Below, in pieces: positions 1 to 45,710 of a stretch of DNA of 45,710 bases. The translations under genes and the position numbers were made by a program. The stretch is from assembly GCA_017615835.1 (NCBI GenBank), contig JAFZZI010000024.1, positions 1-45,710 of the forward strand, given 5' to 3'. Within the stretch, counting starts at the first letter, position 1; each line of letters starts with the position of its first letter. A model generated the notes under the pieces. It saw only the letters and a list, made by a program, of their open reading frames with translations. It was not told the DNA's origin and searched no databases. This DNA is from Bacteroidaceae bacterium. GTDB taxonomy: Bacteria > Bacteroidota > Bacteroidia > Bacteroidales > Bacteroidaceae.

Positions 1-198
1 ATTCCGTCTGGAAAAGACGTCTTTGTTACCCTCGGACCCGATGCCTGACGGCAGCAGATCCTCGTACTGTTGTTGTTTGTAGCATTCTGTCAATGATCGT
101 AGCAATGCCTCCCCAACGGAAAGCGGGTGCAAAGTTAAGGCAAGAATTCTTTCCACCAAAATAAAACTGCCTTTTTTTTGTAAAAAAGCATTAAACAT
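1..198 (-). other. Unresolved transcribed region or partial ORF at left edge
   Basis: The minus strand is open without a stop from an ATG at 198 down to position 1 (at least 66 codons, truncated by the window). The first 20 or so codons look non-coding, AT-rich and homopolymeric, and contain a good -7 box at 130-137. If that promoter is real, transcription begins inside the frame and the start would have to be a downstream TTG, or the product is a small RNA rather than a protein. The translated part from about 125 leftwards has plausible amino-acid composition, but I recognise no family. I saw no SRP, tmRNA or rRNA signature. Confidence 0.2.
130..137 (-). promoter_or_regulatory. Bacteroidota -7 promoter box facing the left edge
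   Basis: On the minus strand this reads TAACTTTG, a perfect match to the Bacteroidota primary-sigma -7 consensus TAnnTTTG. It points leftwards, so a transcript would start near position 123 and run off the window at position 1. I see no convincing -33 TTG at normal spacing. Confidence 0.4.
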
Positions 199-268
199 TC
201 CTTAATTGTTTTTGTTTGGCGTATCTTCGCAAAATCATCAAAAAACAACAAGAGCGCCCCATTACAAA

Positions 269-2824
269 ATGAGAATACGCCCGTTCATTCTGATGCTTGC
301 CGCTTTCGTCTGGATTTCAATCGGAATCCAGGCACAAGTCCGTGTCAGCGGCAAAGTAAAAGACGAAAACGGTGAAGTCATACCTTATACCACAGTAAGA
401 CTGAAAGACACCAGTATCGGATGTACCACAGACAACAACGGTAATTTCTCTTTCACCGGCCCGGCAATCGGCAAGACGCTCCAGATATCCTCCATCGGAT
501 ACGAGAACTACGAAGTAGCCATCACCGGCAGTACGCGTTATCCGCTACAGATAACCCTGCATTCCGCAACATATTCCGTAGGCGAAGTTGAAATAAAGCC
601 CAAGCGGGAACGTTACGTCAGAAAGGGCAACCCTGCAGTTGACCTGATAAAGGAACTGATAGAGAAAAAAAGCCTTGAAGACCCCCACAACAACGACTTC
701 TACTCCAGAGACCGGTATGAGAGACTAAACGTTGCTCTTGACAATTTCAACGAAGAGAAACAAAACAAATCACCATATCGAAGATTTCCTTTTCTAAAGG
801 ATTACGTTGACACATCTGCCGTCTCGGGCAAACCCGTCCTGAATGTGTCAATCAGAGAACTTGTTGCTACGGACTACTATCAAAAGAAGCCTAACCGCAA
901 CAAACAGCACGTCAAGGCACGCAACTGGGTGGGAATTGACGATTTCATGCCGGCAAGCGAAATTCAGGCCGCTGTTGAAGAAGCAGTTGTCGACGTCGAC
1001 ATATTCGATAACGTGATAACCATATTCCGGCGCGAGTTCCAAAGTCCCCTTGCCGCCAACATTCTCTCACAGTCGTACTATAAATACTACATCATGGATA
1101 CAGTCAGCGTCGGAGGGGAACCCTGCGTTGACCTCTCCTTCGTCCCATTCAATTCCGAATCATTCGGATTCACCGGGCATCTGTACGTAACAGCCGACTC
1201 TGCCCATTTAATCAAGTGGGCCCAACTCAGCGTTCCTTACGACATAAACATGAATTTTGTCCAATACCTCAACATAGACCAGAAATTTGATTACGACGAC
1301 GCTCATAACAGAATACTTACCGAAGAATCCCTCACCACCGAGTTGAAACTATACGACTACATAGACGGACTATATGTGAGGCGTGAAGTGTTTTACTCAA
1401 ACTATGCCTTCAACGATGACGTGGACAAAGAAATATTCGACCGGCCTGAAAGAATCATTGAAAACGACAACTCCACGGTGATGGCCGAAGAGTATTGGGA
1501 GCAGGAACGCGCCAGTAATACAGGCATACAGAGCAAAAACGTAGCCACCATGTTGAGCGAGCTCAGACAGCACAAGGGTTATTACTGGACTGAAAGAATA
1601 ATAATGTTCCTCTTCTCCGGATACATACCCATACGGGAAAAAGAGCCGCCGTTGTATTACGGTCCGCTGAACACCACTCTCAGTTTCAACGAACTGGAGG
1701 GAGCAAGGCTAAGGGTCGGCGGAATGACTACGGCGTATCTGAACCCTCACCTTTTCACCAAGTTCTATCTGGCCTACGGAACCCGTGACGGGCGCTTCAA
1801 GTACATGGGACAGCTTGAATACTCCTTCAAGCCAAAAAATGAGAGCTGGAATGAATTTCCCATCCGTTCTCTGCGCCTGTTGTATCAGAATGACCTGATA
1901 CAGTATGGTCAGACTTTCAATTACACAAATCGGGACAACATCTTTCTGTCAATCCGAAGGCAGGCTGACGACAAATCCGCCTATCAGCGACTGGCCCAGC
2001 TCACCTATACAAACGAGTTTTACAACGGCTTTTCTATAGAAGCAACCGTTCGCAACAGAATTGAGCAAGGCTCTGACCTCCTTGAATTCGAGAAGGTAAT
2101 GCCAGACGGAAGCTATGTCCCTGCAGACAAGTTCACTCAGACAGAATTTGAGTTAAAACTACGTTATGCCCCCGGCGAAAAATTTATTCAGCGCAATTGG
2201 AACAGAAGATCAGTAACCCCACAGAAGCCCGTAATAACCCTGACTCACACAATGGCCTTCAAAGGATTCGGAAGCGACTTTTCCATGCAGCGAACAGAAG
2301 CTGAATACCGTCAGAGAGTCTTCATCACTCCGTTTGGATACTTCGATGCCGTAATAAAAGGCGGTAAGACATGGGGGCAGATACCATTCCAGTTGATGAC
2401 CATTCCCAACGCCAACCTGTCTGTCGCCCTGAGGAAAGAATCATTCGAACTGTTGACACCCATGGAATACATACTTGACTCATACATTTCATGGGATATA
2501 AAATACTCACTTAACGGACTAATATTCAATCGGATTCCATTACTCAAGAAACTTGAAATGAGAGAAGTCATAACCACTAGCGGTATTTGGGGTACCCTGA
2601 GAGACTGCAACAACCCAGCAATAGACCGGAGCGGAAATTTATTCAAGTTCCCTGACAGATCAATTGCTGCCGAAATGGGCAGCGTACCTTACACCGAATT
2701 GGGAATCGGAGTTGAAAACATTCTGAAATTCCTCCGTTTCGACTACTATATCCGTCTGACCCACCGCAATACACCAGGAGCTTCAAACCAGGGATTCAGA
2801 TTCGCCGTCCATGTAGAGTTCTAG
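269..2824 (+). CDS. DUF5686 outer-membrane protein with carboxypeptidase-regulatory-like domain
   Basis: An exported outer-membrane beta-barrel protein of about 851 residues. It opens with a signal peptide (MRIRPFILMLAAFVW, cleavage near the AQ at residues 23-24), followed by a CarboxypepD_reg-like beta-sandwich (VSGKVKDENGEVIPYTTVRL, roughly residues 27-105). The long remainder is rich in alternating aromatic beta-strands and ends in ...RFAVHVEF, a typical C-terminal aromatic barrel residue. This layout matches the Bacteroidota DUF5686 family; its ligand is unknown. I chose the ATG at 269 because an upstream in-frame TTG at 206 would put a -7-like TATCTTCG (222-229) inside the gene and would bury the signal peptide. 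It is transcribed alone and converges on the secreted-protein gene at 2924. Confidence 0.85.
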   Translation: MRIRPFILMLAAFVWISIGIQAQVRVSGKVKDENGEVIPYTTVRLKDTSIGCTTDNNGNFSFTGPAIGKTLQISSIGYENYEVAITGSTRYPLQITLHSATYSVGEVEIKPKRERYVRKGNPAVDLIKELIEKKSLEDPHNNDFYSRDRYERLNVALDNFNEEKQNKSPYRRFPFLKDYVDTSAVSGKPVLNVSIRELVATDYYQKKPNRNKQHVKARNWVGIDDFMPASEIQAAVEEAVVDVDIFDNVITIFRREFQSPLAANILSQSYYKYYIMDTVSVGGEPCVDLSFVPFNSESFGFTGHLYVTADSAHLIKWAQLSVPYDINMNFVQYLNIDQKFDYDDAHNRILTEESLTTELKLYDYIDGLYVRREVFYSNYAFNDDVDKEIFDRPERIIENDNSTVMAEEYWEQERASNTGIQSKNVATMLSELRQHKGYYWTERIIMFLFSGYIPIREKEPPLYYGPLNTTLSFNELEGARLRVGGMTTAYLNPHLFTKFYLAYGTRDGRFKYMGQLEYSFKPKNESWNEFPIRSLRLLYQNDLIQYGQTFNYTNRDNIFLSIRRQADDKSAYQRLAQLTYTNEFYNGFSIEATVRNRIEQGSDLLEFEKVMPDGSYVPADKFTQTEFELKLRYAPGEKFIQRNWNRRSVTPQKPVITLTHTMAFKGFGSDFSMQRTEAEYRQRVFITPFGYFDAVIKGGKTWGQIPFQLMTIPNANLSVALRKESFELLTPMEYILDSYISWDIKYSLNGLIFNRIPLLKKLEMREVITTSGIWGTLRDCNNPAIDRSGNLFKFPDRSIAAEMGSVPYTELGIGVENILKFLRFDYYIRLTHRNTPGASNQGFRFAVHVEF

Positions 2825-2923
2825 CAGCATGACTGAAATAGCCCCGATACCATTGACCAGGGACGAAAAAGCGACTATGCAGGCATACACCTTACATAGA
2901 GACAGGAACAGTCGGGGAAATAC

Positions 2924-3382
2924 TCAGAAGACTGGAGTAAAATTAAACTCGGGAACCGTAACGACAGTAGTTTTGTGCTTTCTTGCAATTCTCGTCCGCA
3001 CCTTCTTATACTTTGAATCGGCCTTGGACTTACTGGAAAAGGCATAAAGTGATACTATCTGCAACGGAGCCCCTCCATTTTCAAGCCACGATTTGAACTG
3101 ACGCTGGTATTCACTGCTATCATCTATGAAATAATTGGCTGCAACGGGAATATCATCCATCTGTTGCACCTCAGTCATGTAAAACACGGAATCCACAAAC
3201 GAGAAGGAAACCGCAAACATATATTCTGTTCTGTAGTCAACTTTCCGTGCCTTCGAACGGGTCTGAGTTGTTCTGGGGATACTTTGACTGAAATCAGAGG
3301 AATAGTATCCCTGTGCATCGGCCGCCGAAAAAGACGACAATACCGAAAAAAGCGAAACAATGAAAAAAATCTTTCGAAACAT
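2924..3382 (-). CDS. Small secreted protein of unknown function, coupled to the sigma factor gene
   Basis: A 152-residue protein with a clear Sec signal peptide (MFRKIFFIVSLFSVLSSFSAADAQ, cleavage after ADA or AQ). The mature part is mixed alpha/beta with a lysine-rich stretch (SSKSKADSKYKKVRTRIARKHK) near the C-terminus and no cysteines. I recognise no family. Its ATG lies one nucleotide after the sigma-factor stop (TGA-T-ATG), so it is almost certainly co-transcribed and probably translationally coupled with that gene. Such pairing may be only a convenience of transcription, but it is unusual to couple the primary sigma factor to an exported protein. Function is not assignable from sequence. 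Confidence 0.7.
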   Translation of the reverse strand: MFRKIFFIVSLFSVLSSFSAADAQGYYSSDFSQSIPRTTQTRSKARKVDYRTEYMFAVSFSFVDSVFYMTEVQQMDDIPVAANYFIDDSSEYQRQFKSWLENGGAPLQIVSLYAFSSKSKADSKYKKVRTRIARKHKTTVVTVPEFNFTPVF

Positions 3383-3383
3383 A

Positions 3384-4244
3384 TCAGCCCAAATATGATC
3401 TCAAGAGTTTGCTGCGGGCATTATTGCGGAGTCTGCGGATTGCTTTCTCCTTAATCTGGCGGACACGTTCCCGGGTCAGCCCGAACTTGTCACCAATCTC
3501 CTCAAGAGTCATCTCACGGCAGTTGATTCCGAAAAACATACGTACTATGTCACGTTCCCTATCGGAAAGAGTGGTTAAAGCGCGTTCTATCTCCTTGGAC
3601 AGCGATTCATTCACAAGAGTTCTGTCTGCCATCGGAGAATCGTCATTAACCAAGACATCCAGCAGGCTATTGTCTTCACCGTCAACAAACGGGGCATCAA
3701 CAGAGATGTGACGGCCTGAGACCTTCAACGTGTCGGCAACCTTGTCAACGGGCAAATCGAGCACATCGGCCAGTTCCTCGGCAGAGGGACGGCGTTCATT
3801 CTCCTGCTCAAACTTCGAAAGAGCCTTGGTTATCTTATTCAGAGATCCCACCTGATTCAACGGGAGACGAACTATGCGCGACTGCTCGGCAAGAGCCTGA
3901 AGAATAGACTGGCGAATCCACCAGACGGCATAGCTTATAAACTTGAATCCTCGGGTTTCATCGAACTTCTCAGCCGCCTTGATAAGGCCCAGATTTCCCT
4001 CATTAATCAAATCCGGCAAACTCAGGCCCTGATTCTGATACTGCTTGGCAACAGATACTACAAATCGCAAGTTTGCGCGGGTCAGTTTTTCCAACGCTTC
4101 ACGGTCACCCTTGCGGATACGCTGAGCAAGCTCGACTTCCTCTTCAACAGTAATAAGTTCCTCACGGCCAATCTCCTGTAGATACTTGTCAAGAGAAGCA
4201 CTCTCACGATTAGTAATGCTCTTTGTAATTTTAAGTTGCCTCAT
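3384..4244 (-). CDS. rpoD: RNA polymerase primary sigma factor (sigma-70 family, Bacteroidota type)
   Basis: Directs RNA polymerase to housekeeping promoters. The 286-residue length is typical of the Bacteroidota primary sigma factor, which lacks the long region 1.1 and the non-conserved insert of E. coli RpoD. Region 1.2 ([20 protein letters not shown]), region 2 ([20 protein letters not shown] through [20 protein letters not shown]), region 3 (about 150-205) and the region 4 helix-turn-helix ([20 protein letters not shown], about 245-270) are all intact. A -7 box TAATTTTG lies at 4306-4313, giving a leader of about 55 nt. It is followed after one nucleotide by a secreted-protein gene. Confidence 0.97.
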
Positions 4245-4305
4245 TTCTGTTGTATTTTATGATAGCCAGCAAGCCTATTCTATTCCAAAATAACGAAAAC
4301 GGATG

Positions 4306-4313
4306 CAAAATTA
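4306..4313 (-). promoter_or_regulatory. -7 box of the sigma factor promoter
   Basis: Reads TAATTTTG on the minus strand, matching the Bacteroidota TAnnTTTG -7 consensus, about 60 nt upstream of the sigma factor ATG. The -33 element is not obvious. Confidence 0.5.
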
Positions 4314-4402
4314 ATATTAAATCCCGAAATTCTATAAAAACAGAAAAGATAATTGGAGTTGACCACACCCCAATTACCTTTTCATGACAGATAGCCGCCA
4401 AT

Positions 4403-5905
4403 TTACTCTGACAGGTCAACAGCGTAGTTGGCACGACGTCCAGACGGGTAAACTCCCGTTATGAAGAGCACCTGCTCCGGAGACTTTGCGGCTTCCTGGT
4501 AAGCAGACATGACATCCGCCTCGCTTCTGACCTGCGCACCGTTTATCTTGAGAATTATGAAACCGCGCTGAATGCCGCTCTTCTGAAGTTTTCCGCTACT
4601 TACGGCAGATACCTGAACGCCATAGCCAATATTCAGTTGCCGTTTCAGTTGATCAGATACCTCAGCAAAGGTTGCTCCCAGAACATCAACGTCATTGTTC
4701 TTTACTATTTCCGTATTACCCAGAGAGTTCTTCAATGTTACCACAACACTCTTTTCCTTCTTGTCCCTCAGATAAGTCACTGTAACCTTGTCACCGGGAC
4801 GATATTGTGTAATGGTCTCCTGCAACTCGGTCATGGTCTTTATTTTCTTGCCATTGACTGCAGTAATGATATCTCCGGACTTCAGACCGGCTGCAAGGGC
4901 ACCGCCTCCATTGGGAACATCACTTACATATACTCCCTCATGGGTACCGAAATCCTTGTCTTTATTCTCGTCAAGCTGACGCACAGCAGACACATCAGCC
5001 CCCTCAATGCCAAGAAGAGCGCGCTGTACAGTACCATATTCCTTAAGGTCGGACACCACCTTGCGTACTATCGTCGTCGGAATGGCGAAACCATAGCCCG
5101 CATACGTACCGGTAGGCGATTCAAGTGCCGAGTTAATACCGACCAATTCACCCCTGGTATTGACAAGGGCACCGCCACTGTTACCCATGTTGATTGCAGC
5201 GTCAGTCTGTATGAAAGACTCTATTTTACCACTACCCTCATATATACCTATCTTACGCGCCTTGGCACTGACGACACCGGCTGTCACTGTTGATGTCAGA
5301 TTGAACGGATTTCCCACAGCGAGTACCCACTCGCCTATCCTCAGTTCATCAGAATCACCCATAGGTATGACAGGGAATTCATCTCCATCAATCTTAATGA
5401 GTGCCAGATCGGAGTTGGAATCAGCTCCTACAACACTGGCCTGGAACGTACGATTGTCATTCAGGGTAACTTCAATCTCGTCTGCGCCCTCAATCACATG
5501 ATTATTGGTGACGATATAACCGTCTGATGACAGAATCACACCCGAGCCATAGCCTACCTGGGGCTGACTCCTGTACTGGCGTTGACGAGGCTGGCCGTTT
5601 CCAAAGAAATACTCGAAGATGTCAGGCATCTCCTGAACCGTACGGGTCTTGCTGTTGACGGTCGATTTAATATGTACTACACCATGAATGGTCTTTTCAG
5701 CAGCTTCTGTCAGGTCAACCGGCTGCGACACCTTGGTTCCCAGTGCAGCAGATGACGTAAAGAAAGAACCAGTCTGGGAGGGAACCGTCACAACCTCCTT
5801 ACTTTTCATTCTCGAACTGACTGCATAAGCTGTAACACCGGCGGCAACTGCGCAACAGAGCACCAACACAATTGACGAAAAGAGGCTTTTAGTTGTCGTT
5901 TTCAT
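4403..5905 (-). CDS. HtrA/DegP-family periplasmic serine protease (Do family)
   Basis: A periplasmic quality-control protease and chaperone that degrades misfolded envelope proteins. The 500 residues hold an N-terminal signal or anchor segment (residues about 7-30), a trypsin-like domain with the full triad (His136 in TNNHVIEG, Asp166 in SNSDLALIK, Ser243 in GNSGGALV), and two PDZ domains (about 300-390 and 410-490). The loop around residues 95-115, between the first strand and the His, is rich in Gln and Arg (QPRQRQYRSQPQ), as in many DegP LA loops. It stands alone with a -7 box TATATTTG at 5960-5967. Confidence 0.95.
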   Translation of the reverse strand: MKTTTKSLFSSIVLVLCCAVAAGVTAYAVSSRMKSKEVVTVPSQTGSFFTSSAALGTKVSQPVDLTEAAEKTIHGVVHIKSTVNSKTRTVQEMPDIFEYFFGNGQPRQRQYRSQPQVGYGSGVILSSDGYIVTNNHVIEGADEIEVTLNDNRTFQASVVGADSNSDLALIKIDGDEFPVIPMGDSDELRIGEWVLAVGNPFNLTSTVTAGVVSAKARKIGIYEGSGKIESFIQTDAAINMGNSGGALVNTRGELVGINSALESPTGTYAGYGFAIPTTIVRKVVSDLKEYGTVQRALLGIEGADVSAVRQLDENKDKDFGTHEGVYVSDVPNGGGALAAGLKSGDIITAVNGKKIKTMTELQETITQYRPGDKVTVTYLRDKKEKSVVVTLKNSLGNTEIVKNNDVDVLGATFAEVSDQLKRQLNIGYGVQVSAVSSGKLQKSGIQRGFIILKINGAQVRSEADVMSAYQEAAKSPEQVLFITGVYPSGRRANYAVDLSE

Positions 5906-5959
5906 AACTCAATATTGTTAATTAGTTAATTTTTGATTTACATTTAACACTTGTCTTGC

Positions 5960-5967
5960 CAAATATA
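5960..5967 (-). promoter_or_regulatory. -7 box of the htrA-like gene
   Basis: Reads TATATTTG on the minus strand, about 55 nt upstream of the protease start codon, a full match to TAnnTTTG. Confidence 0.5.
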
Positions 5968-6067
5968 TGCAAGAAATTTGCCAGTTGTTCTACTAGTATC
6001 AAAGATTTGTCAATAATTAACTAAAACCATCCACTGTTAACAGAATTTCAGCCATCAAGGCAGAACC

Positions 6068-6106
6068 CTGCCAATTCTGACACATCAGCGTTGTCAGAAC
6101 TGGCAG
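6068..6106. repeat. 15-bp near-perfect inverted repeat after the M16 peptidase gene
   Basis: CTGCCAATTCTGACA at 6068-6082 pairs with TGTCAGAACTGGCAG at 6092-6106 with a single mismatch and a 9-nt loop. It begins two nucleotides beyond the M16 peptidase stop and lies about 100 bp upstream of the htrA -7 box. There is no U-tract on the minus strand, so it is either a factor-dependent 3'-end hairpin for the peptidase transcript or an operator for the protease gene. Confidence 0.6.
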
Positions 6107-6108
6107 AA

Positions 6109-9015
6109 TCAATAGCCGAATATATCCTCCAGAGTCAACAATTCAACAGGGCCCAGAGTACGCAGGAAATCTATATCCAAATCGGCAGGATCACCCAGGA
6201 TACCATATATATATGTACGATCCTTGACCCACTTGTTCTGACATTTGACGATATCATCCATTTCAAGCGATTGCAGATGCTCGAAAACAGTCTTGTCCTC
6301 AGGTTCGTCCAGCCCCAGCAATTCGGCAGAAAGATAACTTTCCAATACAGAAATCCCGTTTGTCCTGCGAGTTCTGAGGACAGACTCCAATCCGGTTTTT
6401 GCAATCTGGAAGGACTTTTCCGATTGAGGCATATCATTGATTATCTGGTCGAAAGTCTCTACAGCTGTTCTAAGTTTGTCATTCTGTGAACCAATTGTCG
6501 CATAGAACATATAGTTGCCGTCTTTATGGGCAGGGGATGCCAGATATGCCCCTGCGCTATAAGCGAGAGCACGAGCTTCACGCATCTCCTGGAATACGAC
6601 GGTATTCATACCTCCACCGAAATACTCGTTGAACAGTTCTATCTGAGGAGCATCGTCAGGAGAATACACCTCACCCCTGTTGGAATACTGAATATAGTTG
6701 AACTGACGCTGATCGTATGGAGCAATATATACCCTTGACTCCGGAGTCTTCCTGCCGTCATTGAACTTCCTGACCAGCGGGGCAAGATTGCTGTCCGGCT
6801 TATGGTTTTCGGACAGAAGAGCCTGGACTCCCTTCTCCGAATCCGGTCCGTAATATAGAATTCTATGCCTGTACCCAAACAGATTACGGATCTTCGACAA
6901 CAACTCTTCCGAAGTAAGAGCCATGAGCTGTTCATTCGTAAGGTTGACAGTTTTCACATAATCACCTCCATACAGGACATAACGCTGCAGGGCACTGTTG
7001 CATGACTGTTGTGACAACTTGGACATTTGACGTGCTTTCAGTTCATCGGCTTTCAGATTTGCCAGTATCTCCTCGTCGGGTACAGCGTTCATTATCAGGT
7101 CTTCGTACAGTTTCAGATTCTTTCCGACATTCTCGGCAAGACCCGAAACAGTCATCTGAGTCACATTTGCACCGACGTTCAGGTTATGGCTGCATGCCAG
7201 TTTATACTCTTCAAAGGCTATATCGACAGCACTCTTCTCAGCAGTCCCGAGATATGAAAGGTAAGAAAAGGCAAATCCGAGGGCGGGATCATCGGCAAGA
7301 CCGGTATCAAACCTGAAAGACAACGTTGCAATATCGTTGTCGGTATTCAGTTTATATAGTCCTTCAAGTTTCTGAGGCATAGCCGTAAACTTTGACATAT
7401 CTTTCGAGAAATTCACAAAGACAGGCTCTATCGGTTTAACCTCACTTTCAGCAATCTCAGACAGAAAATCACTCTGCATTTCACGGTTTGTAGCTATCGG
7501 TGTAATCTCCGGAGCATCAATTTTCTTGTTCATGGGATTTACTCCGACATGCTTGTATACAACAGCATAGCTGTCGTCGCCCAAATACTTCCGGGCCCAG
7601 TCAATCACATCCTGTTTGGTTATTGCAGCCATACGGTCAAGCCTGTGGACGTCTTCACTCCATCTGTGCCCATAAATAAAACTGTCGACAAACTTGCTTA
7701 CACGTGACCTGTTGCCAACCAAAGACCTCATATCTGAGAGTTTGGCATTAGCATATGCTGCAGTCAGAAGTTCCTCGTCAAAATCACCGGAACGCAACTT
7801 CGCGACTTCTTCGAGGACAAGATTCCGGACATCATCCAGAGACTGTCCCTCTTTGGGGTAGGCCTGCAGAAGCAACTCGTCATAATCGGTCCGGCGATAG
7901 AGAAACGAACCGGCATCCAACAGCTTCTGCATCTGTATCAAGTCAACGTCAATCAGGCCTGCCTTGCCATTATAGAGGACGCTGTTTGCCAATGTAGCAA
8001 CCTCGTTACCCACATGAATCTCGCCAGGGAGCCTCCACCCTATCAGTACGAACTCCGACTCCGTACCATAGACATCCTTCTCTACCGGAGAAGTAATCTG
8101 ATCCTCTTCCATATAGGAAAAAACAGGCAGATCGGGATTTGGCTTCCAGTCCCCAAAGTACTTCTTGATGATTTTGATAAACTCGTCAGGATTAAAGTCA
8201 CCTGAAACGCATATTGCCGCATTGTTCGGTACATAATAAGTCGATTTCTGCTTCTTGATTGCGCTCACAGATGGATTCTTAAGATGATTTTGCGTTCCGA
8301 TCACCTGCTGCAGCCCATAAGGATGCTTTTTGTACAACACTGAGTCAATCGCAACAAGGGCATTCTCGTCATCATCATTCATGTACATGTTGAACTCTTC
8401 GTATACCGCCTCAAGTTCCGTATGGAATCCGCGTATCACCATGTTCTTGAAACGGTCAGACTGAATCTTTGCCCAATTCTCAATCTGGTTCGAAGGTATG
8501 TTCTCAGTATAGCAAGTTACATCATTTGACGTATACGCATTCGTTCCCTGAGCACCGATGGCAGACATAAGCTTGTCATACTCATTTGGTATAGAGATGA
8601 GCGACGCCTGATAGCTCAATGAGTCAATCTGTCTGTAAATGTCCTTTCGCTCAGCAGGATCTGTTTTCGTCCGGTACACATTGAAAAGTTCCTCAATTTT
8701 GTCGAGTAAAGGCTTCTCTGCCGCATAATCGGAAGTTCCGAACTTCTCAGTACCCTTAAACATCAGGTGCTCCAGATAATGCGCAAGACCCGTATTGTCA
8801 GACGGATCGTTCTTACCTCCGACTCTGACAGCAATATGTGCTTCTACACGCGGTTCATTTTTGTTGACGGACATATAAACCTTCAAACCGTTGTCAAGAG
8901 TATAAATCTTGGTCTTCATGGGGTCACCCTTGACAGTCTCGTACTTTGAGCACGAACCCAGACACAGCAGCATCACTGCTGAGAAAAACAATACAATCTT
9001 CTTAATCATATGCAT
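6109..9015 (-). CDS. M16 family zinc metallopeptidase (pitrilysin/insulinase type), lipoprotein
   Basis: A 968-residue M16B-type peptidase with two tandem M16 halves. The catalytic inverted zinc motif HYLEH is at residues 79-83 of the first half, and the distal Glu sits in ELEAVYEEFN near residue 207. The second half (about 530-960) lacks HxxEH and is the inactive clamp. The N-terminus is a lipoprotein signal with Cys at residue 22 (LCLGSC), so the enzyme is membrane-anchored in the envelope. An ATG two codons downstream (9009) is an alternative start. It follows the C1 peptidase gene by 13 nt, so both belong to one peptide-degradation operon. Confidence 0.93.
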   Translation of the reverse strand: MHMIKKIVLFFSAVMLLCLGSCSKYETVKGDPMKTKIYTLDNGLKVYMSVNKNEPRVEAHIAVRVGGKNDPSDNTGLAHYLEHLMFKGTEKFGTSDYAAEKPLLDKIEELFNVYRTKTDPAERKDIYRQIDSLSYQASLISIPNEYDKLMSAIGAQGTNAYTSNDVTCYTENIPSNQIENWAKIQSDRFKNMVIRGFHTELEAVYEEFNMYMNDDDENALVAIDSVLYKKHPYGLQQVIGTQNHLKNPSVSAIKKQKSTYYVPNNAAICVSGDFNPDEFIKIIKKYFGDWKPNPDLPVFSYMEEDQITSPVEKDVYGTESEFVLIGWRLPGEIHVGNEVATLANSVLYNGKAGLIDVDLIQMQKLLDAGSFLYRRTDYDELLLQAYPKEGQSLDDVRNLVLEEVAKLRSGDFDEELLTAAYANAKLSDMRSLVGNRSRVSKFVDSFIYGHRWSEDVHRLDRMAAITKQDVIDWARKYLGDDSYAVVYKHVGVNPMNKKIDAPEITPIATNREMQSDFLSEIAESEVKPIEPVFVNFSKDMSKFTAMPQKLEGLYKLNTDNDIATLSFRFDTGLADDPALGFAFSYLSYLGTAEKSAVDIAFEEYKLACSHNLNVGANVTQMTVSGLAENVGKNLKLYEDLIMNAVPDEEILANLKADELKARQMSKLSQQSCNSALQRYVLYGGDYVKTVNLTNEQLMALTSEELLSKIRNLFGYRHRILYYGPDSEKGVQALLSENHKPDSNLAPLVRKFNDGRKTPESRVYIAPYDQRQFNYIQYSNRGEVYSPDDAPQIELFNEYFGGGMNTVVFQEMREARALAYSAGAYLASPAHKDGNYMFYATIGSQNDKLRTAVETFDQIINDMPQSEKSFQIAKTGLESVLRTRRTNGISVLESYLSAELLGLDEPEDKTVFEHLQSLEMDDIVKCQNKWVKDRTYIYGILGDPADLDIDFLRTLGPVELLTLEDIFGY

Positions 9016-9028
9016 AACAGTTGATTAT

Positions 9029-10405
9029 TTACTCTTCCGGCAAAAACATCGGATCCCATGCAGGAAGCGATATCGGCGTCTGATCCATCATGCGAATAAT
9101 GTCTTCAGGGACATATTTTCTGTCAACAACCAGACGGAACATATATTCATCAAACCATTCATCAGTCATGATAAGATTTCCCTTATAGCCTGACGAAGCT
9201 CCCCAGCTGTTCTCCACCATCCATTTTCGTGGCGAACCGCTGTCATCCAAATCTACGGCTATCAGTGTCATCGCATGGGATGACCCGCTGGCATGAGTCA
9301 ACACCCTCTGTCTTTTATCCATAGGGAACTCTGTATCGAACAACGATTCATAATCCATGTTTGCAAGGTCAAGAGAGCCTTTGGTGCGATCTATGAACTT
9401 GTTGACATCACATGAGAAATACAAAGCTGTACTATCCTTTATTGATGCAACAGCCATCTCCTTTATCCTGTCGGTAGGGAGGTTTACATATTTCCAGTTG
9501 TTCCCCTCGTACGTGTGACGGTCATACTCTATTTCATACACCTTTCCATAGTCACGGACAGGGTCATTCATCACAAGTATATAACTGTTTTCAAGATCGC
9601 GCCCGATATACTCATTGTAAAAGCTTTTTGGTGTGTATCTTTTCCTGCTGACCATCTTTCCGCCTGAATCATACATAGTCCACTCGAAATCTGCAGGAGG
9701 TTCACCCAGACAAGCCACGAGAATACCATAAATCTCGGAAAGCATCTCCAGCTTGCGCTCCGCAAGTTTTCCGGACTTTATCTCACGAAGTTCCAAAGAA
9801 TACTGGCGGAGTTTCTGGGAAAGAATATTTCTCATCTGGCTCGTATTTTCGCTCTGATATGTCTCCGGAAATACAGATGCCGGAACAATTCCATATTTCA
9901 TGACAATATTGGCCACGCCACAGAATGTTCCGCCGTCACCTATCGGATTCTGCAGCAGCCAGTCAACTGTGCGGTCATCATAATCCTTGTCACGGGTATC
10001 GATAATAGCCTGCAGAAAAAGATTGGATTTCTCCAGAAGGTCATAGAATGAGCAGAAGTTCTGTGAAAACTGGAATTCGCCCAAATTGTACTTTGATATC
10101 ATTTCGGCTCTGAGGACATTAAGTCCCGTAAACAGCCAACACCGGCCTGACGACTGCTGGTCTGTACGTCCCTTCGTAGGCACCTCGTACGTAAAATGCG
10201 TGTCCATCATAGCGGCATTCTCGGCATTGACGGCGAGAACAGCAATCGAGTTCTTTGAAAGAGCATTCCTGGCGGCCTTTCTGGCTGATGTAGCCGAATA
10301 ACCCTGACGGATTTTCTCCATCATTTTATCGCTGATGGCACCATTCTGGGAAAACGATGCCATTGAATAAAAGATAGCCAGCAGGAGATAAGCAAATTTT
10401 TTCAT
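9029..10405 (-). CDS. C1-family cysteine aminopeptidase (bleomycin hydrolase/PepC type), exported
   Basis: A papain-fold peptidase of the C1B bleomycin hydrolase/aminopeptidase C group, 458 residues, the usual length. Catalytic Cys89 lies in SSGRCWLFTGLN, with the oxyanion Gln in the preceding TDQQSS. The His is in GSSHAMTLIA and the Asn in VENSWGASSG, near residues 375 and 397. Unlike the cytosolic enzymes it begins with a signal peptide (MKKFAYLLLAIFYSMASFSQ), as commonly seen in Bacteroidales, so it should act in the periplasm together with the M16 peptidase downstream. A -7-like TACTTTCG is at 10449-10456. Confidence 0.92.
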   Translation of the reverse strand: MKKFAYLLLAIFYSMASFSQNGAISDKMMEKIRQGYSATSARKAARNALSKNSIAVLAVNAENAAMMDTHFTYEVPTKGRTDQQSSGRCWLFTGLNVLRAEMISKYNLGEFQFSQNFCSFYDLLEKSNLFLQAIIDTRDKDYDDRTVDWLLQNPIGDGGTFCGVANIVMKYGIVPASVFPETYQSENTSQMRNILSQKLRQYSLELREIKSGKLAERKLEMLSEIYGILVACLGEPPADFEWTMYDSGGKMVSRKRYTPKSFYNEYIGRDLENSYILVMNDPVRDYGKVYEIEYDRHTYEGNNWKYVNLPTDRIKEMAVASIKDSTALYFSCDVNKFIDRTKGSLDLANMDYESLFDTEFPMDKRQRVLTHASGSSHAMTLIAVDLDDSGSPRKWMVENSWGASSGYKGNLIMTDEWFDEYMFRLVVDRKYVPEDIIRMMDQTPISLPAWDPMFLPEE

Positions 10406-10448
10406 AATCCGGTTTTAAGCGAAATTCCACCTAAGCATCAATATTGCG

Positions 10449-10456
10449 CGAAAGTA
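10449..10456 (-). promoter_or_regulatory. -7 box of the C1/M16 peptidase operon
   Basis: Reads TACTTTCG on the minus strand, one mismatch from TAnnTTTG, about 45 nt upstream of the C1 peptidase start. Confidence 0.35.
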
Positions 10457-10494
10457 AGATAAAATCCGCTTAATATCAAGATATATGACAGGCA

Positions 10495-11019
10495 TTACGC
10501 TTCAGAGCATCTGAAAATCAAGGTTGTCGCTCCCAAAGTAATAATGGCGCCATCCTCAATAAGAGCACGCTCCCTGTCACCCAGAATACGGTTGTAAAGG
10601 AATGTGCCGGTCAGACTGGGATAATCCCGCAGGGTGTGTGATACAGAACCGTCAGATTCTCTTTTGGCAACAATTACACAATGACGACGGTCCATACTCC
10701 GGTCAGAAGTCTGAATCGGAATGTCAACGGAGTCTCCCCTGTTGTATCGGCCAATCACATTTTCCCCTTCATGAAGAGCATATCTCTGCCGGAAGCCAAA
10801 AACATTTTCAACGACCTCAACAAACCCGAATCCCTCGTCCACCTCCTCGCAGGAACGATCTGCATCCTTTCTGGTTGCGTCAAGACGTGACAACCCTATT
10901 CTGACAGAAAACTGGCGGTGGCAGTTTCCGCACTCGAATACCAGCGACTGGCCGGTCTTGTAACGGGTCTCGTCAAACGTAATATAAGTGTCGCATTTAG
11001 GGCACCTTACCCTTTTCAT
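10495..11019 (-). CDS. Zinc-ribbon plus FHA domain protein
   Basis: A cytoplasmic protein of 174 residues with an N-terminal MJ0042-like zinc ribbon (CPKC...CGNC, residues about 5-32) and a C-terminal FHA phosphothreonine-binding domain. The domain shows the expected GRY at its start (ENVIGRYNRGD), the S/RRHC core (MDRRHCVIVAK) and a terminal N-R turn (FLYNRILGD). The start is set at the ATG at 11019 (MKRVRCPKCD); a longer frame exists but would run into the RNase P RNA gene. The gene starts 30 nt after rnpB on the same strand and may rely partly on read-through from it. The partner phosphoprotein is not visible nearby. Confidence 0.85.
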   Translation of the reverse strand: MKRVRCPKCDTYITFDETRYKTGQSLVFECGNCHRQFSVRIGLSRLDATRKDADRSCEEVDEGFGFVEVVENVFGFRQRYALHEGENVIGRYNRGDSVDIPIQTSDRSMDRRHCVIVAKRESDGSVSHTLRDYPSLTGTFLYNRILGDRERALIEDGAIITLGATTLIFRCSEA

Positions 11020-11048
11020 ACTTTCCGTTTGAATAACAACAAAAAAAA

Positions 11049-11437
11049 CAGTTGGCCTGTAAGCCGGGTTCTGTAACATTCAGCCGGTTTCCCGACTTGA
11101 ATGATGTCTGTCATTAATCTGAACCGCATGTCACCACACGGCTTTGACAAAAGTCAAGCGATCCACCCTCCGGCTCGGGCGGGCTACCCTCTGACGCCGG
11201 TATACATGATCTTGCAAGTTCCAGTGCGCACAGCATCTGTGTCACCACAGACCTGGTAGGCTCTTACCCCACCTTCTCACCCTTACTGCAAGGCGGTTTC
11301 CCCAAAAAGACCTGCCCCTCAGCGGTTGTTTTCTTCTGCGCTGACCTGCCGTCACCGACAGCTATCCGTTAGATAGTAGAATGCCCTTCCTTGCCCGGAC
11401 TTTCCTCCGTAAAAAACGGCGACAGACCGGCCAACTG
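11049..11437 (-). ncRNA. rnpB: RNase P RNA, bacterial class A
   Basis: The catalytic RNA that trims the 5' leaders of pre-tRNA. The minus strand carries the invariant 5' block (gaggaaagtccgggc, around 11390-11408) and the invariant 3' block (acagaacccggcttacaggc, 11053-11072). The ends close as helix P1: CAGTTGGCC at the 5' end pairs exactly with GGCCAACTG at the 3' end, which is followed by a run of eight T as a terminator. The length of about 389 nt suits a class A molecule. A -7 box (11447-11454) sits just before the 5' end. Confidence 0.97.
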
Positions 11438-11446
11438 TTTCGGTCG

Positions 11447-11454
11447 CAAAGATA
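11447..11454 (-). promoter_or_regulatory. -7 box of rnpB
   Basis: Reads TATCTTTG on the minus strand, ending 9 nt before the first base of RNase P helix P1: ideal sequence and spacing for a Bacteroidota promoter. Confidence 0.7.
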
Positions 11455-11482
11455 CGAAATAAAAATGACAGGAGAGAGTTTC

Positions 11483-11947
11483 TCAAGGCTCAATGACCAC
11501 AACCTTGAATCTCAGGTCAATCTCTCTTGGAACATATTGGAAATCAGAGCTCTCGATTATAACCGTCAGAAAACCCTTTTCTATATCATACCGATAAGAT
11601 TCATAGACGCAATACCCCTCCTGACCAAACGGAATAATGTAAGGGAGCAGATTATCGCGCCCGCTTGAGTCAATGTAGTACACCAGCACTACACCATTCT
11701 CAATGACGTTGTCGTTTATTTCGGGGAACTCGAAAGTCTGAAACGCATAATAGCCCTCCTTACCAGGCATGATATTGTCCGGGACAAGCCACCTGTCATT
11801 TTTCGCCGTAATATAGTATGACTTCACATTCGCGCCATAATAATTATTGATTGGCTGTTCGGTTATGCGCTCGGTTACATACTTGGTGCATCCGCCTGCA
11901 ATCAAGGCCAAGAACAACAGAGATATATTTCGAATAATAAACTTCAT
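11483..11947 (-). CDS. Small lipoprotein of unknown function
   Basis: A 154-residue putative lipoprotein. Its signal peptide (MKFIIRNISLLFLALIAGGC) ends in a good lipobox (AGGC, Cys at residue 20). The mature part is beta-rich with many Tyr residues and no motif I recognise; a spaced YITAKNDRWLVPD...YYAFQTFEFPEI pattern recalls small Bacteroidales envelope proteins. The start is placed at the ATG at 11947, not an upstream in-frame one six codons earlier, because the signal peptide begins there. It lies downstream of the TonB-domain gene on the same strand with a gap of about 40 nt, so the two are probably co-transcribed. Confidence 0.75.
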   Translation of the reverse strand: MKFIIRNISLLFLALIAGGCTKYVTERITEQPINNYYGANVKSYYITAKNDRWLVPDNIMPGKEGYYAFQTFEFPEINDNVIENGVVLVYYIDSSGRDNLLPYIIPFGQEGYCVYESYRYDIEKGFLTVIIESSDFQYVPREIDLRFKVVVIEP

Positions 11948-11986
11948 GTCTGAAAATCCTGACACTGTTAAACGCCTAATACCAAA

Positions 11987-12442
11987 TCAGATGCCGAAAT
12001 TCGACTTAGTACCATTCCTGGATCTGGAAATCTTAAGGGTGACAGGCATGGAAACCTTATAACGTACAGGTTTACCGTTTCTTGTAGCCGGAGTCCACAC
12101 AGGCATGGCCTTGAACACCCGCACCAACTCGTCATCAACACTCTCATCAATACCCTTGAGCACTCCGACGGATGAAATCTCGCCCGACTTCTCAACAGTA
12201 AACTCCATTTCAATGGTACCGCTCACATAACGCTTACGGCAATCCTCCGGATAGTCAAAATTATCCTTTATGAATTTGTACAGATTCTCGATACCGCCCT
12301 TGTATTCAGGAGCACAGATGACATCCTCCTTGACAACGTTAGCATCATCACTGCCATTCTCGGCAGACTGTGCGGAAGTCATTCCGCATATTGAGAAAAA
12401 AGCCAAAGCCAAAACGTACCTGAACAAACGTACCTTTTTCAT
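11987..12442 (-). CDS. TonB C-terminal-domain secreted protein
   Basis: A 151-residue protein with a signal peptide (MKKVRLFRYVLALAFFSICG, cleavage near TSAQS) followed by a TonB C-terminal domain. The diagnostic features are EYKGGIENLYKFIKDNFDYP at its start, a GTIEMEFTVEKSGEISSVGV strand and VFKAMPVWTPATRNGKPVRYKVSMPVTL at its end, all typical of the Bacteroidota energy-transducer TonB_C family. It lacks the proline-rich periplasm-spanning linker and a cytoplasmic ExbB-binding anchor, so it is probably not a working TonB energiser; it may bind an outer-membrane partner from the periplasm. The start is set at the ATG at 12442, three codons inside the longest frame. Confidence 0.85.
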   Translation of the reverse strand: MKKVRLFRYVLALAFFSICGMTSAQSAENGSDDANVVKEDVICAPEYKGGIENLYKFIKDNFDYPEDCRKRYVSGTIEMEFTVEKSGEISSVGVLKGIDESVDDELVRVFKAMPVWTPATRNGKPVRYKVSMPVTLKISRSRNGTKSNFGI

Positions 12443-12526
12443 TTCCTGCAATGTGTTATCGTTTTTACTGCAATTCCGACATTAAGATGAATGTGAAGGC
12501 AAAAAGTTTTATCGCACGTTGATTTT

Positions 12527-12540
12527 TTAAGAATTCTTAA
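12527..12540. repeat. 14-bp perfect palindrome TTAAGAATTCTTAA
   Basis: A perfect palindrome in the 160-bp gap between the rRNA methyltransferase stop and the TonB-domain gene. It is AT-rich with no loop, so it looks more like an operator-type site than a terminator. Chance cannot be ruled out. Confidence 0.3.
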
Positions 12541-12602
12541 CCCTCAGACCCTCATGACAGCCTCTCATTCCGACTGACCTACGAACCGGAAATGTCTCAC
12601 CG

Positions 12603-14045
12603 TCAGTCAGTCCGTCTGACCAGAAGGACTACATTCTCTACATGCTGGGTATGTGGGAACATGTCAACCGGCTGGACGACCTCTACCTTATACAGGACAT
12701 CCAGCATCGCAAGGTCACGTGCCTGGGTGGCAGGATTGCAACTCACATACACTATCCTTTCAGGAGATGTCTTGAGGATGACATCCACGACATCCTTGTG
12801 CATACCCGTGCGCGGAGGGTCGGTAATGACAACATCCGGAACTCCGTGTTCCCTGACAAATTCCTGCGAAAGCACTTCCTTCATATCGCCGGCAAAGAAC
12901 TCTGTGTTACCTATGCCGTTCAGAAGGGCATTTTCCCGGGCATCCTCTATTGCTTCCGGAACATATTCTATACCTACGACCTTCTTTGCCTTACGGGCGA
13001 CGAACAGGGCAATAGTCCCGGTTCCGGTGTATAAATCATAAATCACGCTGCCCTTTTCAGGCGCTGCCAGTCCAAGTACGATGTTATAGAGCCGGCAAGC
13101 CTGTTCGGTGTTGGTCTGGAAAAACGATTTGGGACCGATCTTGAAACGAAGGTCCTCCATAGTCTCGTATATACATTCTTCGCCGCGGAACAGGTGTACG
13201 TCAAGATCTCCGAAAGTATCATTGCCCTTGTTGTTTATAACATACAGCAACGATGTGATTTCCGGAAATGAATCCGACACATACTGCATCAGCCCCATGA
13301 ACCCTTCCATATCTGCCTGGCAGGCTATTCTGGCCTGGATCAGGACCATTATCTGACCAGTCGTGGCAACTCGCACCATCATGTCACGTAGCACTCCTTC
13401 GAGCGTACGCAGATTTATAAACTTCAATCCATGCGACACTGCATAACTGAATACAGAATTCCTTATACGGTTCGAGACATCATCCTGAAGCCAGCACTTG
13501 TCAATATGCAGCACCTTGTCAAAAGCTCCGGGAATATGGAATCCCAGCCCAGGCTGCTTACGCTCATCTTCGGTGACATCAGGACGGTCCAGAGCCGTCA
13601 TCTCATCAATCGTCAGCCACCGCATGTTGCTGAACGAATACTCCAGCTTGTTTCTGTAGCAGACTGTCTTTGACGAACCTGCTATGGGACTTATTTCAGG
13701 CAGTTCCACCTTTCCTATGCGGGCAAGGCTGTCAGCCACCTGTCTTTGCTTGTAGCGAAGCTGTTCCTCATAAGGGAGGTTTTGCCATTTACACCCGCCG
13801 CACACCCCAAAATGAGTACAAAACGGCACCGCCCGCACATCCGACAGTTTACGGAAAGCGACAGCTACGGCCTCGGCGTAATTATGTTTTTTCTTCAAGA
13901 TTTTCAGGTCAACGACATCACCGGGAACAACAAACGGCACAAATACCACAATGTCGTCAATTCTGGCGACAGACTTTCCCTCGGCAGCGAAATTTTCAAT
14001 CGTTACGTTCTCAACAATCCTGTATTCCTTACTTCTGCGTCCCAT
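12603..14045 (-). CDS. rlmD: 23S rRNA (uracil-C5)-methyltransferase, RlmD/TrmA family
   Basis: An S-adenosylmethionine-dependent enzyme that makes 5-methyluridine in 23S rRNA. The 480 residues show an N-terminal TRAM domain (about 10-60), a Cys cluster for a 4Fe-4S centre (Cys76, Cys82, Cys85 in CTHFGVCGGCKW), the AdoMet-binding YDLYTGTGTIALF motif, and the nucleophile region VVITDPPRTGMH followed by VYVSCNPATQARDLAML. The start is the ATG at 14045, because an upstream in-frame ATG gives a non-conserved extension. Whether it modifies the RlmC, RlmD or TrmA site cannot be told; the symbol is by family. Confidence 0.88.
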   Translation of the reverse strand: MGRRSKEYRIVENVTIENFAAEGKSVARIDDIVVFVPFVVPGDVVDLKILKKKHNYAEAVAVAFRKLSDVRAVPFCTHFGVCGGCKWQNLPYEEQLRYKQRQVADSLARIGKVELPEISPIAGSSKTVCYRNKLEYSFSNMRWLTIDEMTALDRPDVTEDERKQPGLGFHIPGAFDKVLHIDKCWLQDDVSNRIRNSVFSYAVSHGLKFINLRTLEGVLRDMMVRVATTGQIMVLIQARIACQADMEGFMGLMQYVSDSFPEITSLLYVINNKGNDTFGDLDVHLFRGEECIYETMEDLRFKIGPKSFFQTNTEQACRLYNIVLGLAAPEKGSVIYDLYTGTGTIALFVARKAKKVVGIEYVPEAIEDARENALLNGIGNTEFFAGDMKEVLSQEFVREHGVPDVVITDPPRTGMHKDVVDVILKTSPERIVYVSCNPATQARDLAMLDVLYKVEVVQPVDMFPHTQHVENVVLLVRRTD

Positions 14046-14166
14046 CCATTCATATTTTGACCGCAAAGGAACAAAAAATAGCTCTATACTTAGACATGTT
14101 ATCTCCTTATTGACCGCATAACACAAAAAAGCCGGCTTACAACCTCAATAATTTATAATAATTGAG

Positions 14167-14174
14167 TAATTTTG
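14167..14174 (+). promoter_or_regulatory. -7 box of the ppdK gene
   Basis: TAATTTTG, a full match to TAnnTTTG, about 72 nt upstream of the ppdK start codon. It excludes translation from the in-frame ATG-like codon at 14162, which would lie before the transcription start. Confidence 0.5.
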
Positions 14175-14245
14175 CATCCGATTTACGAAAACTATGTTTA
14201 TACCCCATCAGGCATTCAAAAACAACTATTATTCAAAATAATTTT

Positions 14246-16969
14246 ATGGACGAAAAAAGAGTTTACAAGTTCGGTAACGGACAAGCTGAGGGAAATGCCC
14301 AAATGCGCAACCTGCTTGGCGGCAAAGGCGCCAATCTGGCCGAGATGAACCTTCTCGGTGTACCGGTACCTCCGGGATTTACAATCACCACTGATGTCTG
14401 CACAGAGTATTACAAAATCGGACGCGACAATGTGGTGGCTATTCTCAAGGATGACGTAGAGGATGCCATACGTCACATTGAAAAACTTATGAACTCAAAA
14501 TTCGGTGACGTTGATAATCCACTTCTCGTTTCCGTTCGTTCAGGTGCCCGCGCTTCCATGCCCGGCATGATGGATACCATTCTGAACCTTGGACTCAACG
14601 ATGAGGTTGTAGAAGGACTTTCACGCAAGACAAACAATCCGCATTTCGCATGGGACAGCTACCGTCGTTTCGTACAGATGTACGGTGACGTAGTATTGGG
14701 AATGAAACCTGTCCTCAAGACAGACAAAGACCCCTTCGAAGTAATTATTGAGAAGGTCAAAGAGGAAAGCGGGGTTATCCTTGACAAGGACCTGAGCGTT
14801 GAAGACCTCAAGAAACTGGTCGTTCTGTTCAAGTCTGCCGTCAAAGAGCGCACCGGACAGGACTTCCCGACCAATGCAATGGATCAGCTTTGGGGTGCCA
14901 TCTGCGCCGTTTTCGGATCATGGAACAATGAGCGCGCTATACTGTACCGCAAGATGGAGGGAATACCCGACGAATGGGGTACCGCAGTCAGCGTCATGGC
15001 AATGGTATTCGGAAATATGGGCGACACCTCTGCCACCGGCGTATGCTTCAGCCGCGATGCGGCAACCGGCGAGAACCTTTTCAACGGTGAGTACCTGGTC
15101 AACGCCCAGGGTGAAGACGTGGTTGCAGGCATTCGTACACCACAGCAGATTACCATCGAGGGATCACGCAGATGGGCAGCACTTGCCGGCGTTTCCGAAG
15201 AGGAGCGCAAATCGAAATATCCTTCGATGGAAGAGGCCATGCCCGGCATCTACAAGGAGCTCGACGCTCTCCAGACAAAACTTGAGAATCATTACCACGA
15301 CATGCAGGATATGGAATTTACCGTTCAGGAAGGCAAGCTCTGGTTCCTTCAGACCCGTAACGGCAAAAGGACAGGTACTGCAATGGTGAAGATAGCCATG
15401 GATCTCATGCACGAGGGACTGATTGACGAGAAAACCGCATTGCTCCGCTGCGAGCCACAGAAACTCGACGAACTGCTCCACCCCGTATTCGACAAGAATG
15501 CAATCAAGAAAGCCAAGGTTCTGACAACCGGTCTTCCTGCATCCCCGGGTGCAGCCTGCGGTCAGATCGTCTTCAGCGCTGATGACGCCGAGGCATGGAA
15601 CAAGAACGGTCACAAGGTTGTAATGGTCCGTATTGAGACTTCTCCCGAAGATCTTGCTGGAATGGCTGCTGCCGAAGGTATTCTGACATGCCGTGGCGGT
15701 ATGACCTCACACGCCGCAGTAGTTGCCCGCGGTATGGGTAAGTGCTGTGTGTCAGGTGCCGGTGCCCTTCAGATCGACTACGTGAAAAAGACCGTCAAGA
15801 TTGAAGATACCGTACTGAAAGAGGGAGACTTCATCTCCATAAACGGCTCAACCGGTCAGGTCTATCAAGGCAAGATTGAGACAAAGGCTGCTGAAATCAG
15901 CGGTGATTTCGCTGAACTGATGAACCTCTGCGACAAATACACCCGTCTGGTTGTCCGCACAAACGCTGACACTCCTCACGATGCTCTGGTAGCACGCACT
16001 TTCGGTGCCGTAGGTATCGGACTCTGCCGTACCGAGCACATGTTCTTTGAAGGCGAGAAGATTAAGGCTATGCGCGAAATGATACTTGCCGACAGCAAGG
16101 AAGGACGTGAGAAAGCCCTTGAGAAACTCCTGCCCTATCAGACAAAAGACTTCTACGGAATATTGTTGGCAATGGACGGACTTCCCGTCAACATACGTCT
16201 GCTTGATCCCCCACTCCACGAGTTTGTACCCCACGATGTCAAGGGACAACAGGAAATGGCAGATACAATGGGTGTCACTCTCGAAGTCATCAAGGCCCGC
16301 GTAGCATCATTGTCAGAGAACAACCCGATGCTGGGTCACCGTGGCTGCCGTCTTGGCAACACATATCCAGAAATCACTGAGATGCAGACAAAGGCCATCA
16401 TTGGTGCAGCCATTCAGTTGCGCAAGGAAGGCAAGAATCCCCAGCCGGAAATCATGGTCCCGCTTGTAGGCAAGCACTACGAGTTCGAACAGCAGGAAGA
16501 GATTATCCGCAAGACCGCAGCTGAATTGTTCAGGGCTGAAGGTGTGGAGCCGTTTGAGTTCAAGGTCGGAACTATGATTGAGATACCGCGTGCAGCTCTG
16601 ACTGCCGATGCAGTAGCTGCCCGTGCAGAATACTTCTCGTTCGGAACCAATGACCTTACACAGATGACATTCGGTTACTCACGCGATGACATCGCTTCTT
16701 TCCTGCCCGTTTATCTTGAAAAGAAGATCCTCAAAGTCGACCCGTTCCAGGTCCTTGACCAGAAGGGTGTAGGCCAGCTCATAAAGATGGCAGTCGATAA
16801 GGGCCGTTCAGTACGCCCCGATCTTAAATGCGGTATCTGCGGCGAGCACGGAGGAGAGCCTTCGTCAGTCAAGTTCTGCGACAAGGTTGGTCTGAACTAT
16901 GTAAGCTGCTCACCATTCCGCGTGCCTATTGCACGTCTGGCCGCCGCGCAGGCAGCTGTCGAAGGATAA
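14246..16969 (+). CDS. ppdK: Pyruvate, phosphate dikinase
   Basis: Catalyses ATP + pyruvate + phosphate <=> PEP + AMP + PPi, central to energy metabolism and PEP synthesis in anaerobes. At 907 residues it is the standard length. The N-terminal ATP-grasp domain (GGKGANLAEM near residue 20), the swivelling phosphohistidine domain (GGMTSHAAVVARGMGK, His about 488), and the C-terminal TIM barrel (LDPPLHEFVP, PMLGHRGCRLG, FSFGTNDLTQM, LKCGICGEHGG with the catalytic Cys) are all intact. The start is the ATG at 14246, after a -7 box at 14167-14174. It is a monocistronic unit, divergent from the rRNA methyltransferase. Confidence 0.97.
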   Translation: MDEKRVYKFGNGQAEGNAQMRNLLGGKGANLAEMNLLGVPVPPGFTITTDVCTEYYKIGRDNVVAILKDDVEDAIRHIEKLMNSKFGDVDNPLLVSVRSGARASMPGMMDTILNLGLNDEVVEGLSRKTNNPHFAWDSYRRFVQMYGDVVLGMKPVLKTDKDPFEVIIEKVKEESGVILDKDLSVEDLKKLVVLFKSAVKERTGQDFPTNAMDQLWGAICAVFGSWNNERAILYRKMEGIPDEWGTAVSVMAMVFGNMGDTSATGVCFSRDAATGENLFNGEYLVNAQGEDVVAGIRTPQQITIEGSRRWAALAGVSEEERKSKYPSMEEAMPGIYKELDALQTKLENHYHDMQDMEFTVQEGKLWFLQTRNGKRTGTAMVKIAMDLMHEGLIDEKTALLRCEPQKLDELLHPVFDKNAIKKAKVLTTGLPASPGAACGQIVFSADDAEAWNKNGHKVVMVRIETSPEDLAGMAAAEGILTCRGGMTSHAAVVARGMGKCCVSGAGALQIDYVKKTVKIEDTVLKEGDFISINGSTGQVYQGKIETKAAEISGDFAELMNLCDKYTRLVVRTNADTPHDALVARTFGAVGIGLCRTEHMFFEGEKIKAMREMILADSKEGREKALEKLLPYQTKDFYGILLAMDGLPVNIRLLDPPLHEFVPHDVKGQQEMADTMGVTLEVIKARVASLSENNPMLGHRGCRLGNTYPEITEMQTKAIIGAAIQLRKEGKNPQPEIMVPLVGKHYEFEQQEEIIRKTAAELFRAEGVEPFEFKVGTMIEIPRAALTADAVAARAEYFSFGTNDLTQMTFGYSRDDIASFLPVYLEKKILKVDPFQVLDQKGVGQLIKMAVDKGRSVRPDLKCGICGEHGGEPSSVKFCDKVGLNYVSCSPFRVPIARLAAAQAAVEG

Positions 16970-16997
16970 TCGCAAAATCTGAAAATAGCACACAGCA

Positions 16998-17061
16998 GGG
17001 ACGGTTCTCTTTGTTTACTTGCTAACCAAGTACACAAAGGGAACCGCCCTCCTTTGTGTAC
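16998..17061. repeat. REP-like element with two mutually exclusive hairpins
   Basis: The arm at 16998-17021 (GGGACGGTTCTCTTTGTTTACTTG) is written here only by ends: it pairs with 17027-17049 over 23 bp with one bulge and two mismatches. The middle segment GTACACAAAGG (17030-17040) also pairs perfectly with CCTTTGTGTAC (17051-17061), so one arm can be used in either hairpin. This three-arm layout with a GGGACGGTT end is what REP/BIME palindromes served by RAYT transposases look like. It follows the ppdK stop by about 30 nt and may also act as its terminator. Confidence 0.7.
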
Positions 17062-17115
17062 CCCACCCTCTATATTATCTTAAGGTTCGCACGCGTACGC
17101 GCGCGCACTGAAAAA

Positions 17116-17240
17116 GACCCATATCTTTTCGCGAAAAGACCCATATATCTTTTCAAAGATACCCATATATCTTTATCACGCAGACCCATATCTTTTTTCA
17201 CGCAGACCCATATCTTTTTTCGCGCAGACCCATATCTTTT
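17116..17240. repeat. Six-copy 22-bp tandem repeat, unit GACCCATATCTTTT(N)8
   Basis: Six copies of a GACCCATATCTTTT core start at 17116, 17138, 17160, 17183, 17205 and 17227, a constant spacing of 22-23 bp. The core is kept better than the spacer (CACGCA, CGCGCA, CGCGAAAA). Spacing of 22 bp is two helical turns and is not a multiple of three, so coding selection is an unlikely cause. It lies about 130-250 bp upstream of the convergent membrane protein's stop. Function is unknown. Confidence 0.85.
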
Positions 17241-17363
17241 TTAACCGATATATCCTGTTGCCCTGGAAAGGTGTAATTCTTTTAGTGCCGCGACAGCCTT
17301 TCAGCCCGATGGAAACAGTTCAGAGAGTGAGACTTCACTGCGAAAAATTCCAACAAACACTAC

Positions 17364-17738
17364 TCACATGGAATGGCCGAAGAGAGCTGACAGCCAGAAT
17401 GAGCCTGCGATGAACAGCGTTGACAGAAGCGGTATCATTCCGATAATAGCCAGGAATGTGAGGATACGCCTCCCGACTTCGTCGGGGTGCCGTTCCACGA
17501 TGGCAAGGTACAGTATCACGAACAACGGAAGAAACAGACACTTGGCCAACATCATGACAAAGTCCGGTTCATGTACCATCGTCTTTACAATTAACGATAC
17601 TGTCACAAAGGCAAAGAGATAGATTGAGATGAAAGCCATACGTCTGTCCTTGCGACCGGTAACCAGGAGAAACAGCCAATACAACAGAGACGCAGCTGCA
17701 ACGCCAATCATTTCAACGGGATAAAATTCCATAGACAT
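17364..17738 (-). CDS. Small four-helix inner-membrane protein of unknown function
   Basis: A 124-residue hydrophobic protein with four predicted transmembrane helices: about 8-26, 34-55, 63-82 and 94-117. Charges are concentrated in the short loops (TGRKDRR after helix 1; ERHPDEVGRR after helix 3). I recognise no family. It is separated from the TSCPD protein gene by 93 bp and may be the last gene of the long pyrB-glyA transcript or a separate unit. The start is uncertain between the first and third codons (both Met). Confidence 0.65.
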   Translation of the reverse strand: MSMEFYPVEMIGVAAASLLYWLFLLVTGRKDRRMAFISIYLFAFVTVSLIVKTMVHEPDFVMMLAKCLFLPLFVILYLAIVERHPDEVGRRILTFLAIIGMIPLLSTLFIAGSFWLSALFGHSM

Positions 17739-17831
17739 TCTTTAAAATGTTTCTGCAAAGATAACATTGGCGTGCAAGGCCGGAATCATCCGGCCGTTTC
17801 AAAAGCGTTTCAATTAATGCCCAAGCCCGAT

Positions 17832-18134
17832 TCAGAGAAACAGTTTCAGTGCACGTGCCAGCTGGTCAGGACAGCTGGTACCACGGCCTCCGCAGTCTAT
17901 GCCCTCAAGTCGCCTGACAGCCTCCTTGACGGTCATACCCTGGCACAGGGATGCAATGCCTGTGGTGTTGCCCTGACATCCTCCATTGAAAATGACAGAT
18001 TTGATTATACCGTCCTTGCTGACAGTAATGCTTATCGATTGCGAGCAGACATTGCGACACGTCATCACGTTCAAGGTGCGATCGCCGTCTGCTGCATTGA
18101 AATTGCTGACTGGGGTAATATCAAAGTTTGCCAT
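17832..18134 (-). CDS. TSCPD domain protein (TIGR03905 family)
   Basis: A 100-residue protein of the TSCPD family, named from a Thr-Ser-Cys-Pro-Asp motif near its C-terminus. The motif is present verbatim (GRGTSCPDQLARALK, around residues 85-98). The family core FNGGCQGNTTGIASLCQGMT and the Cys pattern NVMTCRNVCSQSI suggest a metal or Fe-S/zinc site. TSCPD domains also form part of class II ribonucleotide reductases (NrdJ), so this small protein may work in nucleotide metabolism. Its start overlaps the end of the homocysteine methyltransferase gene by 14 nt, indicating coupled translation. Confidence 0.85.
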   Translation of the reverse strand: MANFDITPVSNFNAADGDRTLNVMTCRNVCSQSISITVSKDGIIKSVIFNGGCQGNTTGIASLCQGMTVKEAVRRLEGIDCGGRGTSCPDQLARALKLFL

Positions 18135-19137
18135 TATTGTCTGTTACTTCTGGTTTTTCCGGAAAGAATCTTGTCAAAAAAGACCGGATCCTGTTAATCG
18201 GACTGTACTTGTTATAGTATTTTCTCGGTGCAAAACCGTCAAGGGCATCGGCGATTTCAGAAATATATTCAGGAGTTGTTCCACAACAGCCGCCTGCAAT
18301 GTTGATGAGTCTCTCGTTTGCCATCTCTGCCATTATTCCGGCAATATAGGACGGTCTTTCATTATAACCGAATGCTGTCGGAGGTCCAGCACTCGGATAA
18401 ACTGACACGGCATGTTTTGTCATCGAGGATATCTCTCTGACATAAGGAACTATCCCTGTCGCTCCGGAACAGCAGTTGAGACCTATGGAAAGCGGGTCGT
18501 ACCGTTGAGCCATATTGACAAATTCCTGTATGGTCGAGCCCGAGACGAGACATCCTCCGTCACCGGCAAGCGTTGCAGACACCATTATCGGCAAGTCAAA
18601 TCCGCGTTTGGACAGAACCTCGCGGATGGCCTGAAGGGCAGCCTCTGCATTTCTCAAGTCGGTTACAGTCTCAACCAGAAATCCGTCAACCCCTCCGTCT
18701 GTCAAAGCTATAGCCTGAGTGATGTAATCTTGCTTGAGTGCTTCGAAAGTGATGGTTTCCGATTGATCCTTTTTCATCTCTGCCGCTGTAACCGACTTCG
18801 AGGTGGGTCCCATGCTGCCCATCACCCACACTTTGTGGTCTGAACAGTTGTCAGCCGCACAGCGTGCAGCAATAGCGGCAGCCAGATTGAGTTTCCTCAC
18901 CTCATCTTGCAGTCCATAGGCTTTCTGGGTCACGGCATTGGCACCAAAAGAGCAGGTACTGATAATGTCAGCACCTGCATTGATATATGCCTTGTGGATA
19001 CCTATTATAAAGTCGGGATCCGTCAGCGGAAGAGCATCATTGTTGCCGTCATATTCCAGGTCGGCATTCATGATTTCGGTTCCCATTCCGCCATCCAGAA
19101 TCAGAATCCTCTTCCTGAGTTCCTTGTAAATAGTCAT
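18121..19137 (-). CDS. Homocysteine S-methyltransferase family protein
   Basis: A 338-residue (beta/alpha)8 homocysteine-binding domain, equal to the N-terminal module of cobalamin-dependent MetH or the stand-alone MmuM/betaine-type enzymes. It shows LILDGGMGTEIMN at the start, GLNCCSGATG in the middle (zinc-binding Cys) and the second zinc motif GGCCGTTPEYI near residue 300. No folate, cobalamin or activation domain follows, so the methyl donor is unknown. It starts at ATG 19137 (an upstream in-frame TTG at 19152 overlaps the glyA stop) and its 3' end overlaps the TSCPD gene. Co-transcription with glyA points to folate one-carbon metabolism. Confidence 0.85.
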   Translation of the reverse strand: MTIYKELRKRILILDGGMGTEIMNADLEYDGNNDALPLTDPDFIIGIHKAYINAGADIISTCSFGANAVTQKAYGLQDEVRKLNLAAAIAARCAADNCSDHKVWVMGSMGPTSKSVTAAEMKKDQSETITFEALKQDYITQAIALTDGGVDGFLVETVTDLRNAEAALQAIREVLSKRGFDLPIMVSATLAGDGGCLVSGSTIQEFVNMAQRYDPLSIGLNCCSGATGIVPYVREISSMTKHAVSVYPSAGPPTAFGYNERPSYIAGIMAEMANERLINIAGGCCGTTPEYISEIADALDGFAPRKYYNKYSPINRIRSFLTRFFPEKPEVTDNNGKL

Positions 19138-19148
19138 CCTGACGGTTG

Positions 19149-20435
19149 TCAATAGGCAAACATCGGATAATCCTTCATGATTTCGTTCACCCGTGAACGC
19201 ACAGAAGTAATGGTCTTCTCGTCCTCAGGTGCGTTCAGAACCTCCTCAATCAGGCCGGCAATGACAATCATAAGGTCTTCCTTGGCACCGCGCGTAGTAA
19301 TGGCCGGAGTGCCGAGACGCAGACCGCTGGTCTGGAATGCAGACCGGGTATCAAACGGAACCATGTTCTTGTTAGCGGTAATGTCGGCTGCCACCAGAGC
19401 CTTCTCCGCCACCTTACCGGTAAGGTCAGGATACTTGGAACGCAAGTCAACCAGCAGGCTGTGGTTGTCAGTACCTCCGGAGATGATGGTAAATCCACGC
19501 TTTGAGAGTTCATCGGCCAGAACTTTGGCGTTTTTCTGAACCTGCTTCTGATACTCCTTGAATTCAGGCTGCAAAGCCTCGCCGAAAGCAACCGCCTTGG
19601 CTGCTATCACATGCTCCAGGGGGCCTCCCTGAATACCGGGGAATACAGCCGAGTCAATCAGCTGCGACATCATCTTGATCTCACCCTTCGGAGTTGTCTT
19701 CCCCCAAGGATTGGCAAAGTCGTGTCCAATCAGTATGATGCCGCCGCGCGGTCCGCGCAGAGTCTTGTGAGTTGTAGATGTCACAATATGCGCATACTTG
19801 ACAGGGTTGTCAAGGAGTCCTGCTGCGATAAGGCCTGCGGGATGGGCCATATCCACCATGAAAAGGGCACCGACTTCGTCGGCAATCCTGCGCATGCGGG
19901 CATAGTCCCACTCACGCGAATATGCAGAACCTCCGCCGATAATCAGTTTCGGTTTCTCCTTGAGGGCAAGTTCTTCCATCTTGTCGTAATCCACACGACC
20001 TGTTTCGGGGTTCAGGTCGTAGCCTACGGCTCTGTAGAGAATACCTGAGGTATTGACAGCCGAGCCGTGAGAGAGATGACCGCCATGTGCAAGATTAAGA
20101 CCCATGAATGTGTCACCAGGGTTAAGCACTGTCAGAAGTACTGCTGCATTGGCCTGTGCGCCCGAATGGGGTTGTACATTTGCATATTCAGCGCCAAACA
20201 GTTGCTTAATGCGGGCAATGGCTAGGTTCTCAGCCTCGTCCACCACCTCACAGCCGCCATAATAGCGCTTGCCCGGATAGCCCTCGGCATACTTGTTTGT
20301 CAGGCATGATCCCATGGCCTGCATCACTTGGTCGCTCACAAAGTTCTCAGACGCGATCAACTCCATACCCTTCTGCTGACGCAGGTGCTCACGGTTGATG
20401 ATGTCAAAAATCAGTTCGTCTCTTTTCATTTTCAT
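19149..20435 (-). CDS. glyA: Serine hydroxymethyltransferase
   Basis: Pyridoxal-phosphate enzyme that interconverts serine + tetrahydrofolate and glycine + 5,10-methylene-tetrahydrofolate, the main source of one-carbon units for purine, thymidylate and methionine synthesis. At 428 residues it has standard length and motifs: [10 protein letters not shown] near the start, [33 protein letters not shown] and the Schiff-base lysine in [14 protein letters not shown] (Lys near 226). It lies 20 nt after the outer-membrane-protein gene and is followed by the homocysteine methyltransferase. The start may be the first or third codon (both Met). Confidence 0.97.
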
Positions 20436-20455
20436 TTATGTTAGTTGTTTGTATT

Positions 20456-21160
20456 CTATAGGAACAGTCCCAAGGAAAAGTAAAGGACTCCGGTTCTCCG
20501 TTTCATGACTATCCCGGTCAAAGATTCATCCGGGTTCTGACTTCTAAGTATGCCATCCGAAGGGAAAGTTATTCCTAAATCATAGCCGAAGCAAAGCTGT
20601 ATGTTGCTTATGCTCAAGTTTACTCCCGCCGTAGCATTCAAGACGGCCCTGAAGTTTTCCACGACATCGGCACTGCCGAAGCCCGAATAGTAGGAATAAT
20701 TGCCGGCAGACAACGGGAATGACACCTTGGGGCCAATGTAAAGCGACAGGCTGTAAGGTTCCTGCTTCACCACGTTGAATCCGAAAATCAGCGGTATCTG
20801 AAAAGATTTTCCGTCAACAGAGAAAACCTGATCATGCATATTGCCCTCCGGGTCCTCGTACTTGAAACTGATGGAAGACTTGCTATGACAGAACGACAGG
20901 CCTGTCTGTATGTAGTGTCTGTCTATATTGATGCGTCCGAAAGCGGAAATGATGAATCCTATATCGGAACTGGTGGAATAGCTTTCCACTTCGTATCCGC
21001 CAACACGCATGTCCTGCATGAACATAATTGCAGATCCACATCCGGCAGTGACCCCATAATTCAGTCTCCGCGACACGGTACTGCGCTCTATCTGGGCACG
21101 GGAAGATGCCGGAACGGCCGCAATGAACAGTGCCAGAGCCAATGCGCGGATGGTTCTCAT
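20456..21160 (-). CDS. Outer-membrane beta-barrel (porin-like) protein
   Basis: A 234-residue exported protein: signal peptide MRTIRALALALFIAAVPASS, then eight or so amphipathic beta-strands (for example RRLNYGVTAGCGSAIMFMQD, HYIQTGLSFCHSKSSISFKY, YSLSLYIGPKVSFPLSAGNY) ending in VLYFSLGLFL. This fits the Bacteroidota outer membrane beta-barrel/porin family (PF13568-like). It sits between pyrI (3 nt upstream) and glyA (20 nt downstream), so it is part of a metabolic operon; its solute, if any, is unknown. Such insertion of an outer-membrane gene in a biosynthetic operon is unusual but common enough in Bacteroidales. Confidence 0.8.
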   Translation of the reverse strand: MRTIRALALALFIAAVPASSRAQIERSTVSRRLNYGVTAGCGSAIMFMQDMRVGGYEVESYSTSSDIGFIISAFGRINIDRHYIQTGLSFCHSKSSISFKYEDPEGNMHDQVFSVDGKSFQIPLIFGFNVVKQEPYSLSLYIGPKVSFPLSAGNYSYYSGFGSADVVENFRAVLNATAGVNLSISNIQLCFGYDLGITFPSDGILRSQNPDESLTGIVMKRRTGVLYFSLGLFL

Positions 21161-21163
21161 CTG

Positions 21164-21619
21164 CTAGACAAGCTTTATTTCGTAACTGTATATCTCCTTG
21201 TTGCAGTAATGGCACCTCAAAGTTCCTGCCTCCTTGTCGGTTACATTGAAAACTGTCCTGACAGGTTCGTGGTTGGTGATGCACTTCGGATTCAGGCACC
21301 TGACTATGCCGACAACCTTGTCCGGCATAGTAACGTGATGTTTTTCAGTAACCTCATAATCGTGTATGGTAGTTATCACAATATTGGGAACAATTACCGA
21401 CAACTTGCTGACCTCCTCGTCCGTGAAGTAACGGTCTGCAATCTTGATGATACCTTTTCTTCCCATCTTGTGGCTGAACAGGTTAGCTCCGATTGTCACC
21501 TGTGTCGTCATCTCCTGCAGCTTGAGCAGGTTTACCACATCAAACACCTTGTCTGGCGGAATGTGGTCAATCACCGTACCATTCTCAAGAGCAGCTACCA
21601 CTAATTCTGACTTCTTCAT
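21164..21619 (-). CDS. pyrI: Aspartate carbamoyltransferase regulatory chain
   Basis: The regulatory subunit that binds PyrB trimers and gives nucleotide control of the first committed step of pyrimidine synthesis. The 151 residues hold the allosteric domain (GTVIDHIPPDKVFDVVNLLK, residues about 14-33, and MGRKGIIKI near 50-60) and the C-terminal zinc domain with both Cys pairs (RCLNPKCITN and LRCHYCNK). It is 6 nt downstream of pyrB. Everything needed for a normal PyrBI holoenzyme is present. Confidence 0.97.
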   Translation of the reverse strand: MKKSELVVAALENGTVIDHIPPDKVFDVVNLLKLQEMTTQVTIGANLFSHKMGRKGIIKIADRYFTDEEVSKLSVIVPNIVITTIHDYEVTEKHHVTMPDKVVGIVRCLNPKCITNHEPVRTVFNVTDKEAGTLRCHYCNKEIYSYEIKLV

Positions 21620-21625
21620 AAAAAT

Positions 21626-22546
21626 TCAGACTTTTATGTTCAACGAATCGCATATGATAGCCTCGCGTACATAAAGGCCGTTCTTGGCCTGTTTGAAATA
21701 ATATGCGGCAGGATTGCTGTCCACATCCTGATCAATCTCGTTCACTCTCGGGAGCGGATGGAGAATTTTCAGATTCTCTCTTGCATTACTGAGCATCTGG
21801 TTACGGAGAATAAATGCGTTCTTGACTTTTTCGTACACCATGAGATCAGTGAACCGTTCCTTCTGAACCCGCGTCATGTAAATTATATCCGAAGTGCTTA
21901 TGATTTCATCATTGAACTCATGGCTCTCGGTGAATACGATGCCATGCTCCGTGCAGTACTCCTTATACTCCTGCGGCATCTCCAGTTCACGGGGGGCAAT
22001 GAAACGGAAACGGGAACTGAAATGACGCATCGCAGTAAGCATGGAATGGACAGTCCGTCCATATTTGAGGTCACCGACAAGCGTTATGTCAAGATCATCG
22101 AGCCTTCCCTGGGTCTTAAGCATTGAATAGAGGTCGAGAAGAGTCTGTGAAGGATGCTGATTCGCACCGTCGCCGGCATTGATAATCGGAACGGGCGAAA
22201 CCTCGCTTGCATATCTGGCGGCGCCTTCCAGATAATGACGCATTACAATGACATCGGCATAATTGCTCACCATCATGATTGTATCCTTCAGAGATTCCCC
22301 TTTGGACGAACTTGTTGTCGCAGCATCGGAAAAGCCGATAACCCTGGCTCCGAGCCTGTTGGCTGCAGTCTCGAAACTGAGCCTGGTACGGGTTGAAGGC
22401 TCAAAAAACAGCGTGGCCACAACCTTGCCGTCCAGAATCTTGCGATTGGGCTCAGATTCGAACTTTGAGGCTTGTGCCAGCAGGTCAAGTATATCCTCTT
22501 TTGCAAGTTCCTCAAGCGAGATGAGACTTCTTCCTTGTAAGGCCAT
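21626..22546 (-). CDS. pyrB: Aspartate carbamoyltransferase catalytic chain
   Basis: Makes carbamoyl-aspartate from carbamoyl phosphate and aspartate in the first committed pyrimidine step. The 306 residues contain the carbamoyl-phosphate loop [14 protein letters not shown] (about residues 50-63), [14 protein letters not shown] (about 128-141) and the aspartate-domain motif [10 protein letters not shown] (about 266-275). It is the first gene of a minus-strand operon of six genes (pyrB, pyrI, barrel protein, glyA, homocysteine methyltransferase, TSCPD) and has a -7 box TAATTTTG at 22571-22578. Confidence 0.98.
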
Positions 22547-22570
22547 TATAGTAAGATTGGTTCATGAGTT

Positions 22571-22578
22571 CAAAATTA
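22571..22578 (-). promoter_or_regulatory. -7 box of the pyrB operon
   Basis: Reads TAATTTTG on the minus strand, 25 nt upstream of the pyrB ATG, a full TAnnTTTG match. The leader is too short to hold an attenuator. Confidence 0.55.
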
Positions 22579-22662
22579 CAGCAAAAAACAATATGCAGAG
22601 GATGCGAAGCTTAAAAAAGAGTGAAAAAAGCGAGACTCCGCTGAAAGGTTGTGGTTTTTACC

Positions 22663-22670
22663 TATTTTTG
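22663..22670 (+). promoter_or_regulatory. -7 box of the class A PBP gene
   Basis: TATTTTTG, a TAnnTTTG match, 25 nt upstream of the GTG start. It is back-to-back with the pyrB promoter. Confidence 0.5.
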
Positions 22671-22694
22671 TATTCTGAATAAAATGTTCTTGCA

Positions 22695-25031
22695 GTGAAG
22701 AAATCATCAGGAGGATTGGTCGGTAAGACGATACGTTGGCTATGGATAGTATTTGCGGCAGGTGTACTTGCCTGCGGAGCCATTCTGTTCAGCATCTCCA
22801 AAGGATGGATAGGCAACATGCCTTCCTTCGAGGAACTCGAAAACCCTATAGACAAATTTGCAACCCAGATAATATCGGCAGACGGAGTTCTTCTCGGCAC
22901 ATTCTCGTACAGCAGGGAGAACCGTGTCTGGGTCGATTACGACGAACTGTCACCCGAACTGGTCAAAGCGCTCGTATCTACCGAGGACGTCCGTTTTCTT
23001 CAGCACTCCGGCATTGACCTCAAGGCGCTGATAAGGGCTGTCGTAAAAAGGCTGGTACTCCAGCAGAAGAGCGCAGGCGGCGGCAGTACCATTACCCAGC
23101 AGCTGGCCAAGCTGCTCTATACTGAGCATGTAGCCAGCAACAGCCTGCAAAGAATGCTTCAAAAACCCATTGAATGGGTAATTGCGGTACGTATCGAGCG
23201 ATACTACACCAAGGAAGAAATTCTTACGATGTATCTCAACAAGTATGATTTCGGCAACAACGCAATAGGCATTTACACTGCATCCAACACCTATTTCGGC
23301 AAGGAGCCGCGCGACCTTGACGCAGCCGAGGCCGCCATGCTCATAGGAATGTGCAAGAATTCATCCTTGTACAACCCCCTGAGACGTCCTGAACTGACAC
23401 GCGAACGCCGGAACGTGGTATTGTCCCAGATGAACCGTTCCGGATATCTTTCCAATGCCATGATGGATTCCATTGCCGCTACCGAACTTAGCCTGAATTA
23501 CCATCGGGTTGACCACAAGCTCGGACTGGCCACATACTTCAGGGAATATCTGCGCGGAGTAATGACTGCAAAAAAGCCGGAACGTTCCAATTACAGGGGA
23601 TGGCAGATGCAGCAATATTACGAAGATTCGCTCGACTGGGCTGAAGATCCTCTTTATGGCTGGTGCAACAAGAACTACAACCAGTCCGGCAAGCCCTACA
23701 ACATCTACGCCGACGGGCTGAAAGTGTATGTGACAATCGACTCCAGAATGCAAAGATATGCCGAGGAGGCTGTCGAAGAACATCTTCAAGAATATCTGCA
23801 GCCCACTTTCTTCAAGGTCAAGACCGGCAGGAATGCCCCGTTCTCGAACAACATCTCATCCGCAGACCTGAACTCCATCATGACCAGGGCGATGAGGCAG
23901 ACCGACCGTTACCGTACAATGCAGGCAGCAGGCAAAAGCGAAACGGAGATTCTTGACGCCTTCGACACCCCGCGCGAGATGAGTGTATTCTCGTACGACG
24001 GCTACAAAGATACAGTGATGAGCCCCATGGATTCCCTGCGTTACCTGAAATTCTTCCTCCGCACAGGATTCATGTCAATGGAGCCCAAGACAGGATACGT
24101 ACGGGCTTACGTGGGAGGACCCGACTACAGGCAGTTCCAATACGACATGGTTACGACCGGAAGACGTCAGGTGGGTTCTACGATAAAGCCATATCTGTAC
24201 TCTCTGGCCATGGAGAGCGGTTTCTCGCCCTGCGACCGTATCATCAACCAGACCCAGACACTGCTGACCGAAGACGGGAAAATCTGGAGGCCGAAGGACG
24301 ACGGCAAAGAGATGCTAGGCAGCCTTGTCACCATAAAATGGGGGCTGTCGCGTTCAAACAACAACATAACGGCATTCCTGATGGGCAAACTGAGTCCTTA
24401 CGAGTTCAAGAACCTGCTTCATGAGTTCGGTCTGCGCAATCAGGCAATAGAGCCCGTCCTTTCGCTCTGTCTCGGCACCTGCGACGTGTCGGTGGCCGAA
24501 ATGGTCAGCGCATATACAGCCTTCCCCAACAAGGGCATCAGGACAAGACCGCTTTACGTGACGCGCATTGATGACAGCGACGGAAACACCATAGCCACTT
24601 TCACGGCCCGCAGCAACGAAGTATTCAGCGAGGATACATCCTACAAAATGATTGACATGATGCGGGCTGTCATAACAGAAGGAACCGGCATGAGAATCCG
24701 CAACTATCACAGAGGTGACATGGGAGGAAAGACCGGAACTACCGACAACCATTCCGATGCATGGTTCATAGGCTATACCCCTGAACTTGTGACAGGCTGT
24801 TGGGTAGGCGGTGAGGACCGCGACATACACTTCGATTCAATGCAGTTCGGGCAGGGTTCCCGCATGGCACTGCCAATCTGCGGCATCTTCCTGAAGAAGG
24901 TCTATACAGACACTTTGGGACTTAACTATTCCGCCAGCAAGGTGTTTGACATTCCAAAAGACTTCAGTCCTTGCGGAGGCGAGGGCATGTCGGGCGGAGT
25001 TATGGAGACATATTCCTTTGATTCCTTTTAA
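22695..25031 (+). CDS. Class A penicillin-binding protein (PBP1A-type)
   Basis: A bifunctional peptidoglycan glycosyltransferase/transpeptidase, 778 residues. It has one N-terminal membrane anchor (about 10-32), a GT51 domain with the catalytic Glu in STEDVRFLQHSGID (about 97) and GGGSTITQQLAKLLY, and a transpeptidase domain with all three active-site motifs: SxxK in GSTIKPYLYS (about 495), SxN in SRSNNN (about 553) and KTGTT (about 679). The start is GTG at 22695; an ATG at 22684 is followed by an immediate stop. The gene is divergent from pyrB and 11 nt upstream of the branching-enzyme gene. Confidence 0.96.
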   Translation: MKKSSGGLVGKTIRWLWIVFAAGVLACGAILFSISKGWIGNMPSFEELENPIDKFATQIISADGVLLGTFSYSRENRVWVDYDELSPELVKALVSTEDVRFLQHSGIDLKALIRAVVKRLVLQQKSAGGGSTITQQLAKLLYTEHVASNSLQRMLQKPIEWVIAVRIERYYTKEEILTMYLNKYDFGNNAIGIYTASNTYFGKEPRDLDAAEAAMLIGMCKNSSLYNPLRRPELTRERRNVVLSQMNRSGYLSNAMMDSIAATELSLNYHRVDHKLGLATYFREYLRGVMTAKKPERSNYRGWQMQQYYEDSLDWAEDPLYGWCNKNYNQSGKPYNIYADGLKVYVTIDSRMQRYAEEAVEEHLQEYLQPTFFKVKTGRNAPFSNNISSADLNSIMTRAMRQTDRYRTMQAAGKSETEILDAFDTPREMSVFSYDGYKDTVMSPMDSLRYLKFFLRTGFMSMEPKTGYVRAYVGGPDYRQFQYDMVTTGRRQVGSTIKPYLYSLAMESGFSPCDRIINQTQTLLTEDGKIWRPKDDGKEMLGSLVTIKWGLSRSNNNITAFLMGKLSPYEFKNLLHEFGLRNQAIEPVLSLCLGTCDVSVAEMVSAYTAFPNKGIRTRPLYVTRIDDSDGNTIATFTARSNEVFSEDTSYKMIDMMRAVITEGTGMRIRNYHRGDMGGKTGTTDNHSDAWFIGYTPELVTGCWVGGEDRDIHFDSMQFGQGSRMALPICGIFLKKVYTDTLGLNYSASKVFDIPKDFSPCGGEGMSGGVMETYSFDSF

Positions 25032-25042
25032 CTATTTGTGAA

Positions 25043-27061
25043 ATGCCTATTAAAGAAACCGGTATGATGGAAATTGTCAAGAATGACCCATGGCTTGCTC
25101 CCTACGAGGAGATAATCAAAGCCAGACATGACTATGCAGTCCGCCGCGAAAAGGAGCTGTGCAACAGGGGCAGACTTGCAGACTTTGCCGTCGGATATAT
25201 GTACTATGGCCTTCACAAGGAAGACAAGGAATGGGTTTTCCGGGAATGGGCGCCAAATGCCACGGACATCTTCCTGATAGGCGATTTTTCCGATTGGATG
25301 GAGAATGACGCATTCCGGCTCACACGCCTTAACGACTATGGCGACTGGGAGGTACGGATGCCGTTGAATTCGCTCCGCCACGGACAGCACTACAAGATGC
25401 ATGTCAAATGGTCCGGCGGTGAAGGCGACCGTATTCCGGCGTGGGCCTTCAGAGTTGTCCAGGATCACAACTCCAACATCTTCACTGCCCAGGTCTGGGA
25501 TCCGGAAAGACAATACAATTTCATCAACGACGGTTACAAGCGCTCCAACGGACCGTTAATGATATACGAGTGCCATATCGGTATGGCGCAGGAAGAAGAA
25601 AAGGTCGGCATTTATTCCGAGTTCACCAGAAATGTCCTGCCCCGCATTAAGGCTGACGGGTACAACTGCATACAGATAATGGCTGTACAGGAACATCCCT
25701 ACTATGGAAGTTTCGGCTACCATGTCTCCAATTTCTTCGCCCCCTCTTCACGTTTCGGCACTCCTGAAGAGCTGAAGGAACTGATAGACACGGCTCACGG
25801 CATGGGAATGATGGTAATAATGGACATTGTACACTCCCATTCCGTAAAGAACACTGTCGAGGGCATAGGCTGTCTTGCCGGAGATCCCAACCAGTATTTC
25901 CTCGAAGGAGACCGCCACGAGCATCCCGCCTGGGGGTCATTGTGTTTCGACTATGGGAAGACATCAGTACTGCACTTCCTCCTGTCGAACTGTAAATACT
26001 GGCTGTCAGAATTCCATTTTGACGGATTCCGCTTTGACGGGGTAACATCCATGATATATTACAGCCATGGTCTCGGCGAGGCCTTCTGTAACTACGACGA
26101 TTATTTCAACGGTCACCAGGATGCCGAGGCAATCTGTTATCTGATGCTGGCCAACAAACTGATCCATCAGGTCAATCCAAAGGCTGTCACGATAGCAGAG
26201 GAAGTTTCCGGCATGCCGGGTCTGGCCGCTCCCCTGAATTCGGGCGGATACGGTTTTGATTACCGTATGGCCATGAACATACCCGACTATTGGATAAAGA
26301 CGATAAAGGAGTGCAGGGACGAAGAGTGGAATGTGTCCGGAATATTCTGGGAGGTTACCAACAGGCGGTCCGACGAGAAGACCATATCGTATGTCGAAAG
26401 CCACGATCAGGCTCTTGTAGGCGACAAAACCGTAATCTTCAGACTGATAGATGCCGACATGTACTGGCACTTCAAGAAGGGGACCGGCAACCTTGTCACC
26501 TCAAGGGGCATAGCCCTCCACAAGATGATAAGAATGGTCACTGCCTCAACAATCAACGGCGGCTACCTGAACTTCATGGGCAATGAATTCGGGCATCCCG
26601 AATGGATTGACTTCCCCCGCGAAGGTAACGGGTGGAGTTACAAATACGCCCGCCGTCAATGGAGTCTTGTGGACAACAAGGAACTCTCCTACCATCAGCT
26701 TGGCGATTTTGACCGGGACATGATTAATCTGATTGCATCCGTCAGGGGATTTCAGAAAACGGACATCATTGAGGTGTGGAAGCACGAGCAGGATCAGGTT
26801 CTGGCGTTCATGCGCGGCAAACTGCTGTTTGTTTTCAACTTCAATCCTTCCCGTTCGTTTGACGGCTACGGAATACTCGTACCGAAAGGCTCATACAAAG
26901 TTGTACTTAACACCGACGACCCTGCCTATGGCGGAAACGGTCTTGTTGACGACAGTGTAGTTCACCACACAATAGCCGATCCCCTGTATGAAAGCACAGG
27001 TAAAGAATGGCTGAAACTATATCTGCCGGCACGTACTGCCTTTGTCATGAAGAGTAAATAA
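25043..27061 (+). CDS. glgB: 1,4-alpha-glucan branching enzyme (GH13)
   Basis: Introduces alpha-1,6 branches in glycogen. The 672-residue protein has an N-terminal CBM48 domain (EWAPNATDIFLIGDFSDWME), a GH13 barrel with the nucleophile Asp in HFDGFRFDGVTSM (about 331), acid/base Glu in VTIAEEVSGMPG (about 385) and the third Asp in SYVESHDQAL (about 453), and a C-terminal all-beta domain. It resembles the eukaryote-like branching enzymes found in many Bacteroidota. It is followed after 2 nt by a membrane protein. Confidence 0.93.
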   Translation: MPIKETGMMEIVKNDPWLAPYEEIIKARHDYAVRREKELCNRGRLADFAVGYMYYGLHKEDKEWVFREWAPNATDIFLIGDFSDWMENDAFRLTRLNDYGDWEVRMPLNSLRHGQHYKMHVKWSGGEGDRIPAWAFRVVQDHNSNIFTAQVWDPERQYNFINDGYKRSNGPLMIYECHIGMAQEEEKVGIYSEFTRNVLPRIKADGYNCIQIMAVQEHPYYGSFGYHVSNFFAPSSRFGTPEELKELIDTAHGMGMMVIMDIVHSHSVKNTVEGIGCLAGDPNQYFLEGDRHEHPAWGSLCFDYGKTSVLHFLLSNCKYWLSEFHFDGFRFDGVTSMIYYSHGLGEAFCNYDDYFNGHQDAEAICYLMLANKLIHQVNPKAVTIAEEVSGMPGLAAPLNSGGYGFDYRMAMNIPDYWIKTIKECRDEEWNVSGIFWEVTNRRSDEKTISYVESHDQALVGDKTVIFRLIDADMYWHFKKGTGNLVTSRGIALHKMIRMVTASTINGGYLNFMGNEFGHPEWIDFPREGNGWSYKYARRQWSLVDNKELSYHQLGDFDRDMINLIASVRGFQKTDIIEVWKHEQDQVLAFMRGKLLFVFNFNPSRSFDGYGILVPKGSYKVVLNTDDPAYGGNGLVDDSVVHHTIADPLYESTGKEWLKLYLPARTAFVMKSK

Positions 27062-27063
27062 CA

Positions 27064-27672
27064 ATGGAAAGCGTTGAGCAGATAAGACAGGACCGCATCA
27101 TCCGGAACTTGGACAGGGCTGTATTCTTCGTTTTTGCGTTTTGCTATCTGTTGTTTCTCCAGGTGGATTTGGAATGGCAGGTCCACAACATCCTGACCGA
27201 CAAGGCAATCCCGTTTCATCCGTTCCTGCTGGCACTGATGTTCTCTTTCCTTGTAACGGTAATCGAGATACCCTTCTCGAAACTGCTGGGTTTCAGGGGC
27301 GGATGGAGAGCATGCAACTACGTCCCATCGGCAATATTGCTTGGTGCTGCCACCAGCCACAATGACAGATACTTCGTAGGATATTCGTGGATTACATGGA
27401 CTGTCATTCTGGTCTCGGCTGTCATACTGTTGCTCTTTCTGAGATTCCTGATGGAACTGAACCGTAACCCCAAAATAAGTCTTCTGAAAAGCCTGTCAAT
27501 TAACTTGGGCCTTCTGTCACTGTTCCTTCTCATTCCTCCTCTGTTGGGAAATACCGGCAGAATAACACACGAAGAACTCAGGGCAGAACGGATAAGGGAT
27601 AAAAACAACCCAACCGACATGCCCGGAGAGGATGCCTCGCTCACAGAGGACTCAATATTTACAACAGACTAG
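27064..27672 (+). CDS. Four-helix membrane protein of unknown function, downstream of glgB
   Basis: A 202-residue integral membrane protein. Hydrophobic segments lie at about 20-36 (AVFFVFAFCYLLFLQV), 58-76 (LLALMFSFLVTVIEIPF), 107-128 (TWTVILVSAVILLLFLRF) and 142-158 (NLGLLSLFLLIPPLLG), and the C-terminal tail is acidic and hydrophilic. I recognise no family. It starts 2 nt after glgB, so it belongs to the glgB transcript. Its stop overlaps the stop of the convergent CsgG/FlgT-like gene (CTAG, 27669-27672). Confidence 0.7.
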   Translation: MESVEQIRQDRIIRNLDRAVFFVFAFCYLLFLQVDLEWQVHNILTDKAIPFHPFLLALMFSFLVTVIEIPFSKLLGFRGGWRACNYVPSAILLGAATSHNDRYFVGYSWITWTVILVSAVILLLFLRFLMELNRNPKISLLKSLSINLGLLSLFLLIPPLLGNTGRITHEELRAERIRDKNNPTDMPGEDASLTEDSIFTTD

Positions 27673-28547
27673 TCAATCGACAGAACGCTGAGCTTTTCAC
27701 CGTTCTCAATGGCGGCCTTAATCTCCTTGCCTCCGCTCACCACCTTGCAGCGACTGATGTCAACGCCTTCAACAGCCTCTATTCTCAGTCTTCCGATCTG
27801 CGTCCTGGCCTCGCGGCCTGCAACAATCTTTACCCCATAGACACCCATCAGAAGACCGACAAAGGCACCCTCGCTGCTTCCGAGATCTATATATACCTCC
27901 TTCTGCTTATCTTTCTTGGAACCGGCACCCTCAAGGATATTCGCCTGAAGGGGACGGTATCTGTTGAGCCAGGCTGAGATATTGGACGAAAGTCGCCCGA
28001 TAGCATCGCGGATAGCCTGATCGCCGGTAGAGAACATGGAATTGGTAGAGCCCTGTCCCCTTACTCCCTGGTTTGCAATCACCTCGCCTGTCTTGGCATC
28101 CTTAATTGACAGTGCCGCTTCAGCCACTCCGGTGTACCAGGTTTCGACATGTGTCTTGTCATCCTTGTCCTTCCAGGAACGGCTGCTCGAATTGGCCTGA
28201 ATGTTTGTGATTAGAGCATCAACCACAATATCACCCTCATCAACGACATGATCCAGGCTGGACAGTCCATCGTCATAACGGAAACGGTAGGAGCCCGACA
28301 GTCCTTTGATAATGGCACTCCTTACGTCCTCCTCATATTTTGTCACCTGTACCGAAGTCTGGCCGGTTATGGCACCTGCAATGACCTTACCTACGACTTC
28401 GCCAGCCGACATCTTCTCATCGTGGTGAGTGTACTGCACATTGCCAAGCGAAACTCTGTACGTACGGTTCCTGCCCTCCTGGGCCGAAACAAACAATATA
28501 CTGCACATAACAGCAGCAATCATCATCAAAACCTTTTTCATATTCAA
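27669..28547 (-). CDS. Exported CsgG/FlgT-like protein
   Basis: A 292-residue periplasmic or outer-membrane-associated protein. Signal peptide MNMKKVLMMIAAVMCSILFV ends near VSAQE. The first half (KYEEDVRSAIIKGLSGSYRF, VDEGDIVVDALITNIQANSS, WYTGVAEAALSIKDAKTGEV) has the rhythm of CsgG/LpoB-like domains, and the C-terminal part (EVYIDLGSSEGAFVGLLMGV ... RIEAVEGVDISRCKVVSGG) resembles the FlgT C-terminal domain. A ring-forming secretion role is possible but not shown. It is a single-gene unit with a -7 box at 28629-28636. Confidence 0.65.
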   Translation of the reverse strand: MNMKKVLMMIAAVMCSILFVSAQEGRNRTYRVSLGNVQYTHHDEKMSAGEVVGKVIAGAITGQTSVQVTKYEEDVRSAIIKGLSGSYRFRYDDGLSSLDHVVDEGDIVVDALITNIQANSSSRSWKDKDDKTHVETWYTGVAEAALSIKDAKTGEVIANQGVRGQGSTNSMFSTGDQAIRDAIGRLSSNISAWLNRYRPLQANILEGAGSKKDKQKEVYIDLGSSEGAFVGLLMGVYGVKIVAGREARTQIGRLRIEAVEGVDISRCKVVSGGKEIKAAIENGEKLSVLSID

Positions 28548-28628
28548 TTCTCCCTTCGTTAAGTCCCGGAAACAGGCCCTTATAAACAGCCATTCAAAGG
28601 CACAAAGGCAAGATTATTCAGGGACCGG

Positions 28629-28636
28629 CAAAGTTA
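28629..28636 (-). promoter_or_regulatory. -7 box of the CsgG/FlgT-like gene
   Basis: Reads TAACTTTG on the minus strand, about 80 nt upstream of the start codon, a full TAnnTTTG match. It separates this gene from the operon that ends at 28722. Confidence 0.5.
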
Positions 28637-28721
28637 GCACTATAAATTGAATTCTCACCTACGTTTGTCTCACCATCTGACAAACACAATAGACCGTCAG
28701 GGTATTATTACTATTCCCGAT

Positions 28722-29468
28722 TTACCATTGTTCCAATCTGACTTCTTTCTCAATTGTCTCTTCTGTTATGTCATCCAATAATGGAAAAAAATCCAAACCC
28801 GTCAGTACTTCAAGTTCGTCTATTGAAATAATTGATTCCAACGGTTGCTGTTTCTCATCGGTGTTTTTCATAACAAATCCTGCTGCACTATAATTATTAT
28901 CATTACATATCAGCAATGCCTTAAAGAATAAATCCGGAACAGTTATCCCATTTTCACCAATTTTACCATTGACATTATGACCAATTATGGGACCTGTTAC
29001 TACATACACCTTTCCATATTTCTTAGCATATGAACGAACTTTGTTTTCAAGAGAATTCCAGCTTCCATTATTTAACCTAGTGTTCTGTGGTACACAATTT
29101 GTATAAAAGAAAGTATCCCACATAGCATCATCACTCCATTTAAAGTCCCCAGCTGGTGCCATATGCCCTTTTGACCAAACACCTCCCTTATAATCTAAAT
29201 CATCTGCTTGATCAACAGATTGATTCTCATCACGTCTGAATGTTTTCCCTTTTCTGGTATATGGTCCGTCAGTTTCCGTATCAAGGAGTTCATAGGCCAC
29301 CCATTTAGGAATCTTATTTGTCACATCATAACAGACAGAATACCCGATATAGTTTATCACACAATCAGCAGACGTTGTGGCTGGTATTTCTAGTTTACTG
29401 ACACTATCAGAATATGATATGCAGCCATACAAGAAAAGAAGACAAGCAAACATATTCAAACGAATCAT
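28722..29468 (-). CDS. Lipoprotein DNA/RNA non-specific endonuclease (NUC1/EndoG family)
   Basis: A 248-residue nuclease of the Serratia nuclease/endonuclease G superfamily. It carries a lipoprotein signal (MIRLNMFACLLFLYGC, lipobox LYGC at residue 16), so it is an envelope lipoprotein. The catalytic His lies in WSKGHMAPAGDFKW (replacing the usual DRGH with SKGH), followed by the metal-binding Asn and Glu in VPQNTRLNNGSWNSLE and the VYVVTGPI core strand. It is the last gene of an eight-gene operon, 23 nt after a 104-residue orphan. It could degrade nucleic acid outside the cytoplasm as effector of this operon; that role is inference. Confidence 0.85.
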   Translation of the reverse strand: MIRLNMFACLLFLYGCISYSDSVSKLEIPATTSADCVINYIGYSVCYDVTNKIPKWVAYELLDTETDGPYTRKGKTFRRDENQSVDQADDLDYKGGVWSKGHMAPAGDFKWSDDAMWDTFFYTNCVPQNTRLNNGSWNSLENKVRSYAKKYGKVYVVTGPIIGHNVNGKIGENGITVPDLFFKALLICNDNNYSAAGFVMKNTDEKQQPLESIISIDELEVLTGLDFFPLLDDITEETIEKEVRLEQW

Positions 29469-29491
29469 AAGGCATTATTGTATATCTACGT

Positions 29492-29806
29492 TCATTTTGA
29501 AGGTAAATCCCTTAATAACAGTTTATTATCTTTCCAGACTTCTACATAACGATTCGCATCTATAAAACCATTACCTACATAATACACATATCCACCATTC
29601 TCAAACTTATATCGCTCTTGGGCTTTTTCATAAACACCTCCATATACAATTAAATTGGGCGTGTTATCTATTTCATTCGGCAGATTCCAACATGCATATC
29701 TATATGATTCACCCCCCATATCATCCACTCGTAGTAAATATTTTTGAGTATAGTATGTTGTAGATAATTCGCGATATCTACAATCACTCTCATGGTCAAT
29801 CCCCAT
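29492..29806 (-). CDS. 104-residue protein of unknown function in the motor-cytoskeleton operon
   Basis: A small, soluble-looking protein with no signal peptide. It contains many aromatic residues (YRYACWNLPNEIDNTPN; YKFENGGYVYYVGNGFID) and resembles no family I know. It overlaps the 3' end of the MotB-like gene by 11 nt and is 23 nt before the nuclease lipoprotein, so it is translated with both. A nuclease-control or adaptor function is conceivable from position only. Base composition is AT-rich compared with the housekeeping side of the window. Confidence 0.6.
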   Translation of the reverse strand: MGIDHESDCRYRELSTTYYTQKYLLRVDDMGGESYRYACWNLPNEIDNTPNLIVYGGVYEKAQERYKFENGGYVYYVGNGFIDANRYVEVWKDNKLLLRDLPSK

Positions 29807-30503
29807 TTAGTCTAATGTTTCCTATAACCGGAACAATATGAATTAGAAAACGTTGATTATAAACTTCGTTATACTTATCTCTAGGGACTCCTCCTTCGCC
29901 ACTTCCACTAATAACCAACTCGCATTTGGGCATAGAAGTAAAATCTATATTATTTCGTTGCCAAAACTTATGTAATTCAAGAGCTCTCTGGTAACTTAGG
30001 ACATCATTATTATGGTATTCATCAGTATTATAACCATCTGCAGAGGCTTGACCTTCAATCACAACTAAGTACTTGATATCCTGCTTAATATCCGGCTTGT
30101 TATCCGGCTTCTCAAGCATCTTCTGTAGATTCTCAACAGTTCTTTTTATCTCATTACCAGCTGCTTTAATCCGTTCACGAACGGTATCTGCCTCAGCACG
30201 GTTCGTACGATCAGGCATCAATTTATAAAGGTCGAATTCGCCTTTCTGGTATGTCACCTGAATCTTGAAAATATGCTTCACATGAGTTGAATCGTAAGCA
30301 AAATAGGTAGAATCAATATTCTCTACCGTTTGGTATATCTTCTTGATTTCTTCGTATTTGTCAGCAATTTTTCTCAACTCTGCCTCTTTAACACGGAATC
30401 GGCTATAAGACACGGCAAACAACACCACCATAATAGCAAACAGGGTGGTAACAATGTCTACGTAACTGGGCCAGAAAGAGTATTTGTCGCCTTTATTTCG
30501 CAT
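29796..30503 (-). CDS. MotB/OmpA-like stator subunit (ZorB-like)
   Basis: A 235-residue inner-membrane protein with one N-terminal transmembrane helix (about 13-33). Its start has a conserved Asp at residue 16 (FWPSYVDIVTTLFAIMVV), equal in position to the ion-binding Asp of MotB/TolR/ExbD. A predicted helical linker (34-65) leads to a C-terminal OmpA-like peptidoglycan-binding domain (VIEGQASADGYNTD, LSYQRALELHKFW, GSGEGG, YNQRFLIHIV). It therefore should anchor the MotA-like channel to the cell wall. It follows the MotA-like gene by 8 nt. MotB/ZorB-like is a family call; no flagellar genes are present. Confidence 0.85.
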   Translation of the reverse strand: MRNKGDKYSFWPSYVDIVTTLFAIMVVLFAVSYSRFRVKEAELRKIADKYEEIKKIYQTVENIDSTYFAYDSTHVKHIFKIQVTYQKGEFDLYKLMPDRTNRAEADTVRERIKAAGNEIKRTVENLQKMLEKPDNKPDIKQDIKYLVVIEGQASADGYNTDEYHNNDVLSYQRALELHKFWQRNNIDFTSMPKCELVISGSGEGGVPRDKYNEVYNQRFLIHIVPVIGNIRLNGD

Positions 30504-30511
30504 TATCGAAA

Positions 30512-32161
30512 CTACTTATGATAGAATGGCCAGATTCCTCTACGAGGTTTATCACCAACGCCGGTATTACCGTCAACAGAAGACACGGCCCTCTGAACAA
30601 GCTCATCAATCTTGGCGTTTCCTTCACGTACAGCCTTGGAAACATCAGAAATAGCGGTTTTGTCGGCAATAGCAGTCTTAATCTCGCCAAGACCATCTTC
30701 AAGTGCCTGGAGACGATCAAGGTTAGAAAGTTTGCGATTTGCATCCTCAACATCCAGTGTCTTGTTAAGAGCCGTGATGAACTCTTCAAGTTTCTGCTCG
30801 ACTCCAGTCTTGCAATCACGGACAATGGTGTCGTATGCAGTCTTGAATTGACGCATCGCCTCTTCAATATCATCCTTGTTCTGTGCGACGACACGCTTGA
30901 AGGCATCCGATAGATCCTTGACAGCCTTGGACTGTTCCTGATATATTTTATCCAGTTCCTCAACCTGCGTCTCTTGATAGCCCGAAACAAGACGATGCTT
31001 AGCCTTGAGGGCATTCAACTGCTCCTCAATAGCGTTAATTTGTGTATTGCCGAGAAGTTGGGTCTGTGCTATGTTAACACCCAGAGCATCAATGTTCTTC
31101 TCAAACGTGGTGACACGATCGAGTATGGCATTAATCTGCTGCAGGAGCCTGGTCGGGATCTCAAGCGACTGATTGTAGGATTCTTGCTTCTCGGCGAGGG
31201 TATTGGTGGATGCAATGATTCTTTCCTTGGCCTCTTCGAGTTTCTGGATAGATGTTGTCACAGAATCGAAACTGTTGGCGGCAGTAACAAATTTGTCGAG
31301 GGTGACGACCATATCTCTCTGACGAAGGGTCGTCAAGAGCTGATCCTGCTTCTGAATGTTCTCGTTGATGAGTGTCATATTGCTACCCATCTCAGCCACA
31401 GCCTTGGTAAGGACCTCTGCATTCTCAGCGAATGTGCCCTTGAACATATCCGTGCAATCACGGAAAGCATCCTTGAATTCTTCAATAACCGCACGGAAGG
31501 AAGGCTCAAATTTTCCAATGGTGTTCCGTAGACGATTGAGAGAGGAAGAGATGTTGGTCCCAAGGGTAGGAATAACCTCCATCTGGATGAATTCGAAGAA
31601 CTCATCCTTCTGCGCGTCAACCTTCTTCTGAACTCGGCTTGCGTGGATGTTGCTGATGGTCATCAGGAGAAGACCTATGAGCGAAGTTACCATCGAGACG
31701 ATGATACCGCCAATCAGTTCCTTGACCATCTGATCCGTGATGCCACCATCACCTTGCCCCAAACCGGCGTTAAAACATTTCAAGCCGATATAGACGCCAA
31801 AGAAAGTTCCCATTAGACCGAGATAAGTCGGGAAGGATACCTTCGATGTGGCAAAGTCGAAGAGTGAATCTATCTTGCGTTCCGTCTTATCCTTGATGAC
31901 AGCATACTCAACGGCTCCGTTGGTCTTGATGATATAGTCGTTGATCTCGTTCACCATCTCCTGGGCGTTTTGGGAGCCTTCCGGTTCTGCTATCAGCGTC
32001 AAGTTGTCTTCGTTCTCTTTTGTCTCCCACTTTTTTGAAGGGAAGAACAAGCCTAATTCGTTGAGTTTTAGGTTTGTATGAACGAAGAACCAGAGCTGGA
32101 TAACAACAAAGGCTGCAACGGTTACCCAGGGATTTGTGTCGAGAAATTGGAAAAACTCCAT
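30512..32161 (-). CDS. MotA/ExbB-like channel with long cytoplasmic coiled coil (ZorA-like)
   Basis: A 549-residue protein. Three transmembrane helices lie at about 10-30, 107-126 (FPTYLGLMGTFFGVYIGLKC, the MotA/TolQ/ExbB GL.GTv.G motif) and 148-172 (GGIIVSMVTSLIGLLLMTIS). The rest (about 175-530) is predominantly a charged, Gly/Pro-poor alpha-helical tail with heptad-like patterns and ends in GIWPFYHK. This is the layout of ZorA, in which a MotA-like motor domain carries a long cytoplasmic helical tail. It precedes the MotB-like gene by 8 nt and follows the actin-like gene by 3 nt. The pair should form an ion-driven 5:2 motor. Confidence 0.85.
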   Translation of the reverse strand: MEFFQFLDTNPWVTVAAFVVIQLWFFVHTNLKLNELGLFFPSKKWETKENEDNLTLIAEPEGSQNAQEMVNEINDYIIKTNGAVEYAVIKDKTERKIDSLFDFATSKVSFPTYLGLMGTFFGVYIGLKCFNAGLGQGDGGITDQMVKELIGGIIVSMVTSLIGLLLMTISNIHASRVQKKVDAQKDEFFEFIQMEVIPTLGTNISSSLNRLRNTIGKFEPSFRAVIEEFKDAFRDCTDMFKGTFAENAEVLTKAVAEMGSNMTLINENIQKQDQLLTTLRQRDMVVTLDKFVTAANSFDSVTTSIQKLEEAKERIIASTNTLAEKQESYNQSLEIPTRLLQQINAILDRVTTFEKNIDALGVNIAQTQLLGNTQINAIEEQLNALKAKHRLVSGYQETQVEELDKIYQEQSKAVKDLSDAFKRVVAQNKDDIEEAMRQFKTAYDTIVRDCKTGVEQKLEEFITALNKTLDVEDANRKLSNLDRLQALEDGLGEIKTAIADKTAISDVSKAVREGNAKIDELVQRAVSSVDGNTGVGDKPRRGIWPFYHK

Positions 32162-32164
32162 AGT

Positions 32165-35100
32165 TTATCGCTTAAAAATACCCGTCAGTTTGAGTATGGC
32201 TTCAACAACCGGCAAGAAGAACAAAGTATCGTTGAATGGCTCCTGGAGCATATACTTGTCAAGAACAACCTTTTGGTACTTGGATACCAAAGCATCCTTG
32301 ACAACGGAATCCACAACATCTTTCATCTTGGCAGAATCCACCTGCTCAATGACAGATTGCTGGATCAGAGCATCCAGGACATCCTTATATACACTATTCA
32401 TTGACGCTATCTCTTTCGCAAGATTCTCCTTCAACCCTGTGGAGTAAGCTGCATCGATAGCCTCAACATCCTTATAGACAATATTCTTCCCATCTCCAAG
32501 ATAAACGACCGGCTTAGGCTCGATAGCTCCATCTTTGTGGTAAAGGCCGCCATAACAAGTACTCTCTTTACGCTCATTAGGAAGCACCAGCTCTATATCA
32601 GAGATTGTTTTGCCATAGACTTTTGATACAATCAATTCCGTAATCTGAGTCAAGATTGGAACGGTATCGGTAATGTAATTGTCGATATACTTACTACCAT
32701 TCCCGCTGAAAATAATAGTCCTCGGATATGCCAGATTGTTTGCCTTGAACATAGAGGCCATGTAATACACGAGGGCAGTGTAATGGTACACAAAAGTCGA
32801 GATATGATCAGCTCTTAGCTTCTTGGATATATCAGTCTCGTTATCGTTGCTAATCCAAAGGTTGATGATATCACGTGTCGAAGTATGACTCGACTTAAGC
32901 ATGGCAGCATACAGCTCCTTCAACTCCGGGGTCTCGAAGCTGATAGTGTCTTTGTAGTGCTTAAAGATACCATTGTCTTTAGCATTATCATACTCATTAT
33001 ACCCGTTTTCCCACAGAACATCGCAGCCGAAATGAACCGAGTTGGCGATTTGTGCCTTACCCATGGCGTAATACACGATATCGGTAGAACCACCTCCAAT
33101 GTCCATCACGGCAACGGACTCAGCACTCTGGAATATTGACTTCTTTTCAAAGTAGTAGTAGGGTGCCTCGGATTCAGTGTAGCACTTGAGCTGCTGGTCA
33201 GGAGAATCGAGGTTAAGGATGGTATTTGCCTCTTCCTGCCAAATCTTCTCAAATCTCCTTCGGATACTTTCCTTGAAGCTGAGAGGGCGGAACCAGATAA
33301 CTTCCGTTCCAGAGATGACACCGTTCTCCTGAAGAATATCTGCCTTGATGAGCAGCAGGATTTCTCGGATGAACACGCGCAGGTTCTTCTCATCTTCGGC
33401 CCACTTAATGTTGGTGATGACAGTCTGATTACCTGCACCACGAAATTTCTCGTAGAAGAAAGCAATGTTGCTGTTGTCAAACAGAACCGGTTTCCTGGTA
33501 TCATCACCGGTTACGCACAAAGCGGTACGAATCGGGAAGCGATAAGTCTTGTCATCGATAAGAGCCGGGACGAATTCTGTCTTCACGAGGGTCTTGAATG
33601 CCTCGGGAATCTTGCCCTCGATTCTGGAAATCAGTCCCTTCTGGACAGATTCTTCTTTTGCATGAAGATAGTTGACAATCTGCTGATCCATCTTGAGCTG
33701 CTGAGGCTCAGTCATCTTGCCGCTTTCCCTGCGTGAGATATAGGTGTTGGATGTGCCAAGGTCGATGGCGTATGAGAACCTCTTCTCTGACGGTTCAGAC
33801 TTATCCCAGATAGGGATGATGGCAAAAGGATATGCTTTTCCTTCCAGATACAACTCGGCACAAATAGCATCGAAGGGGGTGTTGAACACCTCGTAATATT
33901 TGGTGCCGCAGTTGTTATCGCTGTCTTGCTGGGAACGGATAAATGGTGCCCTCACGCCGTTCTCAAAGGTGTTATCAGTTGCCTCTACGACGTGGTGGTA
34001 TTTGCCACCCTGATCCGTGACATAGAAATCCAAGGCGAGATTGGCAACAGAAAAAGTCTTGTTTTCGTTTTGGTCCGTGGCGGCTACAAGGACCTTGAAA
34101 TAATTATTCTCTTCCGGCTTGTAAGACAAGACGTTCGGGAAAAGAGCAATGTCGAAATTGATTTTAGCTATTGCCAAATCAAGCACGGTTCCCTTGCCAG
34201 GCCCCGGGTTGTTCTCGGGCGTATAATGACGTTCGTGTCGCTTGCCATTACACTCAACAGTGACAACAATATCGCCGTATTGCCTTTCCTTACCAAAGAT
34301 TTTCAAGTCCCCCTCTTTCAAGTGCTCAAGACCTTCTTTAGTGATGGGAAGTAGATAATCATAACTTCTACCAGCATTATCAGGAGTGAATGTAAGCGTA
34401 ACAGACTTATCAGAATCAATCTTATACGGCAACTTTATGATTGCATCTGTAAGGTAATTGATAACATCTGTTGCCTTGCTGCACAAGATAGGAATTCCAT
34501 TTACAACAAGAGGCGTATTATCGGCAGAATACACTTGTTCAAGATCTGCATCTGACCAATTCTTAGTTATTTGCTGATCTGCATCAAATGCCTTAATATA
34601 ATCTCTCAACTCTTTGAAGCGGGCATTAATCGCAGCCCCTCCAGAGAAAAGTTTGTTGTACATGTAGTTCTTGAAATCTTCGCTTCTTTTCTCAAAGAGA
34701 AGAATATCCTTGAAATACTTCCCGCCTTCCTTTCTCGCGAGCGGCGTTGTATTGAGGGGCTGATAGATTTCACCGATGAAATCCTCTTCCTTCCTCCCTG
34801 ATCTGGTTACGGTCTTAAGGTCGAGATCAGGAGGGGTGATGAAACCGGTCATCGGAGAACTCGTTGCTAATAGAGATTCTCTGCCATTATCATCCAGAAT
34901 GACAAAAAAGAGTTTCTTGGATGCGTCTCCGAGGTCTTCTTTGAAATAGCTCTCTACAACATTTCCAAGAATGGGGACATCGTTCTTGAGAACCCTCATT
35001 TGTTCATCGTAATTCCACTCTTTGATGAGAATTTTGCGGTTGTCGCTCTTCCAACGGTTCTCATGATACTTGAGATTGTAGAGGAGTTCGAACACGTCAA

Positions 35101-35365
35101 GGGTATTGGATACAAGATGCTCGTATGCCTTTCCGGCAGGCTTATTTACCGGATCGAGTTTCTGCTCAAGTACACGGCGAAAAGCCTCTTTGAACACAAA
35201 GAAACGGGCAAAAGGTGTGGGAAGCGCATTGAGCGCCCCGCAGTTGTCAGTACGCTGCTCGCCGATTTTACCCAAATCTGCAGCTGTGATACGCCCCTGC
35301 TCGGCCGACCATCCAAAATTGTTGGTAATGCCTCTCTGTATGATATTGATGTCTATGCTACTCAT
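32165..35365 (-). CDS. Large actin/Hsp70-fold ATPase with unique N-terminal half
   Basis: A 1066-residue cytoplasmic protein. The C-terminal half has the actin/Hsp70 nucleotide-binding signature: phosphate-1 loop in FSYAIDLGTSNTYIS (about 533), phosphate-2 in AVMDIGGGSTDIVYYAMG (about 753) and adenosine motif in TIIFSGNGSKYIDNYI (about 883). The first 530 residues form a region I do not recognise, beta-rich after about residue 300 (KSVTLTFTPDNAGRSYDYLL). Domain size and architecture recall the SrfB-like virulence-factor group, but the assignment is only structural. It lies 3 nt before the MotA-like gene and 7 nt after the tubulin-like gene. Confidence 0.75.
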   Translation of the reverse strand: MSSIDINIIQRGITNNFGWSAEQGRITAADLGKIGEQRTDNCGALNALPTPFARFFVFKEAFRRVLEQKLDPVNKPAGKAYEHLVSNTLDVFELLYNLKYHENRWKSDNRKILIKEWNYDEQMRVLKNDVPILGNVVESYFKEDLGDASKKLFFVILDDNGRESLLATSSPMTGFITPPDLDLKTVTRSGRKEEDFIGEIYQPLNTTPLARKEGGKYFKDILLFEKRSEDFKNYMYNKLFSGGAAINARFKELRDYIKAFDADQQITKNWSDADLEQVYSADNTPLVVNGIPILCSKATDVINYLTDAIIKLPYKIDSDKSVTLTFTPDNAGRSYDYLLPITKEGLEHLKEGDLKIFGKERQYGDIVVTVECNGKRHERHYTPENNPGPGKGTVLDLAIAKINFDIALFPNVLSYKPEENNYFKVLVAATDQNENKTFSVANLALDFYVTDQGGKYHHVVEATDNTFENGVRAPFIRSQQDSDNNCGTKYYEVFNTPFDAICAELYLEGKAYPFAIIPIWDKSEPSEKRFSYAIDLGTSNTYISRRESGKMTEPQQLKMDQQIVNYLHAKEESVQKGLISRIEGKIPEAFKTLVKTEFVPALIDDKTYRFPIRTALCVTGDDTRKPVLFDNSNIAFFYEKFRGAGNQTVITNIKWAEDEKNLRVFIREILLLIKADILQENGVISGTEVIWFRPLSFKESIRRRFEKIWQEEANTILNLDSPDQQLKCYTESEAPYYYFEKKSIFQSAESVAVMDIGGGSTDIVYYAMGKAQIANSVHFGCDVLWENGYNEYDNAKDNGIFKHYKDTISFETPELKELYAAMLKSSHTSTRDIINLWISNDNETDISKKLRADHISTFVYHYTALVYYMASMFKANNLAYPRTIIFSGNGSKYIDNYITDTVPILTQITELIVSKVYGKTISDIELVLPNERKESTCYGGLYHKDGAIEPKPVVYLGDGKNIVYKDVEAIDAAYSTGLKENLAKEIASMNSVYKDVLDALIQQSVIEQVDSAKMKDVVDSVVKDALVSKYQKVVLDKYMLQEPFNDTLFFLPVVEAILKLTGIFKR

Positions 35366-35372
35366 AATTCAA

Positions 35373-36770
35373 CTACAGATTTTTGGTGTAAACATTGATG
35401 GCGTTGTAGGCAAAGTCAAGGAAGTAGCGGAAAATGTTCTCATGCCTTTCGCCGTTACCCTTATTACTTGCCTTAATCATCTCCAGAAGATAGTAGGACT
35501 CATCCTTTCCCTTAAGGGTATTGCCTTTTACCCAAGCCGTAAGATCTTTGCCTGGACCAACCAAATTAAGTGGAGTAAAACCGCGTTTGTTGTCTGCCAG
35601 TTCTTTATACCATTGGTAAAAACCTTTGGTAAACTTATCAAGCTCTACGAAAGCGTGATCCCGATAGAAATCCTTGTTCATCTTACGGTCCTTCTTCAGT
35701 GGGAATTGTGACTCCTCTGGAAGAATCCTTACAAGAAGATCCAGCAGCATCATATCTGCTACATTCTTGACGAGGCCTTTGTAACCGGAACCTAAAGAAG
35801 CCAGGTCAAGTGCGACCTTGTCATCATAGATAGCTCGGGTTAAAGCCTGAGGTGCATCCGGTTTCGGCTTGGATAGGAAATCAAACAAGGCTGTTGCGGC
35901 TACCAGTTCAACGAAGTGAGCATCATCTTTCTGCTCCTTCTCATTATTCTTGTAGTTGGCTCGAAGTGTCTGCTCACCGACATAGTAGAGATAGTCAGAC
36001 TTGACGGTATTCTCGTAATAACTGAGGGCCGATTTCGACTTTGTAAAGAAGCTGGAAGAATCGATGTCGCTACCGGAGGCAGTTGGATCTTCAAGAGAGA
36101 AGTAAGGAAGGACGGTAACAGCTCCCATAATCGCCCGCTGGACATTCGGGAAACCCTCCGCATCGCGAATCTTCTTCTCGATAAGGGGATAGCCGGATGC
36201 ACCAGTACCTCCAAATATCGAACTGATGATGAAAACCCTGTCACCATTCTCACAATGACGGGTAAATGCGCTATACCAGTCTGCGCCGTTGACCATCTCA
36301 TTTAGAACGACGGTTCCAATGTTCGGATTACCCTTAAAACCGACAGCAAGACTGTTGTTGAGGTTCTCTTTTGAGAAGAGTGTCTGAACGAAGAAATTGT
36401 TCACGTCGTCATTACTGAGATTACCGACATTCATATAGTCACCGAATGTGCGGCGCTCGGCCATGCTGGCGCTGGTATTATTCTGTTCGTCGTCAATCTC
36501 TGCGAGACGCTGGAACTGAGTGTTGAAGAAACCCTCGAGCGGGTTCATCTGCTGCCCCTCGCTCGTCGTCGCATACTTGTAGATGCTGATATAGTCGTTG
36601 ATAAGGTTGTCGACCTTGGTTTTCTCTTCAAGGTCAATATGAGGATCGATGATAATAGGGACAATGGAATAACCATTCGTCTTTATGCCTGACGCTGCGA
36701 GCATCGTAATGGCTTTCATTACCCGGAGACCGGTTCCGCCAATGCAGAAAACGAATACTTTATTTGCCAT
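35373..36770 (-). CDS. Tubulin/FtsZ-like GTPase
   Basis: A 465-residue protein with the tubulin-superfamily nucleotide fold. It has an N-terminal glycine-rich loop VFCIGGTGLRVMKAI, as in FtsZ, and the T4 signature in VFIISSIFGGTGASGYPLIE (about residue 185-205), the tubulin GGTGSG motif with Ala at the fifth position. The remainder has no close match to FtsZ, tubulin or TubZ that I can see. Comparative-genomics work (Makarova and Koonin) proposed FtsZ-like families in membrane-remodelling operons with vWA and OmpA-family partners; this gene fits that description. It is 2 nt after the small membrane protein gene. Confidence 0.8.
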   Translation of the reverse strand: MANKVFVFCIGGTGLRVMKAITMLAASGIKTNGYSIVPIIIDPHIDLEEKTKVDNLINDYISIYKYATTSEGQQMNPLEGFFNTQFQRLAEIDDEQNNTSASMAERRTFGDYMNVGNLSNDDVNNFFVQTLFSKENLNNSLAVGFKGNPNIGTVVLNEMVNGADWYSAFTRHCENGDRVFIISSIFGGTGASGYPLIEKKIRDAEGFPNVQRAIMGAVTVLPYFSLEDPTASGSDIDSSSFFTKSKSALSYYENTVKSDYLYYVGEQTLRANYKNNEKEQKDDAHFVELVAATALFDFLSKPKPDAPQALTRAIYDDKVALDLASLGSGYKGLVKNVADMMLLDLLVRILPEESQFPLKKDRKMNKDFYRDHAFVELDKFTKGFYQWYKELADNKRGFTPLNLVGPGKDLTAWVKGNTLKGKDESYYLLEMIKASNKGNGERHENIFRYFLDFAYNAINVYTKNL

Positions 36771-36772
36771 AA

Positions 36773-37228
36773 CTACTTGCCAATTTTAAGGAACCTGTAT
36801 GCGTTTGTCTTCAGGAACGGCATATTGCAGACCAAAAGAGCAACGATGAAATATACTCCAATGCCGTAGAGAACGTTGATCCCGCTGACACGGAGAATCA
36901 GGCCGATTCTTGCAGAAAGAGGAGACTTGACCATAATCAGCCCCATTACCAAAGTGATCACAAAGGTAACAGCGGCAGTGATGAGCATCCATATAAGCCA
37001 GTGCTTCACTTTGTAGTGACGCCGAGGCTTATTGTTGTAAGGCCCGTAGTAAATGATGGCGAAGACCAGCGCAATAACTACGAAAGCGACGATAAACCAA
37101 ACCGTACAGGAGTCAAGTTTGCTCCACAACGCACGGGCCTGATTGTACAGCGTGTCGTTGTTTTTGAAGTGGCTGAGGAAATCTGCCTGTTTGGGAAGCC
37201 CCCATCCGTAAATGTCAACAATCTTCAT
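36773..37228 (-). CDS. Small multi-span inner-membrane protein of the motor-cytoskeleton operon
   Basis: A 151-residue integral membrane protein. Hydrophobic segments lie at about 42-63 (TVWFIVAFVVIALVFAIIYY), 78-100 (WLIWMLITAAVTFVITLVMG) and 110-135 (RVSGINVLYGIGVYFIVALL), with a short basic loop (NNKPRRHYKVKH) between the first two. The 40 N-terminal residues are hydrophilic. I recognise no family. It lies 3 nt after the vWA-like lipoprotein gene and 2 nt before the tubulin-like gene, and is the best candidate to dock the cytoplasmic tubulin-like protein to the membrane. Confidence 0.7.
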   Translation of the reverse strand: MKIVDIYGWGLPKQADFLSHFKNNDTLYNQARALWSKLDSCTVWFIVAFVVIALVFAIIYYGPYNNKPRRHYKVKHWLIWMLITAAVTFVITLVMGLIMVKSPLSARIGLILRVSGINVLYGIGVYFIVALLVCNMPFLKTNAYRFLKIGK

Positions 37229-37231
37229 ATG

Positions 37232-38506
37232 TTAGTTGCTTTTTGAAATCAAGATTCGGTTGGGTTCCTGGTTCCAGTGGTTCTGAACGGCTTGGAATAC
37301 ACCCTGTATGAAATTGGCCAAGGAGAAAGACCCGGTGAGGTCTGACTCAGCAGCGGCATTCTGAATCTGCATGAAAGTATCGGTAACGGAATACTCCGGA
37401 TGAGCCAAAGTCCATTCAATGACGTCGGCATCCATCGGCATATTCCATAGTTTCAGTTCAACTGAAACGACAGCAAGTCTCTCAAGTTTCTTCTCATTAT
37501 GGTTATTAATGTTGATGTCGATTTTCCCAACCTCAATCTCTGATCCGTATACGGCTTTTACCTTAAAATTATCCCTGAGCACATCTTCATCACTTGTAAT
37601 GAGCCAGCGGAAGTCGGATAAGTCAAGATTCAGCACGACTTTACAGGTGTCCGAATATGAGACATCATAGTTGTAGAAAGTCGGTTCATCGTCAAGCTGG
37701 ATAACATTATCAGGAACACCAAAACCATAAGCAGGACGTTTGTAATCAAAACCTATCTCTATGTTATCCAAGTAATTACCTCGGTCAGAGAGGATAATGG
37801 TGATGCAATTGCGGATTTTCGCAACGCACACATCCTTGCCGACCACAAGATAGTAATAAGGCGATCTTTCGCAAGCAACGTTTCCTTTTACGTCAAGATA
37901 TTCAGAATATGCACCGACAAGGCTAAAAGCCGAACCTGGATACTTGCCGACAATATTCCTGATATCTGTTGCATACTGCTGGAGAAGTACCGGAAGGGCT
38001 TTATTACCGACAGGGCTATACTTCATATCAGAAATCAAGACTGCCACTGCACCGTTCTCATAATCAAGCTTAGACAAGATACTCTCCAGCATGGCGGGCA
38101 CCTGGGTCTCAGCAGTAGACACAAAACCTCCTGAATTCATCTTATTACGGAATTGATCTCCTGTATACTTCGTCGCTTGGGTACCAGAATTTGACAACAC
38201 AGAGACGCCTGGACTACCGAAATTGGAAACAATCGCCCATACATCAGTCTTGAAAGCGGTGGCTCGATTTGCTCGGAAGAAACCATTCATGCTGCCGCTG
38301 ACCTCTACATAAAAGTCAATGGAAGTCGGTTCAACTGATTTGAAGACTTCCCCTATGCTGTCTAGAAGATGACCATCACTCGTATAATGGGAATCATCTA
38401 TGCTATTAATAATATGTCCGCCACAAGAAGACTCGAGCAATGTTGTGATTGCTGTCGTCATAAGAATCAGAACTGATGAACACTTAATCATATTATGTCT
38501 GTCCAT
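37232..38506 (-). CDS. Putative lipoprotein with degenerate vWA-like domain
   Basis: A 424-residue exported protein, first gene of the eight-gene operon. The N-terminus (MIKCSSVLILMTTAITTLL, then ESSCGG) looks like a lipoprotein signal with a poor lipobox (ESSC). A von Willebrand A-like fold follows: IDFYVEVSGSMNGFF (about residue 60) imitates the MIDAS DxSxS with Glu in place of Asp, a Thr in FVSTAETQVPAML may fill the second MIDAS position, and AVLISDMKYS the third. The C-terminal half is beta-rich (KVVLNLDLSDFRWLI). ATG 38506 is chosen; a further ATG at 38491 is possible. Confidence 0.7.
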   Translation of the reverse strand: MDRHNMIKCSSVLILMTTAITTLLESSCGGHIINSIDDSHYTSDGHLLDSIGEVFKSVEPTSIDFYVEVSGSMNGFFRANRATAFKTDVWAIVSNFGSPGVSVLSNSGTQATKYTGDQFRNKMNSGGFVSTAETQVPAMLESILSKLDYENGAVAVLISDMKYSPVGNKALPVLLQQYATDIRNIVGKYPGSAFSLVGAYSEYLDVKGNVACERSPYYYLVVGKDVCVAKIRNCITIILSDRGNYLDNIEIGFDYKRPAYGFGVPDNVIQLDDEPTFYNYDVSYSDTCKVVLNLDLSDFRWLITSDEDVLRDNFKVKAVYGSEIEVGKIDININNHNEKKLERLAVVSVELKLWNMPMDADVIEWTLAHPEYSVTDTFMQIQNAAAESDLTGSFSLANFIQGVFQAVQNHWNQEPNRILISKSN

Positions 38507-38509
38507 CAA

Positions 38510-38856
38510 TGGCCCCTTGATGATTTATGATTTTTGGTATAAAGAAAGTGTGAGCCACTATAGTCATTATTCCACGGATTGGCTCTGGACTGCCTTGTGA
38601 CGAATAAAGTATGGTTGCTCACACTTGCTATAGTATGAGCTTACCCATATTACAGCCAAGCGTAAGCGCCAAGACATTATTCCCGTCACAACGAATTGTC
38701 CAGATTCATCCATGAGGAATAAAGCTAAACGCTTTCTATTAAACAATCGGATAGGTGTTAACCGCCCGATGTATTTGCGAATATACGACTTTTACACAAA
38801 CTACTATCTTTAAAACTTAAAAAATAATTGTCTATTATTATTGGGGACTGAAGAGG
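38510..38856. promoter_or_regulatory. 347-bp control region of the motor-cytoskeleton operon
   Basis: No gene is visible. Two nested inverted repeats are present: AAGTGTGAGC (38546-38555) with GCTCACACTT (38617-38626), and the extended pair TCTGGAC...TTGTGACG.ATAA (38584-38607) with TTATTC..GTCACAA...GTCCAGA (38677-38704). A weak -7 box TATATTCG on the minus strand lies at 38778-38785, with no good -33. The region probably contains the operon promoter and regulatory or structured leader sequence. A decayed mobile element is an alternative. Confidence 0.5.
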
Positions 38857-38991
38857 TTACCGATTTGTCAAAGAAAATGCTTTGTGAATTTTTTCTATAT
38901 CTCTGCCGGCTGTGACATTCAGGTGGCAAGTATTGCCTTTTATCGTCGCTGCAAAACCAGACGCAAAGACGGCTCCGTTGCCTATGGTCAC
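38857..38991 (-). CDS. Small 44-residue ORF overlapping the GNAT stop (GTGA)
   Basis: A GTG at 38991 overlaps the GNAT stop as GTGA and opens a 44-codon frame (TIGNGAVFASGFAATIKG... ending HKAFSLTNR). The composition is protein-like and the overlap is the classic geometry of translational coupling. I recognise no family; a truncated remnant of a longer protein is equally possible. It is not a frameshifted tail of the acetyltransferase, whose own end (KIMRLAKK) is family-typical. Confidence 0.35.
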   Translation of the reverse strand: MTIGNGAVFASGFAATIKGNTCHLNVTAGRDIEKIHKAFSLTNR

Positions 38992-39515
38992 TTTTTCGCC
39001 AATCTCATTATCTTTACGGGGCGGCTGTCGCCTTGGTAAAGATGACTGCAGTAGTTGATCTTGCCCGTATCGCGGAAACCGCATTTCTCCATTACGCGAC
39101 CGGACGCAGGATTGTCGACGAAGAAATCGCTCCAGAGCGTATCAAAGCCCTTCACGTTGAAGCAGTAGTCAATCAGCAGCCGCAGAGCCTCCGTGCAGAT
39201 GCCTTGGTTCCAGTAAGGACGAGCCACCCAGTAGCCTGGTTCGGCATCATTCTCACCTATGCTGACGTTGCTCTCGCCGCAGGTGTAATATCCTATACAA
39301 CCGATGGGCTCTCCCGTCTCTTTCAGTACGATGGCCCATATATGGTCGTTATTGAATATGGTGCGGATAATCTGCAGACTCTCCTCCACACTCTTATGCG
39401 GAGGCCATCCGGCACGGGGACCGACCTCCGGGTCGCTGGCATACTTGAACAAAGTCTCGGCATCACTGTCCAGCCAAGGCCGCAAAATAATCCTGTCTGT
39501 TTCCATATTGTTCAT
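38988..39515 (-). CDS. GNAT-family N-acetyltransferase (RimJ/RimL type)
   Basis: A 175-residue acetyl-CoA-dependent acetyltransferase of the RimJ/RimL branch. It shows the family N-terminus (TDRIILRPWLDSDAETLFKY), GCIGYYTC, the acetyl-CoA loop region YWVARPYWNQGICTEALRLL (motif A, Q/R-x-x-G-x-A replaced by NQGICT) and the tail VDNPASGRVMEKCGFRDTG. Substrate is unknown (protein N-terminus or small molecule). It lies between the control region of the motor-cytoskeleton operon and a broken paralogue gene. The first and fourth codons are both Met; either may start. Confidence 0.9.
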   Translation of the reverse strand: MNNMETDRIILRPWLDSDAETLFKYASDPEVGPRAGWPPHKSVEESLQIIRTIFNNDHIWAIVLKETGEPIGCIGYYTCGESNVSIGENDAEPGYWVARPYWNQGICTEALRLLIDYCFNVKGFDTLWSDFFVDNPASGRVMEKCGFRDTGKINYCSHLYQGDSRPVKIMRLAKK

Positions 39516-39530
39516 TTGCTTTGATAAAAA

Positions 39531-40265
39531 TTACTCCAGCCCTTCTGTCAGGAAACGTCTGAGACGGAGGTGAATAAATAAATTTTCCTCACACACCAAA
39601 CATAGCAGTTTTTGCCACAAGACGCCTTTCTGCCGCATAACAAAAAACTTTGACAGTTCAAATCCTTTAAAGATTTGTGCATACTCAACATTAGATTTAT
39701 AATAGAGAATCACCAGCCACAAAATACAGAGTATTAACCGATGGAAACAAATATCACAATCATGCCAAATTATAATCCACCATCTTATAAAACAATATAA
39801 CATCAATAAGCAGATTGGTACATTCACCAGCCACCTATCGGTAAGGAAGGTATAAACTGATTTGTTGAATGCCTGGTCCGTGAGCTGTACGGTGGCAGCT
39901 GCAGGGGCATCGACTCCTACCAGTGCGGGCGGGTTGGCCACAGCGTTACCGCCGCAACGGATGATCCAGAAGTTGAGGCGCTGGTAGAGGTTAAGACCTG
40001 ATATCTTGGCGCTGGAACCCAGGATTGAACGGCCGGCCTGACTCTGGGCAAGATTGTTCCATGCCTTGATCTGGGCTACGGTGAGGTTCTTCCATGACTG
40101 GCTGAGCTGCTTGAAGATACCCTTAACGGTTGACTGACTGGCGGTAGTGGTCTTCTTGCCATAACCGCGGTTACGGAGATACTTGCGGCCCTTGGCCTTT
40201 GCTGCGGTTACGCCCTTGGCGGAACCTGACATCTCCTCGAATGCAATTGAAGGTGCATACTTCAT
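39531..40265 (-). pseudogene. 3'-disrupted paralogue of the 40339 gene
   Basis: Residues 1-134 (MKYAPSIAFEEMSGSAKGVT...) are clearly paralogous to the neighbouring gene's N-terminus: PSI.F..MSG.A, a run of about 50 residues around LSQSWKNLTVAQIKAWNNLA, and a tail around NPPALVGV. Beyond about nt 39863 the frame runs into AT-rich sequence whose translation (ICLLMLYCFIRWWIIIWHDC...) is unlike the paralogue and is not a plausible domain. The gene seems broken by a deletion or insertion; the true protein would be about 220 residues. The frame stays open by chance to 39531. Family function is unknown. Confidence 0.65.
39710..39834. repeat. 11-bp direct repeat TCACCAGCCAC flanking 103 bp of AT-rich DNA
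   Basis: TCACCAGCCAC occurs at 39710-39720 and again at 39824-39834, just beyond the point where the broken paralogue loses similarity. The 103 bp between are AT-rich and have no clear terminal inverted repeats. This may be an insertion footprint with target duplication, or two halves of a recombination junction. Confidence 0.35.
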
Positions 40266-40338
40266 GGTTTTGATGTTTTTAATGGTTAACTGAAAAATGT
40301 TTGTTGTTCACGGTTGATATATTGTAACTACGTATATC

Positions 40339-41022
40339 CTATAGGTTGGTCTGGCAGATGCGGTCATCGGTACGGCGCTGGCCGCTTAGGCCGGTGGCCA
40401 CATCCATCCAGCTGGTCTCAATGAAATACTTGCTGCCCGTGGTGGGCTTAACTGTAAGGCGGTCGATATAGACACGGGTTACATCGGCAAAGGTCTGCTC
40501 AGGAATGAAGCCGGCATCGACCAGTACAGGGAGGCCTGCGCCTTGGGTTATACCGGTGCTGGCCGCTGCGCTTATGCGTACTGCAAGGCGGTAGCCGGAG
40601 CCGGGGTTCTGCAGACGGCTGAACTGAATGAGTCCTGGAGTGACGATGATGTTTCGGTACTCTACTGCAGGGATTGACGGGATGGCTGTGGGCGGCTCCT
40701 TAAGCATGTCAAGGCCAAGTAAGGCACGGTTACAGTTGAGGGTGACATAGGCGTTTACAGCGGGGCTTTTGGCCTCCATACGGCTGCCGAAGCTGTACTG
40801 CTGGGCGAATGATGACCAGGCATCAATCTGAGCTGGAGTAAGGCGCTTGAAGCTGCGGCCCACGCGGGCGAAGAGCGCACGCATATCTTTCTGCTGAGGG
40901 GTGACGCGGCCCGGCTGACGGGCACGGCCTGAAAGGATTGTACCGAAGCGGGTACTGCGGGCGGTTACCTCTCCCGCTGTGCCCGACATGGCATCAAATT
41001 GAATTGATGGGCGTGTTTTCAT
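40339..41022 (-). CDS. Protein of unknown function, intact paralogue of the 39531 gene
   Basis: A 227-residue protein starting at ATG 41022 (MKTRPSIQFDAMSGTAGEVT). The N-terminal block and the middle FKRLTPAQIDAWSSFAQ segment are shared with the broken neighbour; the C-terminal half is beta-rich (YRLAVRISAAASTGITQGAG ... KYFIETSWMDVATGLSGQ) and looks like a structural beta-sandwich. There is no signal peptide. The upstream sequence of both copies is also alike (ATGGTTnTGATGTTTnTnATGG, 41021-41044 and 40265-40285), so a whole gene plus leader was duplicated. I do not recognise the family. Its -7 box is at 41060-41067. Confidence 0.6.
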   Translation of the reverse strand: MKTRPSIQFDAMSGTAGEVTARSTRFGTILSGRARQPGRVTPQQKDMRALFARVGRSFKRLTPAQIDAWSSFAQQYSFGSRMEAKSPAVNAYVTLNCNRALLGLDMLKEPPTAIPSIPAVEYRNIIVTPGLIQFSRLQNPGSGYRLAVRISAAASTGITQGAGLPVLVDAGFIPEQTFADVTRVYIDRLTVKPTTGSKYFIETSWMDVATGLSGQRRTDDRICQTNL

Positions 41023-41059
41023 GGTTGTGATGTTTGTCATGGTCCTTACTGATACATTG

Positions 41060-41067
41060 CAAATATA
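41060..41067 (-). promoter_or_regulatory. -7 box of the 40339 gene
   Basis: Reads TATATTTG on the minus strand, 38 nt upstream of ATG 41022, between that gene and the terminator at 41074-41109. Confidence 0.5.
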
Positions 41068-41073
41068 GTAAAG

Positions 41074-41109
41074 AAAATCCCCAGATGCAAGCGTTCTGGG
41101 GGATTTTTT
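41074..41109. terminator. Strong bidirectional intrinsic terminator
   Basis: AAAATCCCCAGA (41074-41085) pairs with TCTGGGG(G)ATTTT (41095-41107) across an eight-base loop, with T-runs on the plus strand and A/T-rich sequence on the minus. It follows the stop of the transglutaminase-like gene (41154) on the minus strand and separates it from the 41022 gene's promoter. Confidence 0.85.
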
Positions 41110-41153
41110 GCACAAAAAGTTTTGATGTGTGCAATATTTTTAGACTCATTTAT

Positions 41154-42632
41154 TTACAGCGGAAAAACTTTTGCGGTTGAGTTGTTCTGTCTTGGCATAG
41201 TCATGCCTATGCTGGCATTAATGTATGTGGGGTCACATATCAGGAAGCGCTTTCCGTCAATAATGAAATAGTCGCCCGGGATAGCGGTGTTGAATTGTAC
41301 TGCTGCAGCCAGATGACCTGGATAATACACCAATGCTGTCTTTAACCCCATAAGGTCTGTAACCAAACGGCAAAACAGGATAGCGCGGTCTTCACAATCG
41401 CAATAGGGATAGAACAAGGTTTCTTCCGGGAAGAAAGCTCTCTCTTTACCCCAGACTTCAGGGTCGGTCTTATATTCAAATGCCGTTTGCACAAAGTTCA
41501 GGATGATATTGGCAGCATCAGCCTCACTCTTGTCTTGGATCTGACTCTTAAATGCAGGATATAGCCGTTTCCTGGCGGATTCTGAAAGCGGCGTATAGGC
41601 ATATTTTGCCCAGTCGGTTAGTTCATACTTTTCTTCTAGTGTCGCAGGATAGTCTGCCATAAAATCCAACAGATTTTTATTGCATGCAACCTGTGCTTGT
41701 AAGTCAGGGTATCTCTTGGATTGTAAATCCCTTAGGCTGGTTTCTTTGGGAGAGAACATATTCCTGGAATCAAACGCCATACGTAACGCTTTAGTGCCAG
41801 AGAAAGAGTTGCCCATAATGTTCATCCTGTCAATCTTGCTGCCGTCCAAAAGGAAGTAGTTACCGTCATCCAGCGTCCAATAAGGTGTATCAACCAACTT
41901 GACGTTTGTGTTAAGGAGCAAGTGCAGACGACCATTATCACGCCCTAAACGGACGCGGAAACCGGACTGTGTGAGTAACCATGTATGAAACACAACCATT
42001 TCATTACTCTTACCATAGATGGTTTCTGACACTTTCTCCGTCATCTTGAAATATGCCCAATCACACAAGTCAAGTTCCTCTTTAAGGTTAAGGCAATCAG
42101 CCAGCAAGTTGTCATAGTTGTCTTTTGACAACTCACTCCAGAAAGCGGAAACATCTTTCTCTGCACTCCCTTTGAGTGTAGCCTTACCATTCATGTCAAA
42201 CCGCACGGTACCCTCTGTGCCGTAAAATACAAACAACAGCGTTTTCTCTTTTGGCTTTGGAGTATAAACCACAGGTGCTATCGGTACAGGCTTTTCAACC
42301 TTTTCTATTTTTGGCTTTTCTATATTAACGTTGATGCGATTTTCTTTTGGAACTTCAACGTTTATTATAGGCAGTTCCACAATAGGTATATCAGGTTCTT
42401 TAGGAGCCTCTTTCAAAGGCTCATTGCTATCGGCCTGTTCCCATGGATTTTTAAGGAACTCCGCAAACTCTGCGTTGACTTTACGTCTGTATTCTTCAAA
42501 CTCTTGCTGAGTATGTTGCCTGAATGACTGGAACGCTTCCTGTTGCTGACGTCTAAAATCCTCAAAATTCTGGGCGGAAACAGATGTACCGCCCAGTATT
42601 AGAAGGATGATTAGAAAGGATGTATGCTTCAT
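41154..42632 (-). CDS. Exported transglutaminase-like cysteine peptidase-fold protein
   Basis: A 492-residue secreted protein with a signal peptide (MKHTSFLIILLILGGTSVSA|Q). A helical Gln/Glu-rich stretch (FEDFRRQQQEAFQSFRQHTQ, about 22-65) and a Pro/Val/Glu linker (about 75-135) lead to a C-terminal transglutaminase-like domain. The probable catalytic triad is Cys in FYPYCDCEDRAILFCRLV, His in YYPGHLAAAVQF and Asp in LICDPTYINA. It may process or crosslink envelope proteins or peptidoglycan; substrate unknown. It follows the DUF5683-like gene by 2 nt and ends at the strong terminator. Confidence 0.85.
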   Translation of the reverse strand: MKHTSFLIILLILGGTSVSAQNFEDFRRQQQEAFQSFRQHTQQEFEEYRRKVNAEFAEFLKNPWEQADSNEPLKEAPKEPDIPIVELPIINVEVPKENRINVNIEKPKIEKVEKPVPIAPVVYTPKPKEKTLLFVFYGTEGTVRFDMNGKATLKGSAEKDVSAFWSELSKDNYDNLLADCLNLKEELDLCDWAYFKMTEKVSETIYGKSNEMVVFHTWLLTQSGFRVRLGRDNGRLHLLLNTNVKLVDTPYWTLDDGNYFLLDGSKIDRMNIMGNSFSGTKALRMAFDSRNMFSPKETSLRDLQSKRYPDLQAQVACNKNLLDFMADYPATLEEKYELTDWAKYAYTPLSESARKRLYPAFKSQIQDKSEADAANIILNFVQTAFEYKTDPEVWGKERAFFPEETLFYPYCDCEDRAILFCRLVTDLMGLKTALVYYPGHLAAAVQFNTAIPGDYFIIDGKRFLICDPTYINASIGMTMPRQNNSTAKVFPL

Positions 42633-42634
42633 AA

Positions 42635-43480
42635 TCAGAAATTATACGATGCTGATATACCATATTGGCCATCAGCAGTTGCAGATGGAGTTACAATGAT
42701 ACGCCTTGCACCTGGTGCAATGATTGCATCAAGGATATTATAGACATAAAGTGCAGCAAGTCCTCCAATACAGATGTTTCTTCCCAACGCAGCATTGTTT
42801 GCATTGTTATTATATGTCTTCTTTACATCGGCAGAATGTGTCTGAGATATTTTAGACATATAGCTGGAGCGTTGATTCTCAAATGCAATTATTCCACCAA
42901 CCAAAGCCACACTACCACCCATAATGATGCCACCTTTTACGTATGAACCTTTATGCATCTGCGCTGCACCAGGAATCAGTGAAAGGCCCCAAGTGACTGG
43001 GTCAGAAGCATAACTGGAATTCTTAATAAAAGTGTCTTTTATAGTCGTATTAATTCCAGGTTCGGTTACGGCAAATAAAGCAGAATACTTATAATAATCA
43101 CCAATATGTTCCCAATAATCATCTATAAACTTATAACCGAAAGTTTCTACTGATGTCTTCGTTTTAAATGTCAAAGTATGAGTAGAATAATTAGAATCGG
43201 AATTGCCAGTTGTAGTTGAAGCGTTCCAGTCAATTTCTCCATCTATTTTACTATTTGACTGCAGATATGATCCTAATGTGTTTAACCGCCCATTTCGCAA
43301 AGTTTCTAGTGATGTTCCTTGATTATCAACAAGAATTATCTGGTAATTAGCACCATCCTTTACTATATCTTGATAGTTTTTAAGCCATTGTGGACGTATT
43401 TTCTGAGATGCCTGCCCATATACCATGATAGGTATATAGAACAGGCAACACAGGAAGCATATTTTTATTTTGGCTGTCAT
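42635..43480 (-). CDS. Exported DUF5683-like membrane-associated protein
   Basis: A 281-residue exported protein. The signal peptide is MTAKIKICFLCCLFYIPIMV (cleavage near VYGQA). The N-terminal domain (about 25-165) has a beta-rich LPP20-like or stress-response look, and the C-terminus (LSLIPGAAQMHKGSYVKGGI, two hydrophobic helices, NILDAIIAPGARRI) is like the DUF5683 domain of Bacteroidota. Function is not known. It sits 6 nt after the lipoprotein gene and 2 nt before the transglutaminase-like gene, so the three are one operon and likely work together at the envelope. Confidence 0.65.
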   Translation of the reverse strand: MTAKIKICFLCCLFYIPIMVYGQASQKIRPQWLKNYQDIVKDGANYQIILVDNQGTSLETLRNGRLNTLGSYLQSNSKIDGEIDWNASTTTGNSDSNYSTHTLTFKTKTSVETFGYKFIDDYWEHIGDYYKYSALFAVTEPGINTTIKDTFIKNSSYASDPVTWGLSLIPGAAQMHKGSYVKGGIIMGGSVALVGGIIAFENQRSSYMSKISQTHSADVKKTYNNNANNAALGRNICIGGLAALYVYNILDAIIAPGARRIIVTPSATADGQYGISASYNF

Positions 43481-43486
43481 TATGAT

Positions 43487-44119
43487 TTATTCCTCCATGG
43501 GTTTAACAAATTCTTTAACCCATTTGTCAACTGCAGTTCCAAAAATTTGTTCTGTCGCAGTTTCTTTTAAAGCCTGTTCCATAGCATCCTTTCTAACTTG
43601 AGCAACTTTTGTTTCATCTACAATATAGTAGATATCATATTCTATCACATTCTTTCCATTTTGTGTGGTATTTCTATATACTGCAACACTTTCTTTTAAG
43701 AAAGGTGTGATGGCTTCCTGAACCTTTTGTGTATAAGCTCCCATTAGTTTTGTTCCGGATTCAGTAAAATTACTGAACTCTCTTGAAATACCGCCTGCAA
43801 CAACGCTTCTTGCTGCTGTAGCATATTGTATAGCGGCTGCGTTTAGACAATACAAGCGGGCTTCTGATTTCTCACTGCCTATACCAGACCCCTCAACTTC
43901 TATGAGGTTTGGATTGGCATCTGTTTGAGCATAGTGCGCTACGAGTTTATCGTACATAGTACGTGTGCCATCTATTTTATAACCGTCTGCTTGCCATTCT
44001 TTAACCTTTGCTTCAGGCCCTGTGGCAATTGATTTAGATGGTGTACTTGCTTGTTTTGAACTTCCACATGAACAAACGACCAGTGTAGCAATTGCTACGA
44101 TAAATAAGTTCTTTCTCAT
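43487..44119 (-). CDS. Lipoprotein of unknown function (LPP20-like)
   Basis: A 210-residue lipoprotein with the signal MRKNLFIVAIATLVVCSC and Cys at residue 18, followed by a Ser/Thr/Lys linker (GSSKQASTPSKS). The mature domain contains SGIGSEKSEARLYCLNAAAI and a long helical C-terminal half (QVRKDAMEQALKETATEQIF), typical of LPP20-like or DUF4384-adjacent stress proteins in which an SXA..A..NA repeat helix follows a beta sheet. It is the first of three short-gap genes and lies 54 nt after the repeat surface protein, so it may also be transcribed from it. Confidence 0.65.
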   Translation of the reverse strand: MRKNLFIVAIATLVVCSCGSSKQASTPSKSIATGPEAKVKEWQADGYKIDGTRTMYDKLVAHYAQTDANPNLIEVEGSGIGSEKSEARLYCLNAAAIQYATAARSVVAGGISREFSNFTESGTKLMGAYTQKVQEAITPFLKESVAVYRNTTQNGKNVIEYDIYYIVDETKVAQVRKDAMEQALKETATEQIFGTAVDKWVKEFVKPMEE

Positions 44120-44173
44120 AATGATTAAGTTTTATAGGTTAATTAAAGTATCTGATATTTATGAATTTTATGA

Positions 44174-45710
44174 TTATTCAGTAATTGTACGTACAGCACG
44201 GGCTGGAAGATCGTTCCAAAAAATAGCGCCACTTGAATTACGGCCATTTGATGATCCAAGACCAAAACTGCCATTATAAAAACTCATATAATAATAATAA
44301 GAAGAAGAGGGATCGTTTGACTTTGTCCAATATAGAACATTATGGCCATATACATTATCTGTTTTTGTTGTGAACCCCCCTATTATGTCTCTTAGGTTAT
44401 AAATTGCAGCGAGTTCATCTTTTGTTGGAAGCCTCCAATCTTTATGACCATTTAATGAAGAATTATTACACAATGCATTCATTGACTCCCACGTACCTCT
44501 ACCAATATCGGTCTTCTGAACTTCCAGTCTAAGTGTGTTTAAAATAATATAGTCCCCTTTATCTACAAATTCGGGCTTGTACAAGATCACGGTCTTTCCA
44601 TATGCTACACCCTTAGAATTAATAGCATAAGCTCTAACATAGGTCATCTTTGTTGTTGAGAAATCAGTGAGGCGATACTCATAACTACTTACACCTGTCC
44701 CTGGGACCTCTATCTTTGTGTCATAAATAGTTGGTTCTTCATAATCAGTACTAAGGACAAAGCCTCTTTCAGTATATGAGGGGTTACCCGCATTGGTAAT
44801 GGAAGCATGTAAAACCGCTGTTAGGTTCTTATCATCAACATTAGTTGCAGCTTCTGTAACTACCTCCGGCAGAGTTTCTCCTATAAAGAAAGATATTGTT
44901 GAACTATATGATGTTCCCTTACGATTTATTGAATATGCTCTTACGTAATAAGTTTTGCCTAAAGTTAATTCTGTCAGCGTTGTTGAATATACCCCTGTTG
45001 TGCTACCACCTACTTTTATTACATGATCGTTTTCAAGAGTAGGTGTAGTATTTATATCACTATATACAAATCCCTTTTCAGAATACAAAGGTGTTCCTCC
45101 GTCTGTTATACTAGCAGTTACTTCTGCGCTTAGCAATGAGAGATTTATATTGGTTGCCTGACGGATCTCTATGCTAGGAAGGCTTCCCTCCATTGAAAAT
45201 GATACTATTTTTTCGCTATAATACAAGCCGGAAGTATTTCTTGCATAAGAACGAGCATAATAAAGCTTGCCGAAAGTCAGCTCCGAAATGTTAGCAGAAT
45301 ATGATCCGAGCTTAATATCTCCTACTGGAACCATATTATCGTTTATGGTTGGTGTTGAGGAAGAATAACCATATACAAACCCTTTTTCTGTAATATTGGG
45401 ATAACCCAAATCCTCAACGACACCGTTTAGCGTTGCTGACAAATCAGTTACGTTGACATTGCTTGCAGCACTTATACTTACAACAGGAGTTGTACCTTTT
45501 ATCTCGAATTGTACTACATTTTCACTATATGTAGTCCCGCCTATATTTGTTGCATATGCCCTAACGTAGTAGGTTGATCCAAGGACCAGATTATTCAGTG
45601 TTGCCTCATATCCTCCGGCACTTGCACCTTCTACTTTAATGAAATTGTCATTAAGTGTTGGGGTATCATTTGTAGAACTGTAAACAAAGCCTTTCTCCGT
45701 AAATGAAGGA
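44174..45710 (-). CDS. Repeat surface protein with Fn3-like repeats and DUF1566/FISUMP-type C-terminus (5' end outside the window)
   Basis: The reading frame is open from 45710, so the gene continues beyond the window. At least four tandem repeats of about 95 residues are seen, each carrying EKGFVYS...PT..D and a terminal TYYVRAYA.N..G..Y signature, characteristic of Bacteroidota Fn3-like surface modules. The C-terminus (about 120 residues) shows DWRLPTKDELAAIYN, YWTKSNDPSS and DLPARAVRTI, matching the DUF1566/Lcl_C-type fold found at the ends of Bacteroidales surface proteins. It is probably an exported or cell-surface protein. Translation start and any signal peptide lie outside. Confidence 0.85.
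   Translation of the reverse strand, partial: PSFTEKGFVYSSTNDTPTLNDNFIKVEGASAGGYEATLNNLVLGSTYYVRAYATNIGGTTYSENVVQFEIKGTTPVVSISAASNVNVTDLSATLNGVVEDLGYPNITEKGFVYGYSSSTPTINDNMVPVGDIKLGSYSANISELTFGKLYYARSYARNTSGLYYSEKIVSFSMEGSLPSIEIRQATNINLSLLSAEVTASITDGGTPLYSEKGFVYSDINTTPTLENDHVIKVGGSTTGVYSTTLTELTLGKTYYVRAYSINRKGTSYSSTISFFIGETLPEVVTEAATNVDDKNLTAVLHASITNAGNPSYTERGFVLSTDYEEPTIYDTKIEVPGTGVSSYEYRLTDFSTTKMTYVRAYAINSKGVAYGKTVILYKPEFVDKGDYIILNTLRLEVQKTDIGRGTWESMNALCNNSSLNGHKDWRLPTKDELAAIYNLRDIIGGFTTKTDNVYGHNVLYWTKSNDPSSSYYYYMSFYNGSFGLGSSNGRNSSGAIFWNDLPARAVRTITE

Follow-up and report, generated by a model that had tools for sequence, protein, structure and literature searches.

A modular operon in a Bacteroidaceae bacterium may encode an envelope-spanning machine, for which the likeliest reading, at a probability of about 0.4, is a conflict (defence) device that works at the cell envelope. 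The core of the system is four genes, encoding a vWA-like lipoprotein, a small membrane protein, a tubulin/FtsZ-like GTPase and an actin-like ATPase. The MotA/MotB-type motor is an optional module, added in 32 of 64 loci, while the nuclease, which occupies a variable slot, and a 104-residue gene are variable accessories. The core recurs with its gene order kept in many Bacteroidota and the secreted enzyme beside it is swapped; the system therefore resembles an envelope machine that has yet to be described, and it may serve in defence.

Operon layout

The window (the whole stretch of DNA examined) comprises 45,710 nt of contig JAFZZI010000024.1 in assembly GCA_017615835.1. Eight ORFs lie in a row on the minus strand at 28722-38509, and the ATG of the first gene is at 38506. 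From the vWA-like gene onward, gaps of 3, 2, 7, 3 and 8 nt separate the first six genes; the seventh overlaps the sixth by 11 nt and lies 23 nt from the eighth. These coordinates and spacings bear out the sequence-only reading of the eight genes as a single unit. The features, in order of transcription, are:

38535..38741, minus strand: structured leader RNA ahead of the operon (fold z-score, model R1, covariation)
37232..38509 (ATG at 38506), minus strand: vWA-like lipoprotein (lipobox Cys, MIDAS-like motif, D161)
36773..37228, minus strand: small multi-span membrane protein (membrane gene of the same families present in 49 of 64 loci)
35373..36770, minus strand: tubulin/FtsZ-like GTPase (PF00091, GGTG and FGGTGA loops)
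32165..35365, minus strand: predicted actin/MreB-fold ATPase with a long N-terminal extension (nucleotide-binding motifs, AlphaFold model and Foldseek)
30512..32161, minus strand: MotA/ZorA-like channel with a long coiled-coil-type tail (MotA_ExbB and ZorA2 matches)
29796..30503, minus strand: MotB/ZorB-like protein with an N-terminal TM helix carrying Asp16 and a C-terminal OmpA-like domain (ZorB1, ZorB 8vvn)
29492..29806, minus strand: 104-residue orphan, position variable (no credible family)
28722..29468, minus strand: Endonuclease_NS (NucA-type) nuclease with a lipoprotein-like signal, effector slot (PF01223, 3.7e-53)

Conservation and distribution

With the window counted, the gene for the tubulin-like protein comes before that for the actin-like ATPase in 61 of 64 loci; the vWA-like gene is present in 56 and the small membrane gene is in place in 49. 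Since the vWA-TM-tubulin-actin order recurs in most of the 64 loci despite identities down to ~15-30%, the association of these genes is beyond chance. Homologous operons of the same composition and order had been expected, and this holds for the core but not for the motor, the nuclease and the 104-residue gene, which vary between loci; a fixed eight-gene system is thus rejected.

The operon is patchy, occurring in one of 37 genomes of the genus and 22 of 201 genomes of the family. It sits in a genus-variable segment, with 27.7-41.2 kb at a rearranged breakpoint, and a search within the genus found no clean empty site. Carriage by phages or plasmids was considered: phage records gave no match and a plasmid collection gave one, on a 1.77 Mb Prevotella replicon. 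The flanks of the loci hold mostly housekeeping genes, and PADLOC matches are scattered among 134 flanking genes that lack a matched control. These genes were hand-picked, mainly from 214, leaving out the L033 locus and hydrolases already recognised in the slot and adding a few others.

Core proteins

The tubulin-like protein of the window matches PF00091 at E=2.2e-5, under the curated cut-off, and Tubulin_2 at E=0.55. Of the 45 members of its family, counting that of the window, Tubulin and Tubulin_2 are each matched by 35 at E<=0.01, and the GGTG and FGGTGA loops are near-invariant in 62 aligned sequences. A profile built from the alignment found no match among PDB sequences at E<=0.01. The tubulin-like identity of the putative GTPase is therefore of moderate strength. 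The actin fold predicted for the ATPase is well supported: three nucleotide-binding motifs are near-invariant in 64 aligned sequences, and the AlphaFold model (pLDDT 84.9) gave 625 PDB matches in Foldseek at E<=1e-3, the best MreB/actin match having E=1.1e-9. Both cytoskeletal folds proposed from the sequence are thus upheld. The tree of the actin-like family has 58 rows, without the duplicates L135 and L148 and without L048, L056, L063, L067, L075 and L141; most of the absent rows are truncated at a contig end, and L056 is complete with only motA called there.

In the vWA-like protein, the lipobox Cys is kept in 53 of 56 aligned sequences, a MIDAS-like E/D-x-S-x-S motif is present (E in 48, D in 5 of the 56) and D161 is kept in 55. 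The positions of ExSxS and the Asp, and the alternating strand/helix order, are compatible with a vWA domain. Family searches gave no credible match and a PDB profile search none at all; Foldseek on the AlphaFold model (pLDDT 85.3) returned immunoglobulin-like matches, none at E<=1e-3, and no vWA match. The vWA assignment is therefore limited to motif and topology, so that the lipoprotein part of the original proposal stands and its vWA part is a candidate. The small membrane protein matched no credible Pfam family.

Motor module

ZorAB appears to be the nearest solved relative of the motor. The MotA-like protein matches ZorA2 at 1.4e-6 and MotA_ExbB at 0.0021 (under the cut-off), and P111, G115, T119 and G163 are kept in 34 of 35 aligned sequences; in a search of its profile against the PDB, the matches ranking above ZorA were coiled-coil-rich proteins. 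The MotB-like protein matches ZorB1 at 1e-8 and OmpA at 0.004 (under the cut-off), and its profile finds ZorB 8vvn as the best PDB match (5.9e-11). These matches bear out a MotA/MotB-type, Zorya-like motor. Asp16 of the MotB-like protein is kept in 29 of 32 aligned sequences and is replaced by Gly in L037-L039; ion drive is therefore not universal.

Effector slot

The interchangeable hydrolases lie beside a core whose gene content, order and conservation are plain from the loci. The window nuclease matches Endonuclease_NS (PF01223) at 3.7e-53, as proposed, with an export-like signal predicted by eye; elsewhere the slot holds an SNase or a protease. Export of the slot hydrolases was scored by eye and by a lipobox pattern. 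On this scoring, a same-strand hydrolase with export-like signals lies downstream of the motor in 19 of 32 loci, or in 15 when more distant S9 peptidases are discounted (in four loci these lie 101-241 nt or one gene off and may be mere neighbours), and 13 motor loci have no recognised same-strand hydrolase downstream. Six hydrolase profiles, seeded mostly with the slot genes themselves, gave 35 matches over 1079 ORFs, of which 34 lie no more than five genes from the system, two of these at a duplicate locus; the 35th is an HtrA-like gene. Family searches with the 104-residue protein gave nothing credible, in keeping with its earlier description as an orphan.

Leader RNA

The leader region (38510-38790) has a fold z-score of -7.3, which is not decisive by itself because values below -4 also occur in 11 of the 75 control upstream regions taken from 103 eligible ones. 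The RNA scores 130 bits against model R1, of which its own row was part, and it has no Rfam match at E<=0.1. It belongs to a family, examined for covariation, with copies elsewhere, so it is not exclusive to this system. A few of the other copies precede restriction-type genes, including one for a DNA methylase at L208 and, at L219, a helicase/Eco57I pair; the majority of those scanned precede genes with no sign of defence. This family would stand as a general finding in its own right.

Comparison with known systems

Open-licence PMC texts yielded no published system with this gene combination, consistent with the sequence-only reading that it was not a named system. The closest described are the FtsZl1/vWA/OmpA systems, Zorya and the DO-GTPase conflict systems. 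Makarova and Koonin (2010; PMC2875224) described operons of Tubulin_2 FtsZl1 with vWA and OmpA partners, and the excerpted text names a Bacteroides caccae sequence in an alignment legend. The likeness is that a single operon joins a divergent tubulin-like GTPase to an OmpA-domain partner and a vWA partner, the latter a candidate in the window; the window operon adds an actin-fold ATPase, a ZorAB-like motor and hydrolases, whereas the excerpts of PMC2875224 contain no MotA, nuclease or operon-borne actin-fold partner. A P-loop GTPase or kinase partner is frequent, not universal, in the FtsZl1 systems of those excerpts, and none was found among the eight window proteins (Pfam, E<=1). A further mark of the FtsZl1 systems is that their tubulin-like protein has a coiled-coil extension.

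Kaur et al. (2020; PMC7159879), in the portions available, predicted conflict systems of several kinds: one theme has tubulin and vWA (Firmicutes/Actinobacteria), a second has HSP70, and a third type is built around NucA and trypsin (mostly alphaproteobacteria). The likeness to the window operon lies in the tubulin-vWA neighbourhoods of the DO-GTPase GAP1-N2 systems, where HSP70 belongs to a separate theme, and in the NucA of the third type; MotB, TolQ and ExbB are absent from the text of PMC7159879. The eight window proteins had no DO-GTPase or GAP1 match at E<=1 in Pfam. Pfam holds families for both.

Zorya consists of ZorAB plus ZorC/D or ZorE (PMC11890865). It shares with the window operon a long-tailed MotA-like protein and a MotB-like protein with a peptidoglycan-binding-type domain, whose best sequence match is the solved ZorB. 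Unlike Zorya, the window operon has tubulin and actin NTPases, a vWA-like protein and a nuclease with an export-like signal. A divergent Zorya subtype, suggested by the ZorA/ZorB similarity, is already disfavoured and very improbable, and membership is rejected, as none of the eight proteins matches ZorC, ZorD or ZorE at E<=1, the MotB-like protein scores 18.1 bits against a cut-off of 400 bits for NCBIfam ZorB1, the nuclease bears an export-like signal and the core also occurs without the motor.

Proposed function

Defence is the likeliest role, we infer. The tubulin-like GTPase and actin-like ATPase would build or gate a nucleotide-driven assembly beneath the inner membrane, which the small membrane protein would connect to the vWA-like lipoprotein on the outer side of that membrane. 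Where the ZorAB-like motor is present, in half of the loci, this motor, anchored to peptidoglycan by the OmpA-like domain of MotB, would add ion-driven motion. An envelope disturbance such as injected DNA may trigger the assembly, which would direct the exported hydrolase (NucA; elsewhere SNase or protease) at periplasmic DNA or protein.

The conserved order, the ZorAB kinship, the hydrolase slot and the patchy presence in a genus-variable segment argue for a defence machine, as do the leader RNA copies at L208 and L219 and, by analogy, the tubulin-vWA, HSP70 and NucA-trypsin conflict systems in the available portions of PMC7159879. Against it stand the mostly housekeeping flanks with uncontrolled PADLOC matches, the Gly at the MotB Asp, the 13 motor loci without a recognised hydrolase, the self-seeded hydrolase profiles and by-eye export calls, the leader copies ahead of genes without defence sign, and the scant phage and plasmid record. 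In addition, the version in L044 and L045 lacks the motor and lies amid flanking genes that the two share, as could be the case for a housekeeping locus.

These two loci suit envelope remodelling or vesiculation as conceived by Makarova and Koonin, with cytoskeletal NTPases shaping the membrane and hydrolases trimming periplasmic or surface polymers. Tubulin_2 relatedness and the vWA/OmpA partners in the excerpts of PMC2875224 also favour this role. Patchy presence speaks against it, and interchangeable nucleases and proteases are odd for it; it is the stronger rival, and rather unlikely. Less likely again is motor-powered export or surface delivery of scavenging nucleases and proteases, with a logic akin to the GldLM-powered type IX system. 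Hydrolases with export-like N-termini do adjoin an ion motor, and the 134 flanking genes include one PorV match. The motor is nevertheless nearest ZorAB: GldL reached only E=0.079 (12.8 of 68.3 bits) and GldM matched no window protein. Type IX-like systems normally have cargo that is not confined to an operon, and motor-less loci exist.

Within the defence reading, a distinct class of machine is a tentative proposal, in which tubulin and actin, both cytoskeletal NTPase folds, would act across the envelope with a ZorAB-type rotary motor and turn exchangeable exported nucleases and proteases on invaders. Its expression would be under a structured leader RNA that some restriction-type and NusG-regulated loci also have. 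In many Bacteroidota the system can now be described by its core genes and by a slot in which the effector varies. It connects what was predicted for FtsZl1 in 2010 with a Zorya-like motor and with an actin-fold partner, and thereby gives a broad notion of remodelling the form of a machine that can be tested. Should the system be defensive, it would represent defence operating outside the inner membrane.

Setting of the operon

Eight minus-strand ORFs are present with the intergenic gaps noted in the sequence-only reading, and they lie among the following features of the window:

27669-28547, minus strand: 292-residue neighbour
28722-38509, minus strand: the operon
38510-38790: folded leader region upstream of the vWA-like gene
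38535-38741, minus strand: leader RNA copy
39531-41115, minus strand: two related tandem ORFs

The assembly, 2.34 Mb long and 82% complete, has the window at the beginning of its contig C8. The left flank holds a gene conserved in the genus (branching enzyme, 37/37 genomes) and one gene to the right occurs in 7/37. The 292-residue neighbour, whose N-terminus is export-like as judged by eye, had, at strict thresholds, neither a PADLOC nor a Pfam match. Since this neighbour occurs in 1/37 genus genomes, being absent from the other 36, and gene order around the operon differs from the relatives read, the operon sits in a variable segment. The tandem ORFs lie upstream of the operon within the same segment. 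Among 134 flanking genes scanned, defence matches were scattered (25 of 54 families listed) and housekeeping families were many.

The conserved core

The proposal that the 1066-residue protein is an actin/Hsp70-fold ATPase is borne out: its phosphate-1, phosphate-2, and adenosine motifs, characteristic of that fold, are near-invariant across 64 aligned proteins, and its AlphaFold model (pLDDT 84.9) resembles MreB and actin (E of 1.1e-9 at best; 625 matches in the PDB reach E<=1e-3). The 465-residue protein, read as a tubulin/FtsZ-like GTPase, has a 2.2e-5 match to the Tubulin GTPase family, under the curated cut-off. Its profile found no match among PDB sequences at E<=0.01. Of its family members, 35/45 match Tubulin and 35/45 match Tubulin_2 at E<=0.01, and both glycine loops are near-invariant (62 aligned). 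The putative vWA-like lipoprotein retains its ExSxS and Asp161 positions and its model alternates strands with helices, but it gave no credible family match and no PDB-profile match; since Foldseek on the model gave no vWA match either, the vWA label is one that we infer.

ATPase matches occur in 22/201 family genomes, its own included, and in 1/37 genomes of the genus, its own only. An ATPase profile of 19 rows, with the own genome counted in both searches, found 14/393 order genomes at E<=1e-100 (some contig-end fragments) and 9/395 phylum genomes at E<=1e-80 (one a fragment). At E<=0.001 the tallies are far higher, 196 and 265, respectively. Among the matches listed, what the weak ones cover is mostly a small region at the second phosphate motif, in ORFs some 260-530 residues long; we read these as FtsA and further proteins with the actin fold. 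Five of the listed weak matches lie in 1140-1257-residue ORFs, each of which was retrieved as a distant relative. A scan of genome contigs gave at least 18 loci, including Hymenobacter, Pedobacter, Maribacter, Gillisia, Christiangramia, and one Defluviitaleaceae (Bacillota) bin. The locus of that bin, L070, carries vWA-like, tubulin-like, and actin-like genes, and could reflect transfer or misbinning.

The comparison set numbers 64 loci (designated by L numbers), counting the window and omitting two duplicates; near-copies are L033/L043, L044/L045, and L037-L039. The eight-gene unit recurs in part. The core order is retained upstream of the ATPase, with the tubulin-like gene at most three genes away in 61/64 loci, the vWA-like gene in 56/64, and the membrane gene in 49/64; both motor genes lie downstream in 32/64 (several exceptions are loci cut by contig ends). 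On a 58-row ATPase tree the motor label requires 8 changes, compared with an average of 19.7 after shuffling, and thus the motor seems to have come or gone as a whole module on a few occasions.

The motor and the effector slot

The MotA/MotB-like pair, likened to the Zorya motor in the sequence-only reading, is nearest to Zorya, with PADLOC matches to ZorB1 (1e-8) and ZorA2 (1.4e-6). The best match of the MotB profile is Shewanella ZorB 8vvn (5.9e-11; PMC11890865 for the identity of 8vvn and for Zorya), with flagellar MotB ranking behind; the MotA profile reaches ZorA at 0.0047 only, with coiled-coil-rich proteins ahead. The Asp of the N-terminal membrane segment is kept in 29/32 MotB proteins and replaced by Gly in L037:2209-2862, L038:12968-13621, and L039:5597-6250. 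Directly after MotB, L036 carries three DUF4357-matching proteins (13703-15130) and L137 one weak match, below cut-off (14233-15198).

The window's nuclease is indeed an Endonuclease_NS protein (3.7e-53), with a lipoprotein-type signal predicted by eye. In 19/32 motor loci the motor is followed, on the same strand, by a hydrolase whose N-terminus looks export-like by eye or by lipobox pattern; the figure is 15/32 without the S9 peptidases, whose genes are 101-241 nt or one gene distant and may be mere neighbours.

Hydrolases in the effector slot
Endonuclease_NS: window, L035, L036
Trypsin_2: L040, L053, L062 (Pfam); L041, L050, L064, L068, L131 (profile)
SNase: L062, L064, L068, L071
Gag-type aspartyl protease: L071, L132, L142 (Pfam); L141 (profile)
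Endonuclease/exonuclease/phosphatase: L071
S9 peptidase: L055 (Pfam); L057, L145, L146 (profile)

The aspartyl protease also occurs in motor-less L133 and L144, and Endonuclease_NS genes lie just upstream in L136 and L142. In L142 (3619-4690), Endonuclease_NS-like sequence spans two adjoining ORFs immediately upstream of the vWA-like gene. Searching 1079 ORFs with six hydrolase profiles yielded 35 matches. Of these, 34 lie no more than five genes from the system, including two at duplicate locus L135, and the remaining one is an HtrA-like gene (window 4403-5905). Because the profiles were seeded mostly with slot genes and flanks were short, this clustering is no independent test and is only suggestive.

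A structured leader RNA

The leader region folds at -96.5 kcal/mol (z -7.3) and has no Rfam match at E<=0.1. Related RNAs precede the vWA-like gene in L034, L137, L064, L040, and L041, placing the RNA before the motor operon in six loci. Copies, about 190-330 nt long, include, with others:

window 38535-38741, minus strand
L034:14367-14635
L137:5221-5478
L064:4659-4891
L208:1420-1680

Three of the RNAs preceding the vWA-like gene, aligned by sequence, share 64 predicted pairs, 12 with two-sided changes; in a 27-row alignment fitted to the model the figure is 15/28. Among 16 Bacteroidota genomes, all picked for carrying the system, 11 have the RNA at E<=1e-4 (three more at E 0.01-0.1 only) and eight have multiple copies at E<=1e-4; the window's genome has one. 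Twenty further copies were read, and in 16/20 neighbourhoods the leader RNA had no Rfam match at gathering score. An Rfam abiF RNA (58.5 bits) lies at L224:1006-1042, minus strand, about 230 nt from a copy.

Genes following further leader RNA copies
L208: DNA methylase ORF (called start overlaps the RNA)
L219: helicase and Eco57I protein
L227: helicase and methyltransferase-like protein
L225: NusG-domain protein
L218: LysM protein
L216, L222, L224: no family on scan
L213, L220: next gene on opposite strand

The 10 downstream genes scanned are of mixed kinds, so the tie to defence loci is partial. At their ends the RNAs carry a closing stem and T-run, and therefore they may act through attenuation or as free-standing small RNAs.

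Relation to known systems

FtsZl1 with vWA and OmpA partners was proposed for membrane remodelling (Makarova and Koonin, PMC2875224), and Kaur et al. (PMC7159879) predicted conflict systems in which DO-GTPases go with tubulin and vWA in one theme and with HSP70 in another, as well as a conflict system of NucA with trypsin. The words tubulin, FtsZ, nuclease, and Bacteroid- are absent from the available part of a MotAB homologue survey (PMC12505986). As the sequence-only reading supposed, no named system of this gene composition was found in the literature searched (mainly open-licence articles; bioRxiv preprints lay outside its scope). The operon is a real, conserved, modular machine of an apparently undescribed type, and the best bet for its function is envelope defence.
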